The notes under the pieces: generated by a model
Seen by the model: the letters and a program-made list of their open reading frames with translations, nothing else
What the model was told of the DNA's origin: nothing
Database searches by the model: none
Program-made: the position numbers and the translations under genes
Shown here: one piece after another, positions 1 through 43,287 of the stretch
Numbering within the stretch: the stretch's first letter is position 1
How the letters are laid out: every line of letters starts with the position of its first letter
Source of the DNA: Nesterenkonia sp. F
GTDB taxonomy: Bacteria > Actinomycetota > Actinomycetes > Actinomycetales > Micrococcaceae
Assembly: GCF_000220985.1 (NCBI RefSeq)
Contig: NZ_AFRW01000004.1
Coordinates: 1-43,287, forward strand
DNA length: 43,287 nt
Direction: 5' to 3'

Positions 1-1571
1 TGCTCCTCCGGCCGCTCCGCCGCCCCCTCGGCGGCGCGCGGCACGCCCGGCGTCGCCCATTCGTCGGCGGAGCCGGCACCCGGCGCGGGCATCGACTCCT
101 CCGCCGGCTCGGTGGACGAGTCAGCGGGCGGCGCAGGCGTCGACTCGGCGGCGGGCTGCGCGGCCGCCGGTGCCGACGTCGGCTCAGACCGGTTCGGCGC
201 AGTGCCCCAGGACTCCGCGGCCGCGACCGTCGGTGCTTGAGCGGGCTGGGGAGTCGGCTCCTGGGGCCGCTCCTGGACCGGCTGCGTCGCGCCGGCCGCG
301 GCGTCGTCTGGTCGTTCCGGCGTCGCGGACGGCGTCGGCGCGGCCTCGGCGGCACCGGCCTCCGCGGCCGGAGTCTCCGGGGCGGCAGGCGTCATGCCCG
401 CCTCCGAGGCGAAGTCCAGCCGGCGCTCCATGCGTTCCAGCCGGGAGGCCAGGCTCGAGACGCCCGACTCCGCCTGGGGCAGCAGCAGCCGGGCCATCAG
501 CAGCTCGAGGTGCAGCCGCGGCGAGGTGGCGCCGACCATGTCGGTCAGTGCCTGGGCGGTGATGTCGGCGGCGCGCGAGAGCTCGGCGTGGCCGACGGCG
601 GCGGCCTGCTGCTGCATGCCGCGGATCTGGTCGTCGGGGACGCCGCGCAGGATCGCCCCGGGGTTCTCCGGCATCGACTTCACGATGATCAGGTCACGCA
701 TGCGCTCGAGCAGGTCCTCGACGAAGCGCCGCGGATCCTGGCCCGACTGCACGACGCGGTCGACCACGCTGAAGGCCGTCGCGCCGTCGAGCGCGGCGAC
801 GGCGCCGACGACGTCGTCGAGCAGGCTGGCATGGGTGAAGCCCAGCAGGGCGACGGCGCGGTCATAGTCGATGCCCGATGCCTCGGAGCCGGCGATGAGC
901 TGGTCCAGCACGGAGAGCGTGTCGCGCACCGACCCGCCGCCGGCGCGGATGACCAGCGGCAGCACGCCGTGGTCGACCGGGACCTGCTCCTCGGTGCAGA
1001 GCCGCTGCAGGTACTCCAGCAGGGGCTCCGGCGGGACCAGGCGGAACGGGTAGTGGTGGGTGCGCGAGCGGATGGTGCCGATGACCTTGTCCGGCTCGGT
1101 CGTCGCGAAGACGAACTTGATGTGCTCCGGAGGCTCCTCCACGATCTTCAGCAGCGCGTTGAAGCCCGCGGCGGTGACCATATGAGCCTCATCGATGATG
1201 AAGATCTTGTAGCGGTCGCGCACCGGGGCGAAGGTGGCCCGCTCGCGCAGGTCGCGCGCGTCGTCGACGCCTCCGTGGGAGGCGGCGTCGATCTCGATGA
1301 CGTCCAGCGACCCGGAGCCGCCGGTGGACAGGTCGCGGCAGGACTCGCACTCGCCGCAGGGCATGCCGGTCGGGCCCTGCTCGCAGTTCAGGCAGCGCGC
1401 CAGGATGCGGGCGCTGGTGGTCTTGCCGCAGCCGCGCGGTCCGGAGAACAGGTAGGCGTGCGAGACGGCATTCTTGCCCAGCGCCGTGACCAGGGGAGCG
1501 GTGACATGCTCCTGTCCGATCACGTCGGCGAACGTGTCCGGGCGGTAGCGGCGATACAGGGCGGTGCTCAC
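1..1571 (-). CDS. dnaX: DNA polymerase III subunit gamma/tau (partial, 3' end outside window)
   Basis: Clamp-loader ATPase of the replicative polymerase. Read on the minus strand, the protein opens with STALYRRYRPDTF and has a P-loop (GPRGCGKTT, about residues 44-52), a zinc-binding Cys cluster (CLNC and CGECESC, about residues 60-78), a Walker B/DEAH-type IIDEAH motif and the sensor FATTEPDKV. The AAA+ core is followed by a long Ala/Pro/Glu-rich low-complexity stretch typical of actinobacterial tau; it is still open at base 1, so the C-terminal domain is missing here. I prefer the GTG start at 1571 because a TAGGGT box sits 7 nt before it, as for other leaderless genes in this window; an in-frame ATG at 1577 is the alternative. 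No A-rich slippery site was noticed in the visible part. Confidence 0.96.
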   Translation of the reverse strand, partial: MSTALYRRYRPDTFADVIGQEHVTAPLVTALGKNAVSHAYLFSGPRGCGKTTSARILARCLNCEQGPTGMPCGECESCRDLSTGGSGSLDVIEIDAASHGGVDDARDLRERATFAPVRDRYKIFIIDEAHMVTAAGFNALLKIVEEPPEHIKFVFATTEPDKVIGTIRSRTHHYPFRLVPPEPLLEYLQRLCTEEQVPVDHGVLPLVIRAGGGSVRDTLSVLDQLIAGSEASGIDYDRAVALLGFTHASLLDDVVGAVAALDGATAFSVVDRVVQSGQDPRRFVEDLLERMRDLIIVKSMPENPGAILRGVPDDQIRGMQQQAAAVGHAELSRAADITAQALTDMVGATSPRLHLELLMARLLLPQAESGVSSLASRLERMERRLDFASEAGMTPAAPETPAAEAGAAEAAPTPSATPERPDDAAAGATQPVQERPQEPTPQPAQAPTVAAAESWGTAPNRSEPTSAPAAAQPAAESTPAPPADSSTEPAEESMPAPGAGSADEWATPGVPRAAEGAAERPEE

Positions 1572-1578
1572 TGACATG

Positions 1579-1584
1579 ACCCTA
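1579..1584 (-). promoter_or_regulatory. -10 box of a probable leaderless dnaX promoter
   Basis: TAGGGT on the minus strand lies 7 nt before the GTG at 1571. It overlaps the stop codon of the upstream acyltransferase, so dnaX may have its own transcript even though the two genes are only a few bases apart. No convincing -35 element was identified. Confidence 0.4.
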
Positions 1585-2616
1585 CCGTGCAGCGCGGACG
1601 TCCGCATTCGTCGGAGCCCCGGTGCTGGCCCCGGTGCTGGCCCCGGTGCGGGCCCCGGTGCTTGCCCCGGCTCGCGCCTCGGTGCGGGCCCGCAGCCGCC
1701 CGGCGATCCGCGCGGCGCCCGGGGCGACGTACAGCCACGGCATGCGGGGCCGCAGTCGCACCATGAGCACCGTCAGCGCCAGCCCGACGACGGTGGTCAG
1801 CGTGACGTGCCAGAACGGGTCGGCGCCCAGGCGCTCGAGCCCGCGGTGGACCAGCACCAGGAGGGGGAAGTGCGCGACGTAGACGACGATCGAGCTCCGT
1901 CCGACCCAGCGCAGGAAGCGCGCGGCCCCGCCGACGGGCAGCCGCGGCGCGACCCAGAGGATCACCAGCAGCCCCAGCACCGAGATGCCGGCCGCCTCCA
2001 GCGTGCCCAGCCGCAGGCGCTGGTCCTCCAGCCCCAGATGCGACAGCACCGCCGCGGCGACGCCGAGCAGCGCCACCACGGGCCAGGGAGCGCGGACCCA
2101 GCGGGGCACCAGATGGCCGAGTCCGGCGCCGAGGAAGAAGAACGCCCCGTAGTAGAGGGTCTTGGTCGCCAGCCCGCCGGGGACGTCGACGGAGGTGACG
2201 ACGACGAGCATCGCCGCGGCGACGCCGACGAACGGCACGCCCCGGAGCAGCAGCGCGGCCAGGTAGCAGGCCGTCAGCGCCAGCAGGAACCACAGGTAGT
2301 CCCCGGTCAGCCAGTAGTCCGGATCTCCGGGGCCGTTGCGGAAGACCAGCACGCCGTAGAGCACCATCCAGACCGCTGCCGGCCAGGCGATCCCGGCGAC
2401 CTTGCCCCAGAGATACTGCGCGGTCGGTTTCGTCAGCGACGTCGGCAGCAGCATGCCGGAGAGCAGCATCAGCATGGGCATGCGGAAGGGCTCGACGTAG
2501 CGGTTGATCAGCACCCACTCGCGGATCGCATCGCCGGTCGAGGCCGGGATGGTCGCCGCGTGGAGCACGACGACGAGCAGCACCGCGGTGCCGCGCAGCA
2601 GATCCATCCAGTCCAT
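1582..2616 (-). CDS. Acyltransferase family 3 integral membrane protein
   Basis: About 344 residues. The N-terminus MDWMDLLRGTAVLLVV carries the D-x-L-R-G signature that opens the acyltransferase-3 family (OafA/NodX/WecH-like), which moves acyl groups such as acetyl onto cell-surface sugars or lipids. Around ten hydrophobic helices follow, including YVAHFPLLVLVHR near residue 260, where the family has a conserved F/Y-x-x-H-x-P-like region. The last ~45 residues are a hydrophilic Ala/Gly/Ser/Thr/Arg repeat tail encoded by a 12-bp tandem repeat. Start chosen at the ATG that places the family signature at the N-terminus; no good ribosome site is visible. It lies directly upstream of dnaX. The acyl donor and acceptor cannot be inferred. 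Confidence 0.85.
   Translation of the reverse strand: MDWMDLLRGTAVLLVVVLHAATIPASTGDAIREWVLINRYVEPFRMPMLMLLSGMLLPTSLTKPTAQYLWGKVAGIAWPAAVWMVLYGVLVFRNGPGDPDYWLTGDYLWFLLALTACYLAALLLRGVPFVGVAAAMLVVVTSVDVPGGLATKTLYYGAFFFLGAGLGHLVPRWVRAPWPVVALLGVAAAVLSHLGLEDQRLRLGTLEAAGISVLGLLVILWVAPRLPVGGAARFLRWVGRSSIVVYVAHFPLLVLVHRGLERLGADPFWHVTLTTVVGLALTVLMVRLRPRMPWLYVAPGAARIAGRLRARTEARAGASTGARTGASTGASTGAPTNADVRAAR
1617..1688. repeat. 12-bp tandem repeat in the acyltransferase 3' end
   Basis: Four close copies of ccccggtgctgg (1617-1664) are followed by two degenerate copies (to about 1688). The unit is a multiple of three, so copy-number change alters the length of the Gly-Ala-Ser-Thr-type tail of the acyltransferase without a frameshift. 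The array ends about 45 bp from the dnaX start. Confidence 0.85.
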
Positions 2617-2793
2617 GCGCGGGCGCGCGCCGGCGGGCCCCGGCGGAACGGCGGGGGAGGTGGAGGCTGGTGGGGGCAGACATGAGCGGCGGAGGCGGTC
2701 CTGGTGCGGGATCGGGCGGGTGTGCCGAGCTCAGTGTAGCGGGCGGAGATGGTCGCCGTTCCATCCGTCCTTCCGCGCGCGGGTCGGGGTCCA

Positions 2794-2799
2794 TAGGCT
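2794..2799 (+). promoter_or_regulatory. -10 box of leaderless promoter for the O-methyltransferase
   Basis: TAGGCT followed by 6 nt and the ATG at 2806. The gene lacks a Shine-Dalgarno sequence, which fits a leaderless transcript starting at or next to the A of the ATG. Confidence 0.5.
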
Positions 2800-2805
2800 G
2801 GCGCC

Positions 2806-3537
2806 ATGGATGATTCCTCGACTCCCGTGACCCAGTCCGGCCCCGATCGCACGACGAGCTCCTGGGCCGACGTCGACGCACACCTGGAGCACAGCATCGT
2901 CCGCCCGGATGACCAGTTCGCCGAGGTGCAGCGCCGCGCGCAGGAAGCCTCGATGCCCGGCATCGAGGTCTCGTCCGGCACGGGCAAGCTCCTCGGGCTG
3001 CTGACCGAGATCTCCGGGGCGCGCCGGGTGCTGGAGGTCGGCACGCTGGCCGGCTTCTCCACGCTCTGGATGGCCCGCGCCGTCGGCGAGGACGGTGAGG
3101 TCGTGACCTGCGAGTCCGAGCCTGCCCATGCCGACGTCGCCCGGACCAATCTGGACGCCGCCGGCGTCGGCGACCGCGTCGACATCCGCGTCGGCGCGGC
3201 CGAACAGACGCTGGAGCAGCTGGTGGAGGAGTTCCGCGGCGGCGACGGCGCGGCCTTCGACCTGGTCTTCCTGGACGCCGACAAGGCGGGCAATCCGCGG
3301 TACCTGCAGCTGGCCCTGCAGATGGCGCGTCCGGGCACGGTGATCGTCGGCGACAACGTGGTCCGCGACGGCGCCGTGCTCGATGCGGACTCGTCGGACC
3401 CTGACATCCGCGGCATCCGGCAGTTCCTGCAGGACCAGGGCGACGACCCGTGGCTGGAGGCCACTGCGGTGCAGACCGTCGGCGCGAAGGGGTGGGACGG
3501 CTTCAGTCTGGCGGTGGTGCGCGAGCCGGCGTCCTGA
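2806..3537 (+). CDS. O-methyltransferase (class I SAM-dependent, YrrM/CCoAOMT-like)
   Basis: 243 residues, a normal length for the O-methyltransferase family 3 (caffeoyl-CoA O-methyltransferase-like; bacterial YrrM/TrmR relatives). The SAM-binding motif VLEVGTLAGFST is at about residues 75-86, the acidic loop CESEPAHADVA follows, and the metal/catalytic motif FLDADKAGN is near residue 155, with GDNVVRDG near residue 182 matching the family's metal-coordinating Asp-Asn. The likely reaction is methylation of a catechol-like small molecule or a wobble uridine in tRNA; sequence alone does not decide. The start is set by the leaderless -10 box. The gene stands alone; a tRNA-Ser on the opposite strand follows. 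Confidence 0.9.
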   Translation: MDDSSTPVTQSGPDRTTSSWADVDAHLEHSIVRPDDQFAEVQRRAQEASMPGIEVSSGTGKLLGLLTEISGARRVLEVGTLAGFSTLWMARAVGEDGEVVTCESEPAHADVARTNLDAAGVGDRVDIRVGAAEQTLEQLVEEFRGGDGAAFDLVFLDADKAGNPRYLQLALQMARPGTVIVGDNVVRDGAVLDADSSDPDIRGIRQFLQDQGDDPWLEATAVQTVGAKGWDGFSLAVVREPAS

Positions 3538-3628
3538 GCGGGGATGCTGATCTGAGACTGCGGACCTGAGCTGCTGCGGGCGGCTCTCCTGCCCTGCGCG
3601 TCCTGGGGTCCCGTCCTGGGCCCCTGCG

Positions 3629-3708
3629 TCGAGTGGCGGCTCCGAGCGGCATCTCCCCGACGACGCGCCGTGTCGCCGCGGCAGAAGCTGCTGGGAGCCG
3701 CCACTCGA
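3629..3708. repeat. Intergenic 15-bp perfect inverted repeat with 50-nt loop
   Basis: TCGAGTGGCGGCTCC (3629-3643) is repeated exactly in inverted orientation at 3694-3708. It lies in the 250-bp gap between the O-methyltransferase and tRNA-Ser and could form a long hairpin in either transcript. It has no T tract and no obvious relation to a known element; an intergenic palindromic repeat is possible. The rest of this gap shows no gene. Confidence 0.7.
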
Positions 3709-3748
3709 TGCGCCGGGGGAGGGCCCTCAGCCGGTCCGGAGCGACGAA

Positions 3749-3781
3749 GAGGCCCGGAGCTCCGTGGGAGCTCCGGGCCTC
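3749..3781 (-). terminator. Hairpin terminator downstream of tRNA-Ser
   Basis: A perfect 15-bp stem (3749-3763 with 3767-3781) and a 3-nt loop begin 7 nt beyond the 3' end of the minus-strand tRNA. The T tract is weak, as is common in high-GC actinobacteria. Confidence 0.7.
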
Positions 3782-3787
3782 GATCGG

Positions 3788-3872
3788 CGGAGGATGAGGG
3801 ATTCGAACCCTCGAGGGCGTTAACCCAACACGCGTTCCAAGCGTGCGCCATAGGCCGCTAGGCGAATCCTCC
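3788..3872 (-). tRNA. tRNA-Ser, anticodon GGA
   Basis: On the minus strand the molecule starts GGAGGAT and ends ATCCTCC, a 7-bp acceptor stem, followed by discriminator G. The anticodon arm reads CTTGGAACG, giving anticodon GGA (serine, UCC/UCU codons). A long variable arm and the T-arm GGTTCGAATCC are present, as expected of a class II tRNA. The 3' CCA is not encoded. Confidence 0.97.
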
Positions 3873-4029
3873 TGGCCGCTGTCCGCGGCATCCTGACCGG
3901 CGGCACCCTCAGGTGCACGCGGCGATGCCGCGAAAGCAGATTTCATCCTAGCGGACATCGGGGGCGGAACGCACATCGAGACCTCGGATCGGCGCGTGAG
4001 TCGTCCCGCCGGAGCCGCGCGGGTGCTGG

Positions 4030-4060
4030 TTGGCCAAGCCGAGTCGGCGAGGGCTAGTAT
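4030..4060 (+). promoter_or_regulatory. Probable ffs promoter
   Basis: TAGTAT at 4055-4060 is a good -10 box ending 7 nt before the start of the SRP RNA stem; TTGGCC at 4030-4035 is a possible -35 at 19-bp spacing. Confidence 0.5.
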
Positions 4061-4066
4061 GGATGT

Positions 4067-4157
4067 CGGCCCCACGTGTGGTGTCATCCTGCTGAACTCC
4101 CCCAGGACCGGAAGGTAGCAAGGGTAGGTGGGCTCTGGCAGGTGCACGTGGGGCCTT
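4067..4157 (+). ncRNA. ffs: Signal recognition particle RNA, small bacterial (4.5S) type
   Basis: The universally conserved helix 8 apical region is visible (CCAGGACCGGAAGGTAGCAA, around 4102-4121, with the GGAA tetraloop). It is enclosed by a perfect 11-bp terminal stem, GGCCCCACGTG (4068-4078) against CACGTGGGGCC (4145-4155). The RNA binds Ffh and guides co-translational membrane targeting. The small form without an Alu domain is usual in actinobacteria. Its position near dnaX and tRNA-Ser is a common actinobacterial arrangement. Exact ends are estimated. Confidence 0.96.
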
Positions 4158-4252
4158 TCCACGCCCGAGCGGGCCCCAGGCCGTCCGGCCGCGGCCGCGC
4201 CGCGTGCTGCGGGATCATCCCCGGGGAGGATGGCGGCCGGCTCGCGTCGTCC

Positions 4253-4258
4253 TAGGGT
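4253..4258 (+). promoter_or_regulatory. -10 box of leaderless promoter for the 4266 gene
   Basis: TAGGGT followed by 7 nt and the ATG at 4266, the same arrangement as at several other genes in this window. Confidence 0.45.
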
Positions 4259-4265
4259 GCGGGTC

Positions 4266-4874
4266 ATGAGTTCATCGTCCTCCCGCCTCCGGTCATCCGC
4301 CTGCCCGACGACACGGCGTGCCGTCGACGATCCCTGGGTCCAGGGCGCGGTGTCCGGCCTGCTGACCTTGATCCCTGCGCGCCGCTGGCCGCGCGCTGTG
4401 CGGGAGATCTACCTGTGGGGCCCCGCGGTGCTCCTCGGCGGCGGGCTGGCCGCGATGTCCCTGGCGTCCGCGCCGTCGGCGACCGCCGCCGAGGAGATCG
4501 AGCAGCGGGCCGAGCGGTCTGCCGAGCAGACCCCGGAGGAGCGACGCGCCTCGCCGCTGCGCCGCGTCGTCGCCGGCCTCGTCATCGGGTCCGTCGTCGG
4601 CGGGACGGCGCACGGCATCGCCCGCCTCTCGCTGTGGGCCGACGACGCCGCCGAACGCGGACTGCGCGGGATCGGTGTTCGGCGGCCGCGTCCGGTCATG
4701 GCCGTCGTGGGCGGGATCGGCGTCGGGGCGATGGCCGCCGCCGAGAATCGGGCGGAGAGTCGCGGGAAGACCGAGGACTCAGGGCGGTCCGAGGCCTCCT
4801 CGGAGACCGGCGCGGGCGCCGGGTCGGCTGCCGCCCCGGAAGCCGATCAGCCGTCGTCGTCGGCCCCCTCCTGA
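4266..4874 (+). CDS. Hypothetical membrane-associated protein
   Basis: 202 residues; not recognised. Visible features are a hydrophobic segment near residues 50-65 (YLWGPAVLLGGGLAAM), a glutamate/arginine-rich stretch around residue 80, a second hydrophobic segment (VVAGLVIGSVVGG, around 105), a third (VMAVVGGIGVGAMAAA, around 150) and a Ser/Glu/Gly-rich disordered tail. It is therefore probably a small integral membrane protein. An upstream in-frame ATG at 4128 lies inside the SRP RNA and is rejected; the ATG at 4266 has a leaderless-type -10 box. Its 3' end overlaps the convergent lipoprotein gene by 28 bp. Confidence 0.65.
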   Translation: MSSSSSRLRSSACPTTRRAVDDPWVQGAVSGLLTLIPARRWPRAVREIYLWGPAVLLGGGLAAMSLASAPSATAAEEIEQRAERSAEQTPEERRASPLRRVVAGLVIGSVVGGTAHGIARLSLWADDAAERGLRGIGVRRPRPVMAVVGGIGVGAMAAAENRAESRGKTEDSGRSEASSETGAGAGSAAAPEADQPSSSAPS

Positions 4875-5815
4875 CTCTCGGGCGCCTCGTCGTCCGGATC
4901 GTCCGATGCGTCGGACGGGCTCCCGCTCGCCGCACCGGCGTCCGCCTCCTCAGGTCCCTCGACGGCCTCCTCGTGCAGGGCGAAGCTGGTGAACAGCTCC
5001 CACAGCTGCTGGTACTCCGGAGCGTCGGTCAGCGCCTCGGCGTCCTCGCGGCTCAGCCAGGTCGGGTCTCCGCCCTCCGGCGGCGGGGGGAGAGTCGCGT
5101 TCATCATGACGTTGCCGGCGTGCTCCTCGGGAGTGTCGTGGAAGAAGGTCCAGACGTCGGAGTCCTCGAGCTCCTGATCGGGCTCGACGGACACCAGGCT
5201 CATGACGATCCGGTACTCGCAGTCCTCGGGGCCGGACGCGTCGTCCGAGGTACGGCTCCCCTCGGGAGGGACCATCTGGGTGGTGGTCAGGCAGTTGCTG
5301 GACAGCAGGCTCTGCGCCCACGTCTCCGTGTCTCCCTGGCCGGCGTCGGTCAGCCGCTGCGAGTCGAGGAGCTCGCGGTGCATCGCCGGCGCGCCTCCGG
5401 CATCGGTGGCGGTGTTGATGACGATCTCGCCGTAGTTCTCCCCCGAGGAGCTGGTGATGGAGTACCGCTGGGAGGACTCGCCGTCGGCCCATCCCGGATA
5501 TTCCTCGGCGGTGTTCTCGCCGAGGCTCAGCCCGGAGGGCACCTCCCAGCTGTAGGTGCCCTCCGCCGAGGTGAACGTCGAGGTGTCTCCGGTCGGGTCC
5601 TGCGAGTCCGCGGGCGAGGGAGACTCCTCGCCGGCGTTCGCGTCCACGCCGCCGTCGGCGTCTGCGCTCGGCGCCGCCGAGGTGCTCGGCGACGTCCCGT
5701 CGTCCAGGTCTCCGCCGGCGTCGCCCCCGTCGCCCTGGCAGCCGGTCAGCGCGAGCAGCGCGACGGTGCCCAGCGCGAGCAGCGGGGCGGAGGACCAGGA
5801 AGTGGTGGTGGGCAT
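4847..5815 (-). CDS. Putative secreted lipoprotein
   Basis: 322 residues. A signal peptide with lipobox LTGC (Cys about residue 25) is followed by a long Asp/Gly/Ser/Pro-rich linker (about 26-80). A globular part of roughly 200 residues begins around TFTSAEGTYSWEVPSG, and an acidic Asp/Glu-rich C-terminal tail ends the protein. It should be exported and anchored by diacylglycerol on the outer face of the membrane. I do not recognise the globular domain; it contains a pair of Cys (SSNCLTT and PEDCEYR) that could form a disulfide. A GAGGAG ribosome site precedes the ATG at 5815. The 233-bp gap between it and the divergent decarboxylase gene holds both promoters, but I could not assign boxes. 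Confidence 0.8.
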   Translation of the reverse strand: MPTTTSWSSAPLLALGTVALLALTGCQGDGGDAGGDLDDGTSPSTSAAPSADADGGVDANAGEESPSPADSQDPTGDTSTFTSAEGTYSWEVPSGLSLGENTAEEYPGWADGESSQRYSITSSSGENYGEIVINTATDAGGAPAMHRELLDSQRLTDAGQGDTETWAQSLLSSNCLTTTQMVPPEGSRTSDDASGPEDCEYRIVMSLVSVEPDQELEDSDVWTFFHDTPEEHAGNVMMNATLPPPPEGGDPTWLSREDAEALTDAPEYQQLWELFTSFALHEEAVEGPEEADAGAASGSPSDASDDPDDEAPESQEGADDDG

Positions 5816-6048
5816 CGTCGCGGCTCCTCGGGTCGTGTCTGCCGGGCGGGCCGTGCAGAATCCGGACGTTCACAGGACAATGGAGGGCGGGGCGCGAGCT
5901 GCGCGACCCGCCGAGGCGCCCCCTGTTCGGAGGACACGGTGATCGCCACAGCCCCGTGGCGTGTGCATCCAGTGTGCCTCACTGCACAGCATGCGGAAAG
6001 TCCCACAAGGGCGGGCGCATGCTCGACGACCGATGGAAGGTGACCTCC

Positions 6049-7758
6049 ATGTCCGCACCCGCTGACCAGCAGATTCAGCATGATCCGGAGACCCGGCAGG
6101 TCCGGCGCGACTACGCGATCGGCGACTACCTGCTCGACCGGCTGGCCGAGCTCGGGCTGACCGAGATGTTCGGCGTCCCCGGCGACTTCAATCTGCACTT
6201 CCTGGACCACGTCGTCTCCCATGACACGGTGCGCTGGGTCGGCTCGGCCAATGAGCTCAACGCCGGCTACTCCGCCGACGGCTACGCCCGCATCCGCGGG
6301 GTCGGGGCCTTCCTGACCACCTACGGCGTCGGCGAGCTCTCGGCGATCAACGCGCTGGCCGGCTCATGCGCGGAGTCGGTGCCGGTGGTGCAGATCGTCG
6401 GCGCCCCGCCCAAAGAGGTCCAGGCCTCGGGCCGGAAGATCCATCACTCGCTGGGCGACGGCGACTTCAAGCACTTCGTGCGCATGGCCGCCGAGGTCAC
6501 CTGCGCCCATGCCGACCTCGACGCAGCCACCGCCACCTGGGAGATCGACCGGGTTCTGCGCGAGGTGGTCTTCCGCCGCAAGCCCGGCTACCTGATGCTG
6601 GCCCACGACGTCGCCGAGGTTCCGACCTTCCCGCCCGCCGAGCCGCTGGCCACCGACCTGGTGCAGACCACCCCCGGCGCCGAGGCGGCCTTCGAGCAGG
6701 CCGTGCGGCGCTTCCTCTCCGGCCGTCGGGCCGCGGTGCTGGCGGATCTGATGGTCCACCGGCTGGGCGCGACCGAGCAGCTTTCGGCGATGCTCTCCGA
6801 GACCCGGCTGCCCTTCGCCACGCTGGCCTGGGGCAAGACGCTGGTCGACGAATCCGATCCGCACTTCGTCGGCATCTACGCCGGGGCGGCCTCGCAGCCG
6901 CAGGTGCGCGAGGTGATCGAGGAGGCCGAGGCGCTGATCACCGTCGGGGTGGAGTACACCGACAACACCACCGCCGGCTTCTCCATGGACCTGGACGCGT
7001 CGAGGCTCATCGAGATCTCGCGTTTCGGCGCGCGGGTCGCCGGAGAGGTCTTCACTCCGATCTCGCTGGAGGTCGCGCTGCAGGTGGTCCACCGGGTGAT
7101 CACCGATCTCGGCGACGTCGCGGCGATGCCGCACGAGACCGCCGAGGACCCGACGACCCCGCACGAGCCGGGGGAGGGGCCGCTCACCCAGGACGCGCTG
7201 TGGTCGACCCTGGCGTCCCAGCTGGAGTCGGGCAACATCGTCGCCGCCGACCAGGGCACCAGCTACTTCGGCATGGCCGCCCACCGGTTCCCGGCGTCGT
7301 CGACGTTCATCGGCCAGCCGATGTGGGGCTCGATCGGCTACACGCTGCCGGCGATCCTCGGAGCGGGACTGGCCGACCGCGAGCGCCGGCCGGTGCTGCT
7401 CATCGGCGACGGCTCCGCGCAGCTGACCATCCAGGAGATGGGCACGATCATCCGCGAGCAGCTGCCGGCCGTGGTCGTGCTGGTCAACAACGACGGCTAC
7501 ACGGTCGAGCGCGCCATCCACGGTGCCGACCAGTCCTACAACGACATCGCCCGGTGGCGCTGGGAGCTGGTGCCGCAGCTCTTCGGCGCGGCCGAGGGCG
7601 GGTATCGGTATCACCGCGTCACCACCGAGGCCGAGCTGCTCGAGGCCTGCCGGGACACGATGGCCCACCGCGACCAGCTGGTGCTCATCGAGGCGATCAC
7701 CGGCCGCGACGACGTCCCGCAGCTGCTGAAGGACGTCGCCGAGGCGCTGAAGCGCTGA
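6049..7758 (+). CDS. Thiamine-diphosphate 2-keto acid decarboxylase (indolepyruvate/pyruvate decarboxylase family)
   Basis: 569 residues, close to the ~550 usual for pyruvate, phenylpyruvate and indolepyruvate decarboxylases, which turn a 2-keto acid into an aldehyde plus CO2. The catalytic Glu lies in ANELNAGYSADGYAR (E69), the family's paired histidines in KIHHSLGDGDF (H132, H133), and the ThDP/Mg motif runs from GDGS (from G453) to NND (N480, N481). The ATG at 6049 has a GGAAGG ribosome site; an upstream in-frame ATG at 5956 would add 31 residues with no homology to the family. The family includes indole-3-pyruvate (auxin route) and phenylpyruvate enzymes; the substrate is not determinable here. 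Transcribed alone, with a hairpin after the stop. Confidence 0.9.
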   Translation: MSAPADQQIQHDPETRQVRRDYAIGDYLLDRLAELGLTEMFGVPGDFNLHFLDHVVSHDTVRWVGSANELNAGYSADGYARIRGVGAFLTTYGVGELSAINALAGSCAESVPVVQIVGAPPKEVQASGRKIHHSLGDGDFKHFVRMAAEVTCAHADLDAATATWEIDRVLREVVFRRKPGYLMLAHDVAEVPTFPPAEPLATDLVQTTPGAEAAFEQAVRRFLSGRRAAVLADLMVHRLGATEQLSAMLSETRLPFATLAWGKTLVDESDPHFVGIYAGAASQPQVREVIEEAEALITVGVEYTDNTTAGFSMDLDASRLIEISRFGARVAGEVFTPISLEVALQVVHRVITDLGDVAAMPHETAEDPTTPHEPGEGPLTQDALWSTLASQLESGNIVAADQGTSYFGMAAHRFPASSTFIGQPMWGSIGYTLPAILGAGLADRERRPVLLIGDGSAQLTIQEMGTIIREQLPAVVVLVNNDGYTVERAIHGADQSYNDIARWRWELVPQLFGAAEGGYRYHRVTTEAELLEACRDTMAHRDQLVLIEAITGRDDVPQLLKDVAEALKR

Positions 7759-7782
7759 GCCGAGGCGGACCCGGCCCGGGTC

Positions 7783-7804
7783 GGGGTGCAGGAAACTGCA
7801 CCTC
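7783..7804 (+). terminator. Hairpin downstream of the keto acid decarboxylase
   Basis: GGTGCAG / CTGCACC closed by a GAAA tetraloop (7785-7802), extended by a G-U and a G-C pair, 24 bp after the stop codon. There is no T tract. Confidence 0.55.
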
Positions 7805-7847
7805 GATCCGGCAGTCACCTCGCTCGTCGCCCGCCGTGCTGTCCGCA

Positions 7848-7853
7848 TAGGCT
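7848..7853 (+). promoter_or_regulatory. -10 box of leaderless promoter for the two-component operon
   Basis: TAGGCT lies 5 nt before the GTG at 7859 and 8 nt before the ATG at 7862. Confidence 0.4.
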
Positions 7854-7858
7854 CGCAG

Positions 7859-9272
7859 GTGATGGAGACGACGACGGAGCGGCGCCGCACAGCGGCGCAG
7901 GAGGGTCACCAGCCGACGACGGCGCCCGGTGCGGTCTCCGGAGCGGTCCCCGGGGCCGCGTCCGGTCCGGACGCCGAGGCCGCGACGGGCCGGGCGCCGG
8001 GCCGCCGGCCGGAGCTCTTCCAGCGGATGGTCACCGAGCTGATCTCGCTGGTCACCGGCTGGCTGGTCTGGATGCTCGGATTCGGCAGCGTCCTGGTGTA
8101 CATGCGGCTGATGCAGCCGGGCGGCTGGCCGCCGATCGACCGTCTCCTCGGGCTTCCGAGCCAGCTGCCGCTGGTGCCGCGCATCGCCGTCGCCGTCGCC
8201 GTGATGGTCCTCGTGCTGCCCGCGGCGGCACGCCTGGCCGAGCAGCTGCAGCATGCGCGGGCGACGCATCTGCTCGGCGAGACGCTGCCGCCCGCCGCCC
8301 ACACCCGACGGCAGGCCCTGGTGGCGCTGTCTGATGTGGAGCAAGGACCGCACCAAGCCGGGGATGCTCGGCCGCGTCGTGGCAGGAGCGGCGGTCTCCA
8401 CGCTGCTGGTCGCGGGGACGATCGCCTGCACGGTCACGGCCGCCGTGCTGCTGGCCCTTTCGCTGACCAGCGACGGCGTGCCCACCGGCGCGTCGCTCTT
8501 CCAGGGCCGGTCTCGACCGGTGGTCACGATCCTCGCCGTCGCCGTCCTCGCGGCCTCGCCCTGGATCGTCCACCGGCTCAGTCAGCTCGACCGCCGTCTG
8601 CTGCGGGCCTTCTACGGCACCGATGAGACCGCTCGGCTGCAGGCCCGCCTGCAGCATGTCGAGGAGGCGCGCTCCGACGCCGTGGTCGCCGCCGACGCCG
8701 AGCGCCGCCGGATCGAGCGGGACCTGCACGACGGCGCCCAGCAGCGGCTGACCGCGCTCGCCGTCGACCTGGGGCTGGCCCGGAGGGCCCACGCCGAGGA
8801 TCCGGAGACGCTGCGTCAGACGCTCACCCGTGCCCAGGGCGAGGTGACCTGCGCCCTGCAGGAGATCCGCGATCTGGTCCGCGGGCTGCATCCGGCGGTG
8901 CTGGAGGATCGAGGACTCGACGCCGCCGTCTCCGCGCTGGCCGGCCGCGCGCCGCTGCCGGTCCGCGTCGACGTCGCCGTCGAACCGCGGCCGGCGGTGC
9001 AGATCGAGGCGGCGGCCTACTTCGTCGTCGCCGAGGCGCTGACCAACACGATCGCCCACGCCGAGGCGCAGGCCGTGGACATCACGATCCGCCGGGCCGG
9101 CGACGAGCTGACGGTGACCGTGGTCGACGACGGCCGCGGCGGCGCCGACCCCGCCGCCGGAACGGGCCTGGACGGGCTGCGCCGCCGGGTGAACACCGTC
9201 GACGGCAGGCTGCAGATCTCCAGCCCCGCCGACGGCGGCACGCAGGTGCAGGCGGTGCTGCCATGCGGGTGA
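7859..9272 (+). pseudogene. Two-component sensor histidine kinase (HisKA_3/NarL-type partner), interrupted by a one-base insertion
   Basis: The reading frame from 7859 encodes a Pro/Ala-rich start and a two-helix membrane segment, then turns into nonsense after about base 8330. The remainder continues in the next frame from ATG 8334: a second pair of membrane helices, then the kinase core with RIERDLHDGAQQ (phospho-acceptor His), a HATPase N-box (EALTNTIAHAEA) and G-box (DDGRGG). Removing one T at 8330 joins the frames as A-L-L-M-W-S-K and gives about 470 residues with a four-helix sensor, matching sensor kinases of this class. If the frameshift is real, a truncated soluble-kinase-like product from 8334 might still be made. 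It overlaps the response regulator gene by 10 bp. Ligand unknown. Confidence 0.8.
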
Positions 9273-9955
9273 TCATCGCCGAGGACTCCGTGCTGCTGCG
9301 CGAAGGCGTGGTGAAGCTGCTCGACCACGCCGGCTTCGTCACCGTCGCCTCGGTCGGCGACGCCCAGGCGCTGCTGGCCGCCGTCGACGAGGAGGTCCCC
9401 GATCTGGTCATCGTCGACGTGCGCATGCCGCCGACGCACACCGACGAAGGCATCCGGGCGGCCCTGCAGCTGCGCGCCGACCACCCGGAGCTGGCGATCA
9501 TCGTGCTCTCGCAGTACGTGGAGGAGCACTATGCCGTCGACCTGCTCACCGGGCGGACCCGCGGGATCGCCTATCTGCTCAAGGACCGCGTCGCCGACGT
9601 CGACGAGTTCCTGGGCACCGTCCGGTCGGTGGCCGAGGGCGGCACTGTGCTGGATCCCGAGGTGGTCTCCCAGCTGCTGAGCCGGCAGCACGGCCGCGAC
9701 GGCGTCGAGCTGCTCACCGACCGTGAGCGGGAGGTGCTCGAGCTCATGGCCCAGGGCCGCTCCAACGCCGGCATCGCCGCGGCGCTGCATCTGAGCGACT
9801 CGGCGGTCTCGAAGCACATCAACGCGATCTTCAGCACGTTGGACATCCCGCCGGCGAGCAGCGACAACCGTCGGGTGCTGGCCGTGCTGCAGCACCTGTC
9901 GGCCGGTGCTCGAGGGATCCGCGGCGGAGACGGAGGAGGGGAAGAGCCGCGATGA
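9263..9955 (+). CDS. LuxR/NarL-family response regulator
   Basis: 230 residues. The receiver domain has an acidic pocket (E7, D8), a phospho-acceptor D52 (VIVDVRMPP), the switch region SQY and the invariant Lys in YLLKDRV. A C-terminal GerE-type HTH follows (LTDREREVLELMAQGRSN ... SAVSKHINAIF, about residues 148-195). It is the partner of the kinase encoded just upstream; the 10-bp overlap indicates translational coupling. In actinobacteria such pairs often answer cell-envelope stress or antibiotics. The gene is intact, so the system could still be regulated by cross-talk if the kinase is truly broken. Confidence 0.93.
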   Translation: MRVIIAEDSVLLREGVVKLLDHAGFVTVASVGDAQALLAAVDEEVPDLVIVDVRMPPTHTDEGIRAALQLRADHPELAIIVLSQYVEEHYAVDLLTGRTRGIAYLLKDRVADVDEFLGTVRSVAEGGTVLDPEVVSQLLSRQHGRDGVELLTDREREVLELMAQGRSNAGIAAALHLSDSAVSKHINAIFSTLDIPPASSDNRRVLAVLQHLSAGARGIRGGDGGGEEPR

Positions 9956-10836
9956 GCATGGAACAGCATTCGACGACACCACCGTCAGGTGTCTGGCCGC
10001 GCCGGCTCTGGGGCGGCCTCGGGGCGGCGGCGACGGCTCTGGTGCTGGCCTGCGCCGTGCCGGCGTCGACGGCGGCCATCGTCAAAGTCACGGGGCCGGC
10101 CGATGCGGCGCGCCGAGTCGAGGAACGCACGATCGAGCAGCCGGTCGAGTCCGTCTCCGTGAGCGCCGACGCGGGAGACGTCGCCGTCCGCGGCGCCTCC
10201 TCAGACCGTGCGCAGGTGCGTCTGGACATGAACTTCGGCGTCGACGGATCCGGAGCCGGCGCGGGCGTGGATCGCGGGACCCGGCTGACACTCCGCTCGC
10301 AGTGCGCGGCCCGATGCCGAGCAGCCCATTCTCTCGCCGTGCCGCAGGACGTCGAGGTGCAGATGGTCGCCGTGGGCGGCACGCAGAACGTCAGCGGGAT
10401 CAGCGGGGAGCTGACGCTCTCCGCCGGGTCTGCCGACACCGTCCTCGACGACGTCTCCGGTGCTGTCGACGTGGTCAACGAGTCGGGATGGGTCCGCGGC
10501 ACCGGTCTGCGCAGCGAGGAGGTCTCCGTGCAGGGCGGCAGCTCCACCGTCGACCTCAGGTTCTCCGAGCTGCCGGGATCGGTGGAGGTGTCCCTCGACT
10601 CCGGCTCCACCACGATCGAACTGCCGGCCGGGACGGACGCTGGGCGCTGCACCGTCGAGACGGACACTGACGGCGAGGTCGTCGTCGATCTCCCGGAAGC
10701 CGCCGCGGAGGGAGCTTCGCGGGAGACCGACGACGCGTCCGGAGCCGACTGCGCGCTGCGGCTGACCAGCGGCGGCGGAGACATCACCGTCACCGGTGCT
10801 GATGCGGAGGCGTTCCCGACGCCCCGTCGGGACTGA
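9952..10836 (+). CDS. Exported DUF4097-like (putative adhesin) protein
   Basis: 294 residues. An N-terminal hydrophobic segment (LWGGLGAAATALVLACAVPAS, about 19-39) acts as signal anchor or signal peptide. The rest is a run of short beta-strand repeats (such as GDVAVRGASSD, SGELTLSAGSADTVL, STVDLRFSELPGSVEVSL) resembling the beta-solenoid DUF4097 putative adhesin fold. Four Cys in the second half could form disulfides. The start overlaps the response regulator stop (ATGA), so it is the third gene of the operon. Proteins of this family are often encoded next to envelope-stress two-component systems. The family match is by repeat pattern only. Confidence 0.7.
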   Translation: MSMEQHSTTPPSGVWPRRLWGGLGAAATALVLACAVPASTAAIVKVTGPADAARRVEERTIEQPVESVSVSADAGDVAVRGASSDRAQVRLDMNFGVDGSGAGAGVDRGTRLTLRSQCAARCRAAHSLAVPQDVEVQMVAVGGTQNVSGISGELTLSAGSADTVLDDVSGAVDVVNESGWVRGTGLRSEEVSVQGGSSTVDLRFSELPGSVEVSLDSGSTTIELPAGTDAGRCTVETDTDGEVVVDLPEAAAEGASRETDDASGADCALRLTSGGGDITVTGADAEAFPTPRRD

Positions 10837-10857
10837 GCTGCATCGCGAGGGCGGTCC

Positions 10858-13251
10858 TCAGACTCCGGCGGACGCCTCCGCCCGAGCCGGCTCGGACTCT
10901 GCCAGCGTGCCGCGGACGACGGCGGCGGCGTCGACCAGCCGGCGCAGCGAGGCCTCGGTCTCCTCCCATCCGCGGGTCTTCAGCCCGCAGTCCGGATTCG
11001 CCCAGACCAGCGAGGAGTCCAGCCCCTCGGCGGCGACGCGCAGACGCTCGACGAGCTCCTCCGCACTGGGCACGCGCGGGGAGTGGATGTCCCATACGCC
11101 CGGGCCGATGCCGCGCGAGTAGCCGTGCTCGGCCAGCGCGGAGACGACCTCGAAGCCTGATCGCGAGGCCTCCAGGGTGGTGACGTCGGCGTCGAGCGCG
11201 TCGATGGCGCCCAGCACCGTCTCGAACTCGGAGTAGCACAGATGGGTGTGCACCTGGGTGGCCGCCGTCGCCGCCGACGTCGCCAGCCGGAACGCCTCCA
11301 CCGACCAGCGCAGGTAGTCCTCCTGCGCAGCGGTCTGCAGCGGCAGCAGCTCGCGCAGCGCCGGCTCGTCGACCTGGATGATCCGCGTGCCGGCGGCCTG
11401 CAGGTCCTCGACCTCGTCGCGCAGCGCCAGCGCGATCTGATCCGCCGTGGTCGCCAGCGGCTGGTCGTCGCGGACGAAAGACCACGCGAGGATCGTCACC
11501 GGTCCGGTGAGCATGCCCTTGACCGGCTTCTCGGTCTGCGCGGCGGCGTGCCGGATCCAGTCCACGGTGATCGGCTCGGGGCGGTGGACGTCGCCGAAGA
11601 GGATCGGGGGACGCAGGCAGCGCGAGCCGTAGGACTGCACCCAGCCGTGGGTCGTGGTGACGAAGCCCTCGAGGTTCTCCGCGAAGTACTGGACCATGTC
11701 GTTCCGTTCGGCCTCGCCGTGGACGAGCACGTCCAGCCCGATCTCCTCCTGCCGGGCCACGCAGTCGGTGATCTGCTCCCGGATCGCCGCCCGATACTCC
11801 GCGGCGTCCAGGTCGCCGCGCCGATGGGCGGCCCGCAGCGTGCGGATCTCGGCGGTCTGCGGGAAGGAGCCGATCGTGGTGGTCGGCAGCGCGGGCAGCC
11901 GCAGGCTGGTCTCCTGGGCGGCCCGGCGGTGCTCGGCGTCGGCGCGGCGCCGGTCCTCGACGCTGACCGACTCGCCGCGCCGGCGCACCGCGTCCACGTG
12001 GACCAGCGCGTGGGTCTCGCGGGCCCGGCGGATCTCGGCGTCGGCGGCGGCCAGCTGCTCGGCGCGATCGCGGCCGCCGTCGAGGACCTCGGCCACGGTG
12101 AGTACCTCGGCGACCTTCTGGTCGGCGAAGGCCAGCCAGGAGGCGACCTGCGGGTCCAGACCGGTCTCGCGCTCGACGTCGTGGGGCACATGGATCAGCG
12201 AGGTCGAGGTGCTCACCGCCACCGGGCCGTCATGGCGCTCACGCAGGGTCAGCAGAGTCTGGGCGGCATCGCCGGCCGCGGTGCGCCAGATGTTCAGGCC
12301 CCCGACGACGCCGGCGAGGATCTGCCGGCCGGCCAGCGGGGCCAGCGCCTCTGAGGAGGGCAGCTCGCCGCGCTCGAGATCGAGGCCGACCGCCTCGACG
12401 CCGGCGGCACCCAGAGCGGCCAGGGCGTCGTCGCCGGCGGCTCCGTAGCCCACCGGCACGACCAGCCGCGGGCGCTGTTCGATCCCGGCCAGCGCGGCGT
12501 AGGCCGTCCGCAGTCCGGCGACGACCTCGGCGCGCTCGACGTCCCAGCCGCCGGAGGCCAGCGCGGGCTCCTCCAGCTGCACGTGCTCGACGCCGGCGTC
12601 GGCCAGCGCGGCCAGCAGGGCGCCGTAGGCCTCGGTGAGCTCGTCGAGGCGGTCGAACCGCGGGGCGGTGGAGCCCGCGGCGGTTTTGGCCAGCAGCAGG
12701 AAGCTCACCGGACCCACCAGGGTGGGGCGCAGCGTGGTGCCGGTCTGCTCGACGAGGTCGCGCACCCGGGCGCTCAGCGCCTCGGCGGCCGGGGCGAAGC
12801 CGACGCCGTCCTCGAGCTCGGGCACGTAGTAGTGGTAGTTGGTGTCGAACCACTTGGTCAGTTCCAGCGGCTCCAGCGTCTCGGTGCCGCGGCTGAGTGC
12901 TGCCAGCAGCTCCAGGCCCGCGCCGGAGTCCGGGTCGGCGGCGGTGAAGCCGGCCTCGCGGAACCGTGCGGGCACCAGGCCCAGCAGCACGGAGGCGTCG
13001 AGCACCTGGTCGATGACCGCGCCGTCGAAGGGCACCGCCGACTCGCCGGCGAGGCCCAGCTGGGAGAGGTGCTCGACCGTGCGTGTGCGGTGGGTCGAGA
13101 TCGCGGATATCAGCTCGGCGACGTCGCCGCCGCGCCAGTGAGCCTCCAGGGCGCGCTTGATCTCGCGGTGCGGGCCGATGCGCGGGTAGCCCAGAATCGT
13201 GCTGGGCACGCCGGCCGTCGCGGCGGAGCGGGGCTGGGTGGACTCAGTCAT
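10858..13251 (-). CDS. metE: Cobalamin-independent methionine synthase (5-methyltetrahydropteroyltriglutamate-homocysteine methyltransferase)
   Basis: 797 residues; slightly longer than the usual 750-770. It transfers the methyl group of 5-methyl-THF to homocysteine. The N-terminal signature is GYPRIGPHREIKRALEAHW and the C-terminal domain holds the zinc ligands in VHTHLCYSEF (H670, C672) and NPDCGLKTRG (C755). An AGGAG ribosome site precedes the ATG. It lies 91 bp downstream of metF on the same strand, so the two probably form an operon under the SAM-IV riboswitch. No separate riboswitch or clear terminator was seen in the metF-metE gap. It ends convergently 21 bp from the DUF4097-like gene. 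Confidence 0.97.
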   Translation of the reverse strand: MTESTQPRSAATAGVPSTILGYPRIGPHREIKRALEAHWRGGDVAELISAISTHRTRTVEHLSQLGLAGESAVPFDGAVIDQVLDASVLLGLVPARFREAGFTAADPDSGAGLELLAALSRGTETLEPLELTKWFDTNYHYYVPELEDGVGFAPAAEALSARVRDLVEQTGTTLRPTLVGPVSFLLLAKTAAGSTAPRFDRLDELTEAYGALLAALADAGVEHVQLEEPALASGGWDVERAEVVAGLRTAYAALAGIEQRPRLVVPVGYGAAGDDALAALGAAGVEAVGLDLERGELPSSEALAPLAGRQILAGVVGGLNIWRTAAGDAAQTLLTLRERHDGPVAVSTSTSLIHVPHDVERETGLDPQVASWLAFADQKVAEVLTVAEVLDGGRDRAEQLAAADAEIRRARETHALVHVDAVRRRGESVSVEDRRRADAEHRRAAQETSLRLPALPTTTIGSFPQTAEIRTLRAAHRRGDLDAAEYRAAIREQITDCVARQEEIGLDVLVHGEAERNDMVQYFAENLEGFVTTTHGWVQSYGSRCLRPPILFGDVHRPEPITVDWIRHAAAQTEKPVKGMLTGPVTILAWSFVRDDQPLATTADQIALALRDEVEDLQAAGTRIIQVDEPALRELLPLQTAAQEDYLRWSVEAFRLATSAATAATQVHTHLCYSEFETVLGAIDALDADVTTLEASRSGFEVVSALAEHGYSRGIGPGVWDIHSPRVPSAEELVERLRVAAEGLDSSLVWANPDCGLKTRGWEETEASLRRLVDAAAVVRGTLAESEPARAEASAGV

Positions 13252-13342
13252 TCTATTCTCCTGTGTCAGTCATGACATGTCGCAGGCGTGGTGGCGTCGC
13301 GGCATGGGATGGTGCGGGGTCTGGTGCGGACGCAGCGCCGGT

Positions 13343-14359
13343 TCAGGCGCGGGCGAGCCGGGCGGCGTCGCGGATGCGCAGGTGCTCCAGGACTGCCAGA
13401 GCGGCGGGGTGCTTGTTGAACGTGTACAGGTGCAGCCCCGGGCAGCCGAGCTCGAGCACCGAGTCGATCAGTCGCAGCGTGGCCGCCACGCCGCGACGGC
13501 GCCGCTCGGCCTCGTGGTCCACGTCCAGATGGTCCAGCAGGTGCTGCGGCACCGGGACGCCGGAGATCTCCTGCAGGCGCGTCAGCCGCTTCGGATGGGT
13601 CAGCGGAGCGATGCCGGCCACGATCGGCAGATGGATGCCCTGCGAGCGGGCGTCGTCGACCAGCCGGGCGTAGTCCTCGGCGTCGTAGAAGACCTGGGTT
13701 ATCGCGTAGTCGGCGCCGGCCTCCTGCTTCTCCCACAGGGCGCACAGATCCGCGGCATGGTCGCGGCCCGCGCCCGACGGCGGATAGGCCGCCACCGAGA
13801 TCGAGACCGGCCGTGCGCCGGGACCGTCCGGGACCTCCAGCCGCTCGGCCTCGATCTGCCGGATCAGGCGGACCAGCGCGGCGCCGGTGTTCAGGCCGTC
13901 GGGCTGGTGGATCCAGTCGGACTCGCCGCGCGGCGGATCCCCGCGCAGCGCCAGGATGTCGCGCACGCCGTCGTCGAGCAGGTCGGCGACGGTCTCGCGC
14001 ATCTGCTCGGTGGTGCTGCCCTGGCAGATCAGATGCGCCATCACCGGCTGGTCGGTGGTCTCCAGCAGGTGGCGGATGACCGTCCGATTGGCCCCGGCCG
14101 GCTGGCCGTGGCCGTGGGTGACGGAGAAGTAGTCCGGCGTGGCCTCCGCCATCGTCTCGATGCCGCGCCAGACCTCGTCCAGCGAGCCGGTCGAGCTGCT
14201 GCCGGCGCGCCCCGGACGCGGCGGGAAGACCTCGAAGGAGATCAGCGAGGTGCGCCGGGTGCGCTGGACCAGGAACGAGGTGTTCGGGGTCGTCGCCGAC
14301 GGTGCGGAGTCGGGCGGCGAATCGGTCGTGATGCCCGGAGCGGGCAGGGATGCAGGCAT
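13343..14359 (-). CDS. metF: 5,10-methylenetetrahydrofolate reductase
   Basis: 338 residues, a flavoprotein that makes 5-methyl-THF, the methyl donor for MetE. Visible family motifs are ISFEVFPPRPG near residue 40 (catalytic Glu in F-E-x-F-P-P), SVTHGHGQPAGANR near 90, LALRGDPPRGESD near 140 (the L-R-G-D-P loop binding FAD) and ITQVFYDAEDY near 220. The ATG at 14359 is chosen over 14386 because GGAGGTGA lies just upstream of it. First gene of the metF-metE pair. Confidence 0.96.
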   Translation of the reverse strand: MPASLPAPGITTDSPPDSAPSATTPNTSFLVQRTRRTSLISFEVFPPRPGRAGSSSTGSLDEVWRGIETMAEATPDYFSVTHGHGQPAGANRTVIRHLLETTDQPVMAHLICQGSTTEQMRETVADLLDDGVRDILALRGDPPRGESDWIHQPDGLNTGAALVRLIRQIEAERLEVPDGPGARPVSISVAAYPPSGAGRDHAADLCALWEKQEAGADYAITQVFYDAEDYARLVDDARSQGIHLPIVAGIAPLTHPKRLTRLQEISGVPVPQHLLDHLDVDHEAERRRRGVAATLRLIDSVLELGCPGLHLYTFNKHPAALAVLEHLRIRDAARLARA

Positions 14360-14420
14360 ATCGTCACCTCCGTGTGGAGCGTCCATGGGTCATGAGGCGC
14401 CACAGGGAGGCTTCCCCTGC

Positions 14421-14557
14421 GCCGTGCTTGCGCCTGCGGATCGGGCGGCGCATGCCGCTGATCCTCGGCGCCGGATCGTCATCTGGGGCACCCCGTCACG
14501 CGGAAAGGGTTGCCGACCGGTCAAGCCAGAGCCGTGTCTGACCGGTTCTCGTGATCC
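14421..14557 (-). promoter_or_regulatory. SAM-IV riboswitch upstream of metF-metE
   Basis: On the minus strand the 5' leader of metF contains, in order, GGATCACGAG, an arm with CTGGCTTGACCGG, the conserved core CGGCAACCC, then GGGGTGCCCCAGATGAC and GATCC, which closes P1 against the initial GGATC. A downstream hairpin and the GGCGCAAGC segment follow, as expected for the SAM-IV pseudoknot region. The order and core bases agree with the SAM-IV class known from mycobacteria and other actinobacteria, where S-adenosylmethionine shuts off methionine genes. About 60 nt remain to the metF start for the expression platform, including a CAGGG/CCCTG hairpin. A weak -10 (TACTGT, 14571-14576) precedes it. 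The rest of the 14360-14745 gap holds only this element and the divergent promoter. Confidence 0.85.
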
Positions 14558-14732
14558 AACTATGTTCAGGACAGTATCACGCAGAGGCGCAGGGGGAGAA
14601 GATGATCCTCGGAAATCCAGGGTTCACGGCCTTCGTGCTTCGGGTGAACATATCGGCGGCACAGTGAACGTCGCGCCGGAGGGGGCGACGACGCACCGTG
14701 CCGTCTCGCTCCCCCGGCCCGATCCACGCTCG

Positions 14733-14738
14733 TAGAAT
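14733..14738 (+). promoter_or_regulatory. -10 box of leaderless promoter for the LytR_C gene
   Basis: TAGAAT followed by 7 nt and the ATG at 14746. This is one of the two best -10 boxes of the leaderless series in this window. Confidence 0.6.
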
Positions 14739-14745
14739 GGTCAGC

Positions 14746-15270
14746 ATGAGCCCGGCCGATCCTCCTGAGACGCGGAGCCGGTCCCGCCTCCTCGTCGCTG
14801 TCTCCTCGGGCCTGGTGCTGGCCGCCGTCACGCTGGGGAGCTGGCTGATGATCGACGGCACGCTCTCCGTCGAGCTCGGCGGGGGAGTGCCGCACACCGA
14901 GGACTGCCCCGAGGACGTGCTCGCCCCGGTCGTGCCGGAGCGGGTGCGCATCAGCGTCTACAACGCCACCAACGAGTCCGGGCTGGCCGGAGAGGCCGCC
15001 GACGACCTGCGCGATCGTGGTTTCCGGGTCACCGACGTGGGCAACGAATACGTCGCCGACACCGAGTTCGACAGCATCATCCGCGCCGGCGGTCGCGGGC
15101 TGCGCCAGGCCCGCACGCTGCAGCAGCACCTGCCCGCGGCAGTCGTCGACCTCGACGGGCGGAGCAGCTTCGGCGTCGATCTGGTGCTCGGCTCCGAGTA
15201 CGACGGGCCGGAGACGGAGGCCGACGTCGAGCCGACCCCCGGGCGGCTGTCCTGCGGGGGTGCGTCGTGA
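14746..15270 (+). CDS. LytR C-terminal domain (LytR_C) membrane-anchored protein
   Basis: 174 residues. One N-terminal transmembrane helix (LLVAVSSGLVLAAVTLGSWLMI, about 15-36) is followed by an external domain whose core (VRISVYNATNESGLAGEAADDLRDRGFRVTDVGNE) is typical of the LytR_C domain: V-x-V-x-N-x-T-x-x-x-G-L-A. The domain occurs in cell-wall associated proteins. It lacks the LytR_cpsA_psr catalytic domain, so it is not itself a wall-teichoic-acid ligase. The start is fixed by the leaderless -10 box; an in-frame upstream ATG at 14698 is rejected. The stop overlaps the FUSC start (GTGA). Confidence 0.85.
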   Translation: MSPADPPETRSRSRLLVAVSSGLVLAAVTLGSWLMIDGTLSVELGGGVPHTEDCPEDVLAPVVPERVRISVYNATNESGLAGEAADDLRDRGFRVTDVGNEYVADTEFDSIIRAGGRGLRQARTLQQHLPAAVVDLDGRSSFGVDLVLGSEYDGPETEADVEPTPGRLSCGGAS

Positions 15271-16349
15271 GCGGCGCCGCGGTCGAGTCCCCGGCACCGA
15301 GCGGAGGCCGCCGACGGCGCGAGCTCGTCTGGCCGTCCTCGCTCGGGCGCCTGGAGGTCGAGGTCGGCCTGCGCGCCGCCGTCGCCGTGGGCGTCTCGCT
15401 GTTCGCGCTGCACGCCGCCGGCGCCGAGGACCTGGCCGCCTATGCGGCCTTCGCCGCCTTCGTGATCCTCTACGGCCGCGGCGAGACGTATCGGCGTCGG
15501 CTGGCCACCCTCGCCGTCGTCGGCGCGGTCTTCCTGGCCGTCATCGCCGCCGCGATGGCCGTGGCGCTGCGGGGCTCGCCCGATGCCGCCGTGGTCGGCG
15601 GCCTCGCCGGCGTCGCCGCACTGGGCATGGTGGTCTCGCAGGCGATGGCGCTGAAGCCGTTCGGCCCGATCTTCATGGTGTTCGCCTTCGGGGTGATCTC
15701 CTCGATCCCGCTGACGGCGGAGCAGTTCCTGCCGCGGCTGGGCATCTCCGCAGCCACCGTCGTGTTCTGCCTGGTCCTCACCCTGGTCGGCCGGCCGCTG
15801 CGCGGGCTGCCCGGTCCGCACCATCGGCTGCTCGGGCCGCTGGACTCGCCCCGACGCGCTCTGCACGCGCTGGCCGACCCGGCTCTGTGGGGACTGGCGG
15901 CCCTCGCGGCGGCGGGCACGGCGGCGGCGATGCAGCTGTCCTCCCTGATGGGACTGGGGCACTCCTACTGGGCGGCGGTGGCCGTGGCCGCCTGCATGCC
16001 CCGGCCGCATGCTCCCCTGAGCCTGGCGCGGATCATCCACCGCGTCGTCGGGACGACGCTGGGCGTCGGCGGAGCCTGGGCGCTGCTGGCGCTGGACCCG
16101 CCGACGACGGCGGTGATCCTGCTGGTGGCGGCCTTCCAGTTCATCGCCGAGCTCTTCGTGGTCCGCGTCTACTGGTTCGCCCTGCTGTTCATCACGCCGC
16201 TGGCGCTGATGGTCAGCCACCTCTCCCAGCCCCGACCGGTCGACCAGCTGGTCGTCGACCGGGTGCTGGACACGCTGCTCGGCGGGCTGGTCCTGCTGCC
16301 GATCATGGGCGTCGTCCACCTGGTGCGGCGCCGGGCGGCCGTGCGCTGA
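15267..16349 (+). CDS. FUSC family inner membrane protein
   Basis: 360 residues with about ten hydrophobic helices in two clusters separated by a short hydrophilic loop (around residues 172-200). Features typical of FUSC/aromatic-acid-exporter-like proteins are the N-terminal RAAVAVGVSLFALHAAG, the GHSYWAAVAVAACM segment and IIHRVVGTTLGVGGAW in the C-terminal half; the R-x-x-G-T-x-x-G motif is the strongest. It probably exports an organic anion or an aromatic compound; the substrate is unknown. The GTG start overlaps the stop of the LytR_C gene by 4 bp, so the two are translationally coupled. Confidence 0.85.
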   Translation: MSGAAVESPAPSGGRRRRELVWPSSLGRLEVEVGLRAAVAVGVSLFALHAAGAEDLAAYAAFAAFVILYGRGETYRRRLATLAVVGAVFLAVIAAAMAVALRGSPDAAVVGGLAGVAALGMVVSQAMALKPFGPIFMVFAFGVISSIPLTAEQFLPRLGISAATVVFCLVLTLVGRPLRGLPGPHHRLLGPLDSPRRALHALADPALWGLAALAAAGTAAAMQLSSLMGLGHSYWAAVAVAACMPRPHAPLSLARIIHRVVGTTLGVGGAWALLALDPPTTAVILLVAAFQFIAELFVVRVYWFALLFITPLALMVSHLSQPRPVDQLVVDRVLDTLLGGLVLLPIMGVVHLVRRRAAVR

Positions 16350-16368
16350 GCCGCGCCGAGACGGTGCT

Positions 16369-16389
16369 GCGGCACACCTGATGTGCCGC
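16369..16389 (+). terminator. Hairpin downstream of the FUSC gene
   Basis: GCGGCACA / TGTGCCGC, an 8-bp perfect stem with a 5-nt loop, 20 bp after the stop. A second, imperfect copy in inverted orientation (acacatgaggtgtg, about 16422-16435) follows, so the element may serve both converging genes. Confidence 0.55.
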
Positions 16390-16476
16390 CGGAGGTCCGG
16401 TCGGCGCTCCTCGGTGACACATGAGGTGTGCGCTCGCGACGGACCGGGCCGGCGGCGGTCCGGCAGTCCTGCAGGA

Positions 16477-16845
16477 TCAGCCCTGCTGGCCCTCCCAGCG
16501 GCGGGCGCGGATGAACGAGCGCACGCCCAGGACCAGGTAGACCACCAGCAGCACGAAGGCGATGGTGCCGGTGATCACCGCGCCGGGCCGCTCGGCCTCG
16601 CCGGCGAAGAGCGCCGGCAGGCTCGAGACCTGCATCAGGGTGCCCAGCGCGCCGACGAGCGCGACCACCAGAGCGATGTGGATGCCGATCTTCGGACGCT
16701 TCACCCCGATGATCCCGCTGATCACCAGGATCACGCCGAGGGCCGACGGGATCAGGGCGGTGGCGCTGGCGAAGGCGGTGGCGATGTAGGCGACGATGCC
16801 GAGCAGGACGAGGATCCCGCCCAGGCCGATGGTCAGGCGCGGCAT
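16477..16845 (-). CDS. Small four-helix membrane protein, unknown function
   Basis: 122 residues with four hydrophobic segments (about 5-25, 28-46, 54-75, 88-108) joined by short loops and ending in an Arg-rich cytoplasmic-type tail (RSFIRARRWEGQQG). I do not recognise a family with certainty; small proteins of this layout are common and unassigned in actinobacteria. The ATG at 16845 follows an AAGGAG-like ribosome site. Upstream lies a -10 box inside an inverted repeat, suggesting it is repressed by a dedicated regulator. Confidence 0.75.
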   Translation of the reverse strand: MPRLTIGLGGILVLLGIVAYIATAFASATALIPSALGVILVISGIIGVKRPKIGIHIALVVALVGALGTLMQVSSLPALFAGEAERPGAVITGTIAFVLLVVYLVLGVRSFIRARRWEGQQG

Positions 16846-16882
16846 GAGGCTCCTTCGGGGTCGGTGCGGATGACGAGCGGTT

Positions 16883-16904
16883 CTTCTACGCAGTGTAGTA
16901 GAAG
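16883..16904 (-). promoter_or_regulatory. Inverted repeat overlapping a -10 box (candidate operator)
   Basis: CTTCTAC (16883-16889) and GTAGAAG (16898-16904) are perfect inverted arms around an 8-nt centre. The centre carries agtgta, which on the minus strand reads TACACT, a good -10 box for the gene starting at 16845. A protein bound here would block transcription. The regulator is unknown. Confidence 0.5.
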
Positions 16905-16956
16905 GTGCAGGAGAAGTCCGGCGGCTCCGGGATGCTCGCGGGCCCCTCCCCGCCGG

Positions 16957-17728
16957 TCAGCGCGGCTCCATCCGCACCGCGCCGTCGAGCCGGATCACCT
17001 CGCCGTTGAGCATCGGATTGGTCAGGATCTGCTCGACGGTCAGCGCGTAGTCCTCCGGGCGGCCCAGCCGGGCCGGATGCGGGGTCTTCTCCGCCAGCGA
17101 GGCGCGGGCCTGATCCGGCAGTCCGGCCATCATCGGCGTCTCGAACAGCCCTGGAGCGATGGTGACCACCCGGATCTGCGTCGCGGCCAGCTCGCGGGCG
17201 GCCGGCAGCGTCATCGAGGCCACCGCCCCCTTCGAGGCGGCATAGGCGATCTGGCCGATCTGCCCCTCGAAGGCGGCGATCGAGGCGGTGTTGATCAGCA
17301 CTCCGCGGTCCTCCCCGCGCAGCTCGTTGGCCTGCATGGCTTCGGCGGCATGGGCCATGAGGTTCATCGTCCCGCCGGTGTTCACCGCCAGCACGTGCAT
17401 GAAGGTCTCGGAGTCCAGCACGCCGCGGCGCCCCACCAGCTTCCCCGGCGAGGCGACGCCGGCGCAGCTGACGGCCGCGCGCAGCGGGGCCCGGTCGATC
17501 GCGGCGTCGACGGCAGCCGCGGCGGCGGCCGGATCGGTGACGTCGTCGCCGACGAAGCGTGCGCGCTCGCCGATCGCGGCGACCTGCTGTTCGCGCCTCG
17601 AGGCCGCGTCGTCCGGGCGGTCGAGCACGACCACCTCGGCGCCGGCGGCGTGCAGCCGCGTCGCCGCGGCCAGGCCGAGTCCCGAGGCCGCCCCCGCTGA
17701 CGATCGCACTGGTGCCTGCAAGATCCAT
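16957..17728 (-). pseudogene. SDR-family 3-hydroxyacyl-CoA dehydrogenase (HSD10-like), one-base frameshift near the N-terminus
   Basis: The true start is the ATG at 17728 behind an AGGAGG site, coding MDLAGTSAIVSGG. The frame is then lost inside a run of five G (plus-strand C run 17691-17695), and the rest of the protein is in the neighbouring frame. With four G the junction reads S-G-A-A-S-G-L-G, restoring the Gly-rich NAD motif, and the product has about 256 residues. The body is intact: NTAS and Y-A-A-S-K (catalytic Ser, Tyr, Lys) and TIAPGLFETPMMAGLP and LNGEVIRLDGAVRMEP, which closely resemble type-2 3-hydroxyacyl-CoA dehydrogenase/HSD10. It would oxidise 3-hydroxyacyl-CoA in fatty or branched-chain acid breakdown, which fits the adjacent glyoxylate genes. 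Without correction, only a start within the Rossmann loop is available. Confidence 0.85.
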
Positions 17729-17832
17729 CGTCGTCCTCCTCGCCGTCGTCGGTGACGTCGTCGCTCCTGTCCACAGCCTACGGAGGCGTCGGCGGCAGGT
17801 CACGGGCCGCGGCGAGGCGCGAGGGCGTCGAT

Positions 17833-17852
17833 TTCTTCGCCGTCGCGAAGAA
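17833..17852. promoter_or_regulatory. Palindrome upstream of aceA (candidate operator)
   Basis: TTCTTCGC cgtc GCGAAGAA is a perfect 8-bp inverted repeat 105 bp before the aceA start. The half-site GCGAAGAA recurs at 17918-17925, 32 bp before the start codon. This arrangement suggests a regulator binding both positions. It does not look like the published RamB consensus I remember, so the binding protein is open. Confidence 0.5.
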
Positions 17853-17956
17853 CTGCAGAAATTCTCTCCGGATTCCTCGCACAACGGGGTTGCACCGGCC
17901 CCAGAGTGGGATGCACGGCGAAGAAGCCGCCGGTCACCGATTCGAAGGAGAACACC

Positions 17957-19342
<1,386 letters not shown>

Positions 19343-19404
19343 TCCCCGCCCTCGGTCCTCTCGACCCCACCTCGACCCCGCTCTGCTGATCGAAGGAGAT
19401 CATC

Positions 19405-21101
19405 ATGCCCGTCCCGACGACACCGACGCACCCCACCTCTCCGACCATCGACGGAGTCACCATCGCCGGCCCGGAGATCCCCCGGCTCGGCGAGGTGCTC
19501 ACCCACGACGCGCTGCGCTTCCTGGCCGCGCTGCACCGCGAGTTCGAGCCGCGCCGCCGCGAGCTGATGCGCCACCGGGCCGAGCGCCGTCGCCGCTTCG
19601 CCAACGGCGAGGACCCCGGCTTCCTGCCCGAGACCCGCGAGATCCGCGAGAACTCCTCGTGGCTGGTGGCCCCGCTGGCTCCGGGGCTGGAGGACCGGCG
19701 CGTGGAGATCACCGGTCCGGTCGACCGGAAGATGACGATCAACGCGCTCAACTCCGGTGCCCGCTGCTGGCTGGCCGACTTCGAGGACGCCTCCACACCC
19801 TGCTGGTCGACGATGATCGAGGGGCAGCTGAACCTCGCCGACGCGCTGGAGCGTCGGATCGACTTCACCGCGGAGAACGGCAAGCACTACGCGCTGCGCG
19901 AGGCGGATCTGACCGACATGCCCACGATCATCGTCAGGCCCCGAGGCTGGCACCTGCAGGAGCGGCATCTGCTGGTCGACGGCGAGCCGATGTCCGGCGG
20001 GCTCGTCGACTTCGGGCTGCACCTGTTCCACAACGGGCGGCGGCTCATCGACCAGGGACGCGGCCCGTACTTCTACCTGCCGAAGATCGAGGGCCACCTG
20101 GAGGCGCAGCTCTGGGACGACATCTTCACCCGGGCCCAGCAGATGCTCGACATCCCGCACGGCACCATCCGGGCGACGGTCCTGATCGAGACGATCACCG
20201 CAGCCTTCGAGATGGAGGAGATCCTGCACGCGCTGCAGCACCACTCCGCCGGGCTCAACGCCGGCCGCTGGGACTACATCTTCTCGATGATCAAGAACTT
20301 CCGCGACCGCGGCGAGGAGTTCGTCATGCCCGACCGGGCGCAGGTGACGATGACCGCGCCGTTCATGCGGGCCTACACCGAGCAGCTGGTCCGGGCCTGC
20401 CACCGCCGGGGAGCCTCGGCGATCGGCGGGATGGCCGCTTTCATCCCGGACCGTCGAGACCCGGAGGCCACCGAGGAGGCGATTCGGAAGGTCCGCGAGG
20501 ACAAGACCCGCGAGGCGACCGACGGCTTCGACGGCTCCTGGGTCGCGCATCCGGATCTGGTCCCGATCGTCGAGGAGGTCTTCGACGAGCACATGGGCGG
20601 CATCGAGAATCAGATCGACCGCGGCCGCGAGGACGTCGTCCCCGACGCCGAGGCGCTGCTCGACGTCCGCTCGACGCCGGGGAGATCACCGAGGCCGGGC
20701 TGCGGGCGAACATCGCCGTCGGCATCCGCTACGTGGAGTCCTGGCTGCGCGGCCGGGGCGCGGCGGCCATCGACCACCTGATGGAGGACGCCGCCACCGC
20801 CGAGATCGCCCGCTCGCAGGTCTGGCAGTGGATCCGCACCGGCAGCCACACCTCGTCGGGGCAGGAGATCACCCGGGCGTTCGTCGCCCGGCTGGTCGAC
20901 GAGGAGGTCGCCCGGCTGCCGCGGACCGAGGACGACAGGATCGACGACGCGGTGCGGCTCTTCGCCGAATGCGCGCTGGCCGAGGACTTTCCGGAGTTCC
21001 TCACGCTGCCGGGCTACGACCGGCATCTGCGGCAGGACCGTCCGGCCCGCGACGAGGCTCGTGACGAGGCCCGCCGCGAGCCCGCCGCGGCTGTGAGCTG
21101 A
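19405..21101 (+). pseudogene. aceB: Malate synthase A, interrupted by a one-base deletion
   Basis: Condenses glyoxylate with acetyl-CoA to malate. Residues 1 to about 425 read in the first frame ([79 protein letters not shown]), then the frame fails in the G run 20679-20682. The C-terminal ~140 residues continue in another frame ([33 protein letters not shown]). One extra G restores P-G-E-I-T-E-A-G-L and gives about 565 residues, the normal length. The catalytic Asp of the family lies in the MEDAATAEI part, so an uncorrected product ending at 20781 would be inactive. An AAGGAG site precedes the ATG at 19405. Confidence 0.9.
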
Positions 21102-21113
21102 GCCACGGGAGCC

Positions 21114-21119
21114 TAGAAT
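21114..21119 (+). promoter_or_regulatory. -10 box of leaderless ramB promoter
   Basis: TAGAAT, 7 nt, then the ATG at 21127. An ATG at 21118 overlaps this box and is therefore unlikely to be the start. Confidence 0.6.
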
Positions 21120-21126
21120 GGCCGCC

Positions 21127-22611
21127 ATGGACACCCGGTCCGAGACTGCGCCCGGCGCGCCCGCCGAGGGTGACGAGGAGCTCGACCTCGTCGCCCTCGG
21201 CCGGCGTGTGCGACACCTGCGGAAGCAGGCGCGGATGACTCTCGACGACGTCGCCGAGCGGCTGGACACCGCCCCCAGCCAGCTCTCGCTGCTGGAGAAC
21301 GGCCGCCGCGAGCCGAAGCTCAGCCAGCTCACCCAGCTGGCCGCCACGCTCGGGGTGAGCCTCGACGATCTGCTGGGCGCCGAGCCGCCGTCGCGCCGTG
21401 CCGCGCTGGAGATCGAGCTGGAGAAGGCTCAGCGCGGTCCGCTCTACTCCGCGCTCGGGCTGCCGACGGCGCGGGTGAGCCCGCGGCTGCCGCTGGACGT
21501 GCTCGAGTCGCTGGTCGCCCTGCAGCGCGAGCTGTGGCGACGCATGGAGGAGCAGGCGGCCACGCCGGAGGAGGCTCGCCGGGCGAACACCGAGCTGCGC
21601 GGCGAGATGCGTGCGCGGAACAACCACTACCCGGAGATCGAGGCGGAGGCGCAGGGACTGCTGGACGCCGTCGGGCACGGCGACGGCCCGCTGTCCCACC
21701 ACGTCGTCGCCGACATCGCCGACCATCTGGGCTACACGGTCCGCTTCGTCTCCTCGCTGCCGCATTCGACCCGCTCGGTCACCGATCAGCGGAACCGCAT
21801 CGTCTACCTGGCGCAGTCCCGCGGCGAGGGGCAGGATGCGCGCTCGGTGCTGCTCCAGGCGCTGGGCCACCAGGTCCTCGGCCACGCCGAGCCGCAGGAC
21901 TATTCGGAGTTCCTCCGCCAGCGGGTGGCGACGAACTACTTCGCCGCGGCGCTGCTGATGCCCGAGCGCACCGCCGCCCCCTTCCTGCGCGAGGCCAAGT
22001 CTCGGCGCGAGCTGGCGATCGAGGATCTGCGCGACGCCTATGCGGTCTCCTACGAATCGGCCGCCCATCGGTTCACCAATCTGGCCACCGAGCATCTGGG
22101 CATCACCTGTCACTTCCAGAAGGTCCATGAGTCCGGGATCATCCACAAGGTCTACGAGAACGACGGCGTGAACTTCCCCGCCGACCACTCCGGGGCGATC
22201 GAGGGGCAGACGGTCTGCCGCTGGTGGACCTCGCGGACGGTCTTCGACGCCGAGGACAAGTTCCGCTCGTTCAACCAGTTCACCGACACCGCCGTCGGCA
22301 CCTTCTGGTGCACCGCGCGGACCGAGGGCCATTCGTCGGGGCAGTACTCGCTGAGCATCGGCGTGCCCTTCGAACACGCCCGCTGGTTCCGCGGCGGCGA
22401 CACCTCCGAGCGCACTCGCTCGCGATGCCCGGACGATCCGAGCTGCTGTCGACGCCCGCCCACCGAGCTCTCCGCGGTCTGGGAGGGGCGGGCCTGGCCG
22501 GCGGCCCGGGCGAACACCCACCTGCTGGCCGCCATGCCGCAGGGCGCCTTCCCGGGCGTCGACACCACCGAGGTCTACGAGTTCCTGGAGCGCCACCGGC
22601 CGGAGGAGTGA
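21127..22611 (+). CDS. ramB: RamB-like XRE/ScfR family transcriptional regulator of acetate metabolism
   Basis: 494 residues. An N-terminal XRE helix-turn-helix (RVRHLRKQARMTLDDVAERLDTAPSQLSLLENGRREP, about 20-60) is followed by a central helical region and an ImmA/IrrE-like (DUF955) domain. The C-terminal DUF2083/ScfR-type domain has several Cys (VCRWW, WCTARTEG, RCPDDPSCC). Length and domain order match RamB of corynebacteria and mycobacteria, which controls aceA/aceB and other acetate genes. The metallopeptidase motif is degenerate (GHQVLGH instead of HExGH), so it probably senses rather than cuts. Lying directly behind aceA-aceB, it is the obvious local regulator. The symbol is assigned by homology pattern and context. 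Confidence 0.88.
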   Translation: MDTRSETAPGAPAEGDEELDLVALGRRVRHLRKQARMTLDDVAERLDTAPSQLSLLENGRREPKLSQLTQLAATLGVSLDDLLGAEPPSRRAALEIELEKAQRGPLYSALGLPTARVSPRLPLDVLESLVALQRELWRRMEEQAATPEEARRANTELRGEMRARNNHYPEIEAEAQGLLDAVGHGDGPLSHHVVADIADHLGYTVRFVSSLPHSTRSVTDQRNRIVYLAQSRGEGQDARSVLLQALGHQVLGHAEPQDYSEFLRQRVATNYFAAALLMPERTAAPFLREAKSRRELAIEDLRDAYAVSYESAAHRFTNLATEHLGITCHFQKVHESGIIHKVYENDGVNFPADHSGAIEGQTVCRWWTSRTVFDAEDKFRSFNQFTDTAVGTFWCTARTEGHSSGQYSLSIGVPFEHARWFRGGDTSERTRSRCPDDPSCCRRPPTELSAVWEGRAWPAARANTHLLAAMPQGAFPGVDTTEVYEFLERHRPEE

Positions 22612-22786
22612 GGTCGACGTCGGCCCTCGGCGGCCGGCGGCGCAGCCGGTCGTGCCGCGTCGTGCAGGCGTGATTCACCCCACAAGTGGCATCGAATATG
22701 ACGACGGCGTTCGAACGCGGCCGATCCGCAGGAGGAGCGCGAAATACGCGCAGAATCTGCTCTCGGAGAGGTTGGAAATGTGACAC

Positions 22787-22892
22787 TGCGGGATCGACTG
22801 TCCTTCCTGGTGAACCGGGCGATGCCAGGGGCCCCTCGCCAGGTGATCCCCGCAGTGCCGGGCGGACTCGCGCGGGCATGCGCCCGCGCGAG
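22787..22892 (+). other. Structured intergenic region ahead of the betaine transporter operon
   Basis: The 502-bp gap 22612-23113 has no convincing gene. It contains TGCGGGATC (22787-22795), which pairs with GATCCCCGCA (22845-22854) around an inner CCTGG/CCAGG helix. Immediately after comes a perfect 11-bp hairpin, CTCGCGCGGGC (22867-22877) with GCCCGCGCGAG (22882-22892) and a 4-nt loop. This could be the ramB terminator, a small RNA or an upstream regulatory element. I do not recognise the c-di-AMP (ydaO) riboswitch consensus often found before osmolyte genes. Confidence 0.45.
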
Positions 22893-22965
22893 ACCGTACT
22901 CACATCGTGATCGGATCGGAATCTCGAATCCGGACGGAGTTTTCCGGGGGCGTCGGAAGGATTGG

Positions 22966-22971
22966 TAGGCT
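22966..22971 (+). promoter_or_regulatory. Possible -10 box for the betaine transporter operon
   Basis: TAGGCT about 143 bp before the GTG start of the ATPase gene; the predicted leader would be about 135 nt. No good -35 was found; TTTTCC around 22940 is too distant to be convincing. Confidence 0.35.
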
Positions 22972-23113
22972 CGAAGCACTCGCGCCCTGAGTTCGTCGTC
23001 ACTCCTCTCATCTCCCCGCCGGGGGATCCTTCTGCCCACCATGGCAGCCCCCGCCGCGCGGAGCGGGAGCGACCGGCTCGGCGGCGCCCCCTGCCCCCGA
23101 ATGAAGGAACAAC

Positions 23114-24340
23114 GTGACTCAGGACATATCTGATCCTGTCGTCAGCGTGCGCGACGCGTACAAAGTGTTCGGGCGTCGCCCCGAACGCGGCGTCGAGCGC
23201 CTGAAGGCCGGCGAGACGCGGGACGACCTGCGTGAGGACGGCATCACCGCCGCCGTCATCGATGCCTCCTTCGACGTCTCCGACTCGGAGATCTTCGTCG
23301 TCATGGGACTCTCCGGCTCCGGAAAGTCCACGCTGATCCGCATGGTCAACGGGCTGCTCGAGCCCACCGCCGGCTCGGTGAAGATCGCCGGCGAGGACAT
23401 CGCCCGCATGGGAGCGGCCGACCTGCGGAAGGTCCGTCGGGAGAAGGTCTCGATGGTCTTCCAGAACTTCGCGCTGCTGCCGCACCGCACCGTCGGCCAG
23501 AACGCCGCCTACGCCCTGGAGGTCCAGGGCGTGAACCGCTCCGAGCGCGAGCAGCGGGCCGAGGAGGCCCTGCGCATGGTCGGCCTGGACGGCTGGGGCG
23601 GCCAGCGCCCGGACCAGCTCTCCGGCGGCATGCGTCAGCGCGTCGGCCTGGCCCGCGCGCTGGCCGCCGGCAGCGACGTGATGCTCATGGACGAGGCCTT
23701 CAGCGCGCTCGACCCGCTGATCCGTCGGGAGATGCAGGACCAGCTCATCGAGCTGCAGCACCAGCTGGGCAAGACCGTCCTGTTCATCACCCACGACCTC
23801 AACGAGGCCATGCGCCTGGGCGACCACATCGCGATGATGCGCGACGGGCGCATCGTGCAGATCGGCACCTCCGAGCAGATCCTCAACGACCCGGCCACCG
23901 ACTACGTCGCCCAGTTCGTCCAGGACGTCGACCGCACCCGCGTGCTCTCCGCGGAGAGCATCATGGAGCCGCCGGCGGTCACGCTCGGCGCCGAGCAGGG
24001 CCCGCGCAGCGCCCACCGGCTGATGCGCGAGCGGCAGACGACCTCGCTGATGGTCGTCGCCCACGGCCGTCGACTGGTCGGCCTGGTCACCGAGACCGAC
24101 GTCGCCGAGGCGGTGCGCAGCGGCACGCAGAGCCTGGACGGGATCATCCGTCCGGTGCCGGCCGTCGCGGCCGAGACCCCGCTGGTCGACCTGATGACCG
24201 CAGCGGCCGAGTCGCCGATGGCGCTCGCCGTCGTGGACGACGAGCAGCGGCTGCAGGGCGTCATCCCCCGGGTGACGCTGCTCAACGCCCTCGCCGACCC
24301 GACGTCGACGACCACCGGATCCATGGAGGTGATCGGATGA
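23114..24340 (+). CDS. proV: Glycine betaine/L-proline ABC transporter ATP-binding protein
   Basis: 408 residues, typical of ProV/OpuAA ATPases that carry a C-terminal CBS module. It shows Walker A GLSGSGKST (65-73), Q-loop VFQNFALLPHRTV, signature LSGGMRQRV, Walker B VMLMDEAFSALD and the switch His in FITHDLNEA, followed by two CBS repeats from about residue 275. CBS domains in this family sense ionic strength or c-di-AMP. The N-terminus has the usual ProV insert (ERLKAGETRDDLRED) before Walker A. GTG start with an AAGGA site. Overlaps the permease gene by 4 bp. Confidence 0.95.
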   Translation: MTQDISDPVVSVRDAYKVFGRRPERGVERLKAGETRDDLREDGITAAVIDASFDVSDSEIFVVMGLSGSGKSTLIRMVNGLLEPTAGSVKIAGEDIARMGAADLRKVRREKVSMVFQNFALLPHRTVGQNAAYALEVQGVNRSEREQRAEEALRMVGLDGWGGQRPDQLSGGMRQRVGLARALAAGSDVMLMDEAFSALDPLIRREMQDQLIELQHQLGKTVLFITHDLNEAMRLGDHIAMMRDGRIVQIGTSEQILNDPATDYVAQFVQDVDRTRVLSAESIMEPPAVTLGAEQGPRSAHRLMRERQTTSLMVVAHGRRLVGLVTETDVAEAVRSGTQSLDGIIRPVPAVAAETPLVDLMTAAAESPMALAVVDDEQRLQGVIPRVTLLNALADPTSTTTGSMEVIG

Positions 24341-25263
24341 TCCGCGCAGCTGCGGAGGCCGACGGCTCGCGGGTGATCCCGCGTGTGCCGGTCGGCGAGT
24401 GGATCGACACCGGCTTCGACTGGCTGAAGGACACCTTCGAGGTGTTCTTCGACTTCGTCAGCACCTTCATCACAAGCGTGGGTGACGGGTTCTTGGCCGT
24501 GCTGACGTCCTTCGACGCGCTCGTGCTCCTGGTCGTCTTCGCGCTGATCGGCTGGGCATTGAAGAGCTGGAAGCTCGGAGTGCTCAGCGCGGTGCTGATG
24601 GCGTTCATCATCAGCGTCGACATGTGGCAGGAGGCGATGGACACGTTCGTGATGGTCGTGATCGCCGCCGCGATCGCGCTGATCATCGGGATTCCCGTGG
24701 GTATTCTGGCCGCTCGGTCCGAGAAGGTCAGCAACACGATCCGTCCGGTCCTGGATCTGATGCAGACCATGCCGCCCTTCGTCTGGCTGGTGCCCGTCGT
24801 CGCGCTGTTCAGCGTCGGCTTCGCCCCCGGCGTGGTGGCCACGCTGATCTTCTGCCTGCCCCCGGGCGTGCGCTTCACCGAGCTCGGCATCCGCCAGGTG
24901 GACGCCGAAGTCGTCGAGGCCGGCCACGCCTTCGGGAGCACGCCGGGCCAGATCCTGCGCCGCATCCAGATCCCGCTGGCCATGCCGACCATCATGGCCG
25001 GCGTCAATCAGGTCATCATGCTGGCGCTCTCCATGGCCGTCATCGCCGGGCTCGTCGGCGCCGGCGGGCTCGGCGGCGAAGTCTCCAAGGCGATGAGCAC
25101 GATCGACATCGCCCTCGGCTTCGAAGCAGGGCTCTCCGTGGTGGCCCTGGCCATCTACCTGGACCGGGTGACCGCGGCCATCGGCAATCGACCGGCCGGC
25201 GGCGGGCGGCTCAGCCGGCTGCTGCAGCGGCGCCGGGACGCGAAGAACGCCGCAGCCGCCTGA
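24337..25263 (+). CDS. proW: Glycine betaine/L-proline ABC transporter permease
   Basis: 308 residues. Hydrophobic helices start near residue 50 (LVLLVVFALIGWALKSWKLG), and the binding-protein-dependent transport signature appears as EAGHAFGSTPGQILRRIQIPLAMPTIMAG, with the EAA-x3-G-like loop that contacts the ATPase. PFVWLVPVVALFSVGFAPGVVA and LVGAGGLGGEV are characteristic of ProW/OpuAB. It forms the membrane channel for compatible-solute uptake. Start overlaps the ATPase stop; the binding-protein gene follows after 66 bp that contain a ten-C run. Confidence 0.95.
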   Translation: MIRAAAEADGSRVIPRVPVGEWIDTGFDWLKDTFEVFFDFVSTFITSVGDGFLAVLTSFDALVLLVVFALIGWALKSWKLGVLSAVLMAFIISVDMWQEAMDTFVMVVIAAAIALIIGIPVGILAARSEKVSNTIRPVLDLMQTMPPFVWLVPVVALFSVGFAPGVVATLIFCLPPGVRFTELGIRQVDAEVVEAGHAFGSTPGQILRRIQIPLAMPTIMAGVNQVIMLALSMAVIAGLVGAGGLGGEVSKAMSTIDIALGFEAGLSVVALAIYLDRVTAAIGNRPAGGGRLSRLLQRRRDAKNAAAA

Positions 25264-25269
25264 GTCGAG

Positions 25270-25279
25270 CCCCCCCCCC
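25270..25279. repeat. Ten-base C homopolymer between permease and binding-protein genes
   Basis: A run of 10 C lies 7-16 bp after the permease stop, about 50 bp before the binding-protein start. An equal C10 run occurs at 40344-40353 ahead of gabT. It is outside any coding sequence. Confidence 0.9.
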
Positions 25280-25329
25280 ATAGACCACCCTTCGACCCCT
25301 CGCATCACTCGAAGAAAGAGGTAAGGAAA

Positions 25330-26235
25330 ATGAAGACAGGGAAGATCACGAAGTTCGTCGGCCTGACCGCGGCCGCCGCATTGGCGCTGTCCGCCTGCTC
25401 GGATTCCGGAGACTCCGGAGACTCCGAGGACTCGGGCGACGGCGACGGCGGCACCGTCACGCTGGGCATCCTCCCCTCGTGGACCGATGGGCTGAGCATG
25501 GCCCACCTGTGGAAGGTGATCCTGGAGGACGAGGGCTACACCGTCGAGATCGAGGAGATGTCCGAGGCCGGCCCGCTGTACACGGCCGTCGCCGAGGGCG
25601 ACTACGACGTGTACCCCTCGGCCTGGCCGCAGGTCACCCACGCTGACTACATGGAGGAGTACGGCGACGACCTCGAGGACCTGGGCGCGTACTACGAGGG
25701 CGCCGTCCTCACCATGGCCGTGCCGGAGTACACCGAGGTGGACTCCATCGCCGAGCTGAATGACAACGCCGATCTCTTCGACGGCCAGATCACCGGCATC
25801 GAGCCGGGGGCGGGGCTGACCGGTGTCATCGACGACAGTGCCATCCCGGAGTACAACCTCGGGGACAACTATGAGCACGTCACGTCCTCGACCACCGCGA
25901 TGCTCACCGAGCTCGAGGAGGCCACGGAGAACGAGGAGGACATCCTGGTGGCTCTGTGGCGTCCGTTCTGGGCCAACGCCGAGTACCCGGTGAAGGACCT
26001 GGAGGACCCGAAGGGCGCCATGGGCGAGCCGGAGACGCTGAACGCGATCGCCAACGCCGAGTTCTCCTCGGAGTTCCCGGACGTCGCGGAGTGGATGGGC
26101 AACCTGACGCTGGACGACGAGCAGTACGGCGAGCTGGAGGACCTGGTGGTCAACCAGCACGAGGACGACCCGGCCGCCGGCGCCGAGGAGTTCGTGGAGA
26201 ACAACCAGGACCTGATCGACTCCGTCACGGAGTGA
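25330..26235 (+). CDS. Glycine betaine ABC transporter substrate-binding lipoprotein (OpuAC-like)
   Basis: 301 residues. Signal peptide with lipobox LSAC (Cys about residue 23), a Ser/Asp/Gly-rich linker of about 20 residues, then the OpuAC-type domain beginning TVTLGILPSWTDGLSMAHLW. Trp-rich positions (SWTDG, SAWPQVTH, LWRPFWANAEY) are suited to the aromatic cage that binds quaternary amines. The protein is strikingly acidic, fitting a salt-tolerant lifestyle (inference). Ribosome site GAGGTAAGGA before the ATG. Last gene of the transporter operon, followed by a strong hairpin. Substrate assigned from family and context only; related proteins bind betaine, proline or carnitine. Confidence 0.93.
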   Translation: MKTGKITKFVGLTAAAALALSACSDSGDSGDSEDSGDGDGGTVTLGILPSWTDGLSMAHLWKVILEDEGYTVEIEEMSEAGPLYTAVAEGDYDVYPSAWPQVTHADYMEEYGDDLEDLGAYYEGAVLTMAVPEYTEVDSIAELNDNADLFDGQITGIEPGAGLTGVIDDSAIPEYNLGDNYEHVTSSTTAMLTELEEATENEEDILVALWRPFWANAEYPVKDLEDPKGAMGEPETLNAIANAEFSSEFPDVAEWMGNLTLDDEQYGELEDLVVNQHEDDPAAGAEEFVENNQDLIDSVTE

Positions 26236-26303
26236 TCATGTCCGACCGACGGCGACGCACACGCGTCGTCCCGCCGATCCGCTGAGGCGGATCCGGGCAC
26301 TGC

Positions 26304-26336
26304 GGCGGGGTCCGACCAGCACGGTCGGATCCCGCC
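26304..26336 (+). terminator. Hairpin terminator of the betaine transporter operon
   Basis: GGCGGGGTCCGACC (26304-26317) pairs with GGTCGGATCCCGCC (26323-26336), 14 pairs with one G-U and a 5-nt loop. The T content after it is low. It also lies just downstream of the converging MFS gene. Confidence 0.75.
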
Positions 26337-26403
26337 GTCGTCGTGTCCGGCGGACGTCGGCGCGGCTCGCGTCGAGGTCACAGGTCCCGGCCCATCTCCG
26401 CTC

Positions 26404-27708
26404 TCAGTCGGTGCGCAGCCGGCGCGGCACGCCCTGCTTGACCCCGTGGCGCCCGTGGAGGATCCAGTAGAGCCCGATGGTGGCGGCGACGAGCACGGCG
26501 CAGGCGGCATACATCAGGCGGTAGCCGCCCAGCTCGAGCAGCGGGCCCAGGATCATCGGCGAGAGGCCGAAGCCGGAGTCGAGCAGGATGAAGAACGTGG
26601 AGATGCCGATGCTGGTGCGCGTGGGCGACAGCATCGCGGCGATGGTCGCCTGGAAGGCCGGCAGCAGCGCGCCGAAGCCCAGCCCGGCGAGCACCCCGGA
26701 GAGCAGCATCACGCCCTGGTTCGGAGACCAGGCCAGCAGGCCCAGGGCGACCGCGTAGAGCACCAGCGTCGGGTAGACGACGGTGTTGTCGCCGAAGCGG
26801 TCCTGGATCCTCCCGGCGATCAGCCGGGTGACCATCACGGCGGCGGCGTAGATGAGGAAGAACAGCGAGGCGGCGTCGACCATCCCCTCGCTGCGGGCGA
26901 AGCCGTTGAGGAAGGTCATCACCGAGGCGAAGCCGAAGCCGAGCATCATCGCGATCGTCGCCAGGGGGATGGCCCGCGGCTCGATGATGTCGCCCGGCCG
27001 CAGACGCAGCCGGTCCTTCCACCGGTCCGGCACATGCGGCGGGGCGGGCAGGCGGATGAACAGCGCGGCGAGCAGCCCCAGCACCGAGATCGCCGAGGTG
27101 GCCAGGAACATCGCCCAGAAGTCGAAGAGCTCGGTCAGCTGCAGGGTGAGCATCGGTCCCACTGCCGGCGGCAGGGCCACGGCGAGCATGTAGTAGCCCG
27201 CGCCCTCGCCGCGGCGGCTGGCCGGGATGAGCGCGAAGACCGCCGCGTTCAGCGCCGTCTGGCCGAAGCCGAAGGAGACGCCGTGGACCATCCGCAGCGC
27301 GATCAGCGCCGGGTAGGAGTCCACCCAGAGATAGGCGACGCCGGCCAGCACGTAGATCACCAGCCCGGCGATCACCGTGCGGCGCCGGCCCAGGAAGTCG
27401 ACGTATTTGCCGGCGGCGAAGCGCGAGATCAGCGCGCCGATGACGAAGGCCGAGGCCGCGAAGCCCGCGGCCGTCTGGTCGGCGGCGAACTCCTCGACGG
27501 CGAAGACCGCCATGCCGGTGACCAGCATGTAGAAGACCAGGGCCAGGACGACGTTGATGATGATGGCCAGCAGGAAGTCGCGGGTGAAGAGCTTCTCGCG
27601 GCCGACCGGGGGCTCCTCGCGGCGGTCCTCGCGAGCAGCGGCGGAGGCGGCGTCGACGGCGGGCTGCTGCGGTCCGGTCTGCGGGGTCTGCCTCTCATCG
27701 TCCATCAC
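26404..27708 (-). CDS. MFS transporter (arabinose-efflux/drug-type permease)
   Basis: 434 residues with about twelve hydrophobic helices after a ~40-residue hydrophilic N-terminus. The loop motif GKYVDFLGRRRTVIAG between helices 2 and 3 is the MFS signature, and HGVSFGFGQTALNAAVFALIPASRRGEGAGYY matches the helix 4-5 region of the MFS_1/AraJ-like group. Substrate unknown. Starts are GTG 27708 or ATG 27705; no Shine-Dalgarno is visible, but TATGCT at 27727-27732 gives a short leader. Divergent from pxpA across a 118-bp region that contains the GntR-type palindrome, so it may belong to the same regulon and import or export the operon's substrate. Confidence 0.88.
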   Translation of the reverse strand: MMDDERQTPQTGPQQPAVDAASAAAREDRREEPPVGREKLFTRDFLLAIIINVVLALVFYMLVTGMAVFAVEEFAADQTAAGFAASAFVIGALISRFAAGKYVDFLGRRRTVIAGLVIYVLAGVAYLWVDSYPALIALRMVHGVSFGFGQTALNAAVFALIPASRRGEGAGYYMLAVALPPAVGPMLTLQLTELFDFWAMFLATSAISVLGLLAALFIRLPAPPHVPDRWKDRLRLRPGDIIEPRAIPLATIAMMLGFGFASVMTFLNGFARSEGMVDAASLFFLIYAAAVMVTRLIAGRIQDRFGDNTVVYPTLVLYAVALGLLAWSPNQGVMLLSGVLAGLGFGALLPAFQATIAAMLSPTRTSIGISTFFILLDSGFGLSPMILGPLLELGGYRLMYAACAVLVAATIGLYWILHGRHGVKQGVPRRLRTD

Positions 27709-27763
27709 CAGGGGATTGTTTCATGAAGCATACGATCGGCGGACGCCGTGGCCTCCGAACACA

Positions 27764-27797
27764 GATTGTTGAACAATCCTGTGATCTGCGGCATGCT
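27764..27797 (+). promoter_or_regulatory. pxpA promoter with FadR/GntR-type operator over the -35
   Basis: GATTGTTGAACAATC (27764-27778) is a perfect 15-bp palindrome that contains TTGT-nnn-ACAA, the FadR-subfamily GntR site form. A -35 TTGAAC (27769-27774), 17-bp spacer and -10 CATGCT (27792-27797) can be read for pxpA, so the palindrome covers the -35. A TATGCT box for the divergent MFS gene (27732-27727) lies about 32 bp away. Confidence 0.7.
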
Positions 27798-27826
27798 GGG
27801 AGTTCGGACCGTGAGGAGGAGCACCT

Positions 27827-28588
27827 GTGGCACAGATCGACCTGAATTCCGACGTCGGGGAGTCGTTCGGCCGGTGGCGCCTGGGGGACGACGCCGCGAT
27901 CCTGCAGACGGTCACCAGTGCGAACATCGCCTGCGGCTTCCACGCCGGCGACCCGATGACCATCGCCGAGACCGCCCGCACCGCCGTCGAGCAGGACGTC
28001 GCGATCGGCGCCCACATCGCCTACCGCGACCTCGCCGGCTTCGGCCGTCGTCACCTGGAGTGTTCCTATGAGGAGCTCGCCGCCGACGTGCGCTACCAGC
28101 TCGGCGGACTGGCCTCCATGGCCGCCGCCTCCGGCGCCCGGATCCGCTATGTGAAGCCGCACGGGGCGCTGTACCACGCGATGATCGCCCATGAGACCCA
28201 CGCGCGGGCTGTCATCGACACCATCGCCGCCGTCGACGACACGCTGCCCGTGCTGCTGCTGCCGGGCTCGCGCGGGCTGGAGCTCGCCGCCGAGGCCGGG
28301 CTGCGCGGCGTGGCCGAGGCCTTCGCCGACCGGAACTACGAGCCCGACGGCACCCTGGTCTCCCGCCGCGAGCCGGATGCCGTGCTGCACGACGCCGACC
28401 AGGTGGTGGCGAACATGGTCCGGCTGGCCACCGCCGGCGAGATCGTCGCCCGCGACGGCACGGTGCTGCCCGTGGACGCCGAGAGCATATGCGTCCACGG
28501 CGACACCGACGGCGCGGTGCAGATGGCCGCGGCCGTGCGCTCCGGGCTGCAGGAGGCCGGCGTCGAGATCCGCAGCTTCGTGGCATGA
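27827..28588 (+). CDS. pxpA: 5-oxoprolinase subunit PxpA (LamB/YcsF family)
   Basis: 253 residues, the standard length. Family motifs are present throughout: DLNSDVGESFGRW at the N-terminus, ANIACGFHAGDP, IGAHIAYRDLAGFGRR, IRYVKPHGALYH, EAFADRNYEPDGTLVSRREPDA and ICVHGDTDGAV. PxpA works with PxpB and PxpC in the ATP-dependent opening of 5-oxoproline (pyroglutamate) to glutamate, a damaged-metabolite salvage reaction known from Escherichia coli and Bacillus subtilis. GTG start with GAGGAG 7 nt upstream. First gene of the operon; its stop overlaps the next start (ATGA). Confidence 0.95.
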   Translation: MAQIDLNSDVGESFGRWRLGDDAAILQTVTSANIACGFHAGDPMTIAETARTAVEQDVAIGAHIAYRDLAGFGRRHLECSYEELAADVRYQLGGLASMAAASGARIRYVKPHGALYHAMIAHETHARAVIDTIAAVDDTLPVLLLPGSRGLELAAEAGLRGVAEAFADRNYEPDGTLVSRREPDAVLHDADQVVANMVRLATAGEIVARDGTVLPVDAESICVHGDTDGAVQMAAAVRSGLQEAGVEIRSFVA

Positions 28589-30354
28589 GCGGGGCGGGGC
28601 GGACTGTCGAGTCCCTGGGCGCGACGGCCGGGGCGGCGCCGATCGGCGTCCGCGCCGCCGGCGACCGGGCGCTGCTGGCCGAGTACGCCGACCTCGCCGA
28701 CGTGCTGGCCCACCATCAGCACCTGCGCGCCCACCCGCTGGACGGCCAGCGCGAGGCGGTGGCCGCCGCACGGACGATCCTGCTGTGCTTCGACGCGCCG
28801 TCGTCGGCCGCCGCCGCGCGCGAGCGGCTCGCCCGGCTGCGCGTGGCCGGCTTCTCCGCCGCCGAGGCCCGCGTGGTCGAGCTCGACGTCGTCTACGACG
28901 GCGAGGATCTCGACGAGGTCGCCGCCGCCGTGTCGATGAGCCGCGAGGCGCTGATCGCCTGGCATGCCGGCCAGGAGTGGACCGGGGCTTTCGGGGGCTT
29001 CGCGCCCGGCTTCACCTACTGCACTCCGGCCGACGCCGCCCACGCGCTGCAGGTGCCGCGGAGGGAGACGCCGCGCACGGCGCTGCCGGCCGGCTCAGTG
29101 GCTCTGGCCGCCGAGTTCTCCGCGGTCTACCCGCGCGTCTCGCCGGGCGGCTGGCAGCTGATCGGCCGCACCGCTGCGGCGATGTGGGATCTCGACCGCG
29201 CCGCGGCGGGGGAGTCGCCGGCGCTGGTGCGCCCCGGCGACGTCGTCCGCCATCGGCCGGTGCGTGAGCTGGCCACGCTGCGGCCGGGTTCGGCGGCCGA
29301 CGAGGCCGTCCAGGGACGTCCGGACGCCGCGACGGAGCCGGCGGCGCTCGAGGTGCTCGACCCCGGTCTGCAGACGCTGGTCCAGGACCTCGGCCGCGAA
29401 GGCCTCAGCGACCTCGGGGTCTCGCGCGCCGGCGTCGCCGACGAGGCCGCGATGCGCCAGGCGAACCGGCTGGTGGGCAACACCGCCGACGCCGCCGTGC
29501 TGGAGGCCCTCCAGGGCGGGCTGCGCCTGCAGGCGCGGCGGACGGTGGTGCTCGCGGTGACCGGCGCCGAGATCGGCCTGCGCGTCGACGACGGCGACGG
29601 CGGCGACGGCGGCACGCGCGCGCCGGCGCTGCGCGCCCCCTTCGCGGTGACCGCCGGTGAGACGCTGACCCTCTCCGCTCCGCGCCGCGGGCTGCGCGGC
29701 GTCGTCGCCGTCCGCGGCGGATTCGCCGCCGAGCCGGTGCTGGGCAGCGTCTCGGCCGACACCATGTCCGGGCTGGGGCCGGCACCGCTGCAGGCCGGCG
29801 ACCGGCTCGCGCTCGCCGACGGTGCCCTCACCCCGGTCGGCGCGGAGGAGCCGAGCACGCTGCCGGAGCCCGACGAGGACGGCGCGATCACGCTGCGGAT
29901 GATCTCCGGCCCGCGGGACGACTGGTTCGACGCCGCGGAGCTGGAGCGGCTGCAGCGCCAGGTCTGGCGGGTCTCCACGCAGGCCGACCGGATCGGCGTG
30001 CGGCTGGAGCTGGGGGAGGAGGCCGGCGCCGCCGACGGCGAGGCCGAAGCCTCTGCCGCCGCCTCTGCCGGCGACGACGCGCCGCGTCCGCTGCGCCGGG
30101 CCCGCACCGGCGAGCTGCCCAGCGAGGGCGTGCCGCGCGGGGCGCTGCAGGTGCCGCCGTCGGGCCTGCCGGTGCTCTTCCTCAACGACCATCCGGTCAC
30201 CGGCGGCTACCCGGTGATCGGCGTCGTCCTCGCCGCGGACCTCACGGCCGCCGCGCAGCTTGCTCCCGGCCAGCACCTGCGGCTGCGTGCCGTCGACGGC
30301 GTCGACGTACCGGCCGCGCGCCCTTCCGACCCCACGACCCAGGACTCCCCATGA
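28585..30354 (+). CDS. Fused 5-oxoprolinase subunits PxpB-PxpC (KipI-KipA, biotin-dependent carboxyltransferase-like)
   Basis: 589 residues. The N-terminal ~230 residues are the KipI/AHS1 (PxpB) domain: GDRALLAEYADL near residue 27, FGGFAPGFTYC near 140, PRRETPRTALPAGSVALAAEFSAVYP and SPGGWQLIGRT near 190. The rest is KipA/AHS2 (PxpC): LEVLDPGLQTLVQDLGREGLSDLGVSRAGVAD, ANRLVGNTADAAVLE, LRGVVAVRGGF, VSTQADRIGVRLE and LPVLFLNDHPVTGGYPVIG. In many bacteria these are separate genes. Both domains are homologous to the carboxyltransferase part of urea carboxylase, relevant because the next gene encodes a biotin carboxylase-BCCP. An Ala/Glu-rich insertion interrupts PxpC around residue 480. Four-base overlaps on both sides show tight translational coupling. 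Confidence 0.92.
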   Translation: MSGAGRTVESLGATAGAAPIGVRAAGDRALLAEYADLADVLAHHQHLRAHPLDGQREAVAAARTILLCFDAPSSAAAARERLARLRVAGFSAAEARVVELDVVYDGEDLDEVAAAVSMSREALIAWHAGQEWTGAFGGFAPGFTYCTPADAAHALQVPRRETPRTALPAGSVALAAEFSAVYPRVSPGGWQLIGRTAAAMWDLDRAAAGESPALVRPGDVVRHRPVRELATLRPGSAADEAVQGRPDAATEPAALEVLDPGLQTLVQDLGREGLSDLGVSRAGVADEAAMRQANRLVGNTADAAVLEALQGGLRLQARRTVVLAVTGAEIGLRVDDGDGGDGGTRAPALRAPFAVTAGETLTLSAPRRGLRGVVAVRGGFAAEPVLGSVSADTMSGLGPAPLQAGDRLALADGALTPVGAEEPSTLPEPDEDGAITLRMISGPRDDWFDAAELERLQRQVWRVSTQADRIGVRLELGEEAGAADGEAEASAAASAGDDAPRPLRRARTGELPSEGVPRGALQVPPSGLPVLFLNDHPVTGGYPVIGVVLAADLTAAAQLAPGQHLRLRAVDGVDVPAARPSDPTTQDSP

Positions 30355-32129
30355 GACGACTCCTCATCGCCAACCGCGGAGAGATCGCCGTGCGCATCAT
30401 CCGCGCCGCCGCCGAGCAGGGTATGGAGACGGTCGCCGTCCATGCCGACCAGGACGCCGACTCGCTCGCCGTGGCCCTGGCCGACGTCGCCGTGCCGCTG
30501 GCCGGGACCACGGCGGCCGAGACCTACCTGGATCAGCAGAAGATCCTGGAGGCCGCGCAGTCCACCGGCGCCGACGCCGTCCACCCCGGCTACGGCTTCC
30601 TCTCCGAGAACGCCGACTTCGCCCGTGCGGTCATCGACGCCGGCCTGACCTGGATCGGCCCCTCGCCGGAGACGATCGAGACGCTCGGGGACAAGGTCGC
30701 CGCCCGCGAGCTCGCCGCCTCCGTGGACGCCCCGCTGGCCCCGGGCACCGACGGGCCGGTCGACGGCTCGGAGGCGGTGCGGGACTTCGCCGCCGAGCAC
30801 GGGCTGCCGGTGGTCATCAAGGCCGCCCACGGCGGCGGCGGACGCGGCATGCGGGTCGTCCGCGACCTCGACGCCGTCGAGGAGGCCTGGGCCTCGGCCG
30901 TGCGCGAGGCCGAGGGCGCCTTCGGCCGCGGCGAATGCTTCGTCGAGCGCTTCCTCGACCGCCCGCGGCACGTCGAGGCGCAGGTGATCGCCGATGCGCA
31001 CGGGAACGTCGTCGTCGTGGGGCTGCGCGACTGCTCGCTGCAGCGCCGCGGGCAGAAGCTCGTCGAGGAGGCCCCGGCGCCCTTCCTGCCCGCCGGAGTG
31101 GAGGAGCGGATCCGCGCCTCGGCGGCCGCGATCTGCTCGGCGGCCGGCTACGTCGGCGCCGGCACGGTGGAGTACCTGCTCAGCGACGTCGACGATGCCG
31201 GTTCGGAGCCGCTGGTCAGCTTCCTGGAGGTCAACACTCGGCTGCAGGTCGAGCACCCGGTGACCGAGGAGACCTCCGGGGTGGACCTGGTCGTCGAGCA
31301 GCTGCGCGTCGCCGCGGGCGAGCCGCTGAGCCTCCCCGAGGATCCGGCGCCGCGCGGGCACGCGATCGAGTTCCGGCTCAACGCCGAGGACCCGGCGCTG
31401 GGCTTCCTGCCCACTCCCGGCCTCGTCGAACGTTTCGACCCGCCGACCGGGCCCGGGGTGCGCCTCGACGCCGGCGTGCGCGGCGGCGACGAGATCCCGG
31501 CGGCCTTCGACTCGATGATCGGCAAGCTGATCATCACCGGCCCGGACCGCGAGACCGCGCTGCGCCGGGCGCGGCTGGCGCTGGCCGAGATGCGCATCGA
31601 GGGCGTGCCCAGCGTGTTGCCCTTCCACCGGGCGGTGCTCGAGGACCCGGCCTTCCGCGCCGCCGACGGCGCGCGCAGCTTCGGCGTGCACACCCGCTGG
31701 ATCGAGGAGGAGTTCGACGCCGCGCTGGGCGAGTCCGAGCATCTGGCCGCCGCACTGCGCCACCGCGAGCAGCAGATGCTGCGCACCACCGTGGAGCTCG
31801 ACGGCCGGACGGTGGGGCTCGGGCTGCCCGCCGCGCTGCTGCGCCGACTGGGCGGGGGCGATCCGGCGGGCGGAGCGGGAGGAGCCGACGCCGACGTCGA
31901 CCGGTCGGGTGCCGAGGTCGGTGCGGTGACCACTCCGGTCGGCGGCTCGCTGGTGCGCTGGGCCGCCGAGGACGGCACCGTCGTCGCGGCCGGCGACGCG
32001 CTCGCCGTCGTCGAGGCGATGAAGATGGAGCACACGGTCACTGCGCCGCAGGCCGGCACGCTGGAGCACGCTGAGCTGGAGCCCGGCGAGATGCTGGAGG
32101 TCGGGCAGCGGCTCGGCACGATCCGCTGA
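30351..32129 (+). CDS. Biotin carboxylase fused to biotin carboxyl carrier protein (AccC-AccB type)
   Basis: 592 residues. Biotin carboxylase N-domain RRLLIANRGEIAVRIIRAA, HPGYGFLSENADFA; ATP-grasp loop IKAAHGGGGRGMRVV; ECFVERFLDRPRHVEAQ; catalytic region FLEVNTRLQVEHPVTEE; C-domain HAIEFRLNAEDP. A short linker leads to a biotinyl domain with EAMKMEH (biotinylated Lys about 558) near the C-terminus. It carboxylates its own biotin with ATP and bicarbonate and needs a carboxyltransferase partner. The only candidate in the operon is the KipI-KipA fusion encoded immediately upstream with a 4-bp overlap. Alternatively it could serve an acyl-CoA carboxylase encoded elsewhere, but operon position argues against that. 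Confidence 0.94.
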   Translation: MRRLLIANRGEIAVRIIRAAAEQGMETVAVHADQDADSLAVALADVAVPLAGTTAAETYLDQQKILEAAQSTGADAVHPGYGFLSENADFARAVIDAGLTWIGPSPETIETLGDKVAARELAASVDAPLAPGTDGPVDGSEAVRDFAAEHGLPVVIKAAHGGGGRGMRVVRDLDAVEEAWASAVREAEGAFGRGECFVERFLDRPRHVEAQVIADAHGNVVVVGLRDCSLQRRGQKLVEEAPAPFLPAGVEERIRASAAAICSAAGYVGAGTVEYLLSDVDDAGSEPLVSFLEVNTRLQVEHPVTEETSGVDLVVEQLRVAAGEPLSLPEDPAPRGHAIEFRLNAEDPALGFLPTPGLVERFDPPTGPGVRLDAGVRGGDEIPAAFDSMIGKLIITGPDRETALRRARLALAEMRIEGVPSVLPFHRAVLEDPAFRAADGARSFGVHTRWIEEEFDAALGESEHLAAALRHREQQMLRTTVELDGRTVGLGLPAALLRRLGGGDPAGGAGGADADVDRSGAEVGAVTTPVGGSLVRWAAEDGTVVAAGDALAVVEAMKMEHTVTAPQAGTLEHAELEPGEMLEVGQRLGTIR

Positions 32130-32194
32130 GCCTCACCGGTCCCCGGCGCTCGCCGTCGTCGTGCTGCCGCGCCGCCGCCTCCGGGCGGACTCGA

Positions 32195-32200
32195 TAGTGT
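32195..32200 (+). promoter_or_regulatory. -10 box of leaderless promoter for the GntR gene
   Basis: TAGTGT, 7 nt, then the ATG at 32208. It allows the regulator to be expressed independently of the pxp operon. No TTGTnnnACAA site was seen here. Confidence 0.5.
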
Positions 32201-32207
32201 GGAGCCC

Positions 32208-32870
32208 ATGGATCGCACCGAGGACGCCGAACCGCGCGGCGAGACGGCCCAGCGCGCCGAACGCGCCGCGGCGGTGCTGCGCGCGCGGATCGCCGCCGGG
32301 GAGATCCCTCCGGGCGCGAAGCTGCCCGAGGTCCAGCTCTGTGACGAGCTCGAGGTCTCGCGGCACACGCTGCGCAGCGCGCTGCAGACTCTGGGCGCCG
32401 AAGGGCTGGCCGAGCGGCGGCCGAACGTCGGGGTCTTCGTCCACGCGCCCACGCTGGAGGATCTCGCTGAGATCTACCGGGTCCGTCGGGTCGTGGAGAT
32501 CGGCGCCGTGCGTCAGGCGGCCTTCGACGCCCCGGCGTTGGAGGAGCTGGCCGCCCTGGTCGAACATGCGCAGCAGCGCGCCGCGGCCGACGACGTCGCC
32601 GCCGTCGCCGAGGCCAACCAGCGCTTCCACCGCCGGCTGGTCGCCCAGGCCGGCTCGGAGCAGCTGAGCACCTTCATGGAGCGGATCCTGGCGCGGATGC
32701 GCCTGGTCTTCCACGTGATGCGCGGCGAGCCGACCTTCCACGTGGAGTTCGCCGCCGGCAACGCCGAGCTGGTGCGGCTGCTGCGCGCCGACGACCGCGA
32801 CGGCGCCGAACGGCATATGGAGTCCTACTTCGACCACGCCGAGCAGCTGCTGGGCGCCCGCCTGTCCTGA
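32208..32870 (+). CDS. GntR-family regulator, FadR/FCD subfamily
   Basis: 220 residues. Winged HTH at about 15-75 (LRARIAAGEIPPGAKLPEVQLCDELEVSRHTLRSALQTLGAEGLAERR...GVFV), followed by an all-helical FCD domain with VRRVVEIGAVRQAA, ANQRFHRRLVAQAG and DRDGAERHMESYFDHAEQLL; the Asn/His positions resemble the FCD metal/ligand site. It follows the biotin carboxylase gene by 78 bp. FCD-type GntR proteins recognise TnGTnnnACnA sites, and such palindromes lie before pxpA and before the NRAMP-like gene; this protein is the likely reader. It parallels KipR-type regulators of the Bacillus operon in role only. The GTG at 32199 overlaps the -10 box and is rejected. Confidence 0.9.
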   Translation: MDRTEDAEPRGETAQRAERAAAVLRARIAAGEIPPGAKLPEVQLCDELEVSRHTLRSALQTLGAEGLAERRPNVGVFVHAPTLEDLAEIYRVRRVVEIGAVRQAAFDAPALEELAALVEHAQQRAAADDVAAVAEANQRFHRRLVAQAGSEQLSTFMERILARMRLVFHVMRGEPTFHVEFAAGNAELVRLLRADDRDGAERHMESYFDHAEQLLGARLS

Positions 32871-32903
32871 GCCCATCCGCGGAGCGGCCGGGCCGTGCCG
32901 TCC

Positions 32904-34190
32904 TCAGCCCTGCCGCGGGCTCCGCGAGAGGACCAGTGCGGCGGTGACCGCCAGCAGCGCGAGCACGCCGTAGCCCAGGCCGATCGTCACCAGCGAGAGG
33001 TGCTCGGTGAGTCGTCCGGCGATCAGCGAGGGGATCGCCGCCGAGGAGTAGTTGACCAGGTAGATCGTCGAGACCAGGCCAGCACGTTCGCCGGGAGAGG
33101 TCATCGGCAGCAGCGTGCGCATCCCGCCGGTCTGGGCCGCGCCCTGGGTGATGCCGGCGACCAGGCTGAGGACCACGAAGGGCACGATGGCCCCGGCCGC
33201 CAGCGAGGCCAGGATCCCGGCGAGGACGAGCACGTAGGCGGCCGCGCCGAGGCGGAGGCCGAGGACCGGGCGCAGCCTCGCCGTCAGCGGTCCGCCGATC
33301 ATGTTCAGCATGGTGAACGAGGAGAACACCGCCGCGGCCACCAGCGCCGAGGTCGAGCCGAGATGGTCGGTGGTGATCGAAGGGCCGAAGGACTGGTAGA
33401 AGCCGCCGACCGACCAGGTCGCCAGGATCAGCGCGGACATCGCCAGCAGCGGGCGGCCGGCGCCGCGCGGCACCGTGATCCGCGGTCGCAGCGAGGCCGC
33501 CGCGCGCCGCAGCGAGGTGCGCGCCGTCGTCTCCGGGCTCAGCGCGACGGCGAGCCCGGCCGCCAGCAGCCCGACGAGCACCACTCCGTAGGTCAGATGC
33601 CGCGGATCGGGGCCGTGGTCCACCAGGGCGCCGGAGAGCAGCGCGCCGGTCGGAATGCCCAGCATCGGCGCCGCCGAGGTGACCACGGCCGCCAGCCAGG
33701 GCGGTCGTCTCGGGGCAGAGTCGATGACATAGGCGCCCAGCGCGCTGGTGGCGATGCCGGTGGCCAGCCCCTGGAGCCCGCGTCCCAGCAGCAGCGGGGC
33801 CTCGCCGTCGACGGTCAGCAGCGCCCCCATCCCGCCGGCGGCCAGCACCAGCGCGACGACGGCGACCGGGCGGCGCCCGAAGTGGTCGGAGAGCCGGCCC
33901 AGCACCAGCAGCGAGAAGGCCGCGGCGACCATGTAGGTCGCCGCCGCGGCGGCGAGGTCGGCGTTGGTCAGCCCGTCCTCGAGCCGGTAGGTGGGGAAGA
34001 GCGGGATCGGAGTCCCGGCGCCGACGAAGATCAGCACCAGGGAGACGGAGGCGGCGAAGAAGCCGACCAGCAGGCGCCGCGGCGACGGCGACGGCGGGGC
34101 GGGGGAGCCGGGGGCCTCCGAGAGACTCGAGGCGGGGCGCGATGACGTCTGCGTGGTTCCTCCTGCAGCTGAGGCGTCCGTGCGGGACAC
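32904..34190 (-). CDS. MFS transporter
   Basis: 428 residues with about twelve transmembrane helices. MFS signature loop LGRLSDHFGRRPVAVVAL between helices 2 and 3; LLLGRGLQGLATGIATSALGAYVIDSAP in helices 4-5; a second-half MTSPGERAGLVSTIYLVNYSS. Resembles the DHA1-type/YcaD-like permeases, substrate unknown. The N-terminus is uncertain: the GTG at 34190 gives a 40-residue hydrophilic lead-in. An AGGAGG lies ~24 nt inside this reading frame but is not followed by a standard start in frame. Transcribed against the pxp operon, ending 33 bp from the GntR stop, and divergent from the GNAT gene. Confidence 0.82.
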   Translation of the reverse strand: MSRTDASAAGGTTQTSSRPASSLSEAPGSPAPPSPSPRRLLVGFFAASVSLVLIFVGAGTPIPLFPTYRLEDGLTNADLAAAAATYMVAAAFSLLVLGRLSDHFGRRPVAVVALVLAAGGMGALLTVDGEAPLLLGRGLQGLATGIATSALGAYVIDSAPRRPPWLAAVVTSAAPMLGIPTGALLSGALVDHGPDPRHLTYGVVLVGLLAAGLAVALSPETTARTSLRRAAASLRPRITVPRGAGRPLLAMSALILATWSVGGFYQSFGPSITTDHLGSTSALVAAAVFSSFTMLNMIGGPLTARLRPVLGLRLGAAAYVLVLAGILASLAAGAIVPFVVLSLVAGITQGAAQTGGMRTLLPMTSPGERAGLVSTIYLVNYSSAAIPSLIAGRLTEHLSLVTIGLGYGVLALLAVTAALVLSRSPRQG

Positions 34191-34281
34191 GGGCGCGGGC
34201 GGCTCGGCGCCGCGTCGAGGCGGCGCCGGACGGGTGCAGCGCGCCGTCAGCGTCGGACATTCCCTCGGGGAGGTGTCGCGA

Positions 34282-34287
34282 TAGCCT
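34282..34287 (+). promoter_or_regulatory. -10 box of leaderless promoter for the GNAT gene
   Basis: TAGCCT, 6 nt, then GTG at 34294. Confidence 0.45.
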
Positions 34288-34293
34288 GAGCAG

Positions 34294-34740
34294 GTGACCA
34301 CGACTTTCACCACCCGACGGCCCGAGGAGCTCACCGTCCGCGAGCTGCACGATGTGCTGAAGCTGCGCGTCGACGTCTTCGTCGTCGAGCAGGAATGCCC
34401 GTATGCGGAGATCGACGGCCGGGACCTGCTCGATGACACCGTCCAGCTCCTCGCCCATGAGGACGGGGAGCTGGTCGCCGCCCAGCGGGTGCTGGGCGTG
34501 CACGACGCCGAGCCGTCCATCGGCCGCGTCGTCACCCGCGCCGACGCCCGCGGCCGTGGGCTGGCCGGCGCGCTGCTCGAGCGGGGGATCGAACTCTGCC
34601 GCCCTGAGGCGACGATCCGTCTGGGCGCGCAGGCGCATCTGGAGCAGTGGTACGGACGCTTCGGATTCGTCCGCGCCGGCGAGGACTACCTCGAGGACGG
34701 CATCCCGCACTGCCCGATGCTCCGGACGCCGCGCGGCTGA
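34294..34740 (+). CDS. GNAT-family N-acetyltransferase (ElaA-like)
   Basis: 148 residues. ElaA-type features: ELTVRELHDVLKLRVDVFVVEQECPYAEIDGRDLLDDTVQLLA at the N-terminus, then GRVVTRADARGRGLAGALLERGIE (acetyl-CoA pyrophosphate loop R-G-x-G-x-A) and LGAQAHLEQWYGRFGFVRAGEDYLEDGIPH at the C-terminus. It probably acetylates a small amine or protein; no substrate is known for most of this family. The GTG start is supported by the leaderless -10 box. The DUF1989 gene follows after 44 bp and may be co-transcribed. Confidence 0.9.
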   Translation: MTTTFTTRRPEELTVRELHDVLKLRVDVFVVEQECPYAEIDGRDLLDDTVQLLAHEDGELVAAQRVLGVHDAEPSIGRVVTRADARGRGLAGALLERGIELCRPEATIRLGAQAHLEQWYGRFGFVRAGEDYLEDGIPHCPMLRTPRG

Positions 34741-34784
34741 CGGCCGGAGCCGCTCCGCGCCGGCACGAGACGACAGGAGGCCCC

Positions 34785-35690
34785 ATGACTGCCGACGACA
34801 CCGGCCCCGGCGCCGGCACGAGCCCCGCGCGCGGCGGCGACGACGCCTCCGCCGGCCGGATCTACACCCGGCGCGCGGCCTACCAGTCGCCGCCCGGCGG
34901 GGCGCTCGACGTCGACCGCGGCCTCTATGCCGCCGTCGCCGCCGCGGACCGGCGGCTGGTGGAGGAGTTCGAGATCCCGATCCGCTCCGGGCGGGCCTGG
35001 CAGGTGCCGGCCGGGCATATCGTGCGGATCCACCAGACCGACGGTCCGCAGGTCGGCGACCTGAACCTGTGGAACCTGCACGACCCGCGGGAGCGGTTCT
35101 GGGCGGCGCGGACCCGGCAGCTGCAGCGCTCCTCGATGACCGTCCACGACCGCTTCTGGTCCACGCTGCCGGCGCTGCGGCCGCTGGCGACGATGATCGC
35201 CGACACGCTCGCCGACCACCCGGACGCCGCGGTGATCCACGATCTGCTGGGCACCCGCTGCGATCCGTATGTGAACCGGATGCTCTCCGGCGAGGACTTC
35301 GACCGGCACTGCCATTCGAATCTCACCCGGGCGGTGCTGCCCCACGGGCTGACCGAGCTCGACGTCCACGACGTGCTCAACGTCTTCCAGATGGCCGGGC
35401 TCAACCACCGCCACGAGTACTTCATGGATGCCTGCCCGGCGAGGCCGGACGACTACGTGGAGATCTTCGCCGAAGTCGACCTGCTCATGGCGCTGTCCAC
35501 CTGTCCGGGCGGGGACCTCTCGGTGCACATGTGGGGCCCCGAGGCGGCCTCGACCGAGGAGCAGCTGGCCCACTGCCACCCGTTGGGCGTGCAGGTCTTC
35601 GCCGTCGACGACGCCGCCCTGGAGCGTCGGCGGCCGCCGGAGAAGGCCGCCTATCGCGGCGCCGACGGGCTGCACGGCCTCGGGGTGTGA
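34785..35690 (+). CDS. DUF1989 protein (urea carboxylase-associated / carboxyguanidine deiminase-like)
   Basis: 301 residues. The core fits DUF1989: GRAWQVPAGHIVRIHQTDGPQVGDLNLWN, ERFWAARTRQL, VIHDLLGTRCDPY, DRHCHSNLTRAVLPHGL, DVLNVFQMAGL, DYVEIFAEVDLLMALSTCPGGDLS. Cys and His in these blocks are suitable metal ligands. Members sit beside urea carboxylase or guanidine carboxylase genes, and some form carboxyguanidine deiminase. Here the nearest biotin carboxylase is the BC-BCCP protein about 3 kb upstream. The ATG at 34785 follows AGGAGG (34775-34780). The reaction in this organism is unknown; amide/amidine hydrolysis is an inference from relatives. Confidence 0.85.
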   Translation: MTADDTGPGAGTSPARGGDDASAGRIYTRRAAYQSPPGGALDVDRGLYAAVAAADRRLVEEFEIPIRSGRAWQVPAGHIVRIHQTDGPQVGDLNLWNLHDPRERFWAARTRQLQRSSMTVHDRFWSTLPALRPLATMIADTLADHPDAAVIHDLLGTRCDPYVNRMLSGEDFDRHCHSNLTRAVLPHGLTELDVHDVLNVFQMAGLNHRHEYFMDACPARPDDYVEIFAEVDLLMALSTCPGGDLSVHMWGPEAASTEEQLAHCHPLGVQVFAVDDAALERRRPPEKAAYRGADGLHGLGV

Positions 35691-35717
35691 GCGCCGCAGT
35701 GCGGTCGGCAGGCGCGC

Positions 35718-36509
35718 TCAGGGCACCTGGAGCTCGGCCTCCGGCAGGTCGGTGATCAGCATGTGTCCCGGCGCGTGGCTGATCGCCAGCTCGGGGCGCG
35801 ACTCCATCACCGCCGCCTGCGGGGTCACGCCGCAGGCCCAGAACACCGGCAGCCAGCCGTCGGGCACGTCGACGGCGTCGCCGAAGTCCGGGGCCGCGAG
35901 GTCTCCGATGCCCAGTGCGGCGGGGTCGCCCACATGCACCGGCGCCCCGTGGACTCCGGGGAAGCGGGAGGAGATGCGGACCGCGTCGGCCACCTGCTCG
36001 GCCGGAATCGGCCGCATCGAGACCACCAGCGGTCCGGAGAGCATTCCGGCCGGGGCGCAGCGGCGCGTGGTGCGGAACATCGGCACGTTGATGCCCAGCT
36101 GCTGGTGTCGCAGCGGAATGCCGGCCCGGCGCAGCGGCGTCTCGAAGGTGAAGCTGCAACCCAGCAGGAAGGTCACCAGATCCTCGCGCCAGTGCTCGAC
36201 GACGTCGTCCGGCTCGGCGACCAGGGCGCCGTCGCGGTAGACCCGGTAGGCGGGGACGTCAGTGCGGATGTCGCCGCCGGCCAGCAGCTCCGAGCTCAGC
36301 TGCCCGGCCTCGAGGACTCCGAGGACGGGGCAGGCCTTCGGATTCCGCTGGGCGAAGAGCAGCATGTCGAAGGCCATGTCGCGGGGGAGGGCCAGCACGT
36401 TGGCCTGCGCGGCCCCCGGCACCCACCCGCTGGTGGGCGTGCGCAGTCCTGCGCGGAACCGGCCCCGCGCCTGCGCGGGGGAGAGTCGGTCATCGGTCGG
36501 CGTCGTCAT
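35718..36509 (-). CDS. D-glutamate cyclase-like protein (DUF1445, YcsI family; often called putative hydro-lyase)
   Basis: 263 residues. Family blocks include [31 protein letters not shown] near residue 35, [22 protein letters not shown] near 135, [40 protein letters not shown] near 190, and [10 protein letters not shown]...[11 protein letters not shown] at the C-terminus. The domain occurs in the mammalian D-glutamate cyclase, which converts D-glutamate to 5-oxo-D-proline; bacterial members are largely untested. In Bacillus subtilis the homologue ycsI lies in the ycsF-ycsG-ycsI-kipI-kipA operon, the same gene set as here. A GAGGAGGGAG site precedes the ATG. It probably shares a transcript with the NRAMP-like gene upstream, unless the hairpin between them terminates. 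Confidence 0.88.
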
Positions 36510-36529
36510 CGTCGCTCCCTCCTCGGGCT

Positions 36530-36597
36530 TTGCCTCTGGAGTTCGGGCCTTAACCCCGTGCTGTTCGGAGGGGTTCGGGCCCGAACTCCAGAGGCAA
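36530..36597. repeat. 20-bp perfect inverted repeat between the NRAMP-like and DUF1445 genes
   Basis: The arms 36530-36549 and 36578-36597 are exact inverted copies, beginning TTGCCTCTGG and ending CCAGAGGCAA. Inside the 28-nt loop AACCCC (36552-36557) and GGGGTT (36570-36575) pair again. It could fold as a 26-pair hairpin in the mRNA and act as a terminator, attenuator or stabiliser, or it may be a mobile palindromic repeat. It has no T tract. Confidence 0.9.
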
Positions 36598-36615
36598 CGC
36601 AGTCTGCATCCATGA

Positions 36616-37866
36616 TCAGCCCGCCTGCCAGAGCTCGGCCAGCCCGCCCAGCGAGCTCGCGCCCATGTAGAGCGTCAGCGCCCAGGCCAGCACCCCGATG
36701 ATCAGCAGCCAGGCGGGGTGCCGTCGGCCCTGCATCAGGTCGCGGCGACGCCAGGCGGCCCAGAGGATCACCGTGAAGCCCAGCGGCAGCACGGCGCCGT
36801 TGACGGCTCCGGCCATGATCAGCAGCGTCTGCGGGGCCTGTCCGACGCTCAGGAAGATCGCGCCGGTGACCGCCAGGAAGCCGCCGGCCAACCAGTTGCG
36901 CGTGCGCTCGCCGGTGCGTGCGGTGACCAGGAAGCTCACCGAGGTGAAGGTCGCCCCGAGGATCGAGGTGATCGCCGCGACCCAGAAGACCAGGCCGAAG
37001 GTCCGCAGCCCGATCTCCCCCAGGGCGGCGCCGAAGGCGTCGGCGGCGACGTCGTCCTCGGCCAGCGAGGCCCCGGTGACGACGACGCCGAGGATCGCCA
37101 GGAACAGCAGGAAGCGGATGATGCTGGCGACGATGATGCCCAGCACCGAGGTGCGCGTGATCGCGCCGATGTTCTCCGCGCCGGTGTTGCCCGAGGCGAT
37201 CAGCCGGTGGGCGCCGGCGTAGGTGATGTAGCCGCCGACGGTGCCGCCGACGAGGGTGGTGATCACGAAGAAGTCGACCTGCTCCGGCATCACGGTCTGA
37301 CGCATCGCCTCGCCGACCGGGGGAGCGGTGGTGACCGCCATGGTGATCATCAGCAGGATCAGCACCGCCCCGCAGGCGACCACCACACGGTCCAGGGCGA
37401 CGCCGGCCTTGCGGGAGAGGAAGATCAGCAGCGCCAGGACCACGGAGATCCCGCCGCCGATGCGGGCGTCGAGGCCGGTCAGCGCGTTGAGTCCCATTCC
37501 CGCACCGGCGATGTTGCCGACGTTGAACACGATGCCGCCGAAGAACACCAGGGCCGCGAGGGCCCAGCCGGCGCCGGGCAGCACCCGGTTGCCCAGCTGC
37601 TGGGCGTAGAGCCCGGAGAGGCCGAGCACGCGCCAGACGTTGAGCTGGACGGCGATGTCGACGAGCACCGAGATCAGGATGGCGAAGGCGAAGGCTGCGC
37701 CGAGCTGGTGGGTGAAGGTCGCGGTCTGGGTGATGAATCCCGGCCCGACGGCGCTGGTCGCCATCAGGAACATGGCGCCCAGCAGCGCGGTGCGGCGGCG
37801 TCGGGTGCGACGGCGGGTCGTCTCGGCGGGCGAGGCTGTCGGCGGGGTCGCGGCGGGGTCGGTCAC
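36616..37866 (-). CDS. NRAMP-like transporter (YcsG type)
   Basis: 416 residues with about eleven transmembrane helices after an Arg-rich N-terminus ([16 protein letters not shown]). It aligns by pattern with the NRAMP fold but lacks the metal-binding signatures: helix 1 has [14 protein letters not shown] in place of the D-P-G-N loop, and the helix 6 region reads [13 protein letters not shown] rather than M-P-H. It is therefore unlikely to carry Mn/Fe; it resembles the YcsG branch found with ycsF/kipI/kipA. Transport of a lactam or amino acid of this pathway is plausible but unproven. Start at the GTG 37866 behind GAGGGAG. Two TTGTnnnACAA palindromes lie 94-132 bp upstream. Confidence 0.87.
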
Positions 37867-37959
37867 AGATCTGCTCCCTCGGACGTGGTGCTGGTCGGCG
37901 GGCGATGATGCCGCCCGGATGTGACGTGGATCTATTCGGCGAATGCACCACACAGTAGC

Positions 37960-37974
37960 GGTTGTTCAACAATC
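37960..37974. promoter_or_regulatory. GntR/FadR-type operator, site 1, NRAMP-FAD monooxygenase divergent region
   Basis: GGTTGTTCAACAATC is the reverse complement of the pxpA operator with one mismatch in 15. It contains TTGTTCAACAA. On the minus strand TTGAAC is present as at pxpA, a possible -35 for the NRAMP-like gene, though no strong -10 follows. Confidence 0.7.
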
Positions 37975-37983
37975 GGGGCAATG

Positions 37984-37998
37984 GATTGTTGCACAAAA
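37984..37998. promoter_or_regulatory. GntR/FadR-type operator, site 2, NRAMP-FAD monooxygenase divergent region
   Basis: GATTGTTGCACAAAA carries perfect TTGT-nnn-ACAA arms and starts 24 bp (just over two helical turns) from the start of site 1, a spacing suited to cooperative binding on one face of the DNA. Confidence 0.6.
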
Positions 37999-38124
37999 TG
38001 CCGTCGCGAAGCGGCGGTTCCGTGCATCGTCCCTTGTCGATCGGTCGTCAGAGGGTGACGATTGAGCCACCGCATGTGCCGCGGCCCGGCAGGCACCCGA
38101 CGAGCCCGAGGGAGGGCAGACTCC

Positions 38125-39411
38125 ATGGACCGGGACACCACCTGCGTGATCGTCGGCGGAGGACCCGCCGGCATAGTCACCGGGCTGCTGCTCGCCCGCG
38201 CCGGCGTCGACGTCGTCGTGCTGGAGAAGCACGGCGACTTCCTCCGCGACTTCCGCGGCGACACCATCCACCCCTCCACGCTGCTGCTGCTCGACGAGCT
38301 CGGGCTGATGAACCGCTTCGCCCAGATCGACTGGCATCGCATGGAGACCGCGCGGGTGCCCGCCGCCGACGGGTCGCTGGTCACCACCGGCGACTTCCGC
38401 CGGCTGGACCACCCCTACCCCTACGTCGCGCTGGCTCCTCAGTGGGATCTGCTGGACCTGCTCGCCGCGGCCGCCGCCGAGGAGCCGAGCTTCCGACTGA
38501 TCATGGACGCCGAGGTCACCGGGCTGCGGCGACGCCGCGACGCCTCCGGGACTGAGCAGATCACCGGGGTGAGATGGCGCGACGCCGACGGCGGCGCCCA
38601 TGAGCTCTCCGCGCTGCTGACGATCGCCGCCGACGGCCGCGGCTCGATCGTCCGCCGGGAGGCGGGACTGTCGATGATCGAGCACGCCGTGCCGATGGAT
38701 GCCTGGTGGTTCCGTCTCGACGCCGAGGACGCGGAGTCGGAGGAGGCGGCGGGCCACACGCTCTTCCCGCGCACCGGCGGCGAGCTGCCGGTGGTCGCGA
38801 TCCCGCGCGGGACCTACTTCCAGGCGGCGATGCTCATCCCCAAAGGCTCCGACGCCGCGCTGCGCGCCCGCGGGGTCGGCTGGTTCCGCGAGCAGGTCGC
38901 CGCCGCCTTCCCGGAGTTCGTCGAGGCTGCGGCCGGGCTGTCGCTGGAGGACGTCCACGTGCTGGACGTGCGGCTGGACCGTGCTCGCCGGTGGTGGCGG
39001 CGCGGGCTGCTGGCCATCGGCGACGCCGCCCACGCGATGTCGCCGGTCGGCGGGGTCGGGATCAATCTTGCCGTCCAGGACGGTGTGGCCGCCGCGCGCC
39101 TGCTCGCGGCACCGCTGCGCGAGGGGACGCTCAGCGACGCCGACGTCGCCGCGGTCCAGCGCCGCCGCCGGCCGCCGGCGATCGCGATCCAAGGGCTGCA
39201 GCGCGTGCTGCACCGCGGCCTGGCGCGGCTGTTCGACGACGGCGCCGAGCTGCGGATGCCCGGCGCCGCGGCAGAGCTGCTGCGGCGACGTCCGGAGCTG
39301 ACCGTCGGGCCGGCGGCGCTGATCGGCATCGGACCGCGCCCGGAGCACGCCCCGGACTGGGCGCGGCGCCGAGAGGTCAGCCCACCGTGGGGCCGTAGCG
39401 CTCGGCGCTGA
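38125..39411 (+). CDS. FAD-dependent monooxygenase (PF01494-type aromatic hydroxylase family)
   Basis: 428 residues. FAD-binding GxGxxG (CVIVGGGPAGIVTGLLLARAG, about 6-26), LEKHGDFLRDFRGDTIHPST (R and H contacts of the hydroxylase family), the DG motif TIAADGRGSIVRR near 175, and the GD motif AIGDAAHAMSPVGGVGINLAVQD near 305. Class A flavoprotein monooxygenases hydroxylate aromatic or related substrates with NAD(P)H. The substrate is unknown, and its place in a 5-oxoproline locus is unexpected. ATG at 38125 behind GGGAGGG; an ATG at 38062 is less likely. It faces the NRAMP-like gene across the two GntR sites and overlaps the convergent LysR gene by 35 bp. Confidence 0.9.
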   Translation: MDRDTTCVIVGGGPAGIVTGLLLARAGVDVVVLEKHGDFLRDFRGDTIHPSTLLLLDELGLMNRFAQIDWHRMETARVPAADGSLVTTGDFRRLDHPYPYVALAPQWDLLDLLAAAAAEEPSFRLIMDAEVTGLRRRRDASGTEQITGVRWRDADGGAHELSALLTIAADGRGSIVRREAGLSMIEHAVPMDAWWFRLDAEDAESEEAAGHTLFPRTGGELPVVAIPRGTYFQAAMLIPKGSDAALRARGVGWFREQVAAAFPEFVEAAAGLSLEDVHVLDVRLDRARRWWRRGLLAIGDAAHAMSPVGGVGINLAVQDGVAAARLLAAPLREGTLSDADVAAVQRRRRPPAIAIQGLQRVLHRGLARLFDDGAELRMPGAAAELLRRRPELTVGPAALIGIGPRPEHAPDWARRREVSPPWGRSARR

Positions 39412-40261
39412 AGCTGCGGAGCCGCTCGACGAGCGCCTCCAGCGTCGCCGCGGCGTGGTGCGCCGGACGCCACGCGGCGGTCAGTCGCACCCGCAGGTCC
39501 CCGCCGGCGGTGATGATGCGCAGCGGAACCAGCGCGAAGTGCGGGTCGTCGGTGACCACGGCGACGCCGCGGCCAGCCGCCGCCAGGGCCTGAGCCACAC
39601 GGCTGTGCCGGGCCTCGACCACTCCGCGCGGGGCCGATCCGGCGACCTCCAGGGCGCCGTCGAGCAGGCGGCGGGCCATATAGTCGCGCGAGGTGAGCAC
39701 CAGCTGCTCCTCGACCAGCTCCTCCAGCGCGACGGCGTCGCGTCCGGCCCACCGGTGGCCCGCGGGCACGCAGGCCCACACCGGCAGCTCGGCCAGCCGT
39801 CGTGAGGCGACCTGATCGCCCGGCGCATGGGCGACCACCACGAGGTCGTGCGCGGAGACCAGCAGGCGCGGATCGGCGTCGACGGGGATCTCGGTCACCG
39901 AGGGGACGGGGTCTCCGGCGGTGAAGGTGGCCACGAACGGCGCGACGACGTCGACCAGCGTGGTGCCTGGCGCGGCGAGGCCGACATGCTCCAGACGTCC
40001 GGCGGCGAGCCGGCGGGCGTATCCGCGGGCGTGGTCGTGGGCCTGCAGCACCTGCCGCGCGGTGGTCAGGAAGGCGCGCCCCTCGCTGGTCATCGCCAGC
40101 CGGGGGCCGGTCCGGTCGAAGAGGGTCAGTCCCAGGTCATCCTCCAGCGAGCGGATCTGCCGGGAGAGGGCGGGCTGGGTCATGTGAAGCGTGTCGGCGG
40201 CGGCGGAGACGGTGCCTTCCTCGGCGACGGCGACGAAGTAGCGCAGCAGACGATGTTCCAT
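39377..40261 (-). CDS. LysR-family transcriptional regulator
   Basis: 294 residues. N-terminal winged HTH MEHRLLRYFVAVAEEGTVSAAADTLHMTQPALSRQIRSLEDDLGLTLFDRTG, then a LysR substrate-binding domain starting at about residue 90 (LEHVGLAAPGTTLVDVVAPF). The ATG at 40261 is the usual LysR-type start; a TTG at 40270 is less likely. Divergent from gabT, 107 bp apart, the classic arrangement for a LysR activator of the neighbouring catabolic genes; the FAD monooxygenase is the other possible target. A TATGCT box (40275-40270) sits 8 nt before the ATG. Confidence 0.9.
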   Translation of the reverse strand: MEHRLLRYFVAVAEEGTVSAAADTLHMTQPALSRQIRSLEDDLGLTLFDRTGPRLAMTSEGRAFLTTARQVLQAHDHARGYARRLAAGRLEHVGLAAPGTTLVDVVAPFVATFTAGDPVPSVTEIPVDADPRLLVSAHDLVVVAHAPGDQVASRRLAELPVWACVPAGHRWAGRDAVALEELVEEQLVLTSRDYMARRLLDGALEVAGSAPRGVVEARHSRVAQALAAAGRGVAVVTDDPHFALVPLRIITAGGDLRVRLTAAWRPAHHAAATLEALVERLRSFSAERYGPTVG

Positions 40262-40343
40262 GCCTACCAAGCATACAGATCATGAAGAATGGGCATTAGA
40301 CGGCATATCTGGGTCCCGTCATCATCGAGGGGAGACGTTCCCG
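40262..40343. promoter_or_regulatory. LysR/gabT divergent control region
   Basis: Between the LysR ATG and the C10 tract. It is locally AT-richer than its surroundings, with TATGCT for LysR on the minus strand and CATATC-like boxes around 40302-40310 for gabT. LysR sites (T-N11-A) can be drawn but none is unique. Confidence 0.4.
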
Positions 40344-40353
40344 CCCCCCCCCC
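40344..40353. repeat. Ten-base C homopolymer in the gabT leader
   Basis: C10 ends 15 bp before the gabT ATG and 4 bp before its GAGGAG ribosome site. Length change here would alter the leader without touching the coding frame. Confidence 0.9.
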
Positions 40354-40368
40354 GCCCGAGGAGCCGCC

Positions 40369-41724
40369 ATGAGCACTGCACCCACCGCTGCCGAGACCGC
40401 CGAGACCGCCGAGCTGCCGCAGTCCCGCCGGCTGGCCACCGAGATCCCCGGTCCGCAGGCGCGCGCACTGCAGGAGCGCCAGGGCGCCGTCGTGCCCGCC
40501 GGGGTCTCCTCGATCATGCCGACTTACGCCGTGCGCGCCGCGGGCGGGATCGTCGAGGACGTCGACGGCAACCGACTGATCGATTTCGGCTCCGGCATCG
40601 CGGTCACCAGCGTGGGCGCCAGCGCCGAGCGGGTGGTCTCCGGCGTGCAGCAGCAGGTCGAGCAGTTCACCCACACCTGCTTCATGGTCACCCCCTACGA
40701 GGGGTACCTGCAGGTCGCCGAGAAGCTCGCCGAGCTCTCCCCGGTGCCCGGCGAGACCCGCACTGCGCTGTTCAACTCCGGCGCCGAGGCGGTGGAGAAC
40801 GCGGTCAAGGTCGCCCGCGCGCACACCGGCAAGCAGGCGGTGGCCGCCTTCGACAACGCCTATCACGGCCGCACCACGCTGACGATGGCGCTGACGGCGA
40901 AGAACAAGCCCTATAAGCACAGCTTCGGGCCCTTCGCCCCGGAGATCTACCGGGCCTCGGGCTCCTACCCGCTGCATGACCAGCTCGACGGCGCCGCCGC
41001 CGCAGCCCGGGCCATCGACCAGCTGCAGACCCAGATCGGCGCGGAGAACCTGGCTGCGGTGATCATGGAGCCCATCCAGGGCGAGGGCGGCTTCATCGTC
41101 CCGGCCCCGGGCTTCCTGCCGGCGATCGTCGACTGGTGCCGTCAGAACGGCGTGCTGTTCATCGCCGACGAGATCCAGACCGGATTCGCCCGCACCGGCC
41201 GGTGGTTCGCCTCCGAGCACGAGGGCATCGAGCCCGACCTGATCACCACCGCGAAGGGCATCGCCGGCGGCATGCCGCTCTCGGCGGTCACCGGCCGCGC
41301 CGAGGTCATGGACTCCGCCCACGCCGGCGGGCTCGGCGGCACCTACGGCGGAAACCCGGTGGCCTGCGCCGCCGCCGTCGGCGCGATCGAGACCATCGAG
41401 CGCGACGGGCTGCTGCAGCGGGCGCGGGAGATCGAGGAGCGCGCCGTCGCCCATCTGCGCGCGGCGGCGCAGCGCGATGCTCGCATCGCCGAGGTGCGTG
41501 GTCGCGGTGCGATGCTCGCCGTCGAGCTGGTGGATCCGGCCACCGGCGCCCCCGACGCCGCGCTGACCGCGCGGGCGGCCGCCGCGGCCCGCGACGCCGG
41601 CGTCATCACCCTGACCTGCGGCACCCACGGCAACGTGATCCGCCTGCTGCCGCCGTTGAGCATCGGCGACGAGCTCCTCGACGAAGGGCTGCAGATCATC
41701 ACCGACGCCCTGGCCGCGGCCTGA
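40369..41724 (+). CDS. gabT: 4-aminobutyrate--2-oxoglutarate transaminase
   Basis: 451 residues, fold-type I class III aminotransferase. Motifs: LIDFGSGIAVTSVG near 70, FNSGAEAVENAVKVAR near 140 (PLP phosphate), NAYHGRTTLTMALT, AAVIMEPIQGEGGF near 230, FIADEIQTGFARTG near 265 (Asp to PLP N1), and the PLP Lys in TTAKGIAGGMPL (K296). Actinobacterial GabT enzymes show the same GIAGGMPLSAVTGRAE block. It converts GABA and 2-oxoglutarate to succinate semialdehyde and glutamate. ATG preceded by GAGGAG. GabD follows after 58 bp. Confidence 0.94.
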   Translation: MSTAPTAAETAETAELPQSRRLATEIPGPQARALQERQGAVVPAGVSSIMPTYAVRAAGGIVEDVDGNRLIDFGSGIAVTSVGASAERVVSGVQQQVEQFTHTCFMVTPYEGYLQVAEKLAELSPVPGETRTALFNSGAEAVENAVKVARAHTGKQAVAAFDNAYHGRTTLTMALTAKNKPYKHSFGPFAPEIYRASGSYPLHDQLDGAAAAARAIDQLQTQIGAENLAAVIMEPIQGEGGFIVPAPGFLPAIVDWCRQNGVLFIADEIQTGFARTGRWFASEHEGIEPDLITTAKGIAGGMPLSAVTGRAEVMDSAHAGGLGGTYGGNPVACAAAVGAIETIERDGLLQRAREIEERAVAHLRAAAQRDARIAEVRGRGAMLAVELVDPATGAPDAALTARAAAAARDAGVITLTCGTHGNVIRLLPPLSIGDELLDEGLQIITDALAAA

Positions 41725-41782
41725 ACCATCCATCCGCCCGCGCGGCGCCCCGCCGGGCATCTCGTCCTCCGGGAGGAACCCC

Positions 41783-43174
41783 ATGACCACCTTCGACGTG
41801 CTCAACCCCGCCACCGGTGCGGTGATCGACAGCGTCCCCGACACCACCGCCGATCAGGCCGCGGCCCAGGTCGACGCCGCCCAGGCCGCCTTCGAACAGT
41901 GGCGGGCCACTGCGCCCCGGCACCGTGCCGAGGTGCTGATGGCCGCCCACCGGGCCATGCTCGACGACGCCGACCACCTGGCCGACCTGATGGTCGCCGA
42001 GAACGGCAAGTCCCGCGCCGACGCCGCCGCCGAGGTGAAATACGCCGCGGAGTTCTTCCGCTGGTATGCCGAGGAGGCCGTGCGGGCGCCCGGTCAGTAC
42101 ACCGAGGCTCCGGCCGGCGGTGTGCGCAATGTGGTGACCCGCCACCCGGTGGGCGTCTCGGTGCTGATCACCCCGTGGAACTTCCCCGCGGCGATGGCCA
42201 CTCGCAAGATCGCTCCGGCGCTGGCGGCCGGCTGCACGGTGCTGGTCAAGCCCGCCGGCGAGACCCCGCTGACCGCCCTGCGGATCGTCGAGCTGCTCAT
42301 CGGCGCCGGCGTGCCCGCCGACGCGGTGCAGGTCGCCACCACCTCCAGCTCCTCGCGCGTGGTCTCCGCCTGGCTCGCCGACGAGCGGGTCCGCAAGCTC
42401 TCCTTCACCGGCTCCACGCCGGTGGGCCGCACGCTGCTGGCCCAGTGCGCCGAGCGGGTGGTCAACACCTCCATGGAGCTGGGCGGCAACGCGCCGTTCA
42501 TCGTCACCGCCGACGCCGACGTCGACGCCGCCGTCGAAGGGGCGATGGTCGCCAAGTTCCGCAACTCCGGGCAGGCCTGCACGGCGGCGAACCGCTTCTA
42601 CGTCCACGCCGACGTCGCCGAGGAGTTCATCGCCGCCTTCGGCGCGAAGATCGAGGCGCTGCAGGTCGGGGACCCCGCGGCAGGGGCCGACGTCGGCCCG
42701 GTGATCCATGCGAAGGCCGCCGCGGGCATCCGCGGGATGATCGACGACGCCGTCGCCGCCGGGGCGCGCATCGCCCACCAGGCCGCCGCGCCGGCGGGCG
42801 AGGGGCTGGATCTGGAGGCCTTCGTGGCCCCGACGCTGCTGGCCGACGTCCCCGCCGATGCGGCGATCCTGGGCGAGGAGATCTTCGGGCCCGTGGCCCC
42901 GGTGGTCGTCTACACCGACGAGGATCAGATGATCGCCCGCGCCAACGAGTCCGAGGTGGGGCTGTCCTCCTACGTCTACTCCGGCGATCTGAAGCACGCG
43001 ATGCAGATCGGCGAGCGGCTCGAGGCCGGCATGGTCGGCATCAACCGGGGCGCAGTCTCGGATCCGAGCGCGCCCTTCGGCGGCGTGAAGCAGGCCGGCA
43101 TCGGCCGCGAGGGCGGGGCCTTCGGCATCGAGGAGTTCACCGAGCCGCAGTACCTCAGCGTCGACTGGAGCTGA
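41783..43174 (+). CDS. gabD: NAD(P)-dependent succinate-semialdehyde dehydrogenase
   Basis: 463 residues, aldehyde dehydrogenase superfamily, SSADH branch. ITPWNFPAAMATRKIAPALAAGCTVLVKPA near 128, catalytic Glu in SMELGGNAPFIV (E232), catalytic Cys in NSGQACTAANRFYV (C266), EEIFGPVAPVV near 370 and the C-terminal PFGGVKQAGIGREGG typical of GabD. Oxidises succinate semialdehyde to succinate, completing GABA catabolism started by the gene upstream. Ribosome site GGGAGGAA before the ATG. The slightly short length relative to the ~480 of many GabD proteins is mostly at the N-terminus. Downstream, only a hairpin is seen up to the window edge. Confidence 0.94.
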   Translation: MTTFDVLNPATGAVIDSVPDTTADQAAAQVDAAQAAFEQWRATAPRHRAEVLMAAHRAMLDDADHLADLMVAENGKSRADAAAEVKYAAEFFRWYAEEAVRAPGQYTEAPAGGVRNVVTRHPVGVSVLITPWNFPAAMATRKIAPALAAGCTVLVKPAGETPLTALRIVELLIGAGVPADAVQVATTSSSSRVVSAWLADERVRKLSFTGSTPVGRTLLAQCAERVVNTSMELGGNAPFIVTADADVDAAVEGAMVAKFRNSGQACTAANRFYVHADVAEEFIAAFGAKIEALQVGDPAAGADVGPVIHAKAAAGIRGMIDDAVAAGARIAHQAAAPAGEGLDLEAFVAPTLLADVPADAAILGEEIFGPVAPVVVYTDEDQMIARANESEVGLSSYVYSGDLKHAMQIGERLEAGMVGINRGAVSDPSAPFGGVKQAGIGREGGAFGIEEFTEPQYLSVDWS

Positions 43175-43213
43175 TCCTCGCCGGAAAGCAGCTCCCGCCG
43201 GTGATCCGCCCGA

Positions 43214-43235
43214 CACCTCGCCGCCCCGCGAGGTG
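43214..43235 (+). terminator. Hairpin downstream of gabD
   Basis: CACCTCGC / GCGAGGTG, an 8-bp stem with a 6-nt loop, 40 bp after the gabD stop, with outer CCGCCCG/CGGGCGG arms that can extend it. There is no T tract. Nothing else is recognised to the window end. Confidence 0.5.
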
Positions 43236-43287
43236 CCGTGCCCCGCGGGCGGCTCGGCCGGAGGACCCGGCGACCCGCCCGCGACCT

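Follow-up and report, generated by a model that had tools for sequence, protein, structure and literature searches.

An operon in the window (the whole 43,287-nucleotide stretch of Nesterenkonia sp. F DNA analysed here) joins genes for opening 5-oxoproline to a gene for loading CO2 onto biotin, and a dedicated biotin-dependent 5-oxoprolinase is its best and, in our judgement, a probable explanation. Having both functions side by side points to CO2 being added to the ring before it opens. Using bicarbonate and ATP, the biotin carboxylase (BC) would load CO2 onto the biotin of its carrier domain (BCCP). The PxpB-PxpC fusion would then pass the carboxyl group on to the nitrogen of the 5-oxoproline lactam, and PxpA would hydrolyse the activated ring. 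The N-carboxyglutamate product would then lose CO2 to give glutamate, so that bicarbonate would be recycled and one ATP spent per ring. The coupling of BC to PxpBC and 5-oxoproline as the substrate are well supported; the use of carboxybiotin by PxpBC, the nitrogen as acceptor and the order of steps are what we infer.

PMC13274462 presents PxpABC as the commonest 5-oxoprolinase of bacteria, and in the parts of the published accounts drawn on here its use of ATP is an assumption, not a demonstrated fact. In its PxpB/PxpC half the enzyme resembles a carboxyltransferase that lacks its carboxylase. With a clade that has a BC in the operon, even fused to PxpBC, and a 5-oxoproline-type operator in control, the matter can be tested directly. 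If the proposal is true, lactam opening becomes a biotin-dependent reaction, a reason is given for the mycobacterial complex PDB 9yx5, and the Acinetobacter baumannii mum operon, at present assigned to urea metabolism, deserves a second look.

The open reading frames of pxpA, the PxpB-PxpC fusion and BC-BCCP lie as the preliminary description gave them (Table 1), and the 4-bp overlap at each junction was confirmed, with ATGA at both (28585-28588 and 30351-30354). Pfam searches identified LamB_YcsF in the pxpA product (319 bits), CT_C_D (172 bits) and CT_A_B (256 bits) within the single PxpB-PxpC protein, and Biotin_carb_N, CPSase_L_D2, Biotin_carb_C and Biotin_lipoyl in the BC-BCCP protein. 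The window PxpA passes NCBIfam NF003814 (343.6 bits against a cut-off of 226). PxpB scores below its equivalog cut-off (TIGR00370, 106.3 against 145.55), as does PxpC (NF045499, 162.8 against 500); the PxpC score we count against a biotin-dependent 5-oxoprolinase. PxpBC narrowly passes the cut-off of the domain model TIGR00724 (230.7 against 230.2). By these cut-offs PxpBC is not filed as a PxpB/PxpC equivalog, and we propose that it works like one.

Table 1 Features of the operon and its surroundings in the window
Feature	Position	Strand	Details
MFS transporter	26404..27708	-	divergent from pxpA, operator lying between
PxpR-type operator AGATTGTTGAACAATCC	27763..27779	+	divergent MFS/pxpA promoter region
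pxpA (LamB/YcsF)	27827..28588	+	GTG start, 253 aa; proposed ring-opening subunit
PxpB-PxpC (KipI-KipA) fusion	28585..30354	+	589 aa; PF02682 + PF02626; proposed carboxyltransferase
Biotin carboxylase-BCCP protein	30351..32129	+	592 aa; proposed carboxybiotin-forming subunit
Biotin-attachment Lys codon (K558, EAMKME)	32022..32024	+	site reads AMKM
GntR/FCD regulator, candidate PxpR	32199..32870	+	PF00392 + PF07729; 3' of BC-BCCP gene
D-glutamate cyclase/putative hydro-lyase family protein (PF07286)	35718..36509	-	linked gene
NRAMP-family transporter (PF01566)	36616..37953	-	family of B. subtilis YcsG/MntG and A. baumannii MumT
Two PxpR-like sites	37959-37975 (core 1 mismatch), 37985-37997 (core 2 mismatches)		directly 5' of NRAMP GTG start

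Of the 40 loci mapped in the family, from 33 sampled genomes, 19 hold the PxpA, PxpBC, BC-BCCP operon (type A), counting one with a degenerate BC (L044). BC adjoins PxpC in 24 of the 40 (19 type A, 5 type B), well beyond the approximately 0.3 expected by chance under a rough random-placement model with about four BC genes per 3.5 Mb. Locus counts contain duplicates: L048 and L096 are identical, and the contigs of L025/L100 and of L029/L134 are equal in length, so each pair may come from the same genome. The obligate co-occurrence of BC with KipI-KipA (PxpB-PxpC) raised in the preliminary description does not hold, as 80 of 131 mapped loci, some on short contigs, are without a BC next to PxpC. 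None of the four Mycobacterium loci mapped has a BC beside PxpC. On a quick PxpC tree (built without rows that had stops or were shorter than 250 aa, and without L064, L088, L100, L134 and L183) BC presence, taken as types A and B, changes at least 12 times, which we count against the proposal. Genome-wide co-presence was uninformative, since BC occurs at near-equal rates in PF02626-positive genomes (27/29) and in all 119 genomes of the phylum (112/119).

A natural fusion is seen in L047 and L176, two species belonging to a single genus, where PxpB-PxpC-BC-BCCP is one open frame. BC-BCCP also lies beside PxpBC in 6/6 proteobacterial plasmid loci opened. In a tree of 40 mapped loci, the window and the plasmid sequences, the six proteobacterial PxpCs nest inside Actinomycetota with Frigoribacterium L113 (support 97/97); their six BCs nest there separately, with L113 and L028 (86/97), in a tree of 38 of the 78 BC rows plus the six. 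The rows of both trees were chosen by hand. Because PxpC and BC fall separately near the same actinomycetotal relative, joint transfer to Proteobacteria is indicated. A solved complex of homologues is also on record: PDB 9yx5 is titled as a M. smegmatis long-chain acyl-CoA carboxylase complex with MSMEG_0435-0436 bound, and its listed chains include alpha3 and two beta. As proposed for the window, this entry brings PxpB/PxpC homologues onto an AccA-type complex; unlike the window, its BC is the alpha3 subunit. Its AccA3 complex also contains CoA-carboxyltransferases, which we count against the proposal. The preliminary description read BC-BCCP and KipI-KipA as one split holoenzyme, and the recurrent operon, fusion, joint transfer and homologous complex uphold the part of that reading that the two belong together.

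The BC protein agrees with E. coli AccC at 17 of 19 compared positions, including all ten that we take to be catalytic; AccC position numbers and roles are likewise as we take them to be. The BC catalytic residues and the biotinyl lysine of biotin-dependent carboxylases are present. At the remaining two positions H236 is replaced by Gly and I437 by Thr; the AccA of this genome departs from AccC there too, with Asn and Thr, respectively.

The window BC belongs with the acyl-CoA carboxylase alpha subunits (AccA) of actinobacteria, being 57% identical to the genome's AccA and placed inside an AccA-family clade with housekeeping AccA (support 100/100). A separate pxp-linked BC clade is also compatible with the data (p-AU 0.41). 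Monophyly of all KipIA-linked BCs (types A, B1, B2 and B3) was rejected (p-AU 8e-8), which makes it probable that BC and KipIA came together at least twice; a single clade of the three non-A groups was weakly rejected (p 0.035). The BC tree was given 31 of 39 type A loci, with L136 dropped as short, and 12 loci labelled type B, among them L187, whose divergent BC places beside housekeeping AccA.

Actinobacterial acyl-CoA carboxylases (AccA3-type alpha) share the BC-BCCP architecture and this clade, but the window BC has no adjoining CoA-carboxyltransferase and none is spare in the genome as assembled. The one PF01039 gene in this 93% complete genome sits beside another AccA, and a congener (99% complete) has three BCs and one CoA-carboxyltransferase. 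This lowers the reading as a stand-alone acyl-CoA carboxylase; the single CoA-carboxyltransferase may possibly serve the window BC as well. The preliminary description had named an acyl-CoA carboxylase ancestry with a carboxyltransferase partner elsewhere as evidence against it: the ancestry was found, and a spare partner was not in the 93% complete genome.

A related alternative is an ordinary phosphorylating PxpABC, with BC-BCCP an AccA paralogue that merely shares the operon and works with housekeeping AccD, for example to make more malonyl-CoA when 5-oxoproline is the carbon source. The clade and the 57% identity fit this account, as do lineages in which BC is lost or degenerate, and PxpABC works in species for which the relevant parts of PMC13274462 name no operon BC. 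Standing against it are the natural PxpBC-BC-BCCP fusion, the lack of a single origin for KipIA-linked BCs, the 9yx5 complex and the joint transfer to Proteobacteria, which generally use AccABCD. We consider it unlikely.

Degenerate BCs are kept in some lineages, which is counted against biotin dependence. Among 45 type A and plasmid BCs, five have changes at the ten catalytic residues or are truncated in that part, and six are without AMKM. Frigoribacterium L113 and L125 have no BCCP and carry N290G and R292A; L044 has no BCCP and has lost part of the ATP-grasp; L106 has R292W and no AMKM in frame; L136 is cut by a contig end; and L042 reads AMKT at the biotin site.

An AlphaFold2 model of the PxpB-PxpC fusion (mean pLDDT 78.9) matches TTHA0988, M. 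smegmatis MSMEG_0435/0436, E. coli YbgJK and Kluyveromyces lactis urea carboxylase, and the predicted fold is that of the urea carboxylase carboxyltransferase. Two-gene relatives of this carboxyltransferase have been noted in bacteria and Thermococcales (PMC3199775). Urea carboxylase/urea amidolyase shares BC, BCCP and a KipI/KipA-like carboxyltransferase with the window; it differs in being one BC-CT-BCCP polypeptide, in carrying Lys at a position that is Arg in the window, and in its allophanate hydrolase partner. The residue in question is the general base, K1605 in K. lactis (PMC5770610). Its equivalent is Arg in the window, in 38/38 aligned type A PxpBs and in 68/69 aligned BC-less ones. 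The alignment, from which rows with stops or shorter than 150 aa were left out, kept 38/39 type A, 69/80 BC-less and 11/11 type B sequences, the type B tally including the f23 group, in which PxpB shares the Arg of type A. The Lys-to-Arg change is also counted against the preferred biotin-dependent 5-oxoprolinase.

A split urea carboxylase, in which BC-BCCP and KipI-KipA carboxylate urea as proposed for A. baumannii MumC, would account for the fold. Growth on urea as sole nitrogen source required mumC in that organism (PMC5050338), and in the window's own genus 3/3 genomes have no urease alpha subunit, so that a different way of using urea would duplicate nothing there. Beyond the Arg, the two proteins reach only 139 and 500 bits against a TIGR02712 cut-off of 1303.85, none of the three genus genomes (the window's own being 93% complete) exceeds the TIGR02713 allophanate hydrolase cut-off, with weaker amidase matches only, and a PxpR operator is present. 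On these grounds urea carboxylase was ruled out as a candidate, and as a rival we regard it as highly improbable. Deletion of A. baumannii mumH, a loss of the carboxyltransferase on the present reading, also left urea use intact (PMC5050338).

That mum operon (mumTLUHC) resembles the window in having an NRAMP gene, two genes for which PMC5050338 gives no predicted function, an allophanate-hydrolase homologue and a biotin carboxylase; unlike the window, it was published as urea carboxylase plus allophanate hydrolase. Judged from gene layout, MumH would be KipIA, and mumL and mumU would encode PxpA and the hydro-lyase. A Klebsiella pneumoniae plasmid has the order NRAMP-PxpA-hydro-lyase-PxpBC-BC.

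The substrate assignment draws on the operator. 5-Oxoproline is the likely substrate because a PxpR operator lies upstream of pxpA, agreeing with the C. glutamicum site (PMC13274462) at 16/17 bases; binding at the window site is predicted. With the centre base free, a search for the PxpR site gave one mismatch upstream of pxpA, where shuffled sequences led us to expect no matches. The core occurs with at most one mismatch upstream of PxpA in 31/39 type A loci and in 0/39 gene-internal stretches, even at two mismatches; 61 of 80 BC-less loci had a PxpA usable for such a count. A first, looser operator pattern performed at chance level (3 matches against 2.5 expected) and was replaced by the promoter palindrome and then by the published site. 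C. glutamicum PxpR is a 5-oxoproline sensor with a KD of 726 nM that binds none of Glu, Gln, Pro or Asp (PMC13274462), and its operator is a usual companion there, not a defining feature of a 5-oxoprolinase. Of the lactams and amides first entertained, 5-oxoproline is favoured and urea disfavoured.

The complex might instead carboxylate some other lactam or amide able to induce the operon as well, such as 5-oxo-D-proline from the linked D-glutamate cyclase. A homologue of the window's PF07286 gene was found by tblastn in 18/39 type A loci; it is also near BC-less clusters (17/80), and the PxpR ligands tested, in the portion of PMC13274462 concerned, were 5-oxoproline and four amino acids. We give this candidate little credence.

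PxpABC of B. subtilis, C. glutamicum and E. coli resembles the window in its PxpA and PxpB/PxpC folds, NRAMP-family and GntR neighbours and PxpR operator; the window differs in having PxpB and PxpC fused and BC-BCCP in the operon. Known PxpABC is not described as biotin-dependent in the passages cited here. Three reports are counted against our proposal: PxpABC of B. subtilis and C. glutamicum supports 5-oxoproline use from operons without a named BC (PMC13274462), PxpBC is reported to hydrolyse ATP (PMC8453981), and it is assumed to phosphorylate 5-oxoproline (PMC13274462). Tentatively, PxpABC 5-oxoprolinases in general could be biotin-dependent lactam N-carboxylase/hydrolases, with bicarbonate as a recycled cofactor. 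PxpBC without a linked BC would then borrow a housekeeping carboxylase, which 9yx5 suggests is AccA3 in mycobacteria and which is perhaps AccBC elsewhere; the window would, equally tentatively, be a version with its own AccA-type BC-BCCP.

Neighbouring genes were also tallied. A GntR/FCD regulator homologue occurs somewhere in 33/39 type A loci, and an NRAMP homologue in 17/39 type A and 11/80 BC-less loci. A DUF1989 gene was dropped as a part of the system, with a homologue in 1/39 other type A loci. Among the remaining loci searched for pcp (pyroglutamyl-peptidase I), only L224 has one. A pcp gene does stand in the Comamonadaceae operon, one of the six plasmid loci, and is counted in favour of the biotin-dependent 5-oxoprolinase.

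The preliminary description placed three open reading frames here, for PxpA, a PxpB-PxpC fusion (PxpBC) and a biotin carboxylase joined to a biotin carboxyl carrier (BC-BCCP), and these are confirmed with both junction overlaps. The window BC agrees with AccC at 17 of 19 compared positions, including all ten that we take to be catalytic, and its biotin site is AMKM. The two departures (H236 to Gly, I437 to Thr) fall at positions that also differ in the genome's own acyl-CoA carboxylase alpha subunit (AccA). By Pfam, a GntR/FCD regulator gene comes next after BC-BCCP, and genes of the D-glutamate cyclase and NRAMP families lie in the vicinity. The DUF1989 gene adjoins pxp genes in just one other operon of this kind, L063.

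Features of the window and of related loci, with coordinates
Feature	Locus	Position	Details
genes for an isocitrate lyase family protein and malate synthase	window	17906-20778	adjacent
HTH/M78 regulator	window	21118-22608	with the isocitrate lyase family/malate synthase pair
methionine synthase (cobalamin-independent) and methylenetetrahydrofolate reductase genes	window	10861-14386	
glycine-betaine type ABC transporter	window	23114-26235	ATPase with CBS domains, permease, OpuAC substrate-binding protein
candidate operator	window	27763-27779	AGATTGTTGAACAATCC
pxpA	window	27827-28588	GTG start preceded by GAGGAGG; LamB_YcsF
PxpBC	window	28585-30354	start within pxpA stop (ATGA); CT_C_D and CT_A_B
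BC-BCCP	window	30351-32129	start within PxpBC stop (ATGA); complete biotin carboxylase and Biotin_lipoyl
DUF1989 protein	window	34647-35690	46 bits (cut-off 285); weak likeness to urea-amidolyase-associated proteins
BC homologue	L044	8096-9316	lacks BCCP and much of the ATP-grasp domain
BC homologue	L113	8972-10498	lacks BCCP
DUF969/DUF979 pair	L224	2672-5111	together with pcp

The PxpC domain (PF02626) is present in 57/61 genomes of the window's family, and 40 loci were mapped in 33 of the genomes that hold it. Nineteen are window-like operons (type A), one of which (L044) has a degenerate BC; five are another BC-linked PxpB/PxpC (KipIA) arrangement (type B), where a separate BC precedes PxpB; one is a urea carboxylase; and 15 have no BC, contrary to the obligate co-occurrence of BC with the KipI-KipA fusion raised earlier. 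Fusion of PxpB to PxpC is found in 38/39 type A loci, as against 17/78 BC-less loci with both proteins found. Among 80 named loci, a sample biased because the scan retains best matches, 19 are type A (Arthrobacter, Nesterenkonia, Paeniglutamicibacter, Sinomonas, Cryobacterium, Frigoribacterium and Corynebacterium). BC-BCCP also adjoins PxpBC in all six plasmid loci, all proteobacterial, opened from 638 PxpBC-matching plasmid records. Counting against a biotin-dependent mechanism, a quick PxpC tree requires 12 or more switches between presence and absence of BC. Two Nesterenkonia cases (L108; L026 and L027 of congener G042) have two neighboring KipIA clusters, of which just one includes a BC.

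A tree built from 78 BC sequences places type A BCs and the housekeeping AccA of Actinomycetota in one clade (support 100/100), and the remaining KipIA-linked BCs in three further groups (100/100 each). A single clade of all four groups is rejected (p-AU 8e-8), and a single clade of the three non-A groups is weakly rejected (p 0.035); BC therefore probably became linked to KipIA on at least two occasions. For a single pxp-linked subfamily within the AccA clade, proteobacterial members included, the test gives neither support nor rejection (p 0.41). Proteobacterial BCs group with Frigoribacterium L113 and L028 (86/97) and, in the separate PxpC tree, proteobacterial PxpCs group with L113 (97/97). 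This shared near relative points to joint transfer of the two genes to Proteobacteria.

The alternative that the window BC is an acyl-CoA carboxylase subunit, partnered by a CoA-carboxyltransferase (CoA-CT) elsewhere, agrees with its AccA placement, but the only CoA-CT found in the genome, which is 93% complete, adjoins another AccA, its own. The genome has three BCs, one grouping with pyruvate carboxylases; G042 likewise has three BCs and one CoA-CT. Sequence searches with both PxpBC and BC list PDB 9yx5, by title the M. smegmatis long chain acyl-CoA carboxylase complex with MSMEG_0435-MSMEG_0436 bound, an entry considered here through its title and chain names, which do not give contacts between subunits. 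A CoA-CT query matches two of its beta chains, labeled D5 and D4 in sister entry 9t97. None of the four mapped Mycobacterium loci (L143, L152, L161, L172) has a BC adjoining PxpC, so the alpha3 subunit would be shared there.

All ten catalytic residues are kept in 40/45 type A and plasmid BCs, and AMKM in 39/45. Neither the L113 nor the L125 homologue, from two Frigoribacterium species, retains BCCP, and both show the changes N290G and R292A; with that of L044, they are possibly pseudo-enzymes retained in the operon. The L106 BC has R292W in a frame without AMKM, the L136 BC runs off its contig end, and the L042 biotin site is AMKT. Such departures likewise count against a biotin-dependent mechanism; the genomes concerned may use their housekeeping AccA instead, or may not need BC. 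In G020 (L047) and G048 (L176), of one genus, a single stop-free frame encodes PxpB, PxpC, BC and BCCP; an in-frame GTG where BC begins in L047 means that separate BC may also be made. We consider a functional link between the window BC-BCCP and PxpBC highly probable.

The available text on C. glutamicum PxpR, a 5-oxoproline sensor, reports binding to agattgttcaacaatct, a 6.5-fold rise in expression when the site is altered or deleted, and 5-oxoproline as ligand, with four amino acids not bound (PMC13274462). The candidate window operator matches this site at 16/17 bases on the opposite strand, where chance would give none, and two weaker sites lie directly upstream of the NRAMP gene. The core ATTGTTNAACAAT (≤1 mismatch, ≤260 bp upstream of PxpA) occurs in 31/39 type A, 0/11 type B and 7/61 BC-less loci, the last an undercount because eight (L118, L121, L127, L137, L138, L154, L163, L168) carry the site ahead of an NRAMP gene that itself lies upstream of the cluster. 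Within the PxpA gene itself, at ≤2 mismatches, the core is absent from all three classes (0/39, 0/61, 0/11). Four of the six plasmid loci have the exact core and L228 has one-mismatch sites; L226 has none at ≤2 mismatches. A Comamonadaceae plasmid operon also contains pcp. 5-Oxoproline is thus likely the substrate of the window system. DUF969/DUF979 pairs, candidate transporters of 5-oxoproline or pyroglutamyl peptides, lie near pxp clusters in L224, L112, L117, L036, L046, L057, L124, L135, L146, L147 and L174, some with PxpR-like sites nearby.

According to PMC5770610, the general base of K. lactis urea carboxylase is probably K1605. The aligned residue is Arg in 38/38 type A and 68/69 BC-less PxpB, whereas 8/11 type B PxpB have Lys then Tyr, like urea carboxylase. 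Judged by these residues, type B is probably a different enzyme, closer to urea carboxylase, and the window PxpB belongs with the ordinary 5-oxoprolinases. If PxpBC moves carboxyl groups, its base would be another than that of urea carboxylase. The Lys-Tyr loci (L039, L045, L056, L059, L061, L181, L182, L184) also lack a PxpR-like core upstream of PxpA, and their clusters probably encode a different carboxylase.

Two published statements count against carboxylation of the lactam: PxpBC reportedly hydrolyses ATP (PMC8453981, in part), and a phosphorylation mechanism for 5-oxoproline opening is assumed in the available text of PMC13274462. The open-access literature searched, most subscription papers being outside its scope, contains no statement in the portions available that PxpABC is biotin-dependent (PMC13274462, PMC5050338, PMC10448178, PMC5770610, PMC3199775, PMC11001197, PMC8453981). 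Lactam carboxylation is a candidate mechanism that we hold to be moderately probable. No urease alpha subunit occurs in 3/3 genomes of the window's genus; a pathway for urea would thus not duplicate urease. Urea use by A. baumannii is reported to require the BC gene mumC and not mumH (PMC5050338, in part), a result that suits neither a urea carboxylase made of MumH and MumC nor, in any simple way, a 5-oxoprolinase. In L228, on a K. pneumoniae plasmid, the gene order is GntR-NRAMP-PxpA-hydro-lyase-PxpBC-BC. The layout of the mum operon suggests the same order, and by this analogy mum may belong to 5-oxoproline, not urea, metabolism.
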